From Xestospongia bergquistia (Eukaryota > Porifera > Demospongiae > Haplosclerida > Petrosiidae): a DNA stretch of 64,000 nt. The translations under genes and the position numbers were made by a program. This document shows positions 1-64,000 of this stretch, one piece after another (position 1 is the first letter of the stretch; every line of letters begins with the position of its first letter). The notes under the pieces were generated by a model. That model saw only the letters and a list, made by a program, of their open reading frames with translations. It ran no database searches and had not been told where the DNA came from. The stretch lies in assembly GCA_963965975.1 (NCBI GenBank), contig OZ014416.1, forward strand, positions 2,604,001-2,668,000, in the 5' to 3' direction.

Positions 1-1590
1 GTTCAACCACTTGCTCAACACTTGAACCAGGATATCTAATCTGGACCGTGGGCGACGTTTAAGTAACAACTCAGCTGGAGACTGTGATGTGGTAGCATGA
101 GGAGTGAGGCGGTAAGTGAATAAGAACCGTGACAACTTGGACTCTATGGATCCACTGGTAAACTTCCTCATAGACTGCTTAAAACTCTGGACTGCCCTCT
201 CTGCCAACCCATTAGAGGCTGGATGGTAAGGGGAGCTAGTAGAATGAGCAATACCATTTGCTTCTAGAAATTCCTTAAACTCCTCACTAGTGAACACGCT
301 ACCATTATCCGTTACCACTCTCTCTGGAAGACCATGTGTGGCAAATATTGACTGAAGACATACTATGGTGGCTTTTGATGTTGCTGCAGGTACTGTCTTG
401 ACTTCTAGCCACTTTGAGTGGGCGTCCACAACAACTAAAAACATCTTCCCCATGAATGGTCCCGCATAGTCCAAATGTAACCTGCACCAAGGACGTTGTG
501 GCCACTCCCATGGGTGTAGTGGGACAGCAGCAGGTGCATTGAGCAAACTTTGACAAGGTATGCAAGTCCTGACCATTGTTTCAATATCTTTATTAAGTGA
601 AGGCCACCAGACATAACTACGAGCGAGAGACTTCATTCTTGATATACCAATATGCGTATCATGAAGCTCTTTTAACACTGAATCTCGAATTTGTGGAGGT
701 ATAACAACCCTTGAGCCCCACAATAAACAATTATCACTCACAGTCAGTTCTAGACGTCTACACCAATATGGCTGTAAACCTTGATTGTCCACTTTGGTAG
801 GCCAACCTTGGAGAGTAAACCTAACCACTGCTGATAAGACCGGATCACAAGCTGTGAAATACTTGACTTGTTTACTAGTGAGTACCATTGGACCTTGGTG
901 TTCTGCAAACAAAAATACTTCCTCTTCTTGTGCTTTAACTGTGGAGGACATTGGGACATCTAGTGGTAACCTACTCAGTGCATCTGCCTGAGGTATTTGA
1001 CTACCCGGTTTGTATGACACGGTGTAACTATATGAACTCAAAATCAGTGCCCAGCGTTGAATACGAGCAGATGCTAGTGTTGGCACTGCTTTATTCTCTC
1101 CAAAGAGATACCTTAGCGGTTGATGGTCAGAGCGAATGGTGAAATGTCTCCCAAACAGATACGAGTGAAAACGTCGAACACCAAATATGATGGCTAACCC
1201 TTCCTTCTCTATATGAGCATAGTTACGCTCTGCCTGTGACAATGTCCTAGAGACAAAAGAAATTGGGTGTTCTGTGCCATCATTCATGAGATGAGATAGG
1301 ACCGCCCCCACTCCATATGGTGAGGCATCACAGGTCAAAATAATCTTCTTGTTTGGGTCAAAATGAACTAACAACAGATCTGAAGACAATCCTGACTTGA
1401 CAGCTTGAAATGCCTTCTCTTGGGCTTTAGTCCAACACCACCGACTGTTCTTCCTGAGCAACAAATAGAGTGGTGACAACCTAGAAGACAAATGAGGTAA
1501 AAATTTGCAATAATAATTTACCAAACCAAGAAATGCCTTGAGCTGAGTCTTGTTAGTTGGAGCTGGAGCTTTCTGGATTGCTTCTACCTT
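1..1590 (-). pseudogene. Gypsy RNase H and integrase (frame-shifted continuation, truncated by window edge)
   Basis: After the frame change near 1588 the translation remains open to the left edge. It holds the RT thumb, an RNase H-like region with TCDASPYGVGAVLS (near 1320) and an HHCC integrase zinc finger (H..H with CIPC, roughly 550-665). The integrase core has its first Asp in LDYAGPF (near 470), the second in TDNGSVFTS (near 310) and the Glu in NGLAERAVQS (near 200). All three catalytic acidic residues are therefore visible. The integrase C-terminus is cut by the window. The only visible defect is the frameshift, which could be real or a consensus error. Confidence 0.85.
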
Positions 1591-3521
1591 TCCATTGCTG
1601 TTGGGTGTAATCCTTCTTGGTCAATACGATGGCCAAGGTACTCTACGTGAGACACCATAAACTGACATTTACTTCTCTTTAGCCGCAAACCAACATCCTC
1701 TAATTTCTGCAACACTAATTTCAAGTGCTCCAAGTGCTCCTTTTCTGATGCCCCTGTGACTAGAATGTCGTCCAAGTATACACATACACCTGGAAGGCCT
1801 TGTAACACTGTTTCCATAGTCCTTTGGAAAATTGCTGGTGCAGTAGCTATCCCGAAGGGTAGCCGTGTATATTGGAACAACCCCCTGTGTGTGTTTATTG
1901 TTACCAGTTCTTGACTCCTCTCATCTAACAACAGCTGTTGGTACGCATTCTGCAAATCCAACTTTGTAAAAGTTTTACCACCTGAAAGTGATGCAAATAT
2001 TTCCTCTAAACGAGGTAGAGGGTAAGTTTCTGTGTTACTAACTTGATTAATAGTCAGCTTATAATCTCCACACACTCTAATTGAATGATCTCTTTTAACC
2101 ACAGGGACTATTGGTGCTGCCCAGTCTGATGTAGCAACTGGCTTGATTACTCCAAGACTCTGTAGTCTTTCCAACTCTTTCTCAACTCCTTCTCTAAGCG
2201 CAAATGGCACCGGACGAGGCTTGTGGAATTTGGGGACACTATCTGGATGAACATGTAACTTGACAGTGACATCTTTAAGTAAACCTAGTTCTTCCTGGAA
2301 TAGTGCAGCATGCTTGTCCAGTAAATTGTCTAAAGCAGGGGAGGGGTTTGATAATAGATTTATTTGAGCCCAATTCAATTTGATCGACTGGAGCCAGTCT
2401 CTGCCTAATAAACTAGGTCCATCCCCCTTTACAACATGTAGTTGCACCACTTTGTTTTGACCCTCGTAACTAGCTTGAACATTTAGTACACCAACAACTT
2501 CTACCATACTTCCTGTATATGTCCTTAAACGAACTTTTGATGGCTTGAGTGTTGGTCGGCTATTTGAACTCCACAACTTGAAGTATGTTGACTCACTTAT
2601 AAGTGATAAAGACGCACCAGTGTCGAGTTCCATGTCCAAGTTTCGACCATTAATCACGACTGACACCCGAATTGGCTTCACAGATGTTGTTTTCACTGGG
2701 TACATAGTAAGAACCTCAGTTTCCGGCTCACCATCATCAACAGTAAGTGTTTTGGTCTCTAGATCATGTTGCTGTCCTTTTTGTGAACGCTGTTGTTGTG
2801 TCTTCCTATGACCATTCTTCTTCTTATGACACACCTTCTGCAAGTGTCCTGTTTTACCACAATAATGGCATTGGTAGTCCTTAAATCGGCAACCTGTAGG
2901 AGGGTGTTGACCTCCACAACGATAACAGGCAGTTCCTTGCTTTTTATCTTGTACTTGGTGAATGGAAACATCTCTAACTAAGGGCTGAGCTTGTGACGGT
3001 TGTATATCTAAAAGATCCTTGCTGGCTGTTTCTAAGGCTTGTGCTAAATCAAATGCTGACGTCAAAGTTAATTTCGGTTCTGCCAGAAGTCTTTTTTGTA
3101 TCTTTGGCTCGTTAACACCACAAACTAATCGGTCACGGAGCATATCATCCAAAGCATCGTTAAACTCACAATGCTTGGCTATGTTGCGTAAGTCAGCAAC
3201 AAAATTCGCTATCGATTCACCCTGATTCCGTACTCGTGTATGAAACTTGTACCGCTGAACGATAATGGACGGGGTGGGGGAGTAGTGTTTCTTGATCAGT
3301 GCCACGAGGTCATCATACGATTTATCACCCGGCTTGTTTGGTGCTACCAGGTTACAAGCTAACGAATATACCTCTGGACCAGCTACTGTCAACAGGGTAG
3401 ATCGACGCTTGGCTTCCGTTGTTATGTCATTTGCGATAAAGTAATGTTCTAACCTCTCAACATAAGTAGACCAATCGTCGGTTGCTGGATCAAAACACTT
3501 GACTCTTCCGTGAACAGGCAT
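1584..3521 (-). CDS. Gypsy Gag-protease-reverse transcriptase polyprotein (5' part)
   Basis: A long open frame. The most credible start is the Met at 3521, because the upstream in-frame Met at 3569 would place coding sequence inside the putative LTR and primer-binding site. From the N-terminus it has a retrotransposon Gag domain, two zinc knuckles (CYRCGG and CHYCGKTGH, near 2830-2940), a retropepsin motif LDTGASLSLIS (near 2610), and an RT with FTKLDLQNAYQQ, the LPFG motif and the catalytic VYLDDILV (near 1770). It stops at TAG near 1584 just after the RT core. The reading continues in another frame with RNase H, which suggests a 1-base loss in a short A run. Gag forms particles, the protease matures them and RT copies the RNA. 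Confidence 0.88.
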   Translation of the reverse strand: MPVHGRVKCFDPATDDWSTYVERLEHYFIANDITTEAKRRSTLLTVAGPEVYSLACNLVAPNKPGDKSYDDLVALIKKHYSPTPSIIVQRYKFHTRVRNQGESIANFVADLRNIAKHCEFNDALDDMLRDRLVCGVNEPKIQKRLLAEPKLTLTSAFDLAQALETASKDLLDIQPSQAQPLVRDVSIHQVQDKKQGTACYRCGGQHPPTGCRFKDYQCHYCGKTGHLQKVCHKKKNGHRKTQQQRSQKGQQHDLETKTLTVDDGEPETEVLTMYPVKTTSVKPIRVSVVINGRNLDMELDTGASLSLISESTYFKLWSSNSRPTLKPSKVRLRTYTGSMVEVVGVLNVQASYEGQNKVVQLHVVKGDGPSLLGRDWLQSIKLNWAQINLLSNPSPALDNLLDKHAALFQEELGLLKDVTVKLHVHPDSVPKFHKPRPVPFALREGVEKELERLQSLGVIKPVATSDWAAPIVPVVKRDHSIRVCGDYKLTINQVSNTETYPLPRLEEIFASLSGGKTFTKLDLQNAYQQLLLDERSQELVTINTHRGLFQYTRLPFGIATAPAIFQRTMETVLQGLPGVCVYLDDILVTGASEKEHLEHLKLVLQKLEDVGLRLKRSKCQFMVSHVEYLGHRIDQEGLHPTAMER

Positions 3522-3549
3522 TGAATAGGTTTTTACCCTCGTCACCAAA

Positions 3550-3751
3550 TGAGGTAACCTGAGGACCACGCTAACGTTTGACCGAGATTTAAGAAGATTG
3601 ACAACAACTTATATTTTTAAGAACAGCAATGACTAATGTGACATACACAAAGACTATGCATGCTCACAAAAAACAAAACATAAACATTGCATCATCATTA
3701 CACAATCATTACTTAATTAGTAACAAGTAATTAAACACACAAATTATTACA
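3550..3751 (-). repeat. Candidate 5' LTR of the gypsy element
   Basis: Reading the minus strand, a segment starting TGTAATAATT (from 3751) ends ...TTACCTCA (3550). Two bases later comes TGGTGACGAGGGT (3535-3547), a plausible primer-binding site starting with TGG, and then the Gag Met at 3521. The 202-bp length and TG...CA ends suit an LTR. The copia coding sequence ends exactly where it starts, as expected if gypsy inserted into copia. The 3' LTR is not in the window, so the boundaries are provisional. Confidence 0.42.
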
Positions 3752-3753
3752 CA

Positions 3754-4437
3754 TTCTCATCAGAGTCTACTTGAATATTCACCGCAGTTGGGGTGATTGT
3801 CTCTGCTTCAGTTTTGTTTACCCAAAAATCATTTTCATTAAAGACCACATCTCTGCTTATCACAACTTTGGTGGTTTTCTCATTCGTCAACCTTTGGAGT
3901 TGAGGCTATTACCAACAAATCTAAACTTCTCAGCCTTTTGTCTATTTTGTTTCTTTGACAGTCTGGAATGTGGGCATAAGCCACATAACCAAACACCCTC
4001 AGATGACTTAGGTCTGGTCTCCTTTGGTACCATTTCTCATAAGGTGATACCCTTTCTTTAAATGCACTGGTGGAAACTCTGTTTCTAATGTAAGCTGCTG
4101 TAGCCACAGCTTCACCCCAATAGCTATCAGGTAACCTTGCAAATCTAATCATGGTTCTTGCTGACTCCATCAAAGTGCGATTTAGTCTTTCTGCTACTCC
4201 ATTCTGTGCAGGGGAATATGGGACAGTGAGCTCATGTCTGATACCTTTAGACTTAAAAAATTCTTCGAATTCTTTAGAAACATACTCCCCTCCATTGTCT
4301 GTACGAAGTGTACCGATACTCAATCCACTTTCATTCGTAGCAAGAGCTTCAAACTTTTTAAACTTATGTAAAACTTCAGATTTGTGTCTCATAAAATAGA
4401 CTTGACAACATCTCCAATAGTCATCAATGAACGACAC
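3754..4437 (-). pseudogene. Copia integrase core and start of RT, truncated
   Basis: Starts with SFIDDYWRCCQVYFM, then LRTDNGGEYVSKEFEEFF (second catalytic Asp) and SPAQNGVAERLNRTLME (catalytic Glu). The C-terminal integrase part includes LRVFGYVAYAHI. After 3880 the frame changes twice and the copia-typical RDVVFNENDF can still be read before a stop near 3754. No RT palm follows; the gypsy LTR candidate begins here. Confidence 0.8.
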
Positions 4438-4455
4438 AAAGTATCTCTTTTGTCC

Positions 4456-5172
4456 TCAGGACTCAGTGGGCATTGGTCCACACACGTCACTGTGAACGCA
4501 TTGTAACTTTCTGGTGGAGTGAATTTCACCAACATGCTCAAACGGTTTTCTGTGCAGTTTGCCTTCACTGCATGATTCACAAAATGATAGCTCATCATTC
4601 TTTGAAATGGTCATTCCTGTCACGAGCTCTTTAGAAGCTACTTCTCTCATTTGCTGTTTCCCTAAATGACCAAGTCTTCTATTCCATAAATCGGCTGAGT
4701 TACCCTTTTCAAATGCTGATGAGGCACACTGTTGTACCTGCACCACAGGTTTACAGTTTAGCTTGTATAACTTATTGTCAACCAACAACCCCATGCCAAT
4801 TAACTTCCCTTTTCTATTCTTAATAAAACAATTTAGGTCTGTGAATCTAACAGTATTGCCCTTCGATACTGCTGCTCTTACTGAAAACAAATTACTTGTA
4901 AGTGTAGGGACATACAACACATGTCTCATGACACAATTTTTCTGTTTGCTAACCTTAAATGTCATATTAACTTGAATATCTCTTGTACCAAGACCTTCTA
5001 CGTGACGTCCATCACCAAGGCTCACTTTCTCTGGAACTTCAAACTTGCAATACTGATACAACAGTTCCTTTGAATGAGTCATGTGACTAATGGCACCAGA
5101 GTCTATTATCCACTCTTCAGACACTGACAAATCAGCCAAGGCTGTAAATACTCTCTCTGACTCCTGTGACAT
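4456..5172 (-). pseudogene. Copia protease and GAG-pre-integrase segment
   Basis: Contains WIIDSGAISHMTHSK, the retropepsin active site of copia elements (DSGA), then the GAG-pre-integrase motif LWNRRLGHLGKQQMREV, and the beginning of the integrase core with CVHSDVCGPMPTES, where the Asp is the first catalytic residue. The open frame stops at 4456 and the integrase continues in another frame below 4437. Confidence 0.8.
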
Positions 5173-5247
5173 CTCTTTAGCAGGTTTTGCATTGTGTTTA
5201 CCAGTCGGTTTAGGATTGTGCTCTTGTGGTTTCTTGGGACAGTCCCG

Positions 5248-5950
5248 TCAAATATGTCCTGTTTGTCCACACGTAAAGCACTTCGGTTTCCATTGGCGAC
5301 GTTGCCTGTTACTACCTCTCTCACGATGGCAGAGTGCTGTACCAGAGTCACCTGGCCTTTCCCTACCATATTCCCCGTTCAGCTTCTTTTCTTCATGGAT
5401 CAACGATTGCTGAGCATGGCTCAAAGTGACTATGTCTCGAGCATCTAGAGCTGTAACTAATGTTTGAAAACTTGCGGGCAAACTACCAAGGAGCATTACC
5501 ACCTGGTCTTCCTCTGCAATTGGTGCTCCGAGGGTGGAGAGCTTATCAGTCAATTCCTTCATCCTTTTCATGTGAGCTTCGACGGAGGTACCTTCTTTCA
5601 TCTCTAAACGAAAATATTGTTTCTTCAGTAGGAGTTTGTTAGCCAATGTATCTCTCTCAAAATGGTTACACAAAGCATCCCATGCTGGCTTCGGTCTATC
5701 ATATGAAGTAATAAGGTAAAGTTGAGATGGGCTGATAGCAAGTACAATTGTTGAGAACACTTTCTGTGCCCTTTTGTTGTATTCAGCTTCTTCTTGAGCT
5801 GTCACTCCATGCCTGAGTACCTCTGTTTCATCTACTAGGCCCTACAGACCATTAGCCAGCAGAAGATGTTTCATCTGAATTTCCAAATGAACCAATTGTT
5901 TGCATGTAGTTAATAGAACGTTTTGTTTGTCCAATTGTTGCTTCAGCCAT
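5248..5950 (-). pseudogene. Copia Gag (UBN2-like) with CCHC knuckle, broken
   Basis: The main open part (5248-5805) carries the copia Gag signature WDALCNHFERDTLANKLLL followed by helical Gag sequence and ends in a zinc knuckle beginning CFTCGQTGHI. A start codon at 5950 sits just after the primer-binding site. Between 5950 and 5805 the recognisable Gag N-terminus is interrupted by a frame change and a TAG where related proteins have Trp (near 5832). The frame is also lost at the knuckle before the protease segment. Confidence 0.75.
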
Positions 5951-5962
5951 AACAGCGTTGAT

Positions 5963-5976
5963 CTGGGCTCATAACC
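5963..5976 (-). other. Copia primer-binding site (half-tRNA type)
   Basis: Reads GGTTATGAGCCCAG on the minus strand immediately after the LTR end. Copia-type elements of animals are known to prime from an internal fragment of initiator tRNA-Met, with sites resembling GGTTATGGGCCCAG. This one differs at a single position. The match to the tRNA is from memory of the family. Confidence 0.65.
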
Positions 5977-6202
5977 TGTTAGCAGAGTTTAAGCAACGAA
6001 TTGATTATGAGAGAGTATAATATAACAACAATAAATATAATCAGAAATAGCAAGTCAGCAAGAGAGAGATTGATCAATAGACACATATATAACAATACAA
6101 AAATCATTCATTTTATATAGCATCAATTACAGGAAGTATTACATAACTACGTTTACATAAGTGGTTAACACATTCATACTTATAAATCACTATTCTCCAA
6201 CA
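5977..6202 (-). repeat. 5' LTR of the copia element (226 bp)
   Basis: In element orientation it starts TGTTGGAGAATAG at 6202 and ends CTGCTAACA at 5977, giving matching TGTT...AACA termini. It contains a TATATAAAA box. It lies directly next to a primer-binding site on one side and interrupts a reverse-transcriptase reading frame on the other. The second LTR is missing. Confidence 0.82.
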
Positions 6203-7870
6203 TGCTTGTTGAAGGATTCATTCAATAAGAGGGGCATAGATGAGTTGTGAAGTGTCATGTTGTTCTTTTGCATTGGCAATATCTCTCTTGCTGCTTCAAT
6301 GTGTTGTGATTTGGCCAGAACATGTGTTTTGGAACTATTTGGGAAGTAGCCATATTGAGGACAAATCTCTCTTAGCCAGTCCCACTATCTTCTGAGTCTT
6401 TCTAAGTGTGAACCAGCAGCAGAGTCATCAGCATACCAAACTTACTTGGCAATGTCATCTAATCTGTGTATCAGTGACTGAGTCCCGATTGCATACATTG
6501 CCATCGCAAATGGGTGGTCACCTTGAGTTGTATCCTCTTTTGATAGTATACACTGTCCACCAACGAATTGTTGCAATAGGTATTAACTAGAATATGTGAC
6601 ATAGCAGGACAGATAGTCCCACAATTGACCAAAGTGACCTGCCTATTCAGGTGATTAAATACATTTGTGGCATCAACTAGGATCATCGCTTCTGTATTGT
6701 TTTCAGCAAAAATGCATTCCATGGCACGAACAGCTGCTTGACATCTCGTGTCCTGCCCTGCACACAATTGAATGGAGCCATCAGCCTCCAAAAGATCACA
6801 CTTCACAGTTCTCATAACAGTTTTCCCAATAATCCTGCAAACAACTTCTCCTATACCTATTGGTCACACTCCTGGGCATTTGTCCAATGGAACCAGGCGA
6901 CAGGAAGTATATGCCATCAGGCTTAGTTGATCAACATAGGTAGTGCAAATCTTCTAGCGACAGCTGCCAGAGCTGAACATATATCGTTAGATTTCTGACC
7001 GAATGCAGTGCAAATCTGCCTCCATCTCAGTGCATCCACCCCAGAAGGTCCTGAAGAGCCTTCAGTATGAAGGGCAGAATTTTGAATGACTTCAGCTGTG
7101 ATACTGTCAAAGAGGATAGGATGGAAGTCAGTGTTATTCAAATCCTCATTCAGAATGGTGTCAGCATGTGCAGGTTCAGAGTCAGGATGTTTGTCATCAA
7201 GAATATCTGTAACTGTCCTGCATGATCCATCACTGACAACTAGTCTCCATCAAGACTCAAAGGAACAGATCTAGTTTCCCTACTTAGCAACTGTAAAGCA
7301 GGTCTGACTCTGCCCTTCATCATCAGCTGAGAAAACTTGCGTGTTATTATGACATCATCCTTGACATCCCTTTTCAAACCGGCTGCAAAGGCCTCTAAAA
7401 GACAAGCCAGTTCAGCAACAAAGTGCTTACCACTGGCCCCAGACGGAACCTTTAAAAGATTTGTTTTCCAATGAACTATCTGACTGTAGGCATCATCAAT
7501 GGCATTTGAGAACTCATGTCCTGATAAGTCTCCCCATGTGCAATTGATGCTTGACATGGGCTTAAAAGCAGGAAGAGCACTTATGTGATCTCTTGTGAGC
7601 CCTGAAGTGATGTCATCAAAGATGGCGTCATGAACATTTGGGATGTCAGCCTCTATCTTAGGCATGATGGAACAAGGAGAGTCATAAACATTTGGACTTG
7701 ATGGAGAAGGAGAATGATGTTCAGGATCAACAGAGGTGGACGTTCTGTGGTTGCTACAGTGGCCATTCTTGAAGGAAGACAGTCAATGCATCGTCTACCA
7801 TGCTTGACACAGAAGCAAGCCTTACAGAGCCCATACCTTTGGACCAGCAGCACACAGGCATGTCTGTAAT
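6203..7870 (-). pseudogene. Reverse-transcriptase element relic interrupted by the copia LTR
   Basis: Read across several minus-strand frames, this is one protein. It has a Cys-rich N-terminus (CKACFCVKHGRRCIDCLPSR, near 7785-7840), then a long helical region, a segment with GSSGPSGVDALRW (near 7045), and an RT palm with motif A LVDATNVFNHLNR (near 6670), motif B TQGD (near 6525) and motif C YADD (near 6430). At least five frame changes and several stops make it non-functional. It ends exactly at the copia LTR (6202). The class is uncertain: it is related to RT proteins common in sponge and cnidarian genomes, but I cannot assign it to a named LINE or DIRS clade. The rest of the element should lie beyond the copia and gypsy insertions, to the left. 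Confidence 0.7.
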
Positions 7871-8461
7871 CTCAGATAACAAGCCAAGGGAGCACAGTTT
7901 CTTCCAAGTTTCTTCCACTGTTACAAGTTTCTTCCACTCAATTAATAATAATAATAATAGCAATTAATATATCATGTTTTACATTTTAAGATGTGTTAAG
8001 TCTGCTAGGCTCTTCACTTTTTTGTTAGAGGTTTGGATTGTAAATAGAATTTATTTATTATGAAATTATTATTTTTCCATCTTTGTGAGATAACAAGCAA
8101 CTTTACATAGATGGAAGCATTAGAATATGTAAAGGAATCTTTGTCCATTGTGACAAACACCCATCTGCTCGATTAAACAAAATGGCTGTCTCAGATTACA
8201 TGGAAGAGGAAATAGAACTTCATAGTTTTATCTCAAATTTTAAAAAAATGTTGCTAGGCATGAAAAGAAAATGAACAAGAAATACTACAAGGATGCTTTA
8301 TGTGTACTTGGAGTTTTATTGGGATTCTCTGTTTTCACTAAAGGCCTGTTTTAGGCTCACATGTAAGAATTCCCAAATGTGTTATTTTCTCTTTATGTAA
8401 ATGTTTAGCTTATGATAGATACAATAACCTCAATTTTCATTGTGATTGTGTAATCTTGTGA
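7871..8461. other. Non-coding stretch, no gene seen
   Basis: AT-rich sequence with a short TAA/ATA microsatellite near 7943-7960. The minus-strand Cys-rich RT frame may extend slightly into 7871-7960, after which nothing protein-like is visible. Confidence 0.5.
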
Positions 8462-10845
8462 GGATGACAATGGTTATGATGATGCTAAGTGTGCCACAAC
8501 TATAAATTTGAATGGAGCTCTTGAAATGGAGAAGCCATCAATACTTGTGATCAGATTATATGTTGATAATTGTCTCAACACTGTATAGAGAACTTTCATG
8601 CAACATTATTAGTATGTTAATACATAATGATGATACCCTGGTAATAATAGACCTGTACTATTATATAAGGTTGATATAACTGCCAAATCTTGTTTGGATT
8701 CTTTGTACATCACTAACATTAACCATTCCTATAGAATTTTTTTGCATGGTACACACACAGCATGCCCGGTGGTCCTATAGTCATTTTGGACCACAAATCT
8801 TTTTAACCCTAACCATGAACACTATGATGATGTATGTGACTGACAATGCTCGAATGTTCTCACTAGTTTTCTTCTCTGCCAATATTTCTATCATTATATA
8901 GCTATAGTCTTCCATTGACAAGGATGATGATTGTTGAATCTTTGTAGTTCTAATCAGTGATTCATTGTGAAGTCAGTATCTTCAAAATAATTATTATAGG
9001 ATAATATTGTCAATTCTATTCTTGTTTATTTGCATGTTACTTATACTATATAGAGTCAAAAAACAGCTCTTCATATAGCTTCAGAGAATAGCTGCTATGA
9101 TGCAGTCCAGTCACTTTTACAGTCTAATGTAGATCGTAATATTTATGATATGGTCAGTGTGTATTGTATGTAGAGATTGTTATTTGTACTATATTATTTA
9201 TTGGGCATGCAGTAGCAATGCCTATGTAAGGGTGGCCAGGATTGTCCATTGAAATGTATGGCAGAAAGAAATGAATTAGTCACTCAAAACTGACAAAAAT
9301 CTTTCAATTCTTTGCATATGTCTTTCTATAGTAACCCCTTCATTATGACTTAGTTAAGGTAGGGTTACTTAGCGTCACAGATACAATTGGTGGGTTTGTT
9401 CATCTTTCCTTTGCTTCTGCTTCTGTTGCTTTATAGTTTACAACAACTCAATAACCATAAAAAGTTTAGAAATCAAATTCACAAAGGCAAATACTCAACT
9501 GCGATATATGACCTTTTAGGTCTCATTTTGTCCACTTCAGAAACTAAAATAGTATATCAGCATTTGACTATCAAGAGTTACTCTTAGGAATTCATTTTTA
9601 TTATTAATAAATATTAATAGCAAGAAACAAATGTGAATGGAGAATGCTATTTTGTTATAGCTAAACTGAAGCTTAGTTTTCTACTTCTGGTAGTAAGTAT
9701 AGACTATTTCCAGCTTTACTGATCAGCTTAAAAGAAGATCCAGAATAGTTATTGCAAGGCTGACAAAACAGTGACTGCAAGCCTAGCTACAATGCATTTA
9801 AATTCCTTGCTGTCCAGAACTCATGATAGACACTTTCCCGCTTTATTTAATTTGTTACCATTAGTTACAGAGACATAGACTTCACAGAATATATCATATA
9901 AAGTGTTTTAAATGATGTATCAAAGTAATATTCATACAGCAGTGTTAATATCATAAGACCTTACCTTGACATCATTATATTATCACATAATATTTTGTAG
10001 TTGTAATTAGTAATGATTAGATATGTAATTATTACTTTGTATAGAGTCAAAAAACAGCTCTTCATATACCTTCTGAGAAAGATGACTTAAAAATATTCCA
10101 ATTACTTTTACAATCTATTGCAGACCCCCAATATTTGTGTTCATGTCAGTGTATAGAGATTGTTATCTGTACTATATTATAGTAATAATATATACTGTAT
10201 AGTACTGTATTTTTTTGAGGGACAATACTTTGTGAATAGCCTTTATACAGTATTCAATAAATAAATTTCGTGGACTAAAAACATTTGTGTGCTCTATACA
10301 TATTCATTCATTCATAATCTACCAGTATGATTATGAAGCTAAGAATTTTAACTGCTGGATTTGTTCAAGTTTTAATAATATTTTTGAAATAACAATAAGT
10401 CATATTTACTCTTATGGTGAACACATCAGCCTTGTCATGACTGATTAAAATGTCACCACTTTGAGCTTGAGAAAAAAACATCTTTGTAGCATTATAACTA
10501 CTTCTAACTCACAATTTAATTTTTATAGTTCGTGCAACAACAGTACTATCAAAACTATCTTATGATAATTTTTTACAGAATTAATCTTATTTCATTGCTA
10601 ACAGGGAAAGCTTGTAATCACAAAATGCTTGGCTGTTGCCATAGGCACAAAGCATTGATGCCATTAGTGAATATTTACATGTATGAAAAAGATGGACTGT
10701 ATTTTAATGCTATTGTTGAAGCTAAGTACTATTATTATTTAGAATCAAAAACCAGCTCTATATTATGCCTTAAGCAAAGATCATCCTGATGTAGTCAAGT
10801 TACTCTTGAAAGTAAAGGCTGATCGAGCTCAATCTTTGTATATTA
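8462..10845 (+). pseudogene. Decayed ankyrin-exon locus (third family copy)
   Basis: Four relic exons match the second ankyrin locus. 8462-8556 resembles its exon 41025-41153 but has lost the GT donor (now AT). 9054-9152 is a 99-bp phase-0 ankyrin exon with intact splice sites, reading SQKTALHIASENS. 10045-10144 is 100 bp, with one extra C giving a frameshift. 10743-10845 reads NQKPALYYALSKDHPDVV and lacks a clear donor. The introns also match: 10150-10500 resembles 57922-58270. No Roc or death-fold exon follows, so this looks like a dead partial duplicate. Confidence 0.7.
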
Positions 10846-11221
10846 TATAGAGAGATTTGCTGTCTAGACAGTTGTTATGAAATAATGAAAATTCTCTGTA
10901 TAATTGTATGTTGTCAACTGTAATAATGTTACTGTTGTCATATGTAGTATATAGAGTTTACTATTAATAATGATTACATGAAACTTACCACTATCTGTGT
11001 AGTAATGTACTATGTGTAAATCTGTAGTCAATCCAGCTACCACTGGTAGGATTTAAACAAGGACATACAGCCTTTTGCAAATGCTGTCATTGTTTGCTCA
11101 CAGATAACTGATATACAATCCAAGGTAAGTTTATAAAACGTTGATTTATTTTAGTGACATTGCAATTACATGTAGTTTAAGGAATCTACCACACATTTAA
11201 GGACCAAACAAGAACATAATC

Positions 11222-11424
11222 AACAATACACTTTGATGGAAAATAATGATAACTTGTATCAACAGTATTCTACTGTTTTTGGTATAAACTGTAGACCAAG
11301 TTTGGATGAATTTAAGTATTTTAAAGTCACTTCTGGTTCAGTAATTCCAGATATTATGCAAGATTTGCTTGAAGGAGTATTACTTCTAGAAACCAAGTTG
11401 ATGTTAAAGGCAAATCAAATTTGA
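11222..11424 (+). pseudogene. Transposase-like relic with an IPDIMQDLLEG motif
   Basis: A short open stretch reads YSTVFGINCRPSLDEFKYF and then VIPDIMQDLLEGVLL. This matches a transposon-derived protein family of animals with a conserved PDxxHDxLEG block; here His is replaced by Gln. A longer decayed relative lies at 35.1-36.8 kb. The surrounding sequence is not coding. I am sure of the relationship between the two copies, less so of the transposon superfamily. Confidence 0.5.
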
Positions 11425-12411
11425 ATCATAATTAATTTCCTGTTATAAAGAAATTGATTTCAGAGAAAATGTTACTTTGCAAGTGATTGATGACAATTTC
11501 AACTTAATCTAAAAAAAGAGCATAATCTACTTTATATGGATGTATGTAACAAACTATCTCCACTCTCCAATATTGGCCTTTTTTCTACAGAATCTTTATT
11601 AAAGCAACATGGTATGTTTGTTATTCAGTAATAGTATAAACAGAAACACAGTCGTGACTCAAAATACCAAACCATGGGAGGGTAGTCTGGGCATATTTTT
11701 GCTTTATTTTCATTTTCATTGTTTATTTACACATTTCTTGTTTTTTGCTGAATTTAAAAATACTAACTCTTTTCTTATATACCATTTGATAATAATATTG
11801 ATTTGCCAATTAAGTTGGACTCAACAATGCAGGTGTATACATCATTTTCTGGCCTAAGAGATACTGGCATTCCATAGGCACATTAATCTGCTAACACTTT
11901 ATGTTTCATATTAGTACTGTGACAAATATCAAACAAATTCCCTAAGGTTTGACCTGACTTAGTCTAAACTTGAATATACCATCCTAATATTGCTGGCAGC
12001 ACATTTCGTCTTATGCCTTATCATAATGTGATGTATGCATGTATATGTAAACATGGACTTTGGCTAGATTTCTTTTCCTTTGTATTGGACATTTAGTTCC
12101 AGAAGACAAGGAGCTTTGGCGTAACTTCCTACATATTTTAGAAATTACTGACATCCTCTTTGCAATATCATCACCAAAGAAGACTGTGGCTACTTAGAGT
12201 CAATAATATCAGACCATCACACCTGTAATAAAGAGCTATATCCCAGTATAAATGTTACACCTAAGATGCATAGTTTGATTCACATGCCTCAAATGATCTT
12301 AAAGTAAGTAGAAAATGTAGATGCCACTACATTTTATATGACCATGTAAAATCGTGATTGCATCTTTTAATGTTGTTCTTTACAATGTTGCTGCTTCCAT
12401 TCCTCAGTTTC
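11425..12411. other. AT-rich spacer
   Basis: No credible exon, RNA gene or repeat with clear ends was seen. Short open stretches here lack known motifs and splice context. Confidence 0.4.
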
Positions 12412-12867
12412 TAAAAAGGTATAACTTAACCTTTAAAAGGTATAATTTAGCCTTTAAAAGGTTTTACTTAACCTTTAAAAGGTATAATTTAGCCTTTAAA
12501 AGGTTTTACTTAACCTTTAAAAGGTATAATTTAGCCTTTAAAAGGTTTTACTTAACCTTTAAAAGTTTTACTTAACCTTTAAAAGGTATAACTTAACCTT
12601 TAGAAGGTATTACTTAACCTTTAAAAGGTATAACTCAACCTTTAAAAGGTATAACTTAACCTTTAAAAGGTATAACTTAAACTTTAGAAGGTATAACTTA
12701 ACCTTTAAAAGTATAACTTAACCTTTAGAAGGTAGTACTTAACCTTTAAAAGGTATAATTTAGCCTTTAAAAGGTTTTACTTATCCTTTAAAAGTTTTAC
12801 TTAACCTTTAAAAGGTATAACTTAACCTTTAGAAGGTATTACTTAACCTTTAAAAGGTATAACTTAA
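12412..12867. repeat. 21-bp minisatellite, about 21 copies
   Basis: Tandem copies of GGTATAACTTAACCTTTAAAA with variants GGTTTTACTTAACC and GGTATAATTTAGCC. Each copy contains the near-perfect palindrome ACCTTT-A-AAAGGT. Variants alternate to form a 42-bp higher-order unit repeated at about 12437-12560 and again near 12748. The 21-bp period keeps a frame open (FKRYNLxFKRFYL repeated), but this is a by-product of the period. Confidence 0.92.
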
Positions 12868-15800
12868 TCTTTTGTTATATTAATTTGTCAGTTACTATTG
12901 TGGTCACTGGTTTGGCCAGAATGCAATAAGATGTCTTGTATGTACAAGCATGAACCCTTATAATAAATGTAAAGCTACACAAAAACATAAAATATGATTG
13001 GTTCTTTATAGCCAAGTTGTGATTTTTATGCATTTTTGTTACTTTAGTGCTAATTGGGTCTGATTACATGGAACCCTATATCAAACACCATTTGTATTGC
13101 TCATTGACATTCTATGATGTTATTTTGTTTTACATTTAAGAACTACAATATGTAATCTATAGTGATCATTTTCTGCACACGTAGTTTCAACAGAACATTG
13201 TGGAATTAGATATTTAATCCATCCAGATTATTTATTAGATTATTTACCATATGGGTTTTACTTACCTCCCTCAATGTCATGTGATAATGACAAATTTGTA
13301 GTTTTGAAAAAATTTTTTAATTAACTAAGTACAAATTTCTGTCTTGTGGATCTTACAACTATGAATTTGTGTTTATGTAACACCAAGGTATTCGAATGAC
13401 TCATTCATTTTACATAGACACTTCATGGGTGGAGATAGCACCACTCAGTTGGCATCAACACGTGTGGGGGTGACATCATAAAATTAGACCCCTTTGTGCT
13501 ACCACCACACTTTCATTTTACAGTGTATGCAACAAAAGGATAAGGATCACTTTAGACATGTAAGAATAAAATTTTTATAACTAATTATATTAAAACAGTT
13601 TTTATTAACAGACAGAATCAGAACAAGTACTATAACCTTTGTCCGCACAGAGTTGTAGGTATATAAAGATTAACAATGTTTCAAATTAGTACATCTAACA
13701 TAAAAGTGGCAAAGACATGGTTATTTCATTGTATCGTTATAGAAGTCATAACAGTACTGATAAGGCTGTTAGAAAAGTATTAACAGTTAATTATAAGATT
13801 TGGTAACTTGTAACTATTGATAGTTTCTATTGTTAATGGAACATACTACTAATTCACATGAACATGACTTGTGAGAAACAATGCAATGAGTGTCAGGTTA
13901 AAAAAGACTATCTCATTTTACAACTTATAGACCACATTTACGTATTAGCAAACAGAACTATCTCATTAAAACAATGGTATATTCCAGTGCATATTCCTAC
14001 TGTGTCGTCTTTATCACACAAAATGAAAATCTAATACCTATGAATATTAAAAAAAGCTTAGTGTTTTAGTGCTAAACTGGTGCTAGATCCTACCAGAGAG
14101 AATTAGATTTTATTTCAGATGAGTCTTTGTAAATTCATTGTAATTAAATTAAAGTCACTTTGGTATAAGTAGGTTCTAAATTGAACTAGGATGACACTCA
14201 TAGCTGTAAGATAAATCATATGCACTGAGACATGTCATTGATTTTTATAAACCTTAACATCTCATCATAATATGCTGAAAATATACTCTTAATTTTCAAA
14301 GGTTACTAATGATGGCTATAATTAACAGAGACCATGTACTATTACAAAATTAATATAGAACTTCTTTTATTTTACTATGAAATATCATTAGTACAATTAT
14401 TATGTGTATTGTTAAGTATCAAGACAATATATAATAAGTTTCTCCTTTCATTCATTTTGTTATAATGACTCATCTCTAATAGTAATAATAAAGATAACAA
14501 AAGCTCAAATAATGAAGGTGTGATCAATAATTACTTCAGTGATCATTTTTTTTATTTTCTTTTGTTAAACTCCTTTTTGAGTTTCAGGAAACAGGATGAA
14601 TGGATATTATGAATATTAACAATTGATGTACCAAATAATACTTTATTTTGAGTTAATATGTTCTGAAATTATATTTTGACAATTAAAACAGATTTTAATA
14701 ATTATTTTTATGTAATGTTTTATTCTAATCATTATCATTTTTAAAGGAAAATAAGTAATCTTGAAGTAACTGCATTACTATTAAGGAAGTTTATAGCATG
14801 ATACATCTACTGGTAACACTTCTGTAGGGAAGGCTTTGTAGCACACAATAATTGGTACGTATAGATAACACCACTTTATAAACAGTCCAATGATAAACAT
14901 CATGAATGTATTCACTTGTTATGTATTATTATGTAAATAAAGTGAGGAAGACCTAGAGATCATTTAAAGTCCCACCCATATACATCATGACATCCTGTGA
15001 TAAACAATTTAATGCGATATACAGAATACTTTTACGAAGACATTGACGAGGAAGATTTGAATTGAACAGTGTCTGTGATCTAGTTGACTGTAAGTAAATA
15101 AAGTACTATTTGTTAATATAGTCCAAATATTCCAGATCCAAATCTTGAACTATCTTGCTTGATTTCTTTTACTGCTTTAGATATGCTGTGCTATAGCACT
15201 GATGCTTTGTGCATAAAGATCTGCATACTAGCTTTAGCTAACATTTAGACATTTTCTTGATAGAAAAAATGGGCAATGCTTTTAAATTGTCTACAGTATG
15301 AAATCTCATGATCAATTGGACTTTCCATGCAGTGTGACAGCCCAAATCTCAGGCCACAATACTTTAATACCCAAATTTTAATAGTTAGGGGTAGAAATGG
15401 CAGTCTCTAGTTCACTGACTGTATATAGTTGCAGCTTCTGTAAGCAAATTAAACTTGACATGATCATTTATGATCACTATCCCCTAAACCCAAGCCTAAA
15501 TTTAAAACTATGAACTCTAAAGTGTTTTGAGCAAGCAATAGATGTCATAAATCTAATCTGGTTAGTGAATTAGAGATCAGTATTAATGTGTGGCACTCTG
15601 TTAGTAACATCACCCTGCAGTAGTGTGTATTTAGCCCATGTTTTTAGGAAGGCTTAAGGATTGGGTTAAGAAAGCTTTAAAAGGTCCACTAGTCCATATG
15701 GGCTATTTGGCAAGCAATTGGTAACTAAATCTAAATGTGCATATCTAAGGTGCTGTGCTTCATCCTTCTAGCTGCTCTATGTTACTATGGCACGCCGTAT

Positions 15801-16213
15801 ATCTTCAGTCCACTTGACTGAGTGAAACTCTTAATGTACCAAAAACAAGTTTGTAATTGATAAGCTAATAAGTAGAGGAGCATCTAAGAAGCAAACTAGG
15901 CTTATTGCTCAATTGGAATGTGTGGAATGTTGAAGAGTATCGCAATTATCAAAATGGAAGGGGTTAGCTCACTAGACTAGGTATATCAGTATATAGCCTC
16001 ATACTTAGGCATTTGCAAATGCCTAGGTACGGGGCCAATTGGTATACTGCAAATCCAGCTACACTCTATCAAAAAATACTTGAAAACCTTAATAAGGTGT
16101 GGTTACATATTGAGTTAGACTAGCTTGTATTTATGGTAACTTAGTATTATGCTTACATCATGTTGATGAAACTATGGTAACCAAGGCCTTGGTTGACATT
16201 ATGCAATGCCATT
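12868..16213. other. Intergenic AT-rich region
   Basis: About 3.3 kb with no recognisable gene. There are several short open frames, for example a 12-codon one near 15787, without supporting features. It separates the decayed ankyrin copy and minisatellite from the intact-looking ANK-Roc gene. Confidence 0.5.
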
Positions 16214-16690
16214 TATAGTGATATATATAATACATTATAGTATAACTGATATATGTACTTTATAATATAACTGATATATGCACATTATAGTATAACTGAT
16301 ATATGTACATTATAGTATAACTGATATATGTATATTATAGTAGAACTGATATATGCACATTATAGTTAAACGGATATATGTACATTATAGTAGAACTGAT
16401 ATATGTACATTATAGTAGAACTGATATATGTACATTATAGTTAAACGGATATATGTACATTTTAGTAGAACTGATATATGTACATTATAGTAGAACTGAT
16501 ATATGTACATTATAGTTAAACGGATATATGTACATTATAGTAGAACTGATATATGTACATTATAGTAGAACTGATATATGTACATTATATAGTAGAACTG
16601 ATATATGTACATTATAGTAGAACTGATATATGTATATTATAGTAGAACTGATATATGTACATTATAGTAGAACTAATATATCTACATTGA
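16214..16690. repeat. 25-bp tandem repeat with 75-bp higher-order period
   Basis: About 19 copies of AACTGATATATGTACATTATAGTAG. From about 16365 to 16530 every third copy carries the variant TTAAACGG, giving a 75-bp higher-order unit repeated about three times. It ends about 60 bp before the proposed start codon of the ANK-Roc gene, so it would lie in its promoter or 5' UTR. Confidence 0.92.
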
Positions 16691-16748
16691 TATCTAATGT
16701 TCTATTAGAGATCAAGTTATTAGTACCAACCCTCTCCTAGACCTGGCA

Positions 16749-19700
16749 ATGACAGCTCAACTTTCAGAAGAAGAGCAGTATGACATTGTAAGTATATTAG
16801 TGAATAATACAGTATACTACATGTGTTAGTGTACAATCAAAATATTACATATTATTTGTAGAGCAATGCTCAATTTGTAGAGATATAACCAGACAAAATG
16901 GCTGTCATATTCAATTGATTACAGTATATTGGATTCATATAGCTGTTAAAGTTGACTAGTTGATTCTTATGTAGCTAGACAAAATAGGAACTAGCTAAAC
17001 AACAATATAATTTATCTTCTTTTTTTCCTTTACTAACATGTACATAGCTTCTTCATAACTCAATTTGTTCAACAAGTAATAATTTCTAAAAGGTGTACCC
17101 TTTTACATTTATTTGATTATCTATGATAAATATTAATACTATTAAGATTCATTAATACAACTGATCATATTTATTACCATGTTATAAATACTATTATATA
17201 TATATAAACAATGGTTGTATCTACTATCATTCTATGAACCTGTTTCTATGTGTTTCTAGTACTCACTTTAATACTTGAATAGTGTCTAATTATTACTATT
17301 ACTTGATCATATCACATACAAAATAAATAGTAGCAACAAAGGAATGGATAAAGTTTGATAAAAATCATTTTTAAGAATATGCAGGGATGGAAATATCCAA
17401 AATTATTGAAATAAGGTAGGGATATAGTAATCTCTACATACCTAGTAATGACAAAGACTTTGTTACTTTAGTTTTAATTAAGAAAGAGTGAGACTGCATA
17501 CACCACAAATAGTATAATGTCGTTTAACAATCAAAATCATATAAATAAAAATCATATTTTAAGAATAAGTATGAATGGCAATATCAAAAAAATATTGAAA
17601 CAACATAGGGATGTAGCAATCTCTTCATAAATAGCAGTGACAAAGATAGACCATGTTACCTTAATTTATATTAGGAGTGAATAAGACTGCATTGCAAATA
17701 GTGTTGTGTTCATTTAACATATCAATTTGTTATTCCAGATTATGTCACTCCTTATTTATGTGGTAGTGAATAAGATACCTTATCATATCTATTATGTACA
17801 TACACACATGTATTGGTTTCCTCATATTGTTTATTAGTTGTCTAGACTAATTTGAACTATATAATTAATTATACATAACATAATATGGATTCTAATTAAA
17901 TTTAATTCCATATATGACAATATACTGGAAAGGAAATGTATGCTAATACATTAAGTGTATAAACATTTCATTTTCAATTAATGGTGTTTCTTAGTAAATA
18001 CTCGTATATAGCTAGTTTTAGTGTATCACAAGTCTTTGCATATACATCCCTAGGTAAATCCATATGTTATTAAAAACTCAGTAAATATATTTAAAAACTT
18101 CTAATATACAGTATGATATGCATAGTCATACTCATGTATGAAACCCACATGACAAATTCATATGTCAAAGTGACATATGACTGTTAGCAATATTGTTTCA
18201 GGAATTTCTTGACACTGCCATCCCTGTATCTTTTTTTTCATTTTTAAAGTGACTTATAACATATGTGTATTACAAATAATTATGATTATGTATTTGATGA
18301 TACTCCAATTACTGCTTATAATACGATTTAATTGAATTAGTTGCAACTGATATTGTTAGTAATAATGGTGTCCTTTATTGTCAAGTTCACATTTTGTTTA
18401 ATGCTCGAGTCCCAATGAAAAAAGCCATGCTTTGCATTTTCTACCAGGATCCTAGACATCAGTCTTGATTAAAGTGAAACTTTTGTATTTCTTAGTATAA
18501 GGGCTACACCTTTTATTTCAATATCATTCAACAAGAAGAAAGGCTGCTATTTGAAGGCAACATGTTAATAATAAAATGTTAATATATGTTAATAATAAAA
18601 TGTTAATATATGTTAATAATAAAATGCTGCTAAAATTAGAATTAATTGTGAAGCTTGCTAAAGATTGCTGATAAACTGTCAACCAAATAACTTACATTTG
18701 ACAGGAATTTAAAATAAAACAAATTAGTGGTTGTGTTTAAGGCAATGTTGTTGTTGTATGTTATTTATCTAGTTTTGTGCTTGATCATTCATAGAATTTA
18801 TGAGCCTACAGTTATTTTCTGGTTGTTAAAGGTTTCTTTAATAATAAAGTACACTTTCAAGAATCTAAAATTTGATTCTAGTCAGTAAAAGCTTAATAGT
18901 AGGCACTTTTGTTAAGTAGACACATTGAGTGTATATTTGAGGGTGGTGTCAATTTTACTAACACAGGGAGGAAGGGATGGTTATTAATTTACAGCCTGAA
19001 GGCCACTCCTACACAAGGAAATCTGATATATATAAGTCATTTCAGTGTCTTCATATATCAAGAAATATTGGTGTCAGTATATTCACGTATTGTTCTAGTT
19101 ATTATTGTAGATACATTATGTAAATTCAATTGAACTGTTTATTATTAGTTAGTATAGTCTTATATTTGTAGTATAGTCTAATTGTTATATAATGTTATCA
19201 CTTTGTATATTGTGTATTTGACCTCTCCTATAATTTTATTAGTCTCATATAATACATGTAGTTGTGTATGATTTACTATTTTTAAATGTAATGACTTGTT
19301 TTGTTATTATATAGGATTTTGAACTTTGGAAGTCTGCTAGTAATGGACATTTAGAGAAAGCAAAACAAGCCCTTCAGAAAGGAGCAAACATCAAATGTCA
19401 TTTTAATGTAAGATCCTATTAATTTACCTTATAATCTACTGTTATTATTTGTGTCTATTAACTTAAGCAATTAATTCAAAATATATAGGTTTAACGAGTG
19501 TTACTTCATTTTAGCCACAACTAAGTATTAATTATAAACTTTAACATTTACACAATTTAGTAACTATTATTCTATTTGTTAAAGTTACTGAATTAGTATC
19601 CACAATTAATAACATACATGATCTTTACATGTAGTATTTTAAATATTGTCTTATAATTTAATTGAATGAAACCATTATATTATGTGATAGTAATGTCTTA

Positions 19701-22700
19701 ATTAATGATACATGTCAATGTAAAGTAATAGCTTGTATTGTGTATATGTAGATATATAATTAGATTCTTATTAGTGTTCCACCAATACAGAGATTTACTG
19801 ATACAATCGATACCAATTTGTATGCCTTTATTTCTCCCGATAGCCGATCTGATATTGAATGAAATGAAGTATTAAAAAATGTTATTTCAAAAGCTACACA
19901 AAAAGTGACATACATCCTTGCTTGAATCCAAGATATTGACAGTGAAAAAGTTCAACACACCTCTAGTTTTTGCCCTCTGCACCATTCTTTAATGTAATAG
20001 GTTTGGTTACACTTGACATCACGTGTTTATATTATTATTATTAATTATTATTATTATTGTTATTATCGGTAAAACTCAAATGTTTGATACCGATATGGTT
20101 GATATTCATAATTATCGGTACGATACTGATACCGATGTGAGTATCGGTGGAACACTGATTTTTATTTTACATATTAAAACTTCTGTGTTTATTATATAGA
20201 TTCATGATGGTGAATGTCATTATATAACACATACAACACCTCATACTGTAGCTTACATCAATGGTCATAACACGATTGTAGAGTTCTTGGAAAATGTAGA
20301 TGCTACTCCTGATTATGTAAGTGTATATATGTATGTAGTTGAGGTCAATATTTAGTATAACTCAAGTGTTTGATTGTTACATTAATATTATATACATGTA
20401 CATTTTTATATTAAAATGTCTCCTATTTATTGCTCAAGTCCTTATACACATAACAGACAGTAAACATTTGATAAAGATACTATAGCTTTCTAAATTAAGA
20501 ATAATAAAGAGCTATCTATGTGATTTGAAAAACTACTAGAACAGTTATTATAAAGTACGTGTATTTAAAATGCTGAGAAATTAAGAAATTTATTATACTT
20601 GTCATCATTACATTAATTAAAGTCAACACTTATTGCTTAGTGTCTTAACACTAGACTATTAATCATGCAGGGCTCAGGTTGACCACACAGGAAATATTTG
20701 TTCACGTATATTAATTGCTTTTTAGAACACATAACCACAGGAATGTTTATTTCATGAATAATAACATTTAATGGACTGTATGCAATGATTAACACCCACT
20801 CCAACTGGTAGCAAAACAGATTAATTAGTTGATTTTAGTATTTCATAATCTCCATGCTTTATATTTAGATTTTTAGCTTTGGTATCAATTAATTTTTTGA
20901 TATTTCTCCTAAGGTAGCACCACAAATGTTCTATTATATATCTATTCACTTTTGTTAGTATTAAAGTCTTGAGATCACTTTAGATAAAGAAATTATGCTT
21001 TAATCAGTTGATGTAGTTATGCTTCATGGTCATGTACTTTTCACATAGTTAATGATGGAACTTTAGTTTCATGAACTCTGGATCATGTGACACATGGCTT
21101 TATTTATAAGTGTATTCCTGGTATATAATGTCGTATTTATTATGATGTACATTATCTGTATTTGCTTATTGTGATTTCATAGGATGAAATTATGTTACCA
21201 GCTGCTGTAAGAGGACTAGTAGATATAGTGAAAGAAATTTTAAAAAGAATGCCAATGTGAATGCTAAAGAGCAAGATTTTGTAAGTTATACCTATTATAA
21301 TGAATGTTTCTTTTCTAGTAAAGAATTATGGGGCACTGTTTTTTTCAAAATTGAAAAGAATAGCTCACTGAGCTTGTAATAGCACTGAGCTTATACCCAA
21401 ATAATAACAATCCACAGTTCAATATATAATTTGACTTCTATGTTATGAACTTACTGTATCTAGATACCTAAATAAACAATCTTGTTGTATTGCTGTAATA
21501 GCCAAGGAATTAGACCAAGTCTATCATCAACAAATCACTGCTTCATCTGTGTACACATATATTTTTACACTGTTACTAACTCTACAATATGATATCAAAC
21601 ATTGCTATGATATCTTCACAATACACTGTAACTGATTACCAGACTTAGTTATATTCTCTTACCAAAGTATTTTTAAAATTGAAGTAGTTATATTTTCATT
21701 CACATTCTTTGTTGTTTTATTATTAGGATGATGATACAGCTTTGCATTTAGCCTCAGGTAATGGTCACATTGAAACAGTCCAATTTCTCTTATTATCAAA
21801 TGCAGATCCTAATATTCATAACAGGGTCAGTGTGTAATTTGTGCATACTTTATACTTCATTTATCATCTCCACGACATCTGCATATATGTAGTACTACCT
21901 GTCTATAGTATGTTTGCACTGACTTAGGACTCTAACAACATAAAAAACTTTGTCTTAAGATAATGACAGTACACTTTCACAAAAGTGGGTATTTTAAAAG
22001 AATATCAACTTCTTTGCAAGTAGGGAATGTATTTAACTTAAAACTTCCATACAATGTCGAAGAAATATCTTATAAATTCCAAAAAAGCTAGCTATTATCA
22101 GAATAAAGTAGTAAGCTATCATAGTTTGAAAACACCTGGGTACAAGGCTATGAAGGAATTAACAGTGCTCTTTCCTATTGCTATTGATTAAGACCTTAAG
22201 GAATGTTGATGGTGCAATTTGTTTAAATTTTATGTGATTAACAAGCATAGTCACCAGCAACTATCAGTAGGTGCGGCCTGTTATAATACCTTAATAATTT
22301 AGTTTATTGTTGATAATTTAATTATATCAATTATAAACAGATAAGTTGTGAATATTGTTAGAGGTTATCACTAACAGTATTCAGAGTGTCATCTCCTTTG
22401 CACTATATCAAAAATTGTATTTAGTTAGTTTTTTTGTTTGGGTCAGATTTGATGTGGTAATATAATAGCTATAATTACCTGAATTGATGGCTGATACATT
22501 GACTATATACTTTATAATTCCTATGACTTTTATAATTGAATAACTTTTCTTCTTTTTTTCTAGTATGGACAAACACCAGCACATGTTGCTGTACGGGAGG
22601 GTCATGTTGGTGCACTAAAGTTATTAATTGAAGTGGGACAAGCTGATGTAAACACTACAGACAAAGTAAGTTATATTATAGTTACTTATGAATTATTCCC

Positions 22701-25700
22701 TTTGAAATATGACATTTAATATTGTCTTCAATATCAACCTCACTCATATCCAGACTGTCAATATTTTAAAACTGTTTTCGGCAAGATGTTATGTTCCAAG
22801 GACAATAATCCAAAATCATTTTTTTCCTGCAATGTGTCAAACATAGCCTGTTGTTTTACATCAATCAATTACAATATTTATTAATGGGATCAATTAATTA
22901 ATAGTCATGAATAACTAGTAATCAAAATTTAGCATGTTCTGTGTGACCTTCATTAACCCTCCCACATATACACACATGTACATAATAACTTATCTATATT
23001 CTTGTAATTTACCTCTCTGTTTGATCCTTCAGGTTTTTATAATGCATTCTACATTAGTTGGGCATTCTTAGAAGCTTCATATATATTGTAAATACATGTA
23101 GATCACCAACTTCAGGTGGAAGTACATTGACATGTGGACAAGGTATTTTGTCCATTTGTATGTAAAACCATAGTTTACATGATCTATCTGACAATAAGTT
23201 AATTTGGTCACATCTGGCTTCCTGAAAAATATATATTGTATAAAAACCTACAATAATTTAGTGATATGTACTGACATTTTCATAGTATTAGTCCTTGTCT
23301 ACTTTTGTATTACATGAATTAGTGATTTAATTCTATTTCACAATGTTCTGTCAGTAAGTGTTACTCATGGATCTTTTTACATGAGATAAAATTTGTACAT
23401 AAATGAAATCAAAATTGTAATACATCATTGCTGTGCTGTATAGTAACAATCATTGCTCAAATTTGACATAGTAATACAATAACTATAGTTTGTGTAATTT
23501 TTGAATTTGAATAACATTTTTTGTTTTTCTTTCCAGTTTAAACTAACACCAGCGCATTATGCAATAAAGAAGAGTCATGTTAATGCTATAAAGTTATTAA
23601 TCAAAGTGGGACAAGCTGATATAAATATTACAGATGAAGTAAGTCACATTATAGTTACTTAAGAACTATTTCCTTTGAAGTATGACATTTTAATGTGGTA
23701 TTCAAAATTGATATCAACTTGTCTCATACCCAGACTATCCATTCCTTAAATGCATTGAGAACATGTCTTGACAAAAAATGTTCAAAAGAATCCCAAATCA
23801 TTCAGAGTTGGAAAAGTACTAAAGCAATTTAAATGACAAAATCCTTCCCATAAAGAACATTTTAACAATCATATTTTTTGATAATACAATCAATTGATAA
23901 TAAAGGGCATACTTTCCAGATTTCTTGTTCTTTCTTTGAGGATTGACAAATTCTTTAATTGCTTTTATCACCCTAAATTTCAGTTTTTACCTGCATTGTG
24001 TCAAACATAGGCTATTTTTGCTATATTGATAGATGAATATATTCGTAAATGAATTAATTAATAGTCATAAACAATTAGTAATCAAAATTTAGCATGTTCT
24101 GTGTGACCTTTATTAACCCTCCCACATATACACAATAACTTGTCCATGTTCTTTTTACCTGTCTATTTGATGCTTCAAGTTTTTATAATGCATTCTACAT
24201 TAGTTGAGCATTCTTAGAAGGTTCATATATTCTAAATAGATCACCATCTTCAGGTGGAAGTACATTGACATGTGGACAAGGTATTTTGTCAATTTGTATG
24301 TAAAACCGTAGTTCACATGATCTATCTGTAATAAGTTAATTTGGTCATATCTGGCTCCTTGTATAGAAACCTGTAAAAATTTAGTGATGTGTACTGACAT
24401 TATCATAACATTAGTCCTTGTCTCCTTTTGCATTGCATGAATTAGTCATTTAATCTACTTCACAATTTTCTGTCAGTAAATGTTACTTATAGAACTGTTT
24501 ACACGAGATAAAAGTTGTACATAAATGAAATCAAAATTGTAAGACATCATTGCTATGTGGTATAGTAACAATCATTGCTCAAATTTGACATAGTAATACA
24601 ATAACTATAGTTAGTGTAATTTTGTATTTGAATTAATTTTTTCTATTTTCTTTCTAGTTTGAACGAACACCAGTGCATTATGCAGCAAAGGAGGGTCATG
24701 TTGATGCTCTAAAGTTATTAATTGAAGTGGGACAAGCTGATGTAAATGTTATAGATGAAGTAAGTCACATTAAAGTTACTTAAGAATTATTTCCTTTGAA
24801 GTAAGACAGGTTATTGTGATGTTAAAAATTGATATCAACTTTTCTCATAACCAGACTGCTCGTTACTTCAAGTATTTTGGGAACATGCTTTGACAATAAA
24901 TGTTCAAGAGAATCCCAAATCATTCAGAGTTGGAAAAGTACTAAAGCAATTTAAATGACAAAATCCTTCCCATAAGAACATTTTAACTATCATATTTTTT
25001 GATAGTACATGCAATCAATTGATAATAAAGGATTTCTTGTTCTTTCTTTAAGGATTGATAAATTCTTAAATTGCTTTTATCACCCTAAATTTCGGTTTTC
25101 ATCTGCATTGTATCAAACATAGGCTATATTGATAGATAAATATATTCATAAATAAATCAATTAATCAAAATTTAGCATGTTCTGTGTGACCTTTATTACC
25201 CCTTCCACATATCCACACATGTACATAATAACCTATCTATATTCTTGTAATTTACCTCTCTGTTTGATCCTTCGGGTTTTTATAATCCATTCTATATACT
25301 AGTTGTCCATTTGTATGTAAAACCATAGTTCACATGATCTATCTGACAATAAATTAATTTGGTCATATCTGGTTCCCTGAAAAATATAAATATACTACTG
25401 TATAAAAACCTACAAAAATTTAGTGATATGTGCTGACATTTTCATAGTATTAGTCCTTGTCTCCTTTTGCATTGCATGAATTAGTGATTGACTATTACTC
25501 ATAGATCTGTTTACATGAGATAAAAGTTGTACATAAATGAAATCAAAATTGTAAGACATCGTTGCTATGTAGTATAGTAACAATCATTGCTCAAATTTGA
25601 CATAGTAATACAATAACTATAGTTAGTATAATTTTTGTATTTGAATTAATTTTTCTCTTTTCTTTCTAGTCTAAACAAACACCAGCACATTATGCAGCAC

Positions 25701-28700
25701 AGGAGGGTCATGTTGATGCTCTAAAGTTATTAATTGAAATGGGACATGCTGATATAAATATTACAGATGAAGTAAGTCACATTAGAGTTACTTAAGAATT
25801 ATTTCCTTTGAAGTAAGACAGGTTACTGTGATGTTCAAAATTGATATCAACTTGTCTCATAACCAGACTGCTCATTACTACAAGTATTTTGGAAACATGT
25901 TTTGACAATAAATGTTCAAGAGAAACTCAAATCATTCAGAGTTGGAAAAGTATTAAAGCAATTTAAATGACAAAATCCTTCCCATAAAGAACATTTTAAC
26001 TATCATAGTTTTTGATAGTACAATCAATTGATAATAAAGGACATACTTTTCCAGATTTCTTGTTCTTTCTTTGAGGATTGATAAATTCTTTAATTGCTTT
26101 TATCACCCTAAATTTCAGTTTTTACCTGTATTGTGTCAAACATAGGCTATTTTTGCTCTATTGATAGATGAGTATTCATAAATGAATCAATTAATTAATA
26201 GTCATGAACAATTAGTAATCAAAATTTAGCATGTTCTGTGTGACCTTTATTAACCCTCCCACATATACACTCATGTACATAATAACCTATCTATATTCTT
26301 GTAATTTACCTCTCTTTTTGATGCTTCAGGTTTTTGTAATGCATTCTACATTAGTTGGGCATTCTTAGAAGGTTCATATATTCTAAATACATGTAGATCA
26401 CCGTCTTCAGGTGGAAGTACATTGACATGTGGACAAGGTATTTTGTCCATTTGTATGTAAAACCATAGTTCACATGATGTATCTGACAATAAGTTAATTT
26501 GGTCATATCTGGCTTCCTGAAAAATATACTATTGTATAAAAACCTGTAAAAATTTAGTGATATGTACTGACATTTTCATAGTATTAGTCTATGTCTACTT
26601 TTGCATTGCATGAATTAGTCATTTAATTTTATTTCACAGTGCTCTGTCAGTAAGTGTTACTTATAGATCTGTTTACATGAGATAAAATTTGTACATAAAT
26701 GAAATCAAAATTGTAAGACATCATTGCTATGTGGTATAGTAACAATCATTGCTCAAATTTGACATAGTAATACAATAACTATAGTTAGTATGATTTTTGT
26801 AGTTGAATTATTTTTTACTATTTTCTTTCTAGTTTGAACGAACACCAGCACATTATGCAGCACAGGAGGGTCATGTTGATGCTCTAAAGTTATTAATTGA
26901 AGTGGGACATGCTGATATAAATATTACAGATGAAGTGAGTCACATTAGAGTTACTTAAGAATTATTTCCTTTGAAGTAAGACAGGCTTTTGTGATGTTCA
27001 AAATTGATATCAACTTGTCTCATAACCAGACTGCTCATTACTCATTCAGAGTTGGGAAAGTACTAAAGTAATTTAAATGACAAAATCCTTACCATAAGAA
27101 CATTTTAACTATCATATTTTTTGATAATACAATCATTGATAATAAAGGGCATACTTTTCCAGATTTCTTGTTCTTTCTTTGAGGATTGATAAATTATTTA
27201 ATTGCTTTTATCACCCTAAATTTTGGTTTTCATCTGCATTGTATCAAACATGGGCTATATTGATAGATGAATATATTCATAAATGAATCAATTAATTAAT
27301 AGTCATGAACAATTAGTAATCAAAATTTAGCATGTTCTGTGTGACCTTTATTAACCCTTCCACATATGCACACATGTACATAATAACCTGTCTATATTGT
27401 TCTAATATACCAAGGTATTTTGTCCATTTGTATGTAAAACTATAGTTCACATGATCTATCTGACAATAAGTTAATTTGGTCATATCTGGCTTCCTGAAAA
27501 ATATATATTGTATAAAAACCTACAAAAATTTAGTGATATGTACTGACATTTTCATAGTATTAGTCCTTGTTTACTTTTGTATTGCATGAATTAGTGATTT
27601 AATTCTATTTCACAATGCTCTGTCAGTAAGTGTTACTCATGGATCTTTTTACATGAGATAAAATTTGTACATAAATGAAATCAAAATTGTAATACATCAT
27701 TGCTGTGTGGTATAGTTACAATCATTGCTCAAATTTGACATAGTAATACAATAACTATAGTTTGTGTAATTTTTGAATTTGAATAACATTTTTTGCTTTT
27801 CTTTCTAGTTTAAACTAACACCAGCACATTATGCAGTAAAGAAGGATCATGTTAATACTCTAAAGTTATTAATTGAAGTAGGACAAGCTGATATAAATAT
27901 TACAGATGAAGTAAGTCACATTACAGTTACTTAAGAACTATTTCCTTTGAAGTATGACATTTTAATGTGGTATTCAAAATTGATATCAACTTGTCTCATA
28001 CCCAGACTGTCCATTCCTTAAATACATTGAGAACATGTCTTGACAAAAAATGTTCAAAAGAATCCCAAATCATTCAGAGTTGGAAAAGTACTAAAGCAAT
28101 TTAAATGACAAAATACTTCCCATAAAGAACATTTTAACTATCATATTTTTTGATAATACAATCAATTGATAATAAAGGGCATACTTTGCCAGATTTCTTG
28201 CTCTTTCTTTGAGGATTGATAAATTCTTTAATTGCTTTTATCACCCTAAATTTCAGTTTTTACCTGCATTGTGTCAAACATAGGCTATTTTTGCTATATT
28301 GATAGATGAATATATTCGTAAATGAATTAATTAATAGCCATGAACAATTAGTAATCAAAATTTAGCATGTTCTGTGTGACCTTTATTAACCCTCCCACAT
28401 ATACACAATAAACTTGTCCATGTTCTTTTTACCTGTCTATTTGATGCTTCAAGTTTTTATAATGCATTCTACATTAGTTGAGCATTCTTAGAAGGTTCAT
28501 ATATTCTAAATAGATCACCATCTTCAGGTGGAAGTACATTGACATGTGGACAAGGTATTTTGTCAATTTGTATGTAAAACCGTAGTTCACATGATCTATC
28601 TGTAATAAGTTAATTTGGTCATATCTGGCTTCCTGATAAATATACTACTGTATAAAAACATGTAAAAATTTAGTAATATGTACTGACATTTTCATAGTAT

Positions 28701-31700
28701 TAGTCCTTGTCTACTTTTGGATTGTATGAATTAGTGATTTAATTTTACTTCACAATGCTCTGTCAGTGTTACTTATAAATCTGTTTACATGAGATAAAAT
28801 TTGTACATAAATGAAATCAAAATTGTAAGACATCATTGCTATGTGGTATAGTCTCTGTGCTGCATAATGCGCTGGTGTTTGTTTAGACTAGAAAGAAAAG
28901 AGACAAAATTTATTCAAATATAAAAATTATTCTAACTATAGTTATTGTATTACTATATCAAATTTGAGCAATGATTTTGAGTTACATCATTGTAGAATGT
29001 ACAAACCTTTTTTGAGAGATTTAGTCTTTTTCCTATGACTATATATCAAAAGCATTCTTAAAATTATGATAATCAAGTTAGTCTGTTTATTTGTCGCCAT
29101 ACTACACATGAAATATACATTATATTACTTATAACAATACAGTTGTCATTTATATTGTCACTATTTTCATTTTAGTATGGCAATAGTCTACTCCATTTAG
29201 CCTGTGCAAGTGGCAATAAAGAAATTATTCACTACCTTTTACATAGCGTTCAGCTAAATCCAGATCATCTAGTAGCTCTAAACAATTGTCATCAAATGCC
29301 ATTGGATTGTATTCCATCATACGTATCTAATAGTAATAGATTTCGATTACTGAAGCTGTTTCAACCATTCAAACAATGTCACAGAGACTACCTCACAGAA
29401 TCATATGCTAAATTATTTTTCTGTGGAAAGACAAAGGCTGGTAAAAGTTTGTTGGCTGCTGTTATCTCTTATCATGCTGATAAGGGATCATATGTTTTCT
29501 ATGATCCAGAAAAATGTGTTGAAGGTGCTGTATTACAAACCACTGGAATTGAGTACCTCAGTGTTCGCAGCTGCGAAATAGGAAACATTGTGATTTTTGA
29601 TTTTGCTGGACATGCAGAATATTACAGTAGCCATGCTGCAGTATTGGAAACTCTCTTGTTGAGGTCACCAGCTGTCTTTGTAATTTTAAGCAACCTTACT
29701 GATGATGAGGAGACAATTAAGAAAGATCTGCTTTTCTGGTTTAACTTTGTTGAAAATGTGAGCATGAAGTTAATTAGCTCAAGTCAAGTACTTGTCCTTG
29801 GAAGTCACATTGATGAGTTGGTCAGTGAAAAAGACTTTCAGCCTTTTGTAAATGACATTGCAAGTCTGGCTGTTCGTTTTCAAAATTACAAAGGATTTTT
29901 ACCAATAGATTGTCATCGACCAGGAGGAAAAGGTGTTAAGACATTTATGAAGAAATTAAAAGAGAGCTGTGAAGCTGTAGTAGAAAAAAATGATAAGATG
30001 AGCTACCACTGCCACTGTCTAAATTCTTATCTTCAACAGCTGGAGGAGGTTGCCATTAGCCTTGATGAGCTATGTTCCAAATTAATGGAACTAAACAAGC
30101 CTTGTCTTTTAACTGATCAATCAACAGTGTTAGAAATTTTGACCATTCTTGGAAGCAAGGGCCTCATTTTGTTTCTGGCTGACACATGGGTGATTATTGA
30201 TGAAAAGGCTCTCTTAACTGAGGTAAATGGTGTCTTATTTAATAAAAGTATTGATTGTGAGCGTAAACCAGTTGCCAGTAATACTGGTATAATGCCTGTC
30301 TCTACTCTAGCTAACCTTTTCAAAAACCACAACACAGATATGCTGATTTGTTTTTTAACAAGTCTACAATTTTGTCATCAAATGGACTCTTTTGCTGTTT
30401 CTAGTATCACTAACAATGTACCATCTGATGACTTCCTTATTAGTAAGGATGAAAAATTTTTATTTTTTCCAGCACTTATTACAGAAGACAGGCCCACTTC
30501 AATCTTTGAAACAACAGATGGATTTGGTTGGTGCCTATGGTGTCCTGAATCACATCAATTTCTCTCCATGCGTTTTCTCCATATTCTTTTTCATCACTTA
30601 GCTTATACTTGCTGTCCTCCTCCTCTTGAGGAAACTGATTATATTACTGATAATGCAGCAATCCAAGAATTACACTGAGTTTGTACTATGTGGAAAAATG
30701 GTATTAATTGGAAGGAGGAGAAGAATGTTGAAGTGATGGTTGAGGTTACTGAAGGCAACCGATGTGTTACAGTTCTTGTGTCTCACAACAGTTTAATTGA
30801 AAGTTATCAACTCCGTACATCACTCATCAAAGAAGTACTAAAACTTAAAAATGAGTTATGTCCATGTACTTCAAAACAGTTCGCTATTGCAGCTGGTAAA
30901 TTTAAAGATATCATGGAAAAGGATCAGAAAAATCGCACCCTGTATGCTCTAAGAAACGTTGCTAAAGGAGTACTAACAAGAGAAACCATTACATCCTCTA
31001 CTGACAAAAGTGTTATTGTCCAATTAGTTGTTGGTGAAAAGGAACCATACCTCTGTCTTGCCCCTCTTGTGACCAAAGCTCTCTTTACTGACAACAACAA
31101 AGATCTACCACTACCTGATCACTATGTCCAACATATTGAAGAAGTATGCAAGGACATCATGTCCCTCTATCCATCATCAAATTTTACCCACCTCTCTGTA
31201 AAAGAACATCTCAACAAATTTAGTATTTTTGCTGGACGTAATCCACTGGTAAGTTTACATTCACTTTCTCTAAACAATGTGTCTATGACATTGTTTATCT
31301 TATCTACATAGGGTATACCTTCTCCACCAATAAAAGATGAAGTAATACAAAGATTATCAAAACATGTTCAGACAAGAACAACAAAAGGTTCTAATTATGT
31401 CAGTATTCTCTTTGTATTGACTTAGTTATTATTACAGATTTTATTAACACTGTTACCACACCTGACAAACAGATGTCATCATCTATTACATGCAATGTTG
31501 GAGGTATGTCTACATGTCAAGAAAATGTCATATTTTCAATAATTTAGTTTATTTATTATTATTTAGTTTACTTGTTTTTATATCTACTACTATTATATTT
31601 GATTACTTTCATTAAGTTATATATTGTTATATTATAGGTAGTAGTCAGGAGACAATGTTAACAAAGGATAGTTTATCTGTTGAATTCAGTCATTTCCCTA

Positions 31701-32964
31701 AATTATGTATGTTAGACAATCTTATATGACAGTTCTATATCTTATTGTACTCACAGTCGAAAGACCAACAAGACGTGAAGTTTTAATCCAACTAGCTGAT
31801 ATTGATACTTTATGGCGTAGTATTGGAGATAGTCTCGGAGTGAGTGATAATGACCTTCAAGGTTTGGCCAATGCCAATATGCAGAATCAAACGAGACTTG
31901 GTCACGTTATTCAGAATTGGTTTGACATGGATGGTCAAGGTGAAGGTGCTCCTGTCACATGGACAACCATTTTAGATGTCATAAAGGGACCACTTATTAA
32001 GAAGAAAGCTCATGCTATGACAATATATGAGTACTTGAAACTAGAAAGTTCTGCACAACAGATTACTCAAAGTAAGTGGACAATACAATGTTTAGTTACT
32101 ATATTTATGTAGACTGCTTCCTTAATAATTCCATGGTCACTAAAGAGATAGTTAATTTACTCATGTCAACCATATTGGAGGTCATTTTAAGAGACATTTT
32201 TGTCATTGCTTTGCAAGTATCTTTAATTTTTATGGAATATGACAATAAAATATTGACCATGAGATAATTAGAAAGTTTACCTATGGTTAACTGAAAGAGT
32301 ACAAAATAAACAGTTTCAGTTATCAAGCTATGATTGTGTACACCTATTTTATTATAGGTAGTAACAGTGAACATGTTAATAATAGTACATATATACACTA
32401 TTATATACTATGTTCATTGTCATACTAAAATTTTATAGGAGGTGTGGCACAAACAGACAATTATAAAATTAATGAACAAACCAATGGTAAGTTACTATAT
32501 CTTAACTTGTGTATAAAGATACAATGATTTCTCCTCGATATAGATATCAATGAAAGTGTTAGTGAGTCTATCACAGAGGACAATAACACTGTTAGTGGTA
32601 AGTTTATAATTTAGCATAGAAAGATAATGTATTTTATTAATTACATTATACAGGTAAATTTAATGCATCAAAAATCTTTCGGGTTCATTTTGCTGATCTT
32701 TGTGACATAATCATGGATGCTAATCCTCATCGTATGGTTAACAAACTTGTCTCTGCTGATCTGTTGCCACAGGATATTGCAGAAGATGTTAAGAGTACAA
32801 CTGATGCATATGATACAGCTGATAAAGTTGTGGGAAAGCTACAAAGACTGATAGATGATGATGAACACCCAATTGAGTTGCTAAAGAAGATTTGTGATTT
32901 TCTTTTAGAACAAACTGACAAGACTTTAAAGGAAATTGGTACTAAAATGATAAGTCAATTATAG
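16749..32964 (+). CDS. Ankyrin-Roc-COR-Death-CARD protein, 20 exons
   Basis: My exon model is 16749-16787, 19315-19407, 20200-20316, 21183-21280, 21727-21825, 22564-22665, 23537-23638, 24658-24759, 25670-25771, 26833-26934, 27809-27910, 29176-31248, 31312-31387, 31438-31503, 31638-31706, 31757-32071, 32358-32384, 32439-32486, 32544-32597 and 32654-32964. All introns are GT-AG and phases agree throughout, except for a missing base in exon 4 and a TGA at 30676. The protein would be about 1365 residues: ankyrin exons, Roc-like GTPase, COR-like region, Death domain, CARD-like domain. By family knowledge, ankyrin repeats bind ligands, Roc-COR switches and oligomerises, and death folds recruit signalling partners, so an intracellular sensor or cell-death adaptor is inferred. 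The start ATG (MTAQLSEEEQYDI) is the first in a spliced phase-0 exon. The gene may be a pseudogene if both lesions are real. Confidence 0.78.
16788..19314 (+). other. Intron 1 of the ANK-Roc gene
   Basis: A 2.5-kb AT-rich intron. A diverged direct duplication of about 160 bp is visible (about 17365-17520 and 17560-17720, both with AATCATxTTTAAGAATA and GGGATxTAGxAATCTCT). A 23-bp unit, TGTTAATAATAAAATGTTAATA, is repeated three times near 18565-18630. No exon was seen. Confidence 0.6.
19315..27910 (+). CDS. Ten ankyrin-type exons, all phase 0
   Basis: Each exon is flanked by AG and GT(A/C/G)AGT and most encode exactly one repeat: 93 bp, 117 bp, 98 bp, 99 bp, then six of 102 bp. The 102-bp exons carry the ankyrin core TPAHYAAxEGHVDALKLLI and end in ADINITDE or a close variant. 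Exon 21727-21825 reads DDDTALHLASGNGHIETVQF. The 34-residue length is one longer than the canonical 33. The exon at 21183-21280 is one base short, in an A5 run, so its second half is out of frame. Confidence 0.85.
19772..20157. mobile_element. hAT-type MITE in intron 2
   Basis: The ends read TAGTGTTCCACCAATAC and GTATCGGTGGAACACTG, near-perfect terminal inverted repeats of the hAT CAGTG...CACTG kind. They are flanked by ATTCTTAT and ATTTTTAT, an 8-bp target duplication with one mismatch. The interior carries TTA/TTATTA simple repeat and inverted GATACCGATA blocks. There is no coding capacity. Confidence 0.85.
22564..28851 (+). repeat. Tandemly duplicated exon-intron units of about 1.0-1.2 kb
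   Basis: Six units start at exons 22564, 23537, 24658, 25670, 26833 and 27809 (spacings 973, 1121, 1012, 1163 and 976). Introns as well as exons are nearly identical over long stretches, for example the block ending in CAATAACTATAGTTAGT before each exon. The units from 23537 and 27809 are closest to each other in exon and intron, so one duplication moved a multi-unit block. Some units lack about 150 bp around the GGTGGAAGTACATTGACATG segment. Confidence 0.9.
28852..28975 (-). repeat. Inverted fragment of an ankyrin exon and its intron
   Basis: On the minus strand this reads as the end of the duplicated intron (CAATAACTATAGTTAG, CTTTTCTTTCTAG) followed by the first 30-odd bases of an exon, SKQTPAHYAAQ, identical in type to exon 25670. 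The plus-strand repeat unit breaks at GTATAGT (28851) and switches directly into this inverted copy. It lies in the intron before the Roc exon and does not alter the spliced product. Confidence 0.88.
29176..31248 (+). CDS. Large exon: last ankyrin repeat, Roc-like GTPase and COR-like region, with in-frame TGA
   Basis: 691 codons in phase 0. It opens with an ankyrin repeat (NSLLHLACASGNKEIIHYLL). The GTPase follows: P-loop GKTKAGKS (29425-29448), a switch-I-like TTGIEYL, DFAGHAEYY as G3 (29599 on), and GSHIDEL in the place of G4, where Roc domains usually have THxD or TKxD. A winged-helix COR-A-like stretch follows (LTILGSKGLILFLADTWVII). A TGA at 30676-30678 interrupts the frame; the same frame then continues with VCTMWKNGINW and about 190 codons of matching sequence to the donor at 31249. 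A CGA-to-TGA change would explain it. Family assignment rests on motif order, not on a search. Confidence 0.82.
31312..31706 (+). CDS. Three linker exons (31312-31387, 31438-31503, 31638-31706)
   Basis: Short exons of 76, 66 and 69 bp joining the COR region to the Death domain. They switch the phase from 0 to 1 and then stay symmetrical 1-1. They encode a polar linker (RTTKDFINTVTTPDKQ, SSSITCNVGG). The intron between the first two is only 50 bp, in line with compact sponge introns. The donor AAAG/GTTCTA at 31388 is weak, so this junction is the least certain of the tail. Confidence 0.65.
31757..32071 (+). CDS. Death domain exon
   Basis: A 315-bp exon, phase 1-1. It encodes about 105 residues with the six-helix Death pattern: LWRSIGDSLGVSDNDL (helix 1-2), a middle stretch ending LGHVIQNWFDM, then VTWTTILDVIKGPLIKKKA with the conserved Trp before helix 5, ending in IYEYLKLE. 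Death domains pair with other death folds in apoptosis and innate immune complexes. The exon is a symmetrical cassette. An acceptor and a GTAAGT donor are both present. Confidence 0.82.
32358..32597 (+). CDS. Three Ser/Asn-rich mini-exons (32358-32384, 32439-32486, 32544-32597)
   Basis: Exons of 27, 48 and 54 bp, each a multiple of three and phase 1-1, each with AG and GT signals. They encode low-complexity polar sequence (SNSEHVNN; GVAQTDNYKINEQTN; INESVSESITEDNN). Because all three are symmetrical, any could be skipped without changing the frame, so the Death-CARD linker length could vary by splicing. Confidence 0.6.
32654..32964 (+). CDS. Terminal CARD-like exon
   Basis: Starts in phase 1 and ends at TAG 32962-32964. 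It encodes about 100 residues of amphipathic helices: FADLCDIIMDANPHRMV, KLVSADLLPQDIAEDV, ADKVVGKLQRLID, PIELLKKICDFLL, a spacing typical of CARD-type death folds. It occupies the same terminal position, with the same acceptor phase, as the clearer CARD exon of the second locus (63545-63871). An alternative is another death-fold subclass. Confidence 0.7.
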
Positions 32965-33072
32965 TGTGTAAGTTGAAAATATTACATGAACACACATAAC
33001 ATCTATAATGTTTAAAGTAGATTAAATAATTTAATTTAATTATTGCTTTGTTGTGTATTGAGTTAATAATTA

Positions 33073-33078
33073 AATAAA
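33073..33078 (+). terminator. Polyadenylation signal candidate
   Basis: AATAAA about 110 bp after the stop codon of the ANK-Roc gene. Another AATAAA lies near 33177. Either could end the transcript. Confidence 0.45.
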
Positions 33079-35119
33079 ATGTACCAGAAATAGCTGACAT
33101 GTGTTTTCTCTATTAAATGAATTAACTGATCACAATCTTGTAATAATACTAACAATACTAGTGTATTATTATATACAATAAAACTCAAAGAGACAAATTA
33201 AAGACTATATAAATAACAAACTCTTTAATGTGTAATAAGTTGTAATAACTACATATTCTTTTCTATTGTTGGTTAAATGTTCATTGGATAAAGTCCTCCC
33301 TTTTACAGTTTGTTGTATTTGTTGCTATCTAATACTTTATTTAGTAGACTGTACCAGTGTTTGTTACTTGAACTATTTGGTTATAATATTTTATTAATAT
33401 TTTATTTTGTAGATTTCCATCCATTTTTATATTTTTGATGTAATGCTGTATATTACAATTGCTGATTTTAATGTTTAGACATTGCTGTACCTTAAATTTC
33501 ATACATTACTTTAAAGAAAACTTTAAAATTTTCAAAGGTACATGTACTTTAAATCTATAAGCACAGACAGTTAATAGGGAAATTGTAATATATAAACTGA
33601 CAATGTTATATTATAAAACATCCTACATGGACATAACTGAAAACAGTTTACAATGACAAAAATTTCTAATTAAGTAGGAGGGAACAACTACTCATCTCTT
33701 TGAGTACATGTAAATGCAATTAACTATGTTTATAAATACAATTAAACATTCCAGTCATCCACAAAGTGTTTTCCTGATTACAACATATAGTCTTTCAAAG
33801 GAGGAAGGAGCATATTACAACATCAAGAGATTATTTTGAGGCTATGGACTTCTGATATCAATAGTACATATAACAGTCTTTATTAATATCAACCATTATG
33901 TACCTTATAGAATTCTTAACCTCCATGCAAAATTAAGACTAAGAATTCTGTAATATACAGTATATAGGTAGTGGCTATTTTTACAGCACAGGAAGTGCAT
34001 ACTACAACGAGAAATTAATACTATATCCTCAGACACTAATCCCTAAATATTAGAACCTAATGTATTAATTTCATATTGGAGTACAGACTTCCTGCACCAT
34101 ACAAATAACCACTACAATATATATCATTATACAACTTATATTAATCAACTCTACAACAATAACAATAATGTTAAAGAGAACCAAATTCAATGTTTCCATT
34201 GATGTTTGGAATAAAATGTCAAGTAATAAAAGGAAATGAAGAGCAAATAGAAGATATGAAAATGACCTTAAGAATAATACACCAAAAAGGAAATCTGTCT
34301 TGATAATCTTCATAGTATGAATGAACATATGATTGTAAACAGTCTACATAATAGAGTATCATGAGTATGTAATGAGAATAGGCTGCCTGCATTTGTTCAC
34401 TCATTTAATTAATACAAACAATGTGTCATCATCTAGTAATGTGTCAATCATCCTCTTTGTTGGTGTCCACGTCTGCTATCAATTCAAACTATAGCTATAT
34501 TATCATTACCACTGTGGTATTCAAGTATAAAGTGCACATGGAGGAAATTGGTGCTGATAATTAACAAGTAAATAATTATTATAATTTATCATAATAATTA
34601 TTGTAATTTAATTATCTTTAGAAAAATCTCCATTAAAAAGAAGAAATAGATACAAAATCATATGAAAAAATTAGAATTTTTATCTGTGCCAAACAATTTG
34701 ATTAAAATGATTACAAAAGAAAAGAAACACTTTTTGTTCAACAGAAGATATCAAACAAACTATGAAATGATTTTAATGGACAATCTGTGTCTGCTAGATG
34801 TCACACACACACACACACATGTACATGTACATGTACATACAGACATATATTGACACAACATATACAAGAACTACTAACACATTGTACTGTAGTGTAGGTA
34901 TTGTGTATTATGAAATCATTATATCCTTTGTGGTCAGACCCCTATAAGTGGTCTGTATGGTTGTGCTATGTAAGTGGCTTGTGAACAGGATCTCTTTATG
35001 CTAGTTATTTATGTTCTAATATTGCTGTACTCAATTAATACACTACATATACTGCCTCTATGGAGACCACATAATCAATGCAGACGGTATTGTAAATTAA
35101 ACTTCACCTTTAGTTAATA
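33079..35119. other. Intergenic spacer with a microsatellite
   Basis: No gene is supported. A (CA)n run followed by (GTACAT)n is at 34802-34838. The remaining sequence is AT-rich with no exon signals. Confidence 0.5.
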
Positions 35120-36760
35120 GCCCTTTAGAAGTCTCATAAAACCCTCCCAATGGAATTATTTCTGTGACTTTCTTAGTGAAGACATAGGTGATGATGAAAC
35201 AGACTGTAATTTGTTGTCATCAATCATTCAGGTATGAATAGATTTATGACAGTTTGTTTTTTTAATGACTTATGGTAAATTGTACTTCATATCATGAGTC
35301 TTATTACATAATTGAGAGTGTAGTAAAGAACGTTACTGCAGCTTCATGGGTATTGAAAACTAAAGATTGTCACAAACTACAACAATCTACACTTGAAATG
35401 GTTAATTTAGATGTAACATTGCTTTTTCAATTTATACATGACACTATGCATTAGTATGTTATAGTGAAAGTTCAAGAATTATCTAATCTTAATCAAGACC
35501 AACTGAGTTGCTTATCAGACGTTTTTGAGTCCACTAATGAATTTTTATCACCTTTAAGGGATTAGAGACAGTATAACTCCAGAAATGATGTTTAAAGACT
35601 CATTTGACATGATAATAAGTTTGTCTCAATCAGATTTTCATAATCTTTTTGATTTGCTGTTATTTTTTGCCCATTATTTAGGTATCCAAGTCTCTAAGTC
35701 TTGAAATGGTGCATACATGGAGAGAGCATGCATGGCTCAAAATGACAGTGTATAATATTTGAAGGAAAATGATCTACATACCTTTATTTCAATCATTAAA
35801 AACGGATTTGCAAACTAATCTTGTCAAGTCTGAAGTAAGTATACATGTATCTGTACCAAGATACTATTATTATTTTATTATAGGTTGTATCAGTTAATAG
35901 TATTAGTTCTTCTGGTTTAATTTACTTGTTTTCCAAGATGACAGTGTGTTCTTCTCTCATACACATTTTTCACTTCATCCTAACTGTTTACAACTATTCT
36001 CTATTATGATGATGTTGAGTTCTGTAATCCCCTTGGATCTAAAAGATATAAACACAAACTTGGTGTGTGTCTTGTGTGATCTCTTCTTATACTTTACTTT
36101 CGTTTATAAAGGTGCATGTCTTTTATTATTTTTTGATTAATTTGAGACCACTTTATTGTGTAAGGATCAACCAGATTCATTATTGGCCCTTCAGAAGCAG
36201 AGTGACATTACCAAGTATTCAATGATCAAAACTTTGGAGCCATTTGTAAGGGATGTAGCAGTTTTGGTAAGTAAAAGACTATAAGTAATGTATATCATCT
36301 TTAACTACTTATACCCTGAAAGAATGTATGGTACCTTTAGTTGCTGTTTTAAATCTTTAGTTTCGCTAGCTATTGGTGGTTTCAAAGAGAACAACTCAGC
36401 TAATCAGACTTGTGTAGGTGGAACATTATGATATTTCATTGAAGGTTTACTATATGTCTATGTGATAATCTATGCATCTTTACATAATTGTTTTGCTTAG
36501 GTTCATAAAAGTCAGTGCACTCTAGATCTAAGGACTATTGAACACTATGATGGTTGTTTATCTGAAATGAATGCACATCCTAGTTGGCAGATGATCTCTC
36601 AACAGAATATGGTCTCAATTTTAGATTAATTTGAATGATATCAAGTACTTTCATGTCTGTACTGGAGCAATGCTACCAGATATATTTCATGATATACTTG
36701 AAGGTGTTTTTTTTTCTTTTAAAGTTAAAACACTCCTTAGACATTAAACATGAGATAATG
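35120..36760 (+). pseudogene. Decayed transposase-like gene with the PDIFHDILEG motif
   Basis: Several plus-strand pieces read as one degraded protein of the family also seen at 11222-11424: VNCTSYHESYYIIESVVKNV (near 35275), HAWLKMTVYNI (near 35730), MIYIPLFQSLKTDLQTNLV (near 35770), RTIEHYDGCLSEMNAH (near 36530), YFHVCTGAMLPDIFHDILEG (near 36650). Stops and frame changes occur throughout; some donor/acceptor pairs (for example GTAAGT at 35834) remain. The transposon class is uncertain. Confidence 0.55.
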
Positions 36761-37456
36761 GTGTTTAACCTTAAATCAATGGTTGGGAAAAAAAGGTTGT
36801 AGCTTACATTTAAATTTATGAAGAGGAAGCAAATTATGACTCTTTCTTAAAATTTGACATATGAATTGTATTAAGATTTATAGCTCTTAAACAAGATCCT
36901 CTGAAACATTATTTATTGACAAAGAATCACTCATGCTAACAATTAATATAACAAACGGCATTATATAAAAAATGGCCAAACCATTGAGCTTCTTCCTCAA
37001 ACATTCCAAATGTGTATATAAAAGAAGACATTCCATAGCAAGTAAATGAATACAGTCTTCATGGCTATTATAATGTCTGATCAACTCATTGTAATTCACT
37101 CTTTTGTTATACCCATAAACACATCCACAGATGGCAGCATGATGTTACCATTAAGGTGGGTGTGACAAATTTTAGTGCATGAGTGGACTCAGACACTCTT
37201 CCAATTTTTTTGTCTTTTGTTTGCAAAGAAAAGGAATTAATAGCTTACTTTGTAATCTATTTGCATAAGTAGTTTCAAGGCAAAAGTTCTTTTCTTGCAG
37301 CAAATAGCTGTAGCATGTTCAAAATTTTTGGGGGAATTTGCTAAGCTATATTCATATTCATTTTTAGAAAAAAATGTATTTCATGATAGCTAAACAATAA
37401 TTGTTTGTGTTTGTGATTTCTAGTATGAGAAAATATCATTATATTAATATGCTGTA

Positions 37457-37532
37457 GATAAACCTCAATCTGAGATAGTGACCCGGTTGCTTTATTTTGG
37501 AAGCTAATGCAGATCACATTATTAGTGATAAG
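37457..37532 (+). pseudogene. Ankyrin exon relic
   Basis: A 76-bp stretch between AG and GTCAG resembling the C-terminal two-thirds of an ankyrin exon (IVTRLLYFG, then ADHIISDK after a frame change). It uses the same GTCAG donor as the ankyrin exons of the second locus. It is probably a leftover of array turnover. Confidence 0.45.
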
Positions 37533-37539
37533 GTCAGCT

Positions 37540-39540
37540 ATATATTAAATACACTTAGTTAATTGTAGTCTGTCATAATATACTATTCTTGTCACTGTTA
37601 TCCAGATTTGTGCTCAGAATTCCCTTGGCAGTCCCATCTCATGCCATTCCTCAAAGATATGGGACTGTGAGATAATGGACATCATGGGATATTCCTATAG
37701 GTATCCTGATGACAAACTTGGACATGTATGATTCTAGTGCTCATTTCAGAATGAAGAATTATCCGAATGCAATCCTGGAATAGAAATATAAAGCACATAA
37801 CAACTGCTTGGAAATGATATACAAATAATCTCAAAGAATGTTATACATGACAACTTCATTTTTAAGAGATTATGATCAACATACAGCTTTTGTGCTTTCT
37901 CAATCTAAACATGTGCAGTAAAGATAGCATAAGATACCTTAGCAATTGTCAAAGTCTTGATCAATGGCTTAAAACCTCTAGTGTATTATATTCAATATTA
38001 TTCTGTCAATTAACTTTGATACAGTACAGACCCAAGACATCACATGCTGTATCAGCAATAAAACTCAAAAGTTGAGCAAATTGTATTTGTGGCTTAATAC
38101 CATAGAAGTTCAAACTGATGTCACAGCTTGATGATAAAAGCAGTGTCTTCTGCTGCTATGTCACTTTATTATGTCCAAACACCTTGTCTAGAATTTGAGC
38201 TTCTATTGTATTGTGTGTATCACAAGTATATATATTAGTATGTCCATATCGATATTGTTCACTATTTTAATCTATTGTTGGATGAAACTCTTAAGAGCAA
38301 AATATAAAATTAACTCTGTGTATTTCTGCATAGCTCACAGCACAGTACCAAGGCAACTTCCTCACATGACCCTACTGATCAATTCTTAACAAGAGAGTTT
38401 TACAGTGTCTAGTGTTCTTGTCTTAATTACATTTATGATACAAATACTAATTTAACTTTTATCAGGTTTGTGTAGACACATTGATAATGTTGAATCATTT
38501 ATATTTCAGTAGTGAGTTAGCTCAATGTCTGGATCAATTTATAATGATGATTGTCTACCTAGAGCTTGTCAAATAAAAGGTGTGTACATTATATGTATCT
38601 AACATGATTAGTACTTCTTGTACAAGTCATATCTACCAGTCTAAGGAGGTAACAAGAGCAGTACAACCATATCTTGAGACTAGTTTGTCACTGTACAAGA
38701 GTCTACCAATAACTAGTGAAGTCTGTCCTATTCTGAAGGAATTTATCTTCATGAATAAACCATTTATATGTAACGAACAGATAATACATAGAAACTTGGA
38801 GCTGTGGACCTATAGTTAACACCAGCAGACATAGTCTCTATATTAGTGTAGAAGGTCCACTTCACTGTACTTAATAAATAATGATAAGTCTCAGTCAATA
38901 ATAGAGAAGGAAACAAGAGTCTCCCACAAAGCAGCAGTGACAGTAGTTATTACTAGTGACTCTAAGACTATAACACTTGATGATTATTATGATAACAATG
39001 AGTCTGTCCAAAGAAAATGACAAAGAAGAGAAAGAAAAAGAAATTAAAAAAGAAGAAATAGTCAAGAATAGGTATACGTATGTTGACTATACAGAGTAAA
39101 ATTCAATCAAAATTTATATTCATTGTACATGTAATTGTACAAGTAGACTGACTACTATACTAAAAGGTTGTGTACTATACTAGTCTATTGTCAATCTTTC
39201 CTCACTGTGTATTCAGATCATAAACTGAAAGAGACTGCTTTAATTGATTGGGAATCTGTGGTGTCTTCATTCTTTAATAGATTGCTATAGCAGTATAATT
39301 AACTGTTGCATGACATCTTGTTCTAATTATTGTTATGAAATGTGTCAATTCAACTTGTACTTCGCAGATACAATAGGAAATAAGCTTGTGGGTGTATTAA
39401 ATTTAAAAATCCAATGTAATTATCATAATTAGACACAAAATTTTGATCCTGTGGTTCCCTAAAAATTGACCAACCGGATTCGTTTTACTGCCACTGGCAG
39501 CCACTCCTCTCACCTTTATGAGGGTGTGGTAAATATTCAG
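37540..39540. other. Region without a recognised gene
   Basis: A 60-codon plus-strand open stretch near 38640-38817 (SKEVTRAVQPYLETSLS) looks protein-like in composition but matches no family I know. Sequence near 38900-38935 (GAGAAGGAAACAAGAGTCTC) recurs near 63255, showing a further duplicated block. Upstream of 39545 lies the presumed 5' UTR of the second ankyrin locus. Confidence 0.4.
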
Positions 39541-39544
39541 AGAA

Positions 39545-39679
39545 ATGGCCAAACAACTGTTCAGTCGATTGACCGGATGGCTTTTTCGTGCTGATGTTAG
39601 AGATTCTGGGGACGAGACTAACGGTTTTCCAGTGGCAGAGGCTGAAAGTGATCCTTCAGACAAAGAAGACAATGGAATG
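39545..39679 (+). CDS. First exon of the second ankyrin locus
   Basis: 45 codons from ATG 39545 to the GTAAGG donor at 39680, phase 0. It begins MAKQLFSRLTGWLFRADV and continues acidic (ESDPSDKEDNGM). It is richer in GC than its surroundings. It is not similar to the short start exon of the first gene. Confidence 0.65.
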
Positions 39680-41024
39680 GTAAGGACACTGATTTGTATG
39701 GAGTATATTCTGTAAATATTTAGCATAGGTCAGAGAGGTCTATATGCATTGTATTAACCCTCTTAACAAGGGTAATTATAAATTCTCTAATTGATAGCGT
39801 TGATATAGACTAATGAATTTTGTTGCACCTGATATATAATATTATTATCATGAAACTTAATACAGTATAGCTATGAATAAACAAAGTTAGCCATTGGTCA
39901 AATACATAAAATATATTTACTTATAATTTTTTTCATTCACACATAAACTCATTTTTCATAAACATTATTTCTGACTCTTCTATTTACACAACCAATGAAT
40001 TTAATTGTTATTTATTGAATACTATAGCTTTTAAACAAATTACCTTCTTTTCATTAACAATAATAAATATATTCTATACCTATAGTCTGTTCACGTTCAC
40101 CTTGCCGCCGGAAATTGGCAGTGGGTATAAGTAGTATACATAACACATACCACACAGTAATTATGTCATAGTGAATAAGTTTATTGTAACTAGTGTCTAT
40201 TTTTTGTACATTTAAAGTACATAAAGGAGCATCAGTCAATATTAGTAGTGAAAAAACATAACCAGGTAATACTGTAGGTGTAGTTTGCTATTTTGAATAT
40301 CCTGCTAGCTTACTACATTTTGCTAGTCAATAACCTGACACATTGTTTGAAACACTAGTTACTGTAAATTTAGATATTTTGGACATTTTCAATATCAATT
40401 TATTAAAACAAGTAATAAACACATTTTTACTGCCTAGCATTCTTCATGTATCAGACAGTCCAATAATTGCTTAGGACTTTGTGGTATGTTTAATTGAAAG
40501 TCTATTTGCATTGTTTTATTCTATTGTTGTATGCAACAAATAAAGTGACAAATGAACTTGTATGTAAACCACTAATGCATGTGACTACCAATGAATTTAA
40601 TTTACCTTAACTATGAGTAGTGTGATGACACCAGTGATTAGTTATACTTCCAATATCTTCTAGCTAGTTCATATAGCTTGCTATTTCACAGAAACAGAAA
40701 CAGAGTAGTGATAACAACAAAATATATTGAGAATATCTACATACCTAGCAAACACTAAAATTGATTTTACTATAATTATTTTGCTCTTACTTATAATATT
40801 TTTATTGCTATTTGACAACTCTTTATTCATACATTATATTTCTTTCAGCTAATTTTGTATGTGTTCTCAATATATGATTCTTATCTTCTTTCTGTCCTTA
40901 TCTTTGTCATCACTTAGTTCATTTTCATTTTGTGAATGATTTTATTACTTGTTATTATTTCACTAATAAGTGTAGTTAGATTAAAATAGATGTAGTAACT
41001 TTACTTGTCATTATTATTACATAG

Positions 41025-41153
41025 TTTAGTGATTATGATGATGATGATGATGATGATGATGTTAGACTTCTTAAATGTGTCAGAACTGAAGATTTCAATG
41101 AGATCATGAGAGCTCTTGAAAATGGAGCAGACATCAACACTTGTAATAAGATT
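41025..41153 (+). CDS. Second exon: Asp tract and first ankyrin repeat
   Basis: A 129-bp phase-0 exon. It starts with FSDY and a run of Asp encoded by a GAT/GATGAT microsatellite (about 41035-41062), then an ankyrin-like helix pair VRLLKCVRTEDFNEIMRALE and NGADINTCNKI. The GAT repeat makes the Asp number prone to length change. A dead copy of this exon is at 8462-8556. Confidence 0.7.
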
Positions 41154-41604
41154 GTAAGTTTAGATTATCTTGTAGTTTATAACTACTATTAATATTATGT
41201 TGCATTATCATTAACATCAACACTATCATTATGTAATAGATCTCATAAATACCTTATAACTTGTTCCTTAGTCTTTATTTATCACATCTATATGAAGTAT
41301 TGTGAGCTAACTTTAAATCTTTGCTTGCTCTGATATTTGATATTCAATGTTTTCTGTGTCATATTATCCTCTGATATTCTTAATGTTACTTTTACTTGCT
41401 ACTTGTTCTATTCTTTTCAAAGCATGCCTTTCCTACATTTTTGTACTTAAAAATTTATTTGTTTTCTGTTTTTACCACCTGATGTTGAATCACTATTTTT
41501 TATTTTTCTTCTTGGCATACACAGCATATCAGGTTTTATTATATTGTTGTATGTGACTTTTGAAACCAACCAATAAAATTAACACACATACAGTAACTGC
41601 CAAC

Positions 41605-42110
41605 ATACATAGCAATCAATGAATATTATTACTTTTACCTCGAGCACTTTGAATTGGGCATGACTGATCAAAGCTTCTTTGTTTTGTTACTTGAGAAAAT
41701 GTCTTTGAGTAGTTCCATAGATCTACCAACTCTTTAATCATTACAGTTATCAATAGTCTAGTCCCTACAGCAGCAGTATCATCAAATAATCTTAGGATGA
41801 TTTTTACATTTATATTCTAGTTATAATGTTTTGATCTTCTATTTGTATTTTCCATATTAGAAACAAATAACAGGTATACTGTTCTGTCTCAGAGTGTACA
41901 GACATCGAGATTTAATGGTGTCCTTCATGAGCTATAGAATAAAATAACTAAGAATGAGATTCCTCATATATACAAAGTTTATAAATAATTGTATTTTTAA
42001 ATCATCTCAAATTAATACCAGTACTATATATATTTAATTGTATTTTTAATTTAGTACTTAAGATTGTTAGAAGTCTTTTCAATAATAACAATAATTGATT
42101 TGTTATATAT
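41605..42110 (+). repeat. Intron segment duplicated at 55860-56370
   Basis: Runs nearly colinear with 55860-56370, including TGACTGATCAAAGCTTCTTT, GTCTCAGAGTGTACAGACAT and the ATTTAATGGTGTCCTTCATG block. It shows that the ankyrin region before and after the transposon cluster derives from one duplicated unit. Confidence 0.8.
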
Positions 42111-42354
42111 ATATTGTAACACAAAACAGATCAAACAGTACAATCAATAAAATATTAGTTATACACAGGTGGTATGTTTTTTTTAATTATAATAAGTTAA
42201 AGGTCAATCTAGTAATCCAGTCCAGTGATTACAGAGATCCCACTAGTTATCATGATGTTCCTAAGAGTTTGCAGTCAACAATGATTAGCTATGTACTTTG
42301 TATAGATATTGTTGTTATCTCAATAGTTTACTATTTTATTATTATTTTGTATAG

Positions 42355-42453
42355 AGTCAAAGAATAGCTCTTCATATAGCTTCTGAGAAAGATCACTCTA
42401 ATATAGTCCAGTTACTTTTAGAGTCTAAGGCAGATCCTAATATTTGTGATCGG
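42355..42453 (+). CDS. Intact ankyrin exon (33 residues)
   Basis: A 99-bp phase-0 exon with GTATAG acceptor and GTCAGT donor. It encodes SQRIALHIASEKDHSNIVQL, then LLESKADPNICDR. Its upstream intron (from about 42205) matches that of exon 54182. Confidence 0.7.
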
Positions 42454-42592
42454 GTCAGTGTGTATGGTATATAGAGATTGTTATCTGTACTATAATATAG
42501 CAATATTGTAGCTTGACATAAGCCTTACTTTAATGTTATTATCATGTACATTCTGTATGTAGTTAACAATAATTTAATATGTGCTTCTACAG

Positions 42593-42737
42593 GGTCAAAG
42601 AACAGCTCTTCATATAGCTTCTAAGAAAGGTCATTTAAAGATAGATAACAATCTCTATATACAATACACACTGTCCTGATCACAAATATTGGGATCTGCA
42701 TTAGATTCTAAAAGTAACTCAACTATATTAGAGTGAC
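42593..42737 (+). pseudogene. Chimeric ankyrin exon: forward half joined to an inverted copy
   Basis: The forward half (GQRTALHIASKKGHLKI, 42593-42644) stops at AAGATAG and runs directly into the reverse complement of another ankyrin exon and its intron (42645-42737; on the minus strand LLLESNADPNICDQ-like, then GTCAGTG-like sequence ending near TAACAATCTC). The exon therefore lacks its second half and donor. A short duplicated ATATTAGAGTGACCAT follows. Confidence 0.8.
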
Positions 42738-42889
42738 CATTATGCTATATTAGAGTGACCATTATTATAATGTTATTATTATCATTTAGCAATGTCCTGA
42801 ACCAACAGTTAAAATTATTGAGCTTATTGGTAGATTGTGATTGAATGAATTGTATCTGGATAATGTTTTATATTATGTCAACTAACCTC

Positions 42890-42932
42890 CATGTATTTTC
42901 TAAGCACTACATTTGTGCTTAGAAAATACATG
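42890..42932. repeat. Perfect hairpin at the satellite edge
   Basis: CATGTATTTTCTAAGCAC (42890-42907) pairs perfectly with 42915-42932 across a 7-base loop. The right arm is normal satellite sequence; the left arm is its inverted copy. This is either a replication foldback or the terminus of a mobile unit. Confidence 0.85.
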
Positions 42933-44060
42933 TAAATATGACTAGTACGATCAACCATACACGTTATTAGCTCAGCAAAAATAAAGTTTCAACATTTTTC
43001 TGTTTTGCTGGGTGGAGATATCACACCTACTCTAGTAATGGTATTCACTACATTTGTGCTTACAAAATACATGTAAATATGACTAGTACCATCAACCATT
43101 CACCTTATTAGCTCAGCAAAAGTAAAAGTTTTAACATTTTTTGTTTTTCCTGGGTGGAGACACCACACCTACTCTTGTAATGACCTCCACTACGTTTATG
43201 CTTACAAAATACATGTAAATATGACTAGTACGATCAACCATACACCTTATTAGCTCAGCAAAAATAAAATGTTCAACATTTTTCGTTTTTTCTGGGCAGA
43301 AACACTACGCCTACTCTTTTAACAGTCTCCACTACATTTGTGCTTACAGAATACATTTAAATATGTCTAGTACGTTCAACCATTCACCTTATTAGCTCAG
43401 GAAGAATAAAAGTGTCAACATTTTTCACTTTTTCTGAGTGGAGACACCACCACCTACTCTTGTTATGGACTCCATTTCATTTGTGCTTGCAAAATATATG
43501 TAAATATGACTAGTACAATCAACCATTCACTTTATTAGCTCAGCAAAAAAAAGGTTTCAACATTTTTCGGTTTTTCTGGGTGGAGACACCACACCTACTC
43601 TTGTAATGGTCTCCACTACATTTGTAATTAGAAAATACATGTAAATATGACTAGTACAATCAAGCATTCACCTTATAAGCTCAGCAAAAATAAAAGTTTC
43701 AACATTTATCGTTTTTTCTGGGCGGAGACACCACACTTAGTCTTGTAATGGTCTCCACTTCATTTGTGCTTACAAAATACATGTAAATATGACTAGTACA
43801 ATCAACCATTCACCTTATTAGCTCTGCAAAAATAACATTTCAACATTTTTCGTTTTTTCTGGTCGGAGACACCACACCTACTCTTGTAATGGTCTCCACT
43901 ACATTTGTGCTTACAAAGTACGATCAACCATTCACCTTATTAGCTCAGCAAAAATAAAAGTTTCAACATTTTTCGTTTTTTCTTGGTCGAGACACCACAG
44001 CTACACTTTTAATGGTCTGCACTACATTTGTGCTTACAAAATACATGTAAATATGACGCA
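42890..44060. repeat. 142-bp satellite, block 1 (about 8 copies)
   Basis: Tandem copies, spacing about 140-145 bp, with landmarks CACTACATTTGTGCTTACAA, ATACATGTAAATATGACTAG, ACCTTATTAGCTCAGCAAAA and GACACCACACCTACTCTTGT. Copies are diverged by scattered changes; one near 43915 is shortened by about 14 bp or more. The first copy starts with an 18-bp perfect hairpin. Confidence 0.92.
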
Positions 44061-44450
44061 CTACTGCAATGTAATATCTGAAAAATATCTTAATACTATC
44101 ATAATTCTTATCATATATGTGAAATACATTGGAATTAATTGCACTCTCTAATCTTCATGACACATACAGTGTTTGCAAATGTCTAAAAAAATCTGAAAAA
44201 ATGAAACATATCTCAATATATTTCAGATATCTGAAGTTCATTGAAAATCGATCTGACTCAATAAAATCTTTATCTTTATTCTATATATGCATGTGCTTGA
44301 AGTTTTTGTCACCTTAACTTTTCTGAGTTTCTGTGTCTGCAGTAATTTAAGGGGGCATTTGATCATCATTTGATAAAAGCTATAGTTGAAAGGGTAAGGG
44401 TGTAACTTTAAAAGTAACTGTTACCTTTTATATATATGTAGGTTGATTAA

Positions 44451-44714
44451 GAAACTCAGACCACTGATATCAAGAAAGAGTCTAAGGAGGTACAGACTGA
44501 AGATGCAAATAGTCCTCAAAAAGATGTAGAGGAATATGAAGAATGTGTTATTGATGAGGACTATTGTGGCCCTCTTTATCAATCACAGCCATGTGCTAAC
44601 AAGAGGGGTATATCTTATACCCTACCAGGCTGGAAAAAGGTCTTGAAAAGGAAGCTTGATGTTACTCACTCCAGCACTGCTTCAAAGAAGCAGCTATTTC
44701 AAGACAATGATTAA
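44451..44714 (+). CDS. Terminal exon of an unrecognised plus-strand protein
   Basis: 88 codons including the TAA at 44712-44714. The sequence is acidic then basic: DIKKESKEVQTEDANSPQKD, EEYEECVIDEDYCGPLYQSQ, PGWKKVLKRKLDVTHSS. An upstream in-frame TAA sits just before 44451, so a splice acceptor is needed nearby (AG at 44440-44441 includes that TAA; a better one is not obvious). It is probably the C-terminus of an element-borne or captured gene. I do not recognise it. Confidence 0.4.
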   Translation, partial: ETQTTDIKKESKEVQTEDANSPQKDVEEYEECVIDEDYCGPLYQSQPCANKRGISYTLPGWKKVLKRKLDVTHSSTASKKQLFQDND

Positions 44715-44776
44715 ACTACTTTTATTTTTATCATTTAACCAATGAATGAATGCACTCATATACATACTACATTAAA

Positions 44777-47664
44777 TCACTTATTCAAAAATTGATTGTA
44801 ATTAAGAATCCACAGTCGATTAGCATCAATTAAGTCAATAGCTACCACAAATGGACCAACAAGTGTTGAAACAGGAACAATTGGATTAATGTTTAACGAT
44901 GTATTGGTGTAAACAGAATAGAAGGAGGATATTGTATCAAAGCATAGATTACCATACCATTTGATGTAAACAAAAATTTTGGAGATACCACAAAAGGAAT
45001 GGGAGAAAAAATAAATAACACTGCCAAAATGTGGCCCACTAGATGAATCAATTGAAACTACAGATGAACATTTGAATGACATTGAACATCTTTCAGATGT
45101 AAATTTGATCACCCTCTCTTTTGAAAATTCATAATTAACAGTATTCATTATACGTATTTGTCTTGATGGTTCTAAACACATCAATATCTCCTTTTCAGAG
45201 AGAGGGTATCCACTTGAAGGAGTCCATTTATCTATAGGTGGAAAACATCTGAGTTTATGTCTTTTCATTACCTTGGATCTTTCCTCACTGTATCAATGGC
45301 ACAAGCTATCATAATCAGCATTTGTTAGTCTATAAAAATGCTGAATATGACCTACTTGTTCATCATTCAAACTTGCTGAACAACTCCTCCCTAACTTATC
45401 ATCATCCTCTTCCTCAGACCAATCAAAGATGGATGAGAAACTATTAGGTACCATATTGAGACGAATAAACCACTCATAGATACGGTAGGTTTCTATTACT
45501 GTTGCTTCTGGGTAACGACGATTCTTGACCCTCCTTGCTATCCATGAATTAAAGCACTCAAAAAAGGTACATCCAATAACCTGCAACTGGTCCAAATTTC
45601 TGTATATAGAAAGGCAAGTGATGTAAATGGTGAAAAACAATTACATTGAGAGATACAGGGAAGTCTCTTTCAAGAAGAGCAAGGGTATTATGTGTGTCAG
45701 CTTCTAGCTTCTCTATTGACTTAGTTTCCACATCATGTGAACAAAGACGAGTTATCACATCACAAAATAAGTACAGGGTCAATTGTTGTCGTGGTCCTAA
45801 TAGGTCTCGAGTGCAAAATTTCAATATTCCACTGCATATGATTTCTTTCCATTCATGGCTTTTCATTCCAGAACTTGTAAATACATCTCAAGGTCGCCAA
45901 CCAAACGTGGAGGGGACACATATAGACCTTGCTCTGTCATTGGCAAGTATAATTTGATCCTGTGAAAGAGAAAAGGGAGCAGGTGGCAATTGTTCACCTG
46001 CTGTTACCCAGGATGACTCAAATTGGTTTCGTAGTCTCTCCTCTTCACGAACACGTTTAGAATCTTCAACAACACAAAGCAAGCACACTAGATGTTCTGC
46101 TATGTTCTTTATTAAGTGCATTGGTTCAGCTGGTGTGTTTGTAATTCTGTTGTGATAAGGTAGTACTCTCAAAACACAGTTACCCTTGCATCCAGACTTT
46201 CGGGATAGTTGCTTTCGTTTCACATCGGAAGCCTTTTCATACCTTTCATTGTAGTGGTCAATGTATTCCATGCCCTTTTCAGTGGGAGGATAACATTTAT
46301 CCCTTTCGTGGGGAAAGGATGTGGTGTCATCATGTAGAGAATGGAATGGTGTCAGAAACCTTCTATGTCCTAAGTACACCATTTTTCTCAGAGTTTTACT
46401 ATACTCCCCTTTTAATTTACAGTAAACACACCCTGCATATGCTCCTGCACCTAACAAACAAAAAATTAACGTCACGTCAGTATCAGAAAGGGTAATACTA
46501 CTGACCATTGCAATGAAAGACTTTATTTTGTCCTGGATAATCCAGAATGTTTAATAATATGTTGATCTTCAGGGAAAGTGTTCATTCTTTAAAGAATCAA
46601 AAATGGTTTGGACACACATCTTCTGGAGTTCTTCAACTAAAAGATTGAAGTATGGATCTAGGTTTTTAGGCTCCTTTCGTCCAGGAATAATACCAACTAG
46701 AAGTATTGATTCAGCTTTTGACTGTATATATTGAGGAAAGTTCAAAATATTAAGCATTATTGGCCACATACTGTACTGAGACCTTTCTCTTGAAAAAGGG
46801 TTAAGTCCATCAGTGCAGAATGAAGATGATATGCCCCTTGCATCACCTGCAAAGAATCCATCAATTGCATAGGAAGATCTCCATACTTCAGAGTTGTGTA
46901 TGTCACCAACAAGATTAGGATGATCAGAGAATACAAGATGAGACTGTAACAACTCTGAGACTTTCAGTAAAGCAAACATATCCTTTATTCTAGAAAAAAC
47001 AGGTAAATATTGGAATTTTTTTAGGCACCTGTGGGTTATCACAGTATCGGTTACTACCACATTTGAGACACGATTGGAGATCACTATACTCATTTTGGAA
47101 CAATACACAGTCATTCACACAAGCATGAAACTCCTGTGGCTGAATGAGTAGATGATTGATTAAAGAATAAGCAGAAGAATAAGAAGAAGGAAGATCATTA
47201 TTTTGAGGAAGAATGAATGTATGAAGAAGATACAGTAGATGACTGAATGCTTCTTTGCTTAGTCCTGGATAAGTGGCAAGCCATGACATTAACATAGCTA
47301 TAGCAGACAAACAGGAAATCTTAGAACCGGGATAGAGCTGCTGATTCTCGACATCCATAAATTCAAAAGTATCAGGAATTGAAAAACCAGTGAAGCTTGT
47401 TGTAGATGACGTAGACTGTGATGTTGACTTGTCAGAGGATGAGGAGTTGTTGGAGTCATCAGAAGTCTGAGATAGTGATGTTCCTAAGGACTCAGACAAA
47501 TTGACCTCTTCCAGAGAAACCGGATTTAAGAAATGGAAAGATTTAATGTTTATCTCATTATTAATTGATTTAAAAGAGACTTCAGGAGAAGGAAGAAATG
47601 GATTAGTAAAGTAGATAGGAGATGAATGCTGCAAAAATGAAAATACAATATTAACTGTGATCAA
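44777..47664 (-). pseudogene. Tnp2/DUF4218 (CACTA/EnSpm-like) transposase gene, frame-broken
   Basis: Minus-strand pieces in order: a Ser-rich N-terminus (near 47430), a Cys pair region CLKCGSNRYC (near 47040), the Tnp2 core with FPQYIQSKAESILLVGIIPG (near 46710) and KEPKNLDPYFNLLVEELQKM, GAGAYAGCVYCKLKGEYSK (near 46430), PMHLIKNIAEHL (near 46110), HHLPFYIQKFGPVAGYW (DUF4218, near 45590), SWIARRVKNRRYPEATVIET and a C-terminal part ending at TAA 44777. Frame changes occur at an A7 run near 47010 and a T6 run near 45565; other breaks may be introns. The family cuts and pastes CACTA elements. This copy is inactive unless those homopolymer shifts are errors. Confidence 0.78.
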
Positions 47665-48070
47665 TATAGTGCATGTAACTATAATTATAGTTACATCACA
47701 GTTAGAACAGAAAACCTAGCTAGTTAATCCTCACATCATTGCTTTTTCTGTCAGATTTTCCTTTACTTGTTCTTGCTCATTTATTACAACTAGTTAGACT
47801 TTCTTCAAACATAAACTCATCCTCTTTTACGATGCTATCTGAGAATTGAAATTGTTTTGCCATCATTTTAATAATGAATTAATAACAATAAATCTGGGTT
47901 AGTCTTATGATGCATAGCACATGCGCAATAAAGAACTTGCAATCGAGGCAGAGGGAAGATTCAAAAAATCATGTCTCATTCTGATTACCACCTATTGTCA
48001 CCTAATCTAATGTCCACATGTTTATTGCGAAACAAGGTAATGATCGTTTAGTAGTGATAAAAAAGAAAAC

Positions 48071-48663
48071 ATGTTGGAACTTGTTAAGCTGTTAGAAATC
48101 TTTGGAAAAAATGACATCGACTTGGGTCAGCTAATGTCTTTGGTAACAACGGAGAATTCAACTGGTGAATCGATGTCAACATGTACAGCTGAAGGAGGTA
48201 GTGGAATAAATATTGGAAGTGAGCCAATATTAGTTGCTGGCAGTGCTTCTATGACCAGTCATGGTCATGAAGCACACTCTTTTGCATCTATAGTCACACA
48301 GCCAACAAATACAGCCAGTTCATCAGGTATTGTCTTGATAACACTTAATTTATCAACATACCTTTAGCAAGTAATGAAATAACTCCTGAAGATTATCTCG
48401 AATGTAGCAGGAAAAAATTTTTTGCCCAGAAAAAAATTAGGGTAAGCATGACCTGTATACTTACATGCATGTAATACACATCAACATTGTTGTTTATTAC
48501 AAAGTTGTTCTATTTCAGTAAATAAAACCTTTTCTTTCAGCACATATTAAAAAAGGCTTCTGTAGAAACACAAATTTGGCGACGAAGGACGATTAAAGAT
48601 TTACAGCCTTCACACCTCAAACATATACATGATAGAGTCAGTGTTACTAGTCTAAGTCTCTAA
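48071..48663 (+). CDS. Three-exon gene of unknown function, divergent from the transposase
   Basis: Exons 48071-48326, 48368-48441 and 48541-48663 join in phases 1 and 0 to give 150 residues ending at TAA 48661. It begins MLELVKLLEIFGKNDIDLGQ, has a Ser/Thr/Gly-rich middle and a basic C-terminus (CSRKKFFAQKKIR, IWRRRTIKDLQPSHLKHIHD). An alternative donor at 48649 (AGA/GTCAGT) could splice to 48732-48758, adding KKKCKQRNE. It starts 400 bp from the transposase N-terminus on the opposite strand, so a shared promoter is possible. No known domain is seen; a DNA-binding accessory protein is a guess. Confidence 0.5.
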
Positions 48664-48817
48664 TCGAAGCCAAGTATTATCACCAAAGGGTACATTAAAA
48701 TTATTGTAGATTTTGATTATTTTTTCTTTAGAAAAAAAAGTGCAAGCAAAGAAATGAAGGTATACAAAGTTTGTTAATCAAACAATAATATGCTTTAATT
48801 GACCATGTATAGAAAGG

Positions 48818-49640
48818 AAAGAAGTTTCAACATTTTTCACTTTTTCTACTCTTGTAATGGTCTCCACTTCATTTGTGCTTACAAAATACATGTAAATATG
48901 ACTAGTATGATCAACCATTCACCTTATTAGCTCAGCAAAAATAAAAGTTTCAAACATTTTTCATTTTTTCTGGGCGGAGACACCACACTTACTCTTGTAA
49001 TGGTCTCCACTACATTTGTGCTTACAAAATACATGTAAATATGGCTAGTAAAATCAACCATTCACCTTATTAGCTCAGCAAAAATAAAAATTTAAACGTT
49101 TTTCGTTTTTTCTGGGCGGAGACACCACACCTACTCTTGTAATGGTCTCCACTACATTTGTACTTACAAAATACATGTAAATATGACTAGTACGATCAAC
49201 CATTCACCTTATTAGCTCAGCAAAAATAAAAGTTTCAACGTTTTTTGTTTTTTCTGGGCGAAGACACCACACCTACTTTTGTAATGGTCTTCACTACATT
49301 TGTGCTTACAAAATACATGTAAATATGACTAGTATGATCAACCATTCACCTTATTAGCTCAGCGAAAATAAAAGTTTCAACATTTTTCATTTTTTCTGAG
49401 TGGAGACACCACACCTACTCTTGTAATGGTCTCCACTACAATTGTGCTTACAAAATACATGTAAATATGACTACTACGATCAACCATACAAATTTATAGC
49501 TCAGCAAAAATAAAATTTTCAACATTTTTCATTTTTGCTGGGCGGAGACACCACACCTACTCTTGTAATGGTCTCCACTACATTATGTATTGGTCTCCAC
49601 TACATTAGCTTAGCAAAAAAAAATTTTCAACAAATTTTTA
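48818..49640. repeat. 142-bp satellite, block 2 (about 6 copies)
   Basis: Same unit and orientation as block 1. Copy starts (CATTTGTGCTTACAA or close variants) fall near 48871, 49012, 49154, 49297 and 49438, with a final degenerate copy near 49578. It ends in a degraded, A-rich unit. It lies between the 48.1-kb plus gene and the 3' end of the 49.7-kb minus gene. Confidence 0.92.
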
Positions 49641-49717
49641 ACATTTTTCATTGTTTTAATCCTGTAATTAAGTTAAAATAAAGTTTATTGAAGAACTGAA
49701 ATAGTATAACAAAGTAA

Positions 49718-51837
49718 TTATAAGTATGGCATATCTCTTAACAAATGCACCTTTACTGCATCTACCTCTGGCCAGACTATTGTTTTTGTGAAATCTGACA
49801 GAAAATATATTGGTTGCTGCTTTATATCACTTTCTATTCCCTTCAGATAGTGTTCTATCTCTAGCAACTATAACCATTTTAAAGATTAATGCATGTCATT
49901 TATTGTTACTATATCATCCAGAGTGATTGGCCATTTGTCATTAAACCTCTTTATCATAAGTGTTCTGTGTTTGATGTAATGACTGTGACATGCATTCAAG
50001 TATAGCTGTCTTATTGTTGTCTGTGAGGAAATTAGAAATTTGTATACGTGTTTTAAATTTAACTTACTTCATGTTTTTGAGAGTGAACCTTATGAAGTTT
50101 CTTGTAAAGATACATTCTCTAATAAAAAGGAAAACATAGGACACAGTTACTTTTTACTTATTGTAACTTACTCATCACTTTCTTCTCTTTCTAGGTAGGG
50201 GTACGTGGCTATGAAATACTGTTCTCCCCAATATCTGTCATTGCTGTAGAGGTCATCACAGTGCACATTTGGCTTATTATAATACGTTGGTACTAATGCT
50301 CCTGAACATCTTGGATCTTCTAAGTAGAACAATGTGTTCATACAAAATGTAAAGATAATAGCTTAAATTAAGCTACCTTGAATAGGAATGTAATTGTCTT
50401 GTTCATCTGTTTCTGGTGTATGTAAAATGCTTGATAAAAACAAGATTATAATTGAAAAACTCAAACACTGACTAGAGCTACAAATAATATACATAATTAG
50501 CAACAGTGTCTGTGGAAAACTACAGCTATGGAACATCAGGGTATCAAGCTAGTGTTGACGTATATACCTGGCTCAACATGCTTTATTACAGCTTCCATAT
50601 ACTCTGGGAACTCCTCTAGTGATTCCTTGTCTATATTAGCCACTAAACTGCTATGTTGATAAAACAAGATATAAGTTGTCTATATCATTTTGTTGTTTCA
50701 AAAGGTCAAATACCTAGTATTTAGTATCCAATTCTTGACGGTATAATACTGTGGAGGAAGTGTCGGTTATAAAATTACAAATAGAAGTATCTTAGTTATT
50801 TTTTCTTGATTGTACACCACTCCAAGGATAATCCCAAGATGCTAACCTAGTTAGTTTATGATGACTGTTTAGTAAATATGGAATTACCTTGCAAAGTTCA
50901 TTATTATCCCACTTTTCATTACTCTTGCACTTGGGATAGGCAATGTTAATTTTTTAGATTATATTCCATACTTACCTTCATTTCTTGAATGCTCCATTCT
51001 TTAAGTATTCTCTTTTCATTGTCCCTTGAGCATTTCCATGTAGCCACTGCTTTTCTAATAGTTTCTTTTCCTACACTGTTAAATATTTTTGTTTCTATTG
51101 TTACCTGAATGTATTGACAATTTTTTCTCCTGAATTACAAATGTCTTTGTTGTGATAGAGGTTATACATGATTACAGTTTTCATTGCAGGACAGGATTAC
51201 TGTTTCACATACACAATTGTATCTATGCTAAAGTGCATGTTTAATTACTTACAAGTAAGAAATTTTCTTCTAATGCAGGGCATAAGATGATATACACATC
51301 TTCACTAGGATTCTGATTTTAGGTAATGACGTTGGATCTAAAATAAATGAGTAGTGTGTTACCTTCATATTAAAGCAAGGATTATAATAATCAAAGATCT
51401 CCTTTTTCTCCTTATCCATATATAGTTGGATGTCTGCACTCTCTATTATTTCAGCAAAACCTTTAACATCCTTTTAAAGAAATTAATATATGTCAATGTC
51501 TGTTACTAGTATGTCTTACTCACTGGATCATATTAACTAAAATCGTTATTATTTAATGCTGTAAGGACATGCAGGAAGAAGTGTACAATCTACATTTTTG
51601 TTAGAAGATATAATGATATTTTTAAGAAATTATTATACCTCATATGACGGTGCTGTTATATCATCCAGTAGATCTTGGAGCACTGTCATTGTCAGTTTGG
51701 CTTTGTCAACTGACATCACAATGTTGTCACTTGCATTACCAAGTCTGACATTGTCAACTGACATCAGAGCATTAAGACCAGATGTTTTATTGTCAGTTGA
51801 AATTGTCATTAGTTCTTTTTGATTGATATTAAGTTTC
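49718..51837 (-). CDS. Multi-exon gene of unknown function
   Basis: Minus-strand exons with matching phases: 51639-51837, 51363-51470, 51253-51312, 51105-51129, 50976-51070, 50888-50929, 50714-50748, 50568-50650, 50377-50412, 50172-50319, 50068-50116, 49910-50020 and 49718-49867 (stop TAA 49718). It encodes about 350 residues with no stop, including STDNKTSGLNALMSVDNVRL, EDVYIILCPALEENFLL, DLYSNDRYWGEQYFIATYPY, QLYLNACHSHYIKHRTLMIK and QQPIYFLSDFTKTIVWPEVD. Thirteen consistent small exons argue for a real gene under constraint. The start is unclear: 51837 overlaps the end of the Ulp1 gene. I do not recognise a family. Confidence 0.6.
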
Positions 51838-53745
51838 CTGGAAATTTTTATTGGGGTTACCTTTACTTGTAGTTAACTCTATAAACATTATCTTTCTGGC
51901 CTTCTTTGTGTCCAACTATAATCATTGTAAATGCTTTGAATAGGAATATATATATATATATATAAATTCACTTGTGTAAATGTCATTTTTTGTCTGTTCA
52001 CAAAATATTTTGCTGCCTGTAATGTATGGACAATGTTATACAGGTTTCCACATTATATATTACCATGCACAAGAAGACTCCACAGTCTGTTCTGTTATAT
52101 TGCATGGGGCTATGAATTTTCTAATTGAAAAAAATGTTGTTCAACTTTATGTGTTCTTACTTTGGAATCACAATGATTCCATTCATAAATTGGTAGCTTA
52201 TGATTGTTTTGTCCACACAAGTAATACCTAAAACATCACTGATGTCAGTACAGTTCATACATGGACTAACCAAACATTATTTACGATATGAGGACGAGAT
52301 TGATGCAAACTGTCAATTTCATATATGGTATTTGCATTTATGTCAACAACCTGTGTATGTTTTAGTGATGAGTTATTACATTACATTGCTTTGATTTACT
52401 ATTAATATCCAATGCTGAGGTAAATGAACTGGAAGTAGAACGAAGTCATATAATGATAAGTCTTGATTCTGTTGGAAGGAAATCCTATGCAGCATAAAGT
52501 TGATGGTGATTGGTATGTAAGGACTTTTCTCAGTTTTTTCTGTCTTCTTCTTAAATTTGTCTTGCCTTTCATTCCTTTCAGTCATGATTTACAATACTGC
52601 TGAAGAATGATATATGTATGTTGATGTGCGATGGTGGTGACTTCATGTCGTAATCAGAAATCTTTGCTGTGAATTTGACTGGACAGTCCTTGAAAGCTGC
52701 CCACTGCAAGGAAAGACAACAGATGACATTTTACGAGAATGTAGAGCTTTCTTCCACTTTCTCTTCAAAGCAAAGGAACAATAGGAGTTTCCTTAAGTTA
52801 AGGATCGCAGGATGATGTTCTTCCAACGAGCAGCAAGTGATTTGTTTAGGCCTTCCCAGAGCTTCCATGTTAACTTGTACATGTTGTCAGCATTTATAGA
52901 TGCTTGGAAGAATTGGTCATCACTTCCACTCTAAACAAAGGTAATATCAGTAATACTTTGTTTTCGTCCCTCACTGTACCTTACCTGAAAAGACTGTTCA
53001 ATCCATGAAGATGGTGTTTTAAGAAATGTTGGTAAGTCTTTTCTATATTAAAATTGACGCATTTCATTTTAGTTAATTATAACATTTAGCATTTACCATC
53101 TCATTTGAGTCAAGTGTTCCAAGTAGTTGCAATTGCTCTTCAAGTTTGGCTATAATATTCAAATGTAAGTTAAAAATGCATTTACTAATGTTTAACCTTC
53201 ATCATATAGGAGTTTGTCTTTCATTGCCTCAACACAAGAAGAACATTTGTATGTTGCACAAGTTAATGCCTGTTCCTTGGTCAACACAATAGTCACACAT
53301 AATCATGAAGCTTGAGAAGGAAGTAGTAAGTGTTTATTTAGAGGTTTTTTTGAAATATACCTTTCATCATTGTATGGTCTCTGGCATATGCAATAAAGTT
53401 CAGGAGCCGAACAATCAATTGAATCAACATGATACTCAGGATTGCTAGGCTCAGGTGAATATTTTGACATTATGTAACCATCATTGAGGGTGGAGAGGGA
53501 GTCTTGTTGGAATATAGAAGTCTACATGTTGTGATTATCAAGACATATAGCCCTATTTGTTTACACTTACAGATCTAATGTTGACAGTAGATGATGTTTC
53601 ATTGGCTGAGATGTCATTCTGTCCATTAAGAGTTTTGTAAAGGGTAACTTTATATTGATGTCAACACTTACATGAATTGATTCATGGCACTGTCAGTATC
53701 AAGAAGGTTAGTATCAGGTATAGTAGGTATAAGATTGTGAGTGAT
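51829..53745 (-). CDS. PHD-finger and Ulp1-like (C48) cysteine protease gene
   Basis: Minus-strand coding pieces in order: THNLIPTIPDTNLLDTD (near 53720), NGQNDISANETSSTVNI (53600), a PHD-like start ELYCICQRPYNDER (near 53365), FMIMCDYC (53295), TKEQALTCATYKCSSCVEAM (53230), KLEEQLQLLGTLDSNEM (53130), SINADNMYKLTWKLWEGLNK (52850) and WAAFKDCPVKFTAKISDYDM (52680). The protease follows: VLLPVHLPQHW (His, near 52409), IYEIDSLHQSRP (Asp, near 52300), MQYNRTDCGVFLCM (Gln and Cys, near 52083) and FVNRQKMTFTQ (51985). The His-Asp-Gln-Cys set of Ulp1/SENP proteases is intact. The PHD finger lacks its usual WxHxxC part, where the frame shifts. It ends at TAA 51829. Ulp1 enzymes cut SUMO-like tags; the substrate here is unknown. 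The start is not resolved. Confidence 0.65.
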
Positions 53746-54181
53746 CTGTTGTAACAGTAGATATCTATATGTCATATGTGTAGCTTACAGGATGACTACT
53801 ATATCCAAACATTGGTGAGAAGAGATTGCTTGAGTTGTCTCAAGGTGAGTGTTACTGCCCTATATAGAACAGTGGATATCATCACCACACACTTTTCAAC
53901 ACAAGTGGACTCACAGTTTTACCAATATTGTGCTTGACTATACAATCAGATCTCATCAAATCTTCAATTGTGATAAGAGAAGCTTGGCAGGTGGGTATCT
54001 ATTTATAGTGGAAACTTGTCTTATAATTTACTATACAATAATTCAGTCCCAATGATTACAGACATCCCACTAGTTATTATCATGTTCCTAAGAGTTTGCA
54101 GTCAACAATGATTAGCTATGAACTTTGTATAGAGATTGTTGTTATCTCAATAGTTTACTAATTTATTATTACTTTGTATAG

Positions 54182-55077
54182 AGTCAAAGAACAGCTCTTC
54201 ATATAGCTTCTAAGAAAGGTGACTTTGAGATAGTCCAGTTACTTTTAGGATCTAATGCAGATCCTAATATTTGTGATCAGGTCAGTGTGTATTGTATCTA
54301 GAGATTGTTATCTGTACTATATTATAGTAATAATGTATATATATATAATGTTTGTACAATATAATCTGTATTTTATGAGGGTTTACTTGACATAAGCCTT
54401 ACTTTAATGTTATGATTCTCTATGTATAGTAATAATTAGATATGTAATTATTACTTTGTATAGAGTCAAAGAACAGCTCTTCATATAGCTTCTAAGAAAG
54501 GTGACTTTGATATAGTCCAGTTAGTTTTAAGATCCCAATATTTGTGATCAGGTCAGTGTATATTGTATATAGAGATTGCTATCTGTACTGTATTATAGCA
54601 ATATTGTAGCTTGACATAAGTCTTACTTTAATGTTATTATCATGTACATTCTGTATGTAATTAGTAATAATTGGATATGTAATTATTACTTTGTATAGAG
54701 TCAAAGAACAGCTCTTCATATAGCTTCTGAGAGAGGTCACTTAAAGATAGTCCAGTTATTATTATGATTTAAGGCAGATCCTAATATTTGTGATCAGGTC
54801 AGTATTTATTGTATATAGAGATTGTTATCTGTACTATATTGTGGTAATAGTGTATATGTATTGTTTATACAAGATAATCTGTATGTTATGAGGGTTTACT
54901 TGACATAAGCCTTACTTTAATGTTATGATTCTGTTTGTAATTAGTAATAATTAGATATGTAATTATTACTTTGCATAGAGTCAAAGAACAGCTCTTCATA
55001 TAACTTCTGAGAATGGTGACTTTGAGATAGTCCAGTTATTATTATGATTTAAGGCAGATCCTAACATTTGTGATCAG
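54182..55077 (+). pseudogene. Four ankyrin exons, three of them broken
   Basis: 54182-54280 is intact (SQRTALHIASKKGDFEIVQL). 54464-54551 has lost 11 bp and its frame. 54699-54797 and 54979-55077 keep their 99-bp length and splice sites but both have LLL followed by TGA where intact copies have Glu or Gly. The spacing is about 235-282 bp, much tighter than in the first gene. All use the GTCAGT or GTCAAT donor. Confidence 0.8.
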
Positions 55078-55108
55078 GTCAATGCGTATTGTATATAGAG
55101 ATTGTTAT

Positions 55109-55586
55109 CTCTACCATAGGGATAGGAAAGGGGGGGGGGGGGGGGGGGGGGGGCTGAAGCCCCCCCTGATTTGCACTCAAGACTATGTACACAATAACCT
55201 CTTGACTGAAGTGGTTATTGTGTTAATTTGTGTACATTAACAATCAATCACCATATTATTGTGTGATCATCTTACGTTCTGTAAAATTATTTGCTATAAC
55301 AAAAGTGTTAATAGAACGGAACATGCTTTTTTAACCTTACGCTGACAAAAAAATTACCTACGAAATACTATGACCCAAGAATGACTAAACCATGACATGC
55401 TATTACATACACATAAGGACTGTACTGATAACATAAACTTATTAGAAATAGCTAAAGAGTTTGTTTCCTTTAACGACAGACGAATTAATTTTTTGGTCAT
55501 TTTTGATGTTAATAATATAACATATATAACTAAATATAAGATCACCCCCCCCCCCCCCCAACTTAAACTTCATTCCTACCCCTCTG
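55109..55586. mobile_element. Insertion with poly-G and poly-C flanked inverted ends
   Basis: It interrupts a duplicated ankyrin intron: the sequence reaching GTTATCT resumes at ATCTGTACTATATTG. The ends are GGGATAGGAAAG plus 24 G (55130-55153) and 15 C (55545-55559) followed by CATTCCTACCCCT, an imperfect inverted repeat. A 4-bp ATCT may be the target duplication. The interior has no transposase. The run lengths are prone to error. Confidence 0.55.
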
Positions 55587-57820
55587 ATCTGTACTATATT
55601 GTAGTAATATACATATTGTATAACACTGTATTTTTGAGAGCAATACCTTATGAATTGTCTTCATGCAGCATTTTTAAAAATCAATTTGTGAATTTTTAAC
55701 TAAAAATTATGAAGTATGTCACGTACATATTTTCTCATAATCTACCAGTATGTCTATGAAGCCAAGTATTTTAACTCCTGACTTAGCACATTGTTCAAGC
55801 TTTGATGATATTTTTGAGGTAACAATAAGTCTTATTTTCTCTTATTATGAACACTTCAAACATACATAGCAACCAATGAACATCATTACTTTTATCTCAA
55901 GCAGTTTGAATTTGGCATGACTGATCAAAGCTTCTTTGTTTTGTTACTTGAGAAAATGTCTTTGAGTAGTTCCATAGTTTCAACCAACTCATCAATCATT
56001 ACAGTTAACAGTTAACAATAGTCTAGTCCCTTACAACAGCAGTATCTTCAAATAATCTTAGGATGATTTTTACATTTATATTCTAGTTATAATATTTGAT
56101 CTTCTATTTGTATTTCTGCATTAAAAAAAATAACAGATATAATGTTCTGTCTCAGAGTGTACAGACATTGAGATTTAATGGTGTCCTTCATGAGCTATTG
56201 AGTAAAATAACTGAGAATGAGATTTCTCATATATACAAACTTTATAAATAATTATATTTTAAATCATCTCAAATTAATACCAGTACTATATACATTTAAT
56301 TGTATTTTTAATTTAGTACTAATGATTGTTAGAATTATTTTCAATAATAACAATAATTGAGTTGTTATATATATTTGTGTTTAGTATAAATTAATAACAG
56401 CCCTGAATAATTAAACATTATTCTGTCAAATTTGATGAACTGATTGTAAAATGATCTTTTTACTTTTTCAATTCTTCTGTGGTCAAATCAACACTTGCTA
56501 TGTCTCATTGTTAATGTTTGTATTTTCTACAAATTACTGTTGTTATGAATTTGAATTTATAATTTATTATTACTTAATTAAGAATAAGAAATCAGCTCTA
56601 CATTATGCTGTAAATAGGGGTTAAATTATGATTAATTTTTGACTCTCTTTTAAGGATTTAAGGATTTAAGTACTGTGAGTGTCAAATATATACAAACCTT
56701 ACTCACATGAGATGACAAGATTTAATTAATACTTGGCATGCTAAGTGTCTTAGACTGTCTTATTATAATATTTTGATTTCTTTGTTGAATATAAATCAGA
56801 GAATAAAATGAAATGTCTTACTTTAAACATGTTGCATGTAAGAACAATGAACCTACATGTACATACAGGAGTCCATAACCTTATTAGGAGTATGTAATTC
56901 TCACTTAAAAGCCAGTACAATATTAGACAAAACATAGTAATCAAGACCATATTTGAAAGCTTAAGTACTTGACGATCATGAATATGATTTAAATATGCTG
57001 TGAATTTTGTACCGCATAATTGCATACTCCTTCCTCCTTTGTGGCTTCTGGTACATATAATAGTCCTCTATTGTAAACATTATGACAGTTGGTGTGGCTA
57101 AACATGTCTCAATGCTTTTGGCAAAACTCCAACATTTTCTATACCATCATAAGTTCATAACATTTATATAATAATTTTCATAATATTAATATTGTTATGT
57201 ATATGTATTTACTTCTTCCATGACTTATATTTTAATTGTCTATATAGTCCCTCATAAAGTAGTATGTATTATTATTATAGTTAAGAGATTGCTTTGTTTA
57301 AAAGACTATATATATGATATACTAAAAACTATTAAATATTGTGAGCAGAGCATGTTTGGTATGACTTAAACATTTTGTATAGCCTTTTTTTCATAAACAC
57401 AAATTTGTAACAAGAATTTACATGAGATTTAATTTTTGTGTTCACTTCCTCTTCTACCATAAAGTTAATTCTTCATGAATTTAATTATTGTCTGGCATGC
57501 TATGTGTACCAGACAGTCCTACAACGTTTTGTACCACATGTTAGATATATGTGTGTATGTCCACTTTCACAAATTTAATATATTGCAGTATATGGTTTTC
57601 AAAGAGCATTGAATGAAATTAAACTATTTGTTTTGTTCCTCTTAAAGAGATTAGATTTGTATATCTTTCAAATCATGAAATAATCCCTAGTAGTCTACTG
57701 AACTTGGTAATTGGCTCAACACTGCATAGAGAATTTTGTTCATCATTATTAGTATAATATTTAAGTAATTGATAATATTATCATAGAAAATATTTTTTAT
57801 TTACGCATTACTTTGTATAG
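55587..57820. other. Duplicated intron sequence and an ankyrin relic
   Basis: 55860-56370 repeats 41605-42110. A short relic near 56580-56626 (NKKSALHYAVNRG, then stop) is the start of an ankyrin exon. 56850-57480 recurs at 61860-62290 and 62795-62990. No intact exon was found. Confidence 0.6.
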
Positions 57821-57920
57821 AGTCAAAGAACAGCTCTTCATATAGCTTTTGAGAATGGTGACTTTGATATTAGTCCAGTTACTTTTAGGATCTAATGCAG
57901 ATCCCAATATTTGTGATCAG
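57821..57920 (+). pseudogene. Ankyrin exon with +1 frameshift
   Basis: Starts after GTATAG and ends at GTCAGT like its siblings, but is 100 bp: an extra T in GATATTAGTCC (siblings GATATAGTCC) shifts the frame after SQRTALHIAFENGDFD. Its downstream intron matches 10150-10500. Confidence 0.75.
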
Positions 57921-57921
57921 G

Positions 57922-58270
57922 TCAGTGTGTATTGTATATAGACATATTGTTATCTGTACTATATTGTAGTAATATACATATTTGTATATTGAAGGACAAT
58001 ACTTTATGAATTGCCTTCATGCAGCATTTGAAAAAGTCAATTTGTGGATTTTTAACTGAAAAATTATATGTCACATACATATTTTCTCACAATCTACCAG
58101 TATGTGGCCAGTATGAAGCCAAGAATTTTAACTTCTGGCTTAGCAAAATGTTCAAGCTTTGATGATATTTTTGACATTACAATAAGTCTTATTTACTCTT
58201 ATTGTGAACACTTCAAACTTGTCATGACAAAATCAAAGCATCACCACATTGAGCTTGTGTAAAAACTTTA
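57922..58270 (+). repeat. Ankyrin intron segment shared with 10150-10500 and 55590-55850
   Basis: The same order of landmarks occurs in all three: GGACAATACTTTATGAATTG or variant, AATCTACCAGTATG, GAAGCCAAGAATTTTAACT, TATTTTTGA followed by AACAATAAGTC. It links the decayed third locus to the second locus. Confidence 0.75.
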
Positions 58271-58619
58271 TTCCATTATAGCTACTTTTACCTAACAAGT
58301 TTTCAATAATCTTTATATTTTGCTACAAGAGCAGTGGCATCAAAACTAACTTATTACAACTTTTGTAATAATCTTATTTCTTTGCTAACAAGGAAAAATA
58401 TAATAATGAAATGACTGACTGTTGCCATGTTTTGGTGACACTAATAAATATTTACAGATCTTAATCAAAAAAGAAAGTGTGTTCTATTGAAAATGTCTGG
58501 ATCACCACAAATACTGAGACAGTGATATACTGGAAACATAATTATTCATGTAATTGTATTTGTTTGATAACTACAATATTCTTAATACATAGACAAACAT
58601 TATCTCTTTGTTTATATGT

Positions 58620-59181
58620 ACAATACAGAGAGTTAAAGGGGACAAGCATCACCTAATGCATGGCAATGCAAAGAATGATAGTAGGTATTGCTCTACCAAA
58701 CAGAGTATGAAAATTAATTTCAAGGAAAGCTAAAATTATCAAACCAATGCAAGCATTTGATGACTTTTTTTAATGTGGTGGAATTTATGAGTATAGTGGT
58801 GTTGGAAACGTGTTGTGAAATCACAAACAAGTGATTAACATTAGATATACCATCTCAGACCCTCAAACAAATAAAGATGGCGCTGTATCAAGTTATGAAG
58901 AATTGTATAGATGACCAATCTCGTGCTGATCCTTTTGGGCTTTGTATGCTAGCTGCCCCCGAAACTGCTTATGTCCAGTTGCATCACATTGCACATTAAT
59001 ATTTTTTTGCCAATCCAATAAAATTTTCTGTGCTTGGCCTAGATCCTACTTTCAATCTAGGAATATTTGCAGTGACTGTCAGAACCTATTGCCATCTTAT
59101 GTTAGTGCATAGACAGACAGGAAATCCACCAGTTTTTGGTAGGACCAATGTTTGCGTCATTATGAAAAGGTTAGTATATCT
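58620..59181 (+). pseudogene. Mutator-like (MULE) transposase relic
   Basis: Reading plus-strand frames, DDQSRADPFGLCMLAAPET (near 58915) is followed, after a stop, by FSVLGLDPTFNLGIFAVTVR (near 59020) and HLMLVHRQTGNPPVFGRTNV. The block DPTFNLGxFxVT is typical of animal MULE-like transposases, the Asp being the first catalytic residue. The rest of the catalytic domain is absent or lies in the gap. Stops mark it as dead. Confidence 0.6.
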
Positions 59182-59406
59182 GCACAAAATTCTGAACTCG
59201 CTTCAAATGTTTTTTTTATGTTGCTGGATATGTAAAATTAAAGAAAATACTTGCAAATACTATCTCACTGTTAGTCCCTAAACATTAAAAATTCTTTAGA
59301 ATAGGCTTCGATTCAATCGAAGCAGTGGGCAGATATTTGGTTTTCAAGATAGTACTCAATGGACATCTGAAGTAGTTGACTCATCTTCAGAGTCCAATTT
59401 GACAGC

Positions 59407-59606
59407 NNNNNNNNNNNNNNNNNNNNNNNNNNNNNNNNNNNNNNNNNNNNNNNNNNNNNNNNNNNNNNNNNNNNNNNNNNNNNNNNNNNNNNNNNNNNNN
59501 NNNNNNNNNNNNNNNNNNNNNNNNNNNNNNNNNNNNNNNNNNNNNNNNNNNNNNNNNNNNNNNNNNNNNNNNNNNNNNNNNNNNNNNNNNNNNNNNNNNN
59601 NNNNNN
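59407..59606. other. Assembly gap (200 N)
   Basis: Exactly 200 undetermined bases; the round number suggests an estimated or default gap size. It interrupts the MULE relic region. Confidence 0.99.
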
Positions 59607-59833
59607 ACCCTATTATCTTATATACCTTGATCTTATGTCCATAGACTAAACTACGATAAGTTAGATTATTGCGATTCTAGTAGGAAAATAAGTAAATGGA
59701 TTTGAGAAAGACAACATCTTTTCTATTAAATACTTGCTAGTGCTATTGATCAAGTAATTGTGTTTATGCAAATATAATCATTATAAAAATGTTGTGGAGA
59801 TTATTTGCAAGTAGTATATTCTGTTATAATATT

Positions 59834-60498
59834 GTGTAATTGTTAACTTACCTTTAGAACACCCAGTGGAGAATCACAGCTCAGGCTAAAATAAGGAAAC
59901 AAAACAAATATGTTATGGACGGATGGATACATGAAGAGTCTGATCGATTAATGCATACAGTTTCTTAGAACATGACTAATAAAAGATCATGTATTTACTT
60001 GATACGTGTGTTCGCTGCTAGAACTTGAAAGGAGGCAACTGTAAAGGAACAACAGAACATGTGTAGGAAGACATTAATGGATGTTGTATATCTTGATGAA
60101 TTACTAGTAAACTCAAATGTACTTACAGTGTACGTTAGGGAATACCGGATCATTAATGTACAAGGGATCATCAGGATTGGAAACTGCATATACTGTTACA
60201 TGGCTGTAGCTAGAACTGGAGAAAGAGAGGTTTGTGGAAGGGAGCAATTTTTGAAAAAGTTATTAATAAAGTTGTATTTTGAAGAACTCAGTAAGTTTAC
60301 TAATCCACAATAATGAACTTTTTACCTGGGTGGTTGTGCAAAGACGAATCCTTTAGCCTCTGAGCAGTAGAGAAGAATAGTGTCACCCTCATAGATAGGG
60401 TCACTTGCCATCTCTAAACGGAATACAGGACAAAAACTTACAAGTTTGGGACGGAAGGAGAGGCTGTGGTATTTAACAGAACATTTAGTGGGGCAACC
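59834..60498 (-). CDS. Exons of an antisense gene, possibly IP3-receptor N-terminus-like
   Basis: Minus-strand exons: 60326-60498 (VFRLEMASDPIYEGDTILLY, then CSEAKGFVFAQPPR), about 60127-60196 (VSNPDDPLYINDPVFPNVH), about 60003-60038 (VASFQVLAANTRI) and about 59834-59869 (LSCDSPLGVLK). Joined, the pattern GDxxxLY...GF...NP...F..C...F.V resembles the start of the IP3-binding region of IP3 receptors, but the similarity is weak and from memory. Donors GTAAA, GTAAGT and GTAAGT and acceptor CTCAG fit. No upstream start was seen; the first exon's 5' end lies in a tandem repeat. It runs opposite to the ankyrin locus, inside its presumed last intron. Confidence 0.35.
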
Positions 60499-61085
60499 CT
60501 GAGCAAGCAAGTCATAGGTGTGTTAAACAATTCTTTTATAGTGCATTGTAACATATTTAATGATTCATGAACTAACAAGTTTGGGGAGGAAGGAGGGGCT
60601 ATGGTATTAAAAGAACACTTAGTGGGGTGAACCTGAGGAGATAAATCATGGGTATGTTAAAGAATTCTTTTATAGTGCTGATTCATGAACTAACAAGTTT
60701 GGGGCGGAAGGAGGAACTATGATATTAAAGGAACAGTTAGTGGGGCAAGCCTGAGCAGCAAATCATGGGTGTGTTAAACAATTTTTTTATAGTGCATTGT
60801 AACATATTTAATGATTCGTGAACTAACAAGTTTGGGGCGGAAGGAGGGGCTATGGTACTAAAGGAACACTTTGTGGGGCGAGCCTGAGCAGCAAATCATG
60901 GGTGTATTAAACAATTTTTTTATAATGCATTGTAACATATTTAATGATTCATGAACTAACAAGTTTGGGGCGGAAGGAGGGGCTGTGGTACTAAAGGAAC
61001 ACTTAGTGGGGCGAGCCTGAGCAAGCAAATCATGGGTGTGCTAAACAATAGTTTATAGTGCATTGTAACATGTTTAATGATTCGT
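60436..61085. repeat. Tandem repeat of about 115-137 bp overlapping an exon start
   Basis: Five copies of a unit with landmarks AACAAGTTTGGGGCGGAAGG, GAACACTTAGTGGGGCGAGC and GTGCATTGTAACATATTTAA. AAGTTTGGG marks fall near 60437, 60574, 60689, 60825 and 60958. The first copy includes the splice acceptor and first codons of the minus-strand exon 60326-60498, so the array multiplies an exon start and its acceptor. Confidence 0.88.
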
Positions 61086-62290
61086 GAATGAAAGGTCATT
61101 TTAGCAAAAACTATGTGATCAATGAAGATATCTATTATTTATTATAATTGTGTTCATGTTGAAGTATTTGTGTATCTCTGTCATTGCATGTTGAAACAAA
61201 TTCACAATATTATGCTCAATGATAATTATATTACAATCATTTTATTTATATGTTAGAAGGCCATGGCCACATGATTTGCGTGTCTGTATGTCAAGTCTCC
61301 TCAAACTGTTTTCCTTTGTATATAGCATACAATGTATCTCCAGTAATGCCAAGAAAACTAAGATTAACATGAAAGAAGAATGAAAAGGTGAAAAAAAGTA
61401 GTAAATGAAGATATCCTCTTAATAAGAACTCCTTCCCCTAGTTTTTCTATTCATACTAGCACTTTGTGTACAAGTACATTCATTACCAGTACAGTAGTTT
61501 TTCTATTCGTACTAGCACTTTGTGTACAAGTACATTCATTACCAGTACTAGTGATAATTATAGTTAATGTATGTTTTATCTATAGGTGCTCCAACTCAAG
61601 TGACTATTGGCATTACTTCTGCTAATGCCTATATATACTACTTTTATTAAAAGTACTAGGTTTTAGTAGTTGACATTTTTTATGGCTATGTTCTCCAAAT
61701 AAAGATTAGGTCACCAAATCCTCCCTTGGTTTCATTGAATACTCTATATACTGCAGGCAAGACTTACTTCAAGCAAATTAGCAAATGTAGTCACCTGTAT
61801 AGTTATCCATAGTTACTGTCCACTTGTACATCACTGGACAGCATGTTTTAAAGTACAATGAACATACACACACATGCTGGAGCCTATAGCCTTACTAAGG
61901 TAGAACGAGTATTAATCTCCCACTTGAGAGCTGATACAACATTAGACAGCAGTCAGCCTGTTTACATTTGGAATCTTATTAAGTACTTGACTATTGTGTA
62001 CATGATAAACTAAACTGAATGCTGTACTTGAATGCTCCTTTCTCCTTTGTGAGACTATAGTTTCCTGGTAAATGCATTTATTTATTATAAGCACCATGAC
62101 AATACTAGTGGGCGTGACTAAACATGCTTTTAGCAGAACTCCATTTTCACTGTACTATCATTAAGTTCAAAATAATTATAAGAAACTATCACAATAACAA
62201 TCTTGTTATGAATATGCATTTACTTCTTTCCATGACATATATTTAAGTGTCATACTGAATACAGTCACTTATAAAGTAGTATATATATAT
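61086..62290. other. Non-coding region with duplications
   Basis: 61441-61492 is repeated at 61497-61548 (TTTTCTATTC, CACTTTGTGTACAAGTACAT). 61860-62290 is a diverged copy of 56850-57290. No exon was seen. Confidence 0.6.
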
Positions 62291-62789
62291 CAGACTTGGA
62301 GTCAATTACAATTGTAATTGTAATTGAGTGGTCAATTACAGTTACAATTACATAATTGTAATTGTAATTGTTGTAGATTTTAACCATTACAGTGTAATTG
62401 TAATTGTAATTGTGAATATTGAGACATTACATAGTAGTCACCAGACTTACAGCACACACACCCTGAGTATCAATGTAAGTGATAAACCATAAAAGGACTG
62501 ATGAAAGTGTCAGTTCTGTCAGGTATGTCAGTCCTTTTATGGTTTATCACTTACATCAAAGTAAGATAATAGAACTCGACATTGCGCCTATTGTGTATTA
62601 GTCAATTACAATTTACAATTACATAATTGTAATTGTAATTGAAGACTAATAGTTTAGTTGTAATTATAATTGTAATTGAGAACTCAAAATTACCATGTAA
62701 TTGTAATTGTAATTGTACTTAAGGCTATTATAATGGTTGTAATTGAAAGCGTAATTGTAATTGGTAATTTGTAATTGACCCCAAGCCTG
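62291..62789. mobile_element. MITE rich in AATTACAATT with a central hairpin
   Basis: The ends CAGACTTGGAGTCAATTACA and GTAATTGACCCCAAGCCTG are near-perfect inverted repeats with CAG...CTG tips, as in hAT elements. Flanks ATATATAT and GAATATAT may be an imperfect 8-bp target duplication. Inside, many ATTACAATT/AATTGTAAT repeats surround a perfect 29-bp inverted repeat (62473-62501 with 62528-62556). It is inserted into a segment duplicated from 56.9-57.5 kb that lacks it. No coding capacity. Confidence 0.85.
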
Positions 62790-63028
62790 GAATATATTGT
62801 TACTTTAATTAAGACAATGCTTTCTTTAAAAGATTATATATATGATATACTGAACACTATTAAACATTGTGGGTAGACCATGTTTTGCATGACTCAGACA
62901 ATCTAAACAATCATTTTTTCATGGACACAAAAGTTGTTTGCTTCCTATTCCAGCATGTTTGATTATCACAACATTAATTCTTTGTTAATCTAATTTTAGT
63001 TCATTTGATGCTCAATAAACACTAACCA

Positions 63029-63180
63029 CCAATGAAATATATCAGCTATATACAATATAAGTACTTTTTAAGGAAGGAATTACTTGATCATTATGAATAG
63101 AATAGTCTATTAAGGTAAAATGATCAAGTAATTCCCCCTTAAAAATACTTATATTGTATATAACTGATACATTTCATTGG
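63029..63180. mobile_element. Foldback element, 152 bp
   Basis: Arms of about 62 bp (63029-63092 and 63119-63180, both ends CCAATGAAAT / ATTTCATTGG) pair with few mismatches around a 26-base loop. It could be a small MITE or a foldback. No target duplication is obvious. Confidence 0.75.
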
Positions 63181-63544
63181 GATTTAATATTCATCAAGAA
63201 TACAATGCACTAAAGTACCCATCATTTAACTTCACTCAACACAATTAAGAATTTAGAGAAGGAAACAGAAGTCTCTCACAAACCAGATTATGTTTATATC
63301 AAGAGCCTTTAGAGGTCATTTTTGACCTTTTTACTAGTACTTAATTCACAAAGCTCTATCTTTACATTATAACTAAAAATCAAATGTAGTTGATGATTAT
63401 TTCAAAATATTTGCTTGCTGTTTAATTCTTACATTAATTGATTAGAAATTAATTTGATATGACAATTCTGTATTATTTTATTGATAGTCAAGTTGGTCAG
63501 AATGTACCAATTGTCATTGTGTTAATAACACTTTTCATATGCAG

Positions 63545-63871
63545 GTTATGACAGTACTTCTTTGAATGATTGTGATGTGGCCAAGACAGTTCTAGTTCAG
63601 TGTACTGACATCATTGTTGAATCAACTATTGACCCCATTATTTTAGCTAGAAAACTATATTCTGAACTGATCATTTTCTGAGAATGTTTATAAGAGAGTC
63701 AGAGACAAGGCCTGTAGGGATACAAATGAGGAACGCCTTGAAACCATTCTTGATGATATGAAGGATTGTGTCAAGCATGATGCTGGTATTTTGACTAAAT
63801 TTGTAGATATTTTAAGAGAGAAATTAAACCGAGGTGACATAGCTGATAAAATCATGTCAAAATTAAACTAA
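63545..63871 (+). CDS. CARD exon of the second locus, +1 frameshift
   Basis: Acceptor ATGCAG then phase 1, as in the terminal exon of the first gene. Helices: DVAKTVLVQCTDIIVESTI, DPIILARKLYSEL, then after a frame change VYKRVRDKACRDTNEERLET, ILDDMKDCVKHDAGILTKF, VDILREKLN and IADKIMSKLN, ending at TAA 63869-63871. This is a good CARD pattern. The shift is in a T4 run at 63674-63677, where one T too many is present. By family knowledge CARDs recruit caspases or signalling adaptors through homotypic pairing. Confidence 0.75.
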
Positions 63872-63960
63872 GGTATAATAATATGTCTTATTCTGATCTG
63901 GTTTAGACTTTACTCTCTGTTTATATTTAGATTTAGCTGAAATCTCACCAGTAGTCTCAC

Positions 63961-63966
63961 AATAAA
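63961..63966 (+). terminator. Polyadenylation signal candidate of the second locus
   Basis: AATAAA 90 bp after the CARD stop codon, a spacing similar to that of the first gene. Confidence 0.45.
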
Positions 63967-64000
63967 GACTAAATCAAAGCTTGCATATTTTATAACGTTA

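Follow-up and report, generated by a model that had tools for sequence, protein, structure and literature searches.

The gene analysed here is read, with a probability of about 0.6, as a disrupted member of a very large family of ankyrin array-Roc-COR-Death-CARD genes that would encode NLR-like receptors built on a ROCO GTPase. This reading draws on the parts of the gene and their order in paralogues, the Roc-COR and CARD folds, the single-repeat exons, the change at the ankyrin binding face and the fact that the Death and CARD modules are homologous to domains next to NACHT matches. An NLR-like sensor on a ROCO GTPase had been guessed in the original prediction, and the guess fits the at least 150 COR places in the genome, the binding-face change and the NACHT-shared modules, but the window copy for which it was made is broken.

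The window, a 64,000-bp stretch (C6:2604001-2668000) of a 146-Mb genome of 21 contigs, contained a model of 20 exons on the + strand (16749-32964), with GT and AG at the internal borders. The initiator exon e1 (MTAQLSEEEQYDI; 16749-16787) matched, together with its flank, 40 genome places, window included, and a 25-bp minisatellite of 18.5 copies (16223-16688) ended 60 bp before it. Ten ankyrin-type exons followed: a1 (19315-19407; 81% to paralogue L069), a2 (20200-20316; 62% to L069), the frameshifted a3 (21183-21280), a4 (21727-21825; 99 bp, 88% to L069) and six 102-bp cassettes, a5 (22564-22665), a6 (23537-23638), a7 (24658-24759), a8 (25670-25771), a9 (26833-26934) and a10 (27809-27910). 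The large exon (29176-31248) encoded the last ankyrin repeat, the Roc GTPase and COR, domain calls that were made mostly via paralogues, and it contained, beside the repeat, the motifs GKTKAGKS, DFAGH and SHID. Linker exons l1 (31312-31387), l2 (31438-31503) and l3 (31638-31706), supported by paralogue comparison, led to the Death domain exon (31757-32071; Pfam Death similarity and homologues), and three short linker exons whose conservation was not clear (c1, 32358-32384; c2, 32439-32486; c3, 32544-32597) led to the C-terminal CARD exon with the stop codon (32654-32964; paralogues and fold). Apart from a3, all exons from e1 to a10, as well as the large exon, were in phase 0 on both sides; l1 entered in phase 0 and left in phase 1, and exons l2 to c3 were in phase 1 at both ends. 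The three motifs, the Death exon and the terminal exon had all been claimed beforehand and were all present; of the 20 exons with agreeing phases, the exons and their borders stood, but the phases are broken by the 98-bp a3.

Elsewhere in the window, the - strand carried retrotransposon remnants (1584-5247), comprising ORFs for a reverse transcriptase (1584-3608) and for pol/gag-pre-integrase (4456-5247), and a weak, under-cut-off similarity to tnp2-type transposases (45888-46550). A 142-bp satellite-like repeat formed two arrays of similar units (42905-44057 and 48846-49584). More ankyrin-like fragments and a short helical-looking ORF lay on the + strand (54415-54842, about 57-58 kb, and 63671), and the ankyrin-like fragments at 54-64 kb are perhaps another ankyrin gene.

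As assembled, the window copy cannot encode the whole protein, because its reading frame is interrupted twice. Exon a3 is 98 bp long and shifts the frame, its L069 counterpart being 99 bp and open, and an in-frame TGA (30676-30678) stops translation within the COR part, upstream of eight exon junctions, Death and CARD, at a place where the paralogues read through. Skipping a3 restored all other phases, and the TGA remained. The gene had first been taken as intact, both lesions having been missed. At most it would yield a truncated product, and nonsense-mediated decay may act on its transcript. Given the frameshift and the stop, this is probably a pseudogene or a null allele, unless the assembly is in error. 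That it is simply a pseudogene, in a family that may work as described but at a locus that does nothing, is considered rather likely. Besides carrying the two lesions, the locus (C6 2.63 Mb) lies apart from the C6 stretch of 4.3-8.1 Mb that holds most of its closest listed relatives; only one relative (47-48%, at 2.72 Mb) is near it among the matches listed, and 11 of the 86 listed relatives, window included, are without an uninterrupted 680-aa exon. Against this, the coding exons, about 4.1 kb in all, show just two lesions and have intact splice sites, and the copy may instead be a polymorphic null allele or reflect an assembly error. To its best listed relative the window copy is 88% identical in the Roc half and 87% in the COR half, so any decay is recent at most.

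In the window's own exons, Pfam gave no Roc, COR or CARD match at E values up to 1, and paralogues and folds were therefore used for these domains; the Death exon scored below the cut-off (17.8 bits vs 22.6; E = 0.0038). Among paralogues (23 of the 29 loci L040-L068, leaving out L046, L062, L063, L065, L066 and L068), Pfam Roc was found at E values up to 1 in 22 of 23, and above the cut-off in L091, and COR-B in only 2 of 23 (best E = 0.046). For Death, 20 of 25 exons had a Pfam match at E values up to 1 (best 9.6e-5). The profile check on the predicted domains was divided, with Roc and Death supported in paralogues but Roc, COR and CARD missed, and Death below the cut-off, in the window itself. 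Searched against PDB sequences, the profile of the 23 paralogues reached the LRRK2 Roc at E values of only 0.2 to 0.87, and that of the C-terminal exon (19 of 20 C-terminal pieces, L087 being left out for want of a match, plus the window, L069 and L070) returned nothing CARD-like. Structure models bore out Roc-COR and the CARD: they matched ROCO Roc-COR and the Apaf-1 CARD, and that of paralogue L040 matched the COR structures 3dpt and 3dpu. A GTPase domain with nucleotide-binding motifs is accordingly recognised as Roc from its motifs, paralogue Pfam matches and fold, COR directly after it from the L040 fold, the terminal helix bundle as most like CARDs, and Death from Pfam similarity, the window exon itself lying under the curated cut-off. 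The repeat in the large exon scored as ankyrin in Pfam and not as an LRR sensor, and for the separate repeat exons the assignment came from the ankyrin motif and from homology rather than from Pfam. NACHT was absent from the Pfam matches of the ankyrin-ROCO genes, whose GTPase scored and folded as Roc.

The claimed ankyrin-Roc-COR-Death-CARD layout is real: paralogues possess the same parts in the same order, which excludes a chance association. L069 (C6:7103000-7112800) carries a1, a2, a3, a4, a5, Roc-COR, l1, l2, l3, Death and CARD in this order, and L070 has kept the CARD, with no l3 or Death seen. Death followed COR in 25 of 29 paralogue places (L010-L038), many of these loci mutually overlapping and most of the pieces ending before the CARD position. 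When COR, Death and CARD were paired on the same strand from at least 150 matches each (up to 4 kb away for Death and 7 kb for CARD), the 150 listed COR matches had Death and CARD downstream in 38 cases, Death only in 6, CARD only in 19 and neither in 87; for the 30 best COR matches, window included, the numbers were 26, 0, 4 and 0. The reverse-strand control gave 0 of 150 listed COR matches, and displacing the positions by 15 or 30 kb in either direction gave 0-2 with both, 0-2 with Death only and 2-7 with CARD only. A COR match lay within 25 kb downstream of e1-type first exons at 23 of 40 places, vs 1 of 40 on the other strand, with 17 of 40 lacking one among the listed COR matches. On the strength of this co-order and of the strand and shift controls, it is most likely that the Roc-COR gene includes the Death and CARD exons.

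It is very improbable that Death and CARD are encoded by a transcript of their own. The tail does look modular, in that a CARD without a Death match accompanies 4 of the 30 best COR matches, and at six places on C6 (near 4525281, 5347585, 5455125, 6005938, 6129428 and 6495921) a CARD-like exon comes 2.3-2.5 kb after an e1-like exon, with no intervening listed COR match; but the phases agree across the tail exons, linkers l1-l3 are conserved between COR and Death in many paralogues, and 44 of the 150 listed COR matches have Death only 283-1269 bp downstream. The next listed COR match is at least 21 kb from each of the six C6 places, which are possibly short CARD-only genes with the 5' end of the ankyrin-ROCO family. 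Two further loci, L057 and L059, share 81-83% identity with the window in the Roc half but only 42% in the COR half, and are apparent recombinants between subfamilies.

Presented originally as an unusual layout, the combination recurs widely in this genome and is not a one-off, and ROCO proteins that carry CARD and death domains had been listed before in Trichoplax (PMC4104024). The COR half matched at least 150 genome places, fragments included, from 199 candidates, and 75 of the 86 matches listed for the Roc half had an uninterrupted exon of at least 680 aa. All 150 listed COR matches included 59 on C1 and 58 on C6, and 38 of the 51 best lay on C6, the window among them and the other 37 all between 4.3 and 8.1 Mb. 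There were 95 NACHT matches in the same genome; both counts are lower bounds, and neither family is ranked as the larger. Four equal-scoring copies of one family member were spaced about 190-220 kb apart on C13 (3.41-4.05 Mb), and each was accompanied, about 10 kb away on the opposite strand, by a second, disrupted copy, a set that represents either a recent segmental duplication or an assembly duplication.

The ankyrin repeats are single phase-0 exons. From a5 to a10, the 102-bp exons sit in units of about 1 kb of exon plus intron (array 22564-28850, + strand) with introns 82-94% identical between units, and some of its parts recur at a spacing of about 4.27 kb, the a6-to-a10 distance. Array length varies, L069 having five ankyrin exons before the large exon vs ten in the window. 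An inverted ankyrin exon remnant (SKQTPAHYAAQ; 28850-28890, - strand) lies in the intron before the large exon.

Variation between repeats was compared in 18 ankyrin exons, of which the window supplied 6 and paralogues 12, found by a search that demanded a TPxHxA-like motif (27 loci scanned, one being the window, of which 13 gave an exon; a 99-bp L051 exon and the window duplicate L039 were dropped and one L070 exon was added). At six positions, which we take to be the binding face because they are those of designed ankyrin proteins, mean entropy was 1.84 vs 0.63 elsewhere, a value reached by 2 of 20000 random position sets, and p was 0.0018 when only other variable positions were compared. 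In nine disjoint closest pairs, binding-face codons showed 37.8 nonsynonymous and 0.2 synonymous changes (p = 4.6e-4), and the other ankyrin codons a pN/pS of 0.82; the six pairs without window exons gave 31.3 nonsynonymous and 0.7 synonymous changes (p = 0.016) and 0.91 for the other codons, figures that all come from short exons and from paralogues rather than populations. Over whole ankyrin exons, positive selection in disjoint pairs was not significant (p = 0.13), and the average over all, non-independent pairs was dN 0.219 vs dS 0.173. Roc-COR was conserved, as under purifying selection (dN/dS 0.39 in 12 of the ankyrin-exon loci).

The tail modules link the family to NACHT genes. Death or CARD homologues occurred within 3 kb upstream, on the same strand, of 27 of the 95 NACHT matches (15 Death, 12 CARD, none both, among the matches listed), vs 0 downstream and 0 on the other strand among the same listed matches. 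The nearest NACHT-linked Death among them was 59% identical to the window Death (E = 1.7e-30). These modules stand before NACHT in NACHT genes and after COR in ROCO genes, often both being present in the latter.

Under the favoured NLR-like reading, the ankyrin face would bind a variable ligand from microbes, symbionts or damage, and binding would alter the nucleotide-dependent state and dimerisation of Roc-COR, a kind of switching that is a general ROCO mechanism, still debated, in the part of PMC6337361 drawn on. Death and CARD could then recruit, by like-with-like contacts, adaptors of the animal's NLR-type proteins, with defence signalling or cell death as the outcome. Repertoire diversity would stem from gene duplication and from the duplication and exchange of single-repeat exons.

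The family also shows the ankyrin, Roc-COR, Death order of DAPK, and could consist of kinase-less, DAPK-type cell-death scaffolds sensing internal stress rather than non-self, an explanation regarded as unlikely. Its core order equals that of DAPK1 minus the kinase; DAPK1 has a protein kinase domain and, to our knowledge, no CARD. A Pfam search for a kinase upstream found no match in ten + strand ORFs of at least 60 aa between 7.8 and 14 kb, where short exons could escape, and e1 is a recurrent first exon in the genome. Family size, change at the ankyrin face and the extra, NACHT-shared CARD argue instead for variable recognition. Somewhat less probable again is an expansion without an immune role, used for chemotaxis, phagocytosis or the self-recognition of tissues: a link to chemotaxis and phagocytosis has been suggested for the ROCO expansions of slime moulds and placozoans (PMC4104024, in the part used), but Death and CARD outputs, common to NACHT-type genes, favour defence or death signalling.

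Going beyond NLR-like receptors as such, it may be proposed tentatively, at less than even odds, that this basal animal has built its main cytosolic non-self repertoire on ROCO. It would comprise more than 100 ankyrin-ROCO genes, dozens of them with a Death-CARD tail, perhaps outnumbering NACHT genes, and it would use the same adaptors as NLRs and owe its diversity to the duplication and swapping of single-repeat ankyrin exons, with selection on the binding face. If so, ROCO GTPases would be tied directly to innate sensing, NLR-like sensing would run on two different NTPases within one genome, and the family would offer a test bed for Roc-COR switches driving death-fold assembly.

A full-text literature search (titles, abstract starts and passages, with subscription papers and preprints outside its scope) returned no description of such a sponge family. 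Within that literature, and as far as searched, the family size, the ankyrin cassettes with binding-face change, the tail that combines Death with CARD and the connection with NACHT modules are new; the following comparisons refer to the parts of the cited papers so covered. DAPK1 shares ankyrin, Roc-COR and Death (PMC6337361). Sponge NLR/NACHT genes are alike in combining an NTPase switch, a repeat sensor and Death or CARD in a large family (PMC12909245), but they have NACHT instead of Roc, with Death or CARD ahead of the NTPase and both in 0 of 95 among the matches listed here. Roc/COR domains have been reported for novel immune genes of a sea anemone (PMC5094078) and for TLR and MyD88-like proteins of Aplysia (PMC9334734). 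Bacterial AP-GTPase/COR conflict systems likewise place fast-evolving repeats before GTPase-COR and a variable effector or adaptor at the C-terminus, but are prokaryotic, with LRR sensors and other effectors (PMC8195603). In Trichoplax, also an early animal, Roc-COR is combined with CARD and death domains in some of at least 17 ROCO proteins; these differ in their tetratricopeptide and LRR repeats and in far fewer genes, and ankyrin cassettes are not described in the passages concerned (PMC4104024). Brown algae have 31-37 LRR-ROCO genes in Ectocarpus and 47 in N. decipiens (PMC11378527, PMC4104024), the latter being the largest single-species ROCO count found in the literature (PMC11378527). 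These proposed Roc-COR immune receptors are similar in having one repeat per exon, exon shuffling and diversifying selection, but with LRR rather than ankyrin repeats, 72-bp phase-2 exons and LRR-ROC-COR as the sole layout reported in the passages covered (PMC11378527). A main non-self repertoire on ROCO in the sponge, if real, would be the animal counterpart of this brown-algal system.
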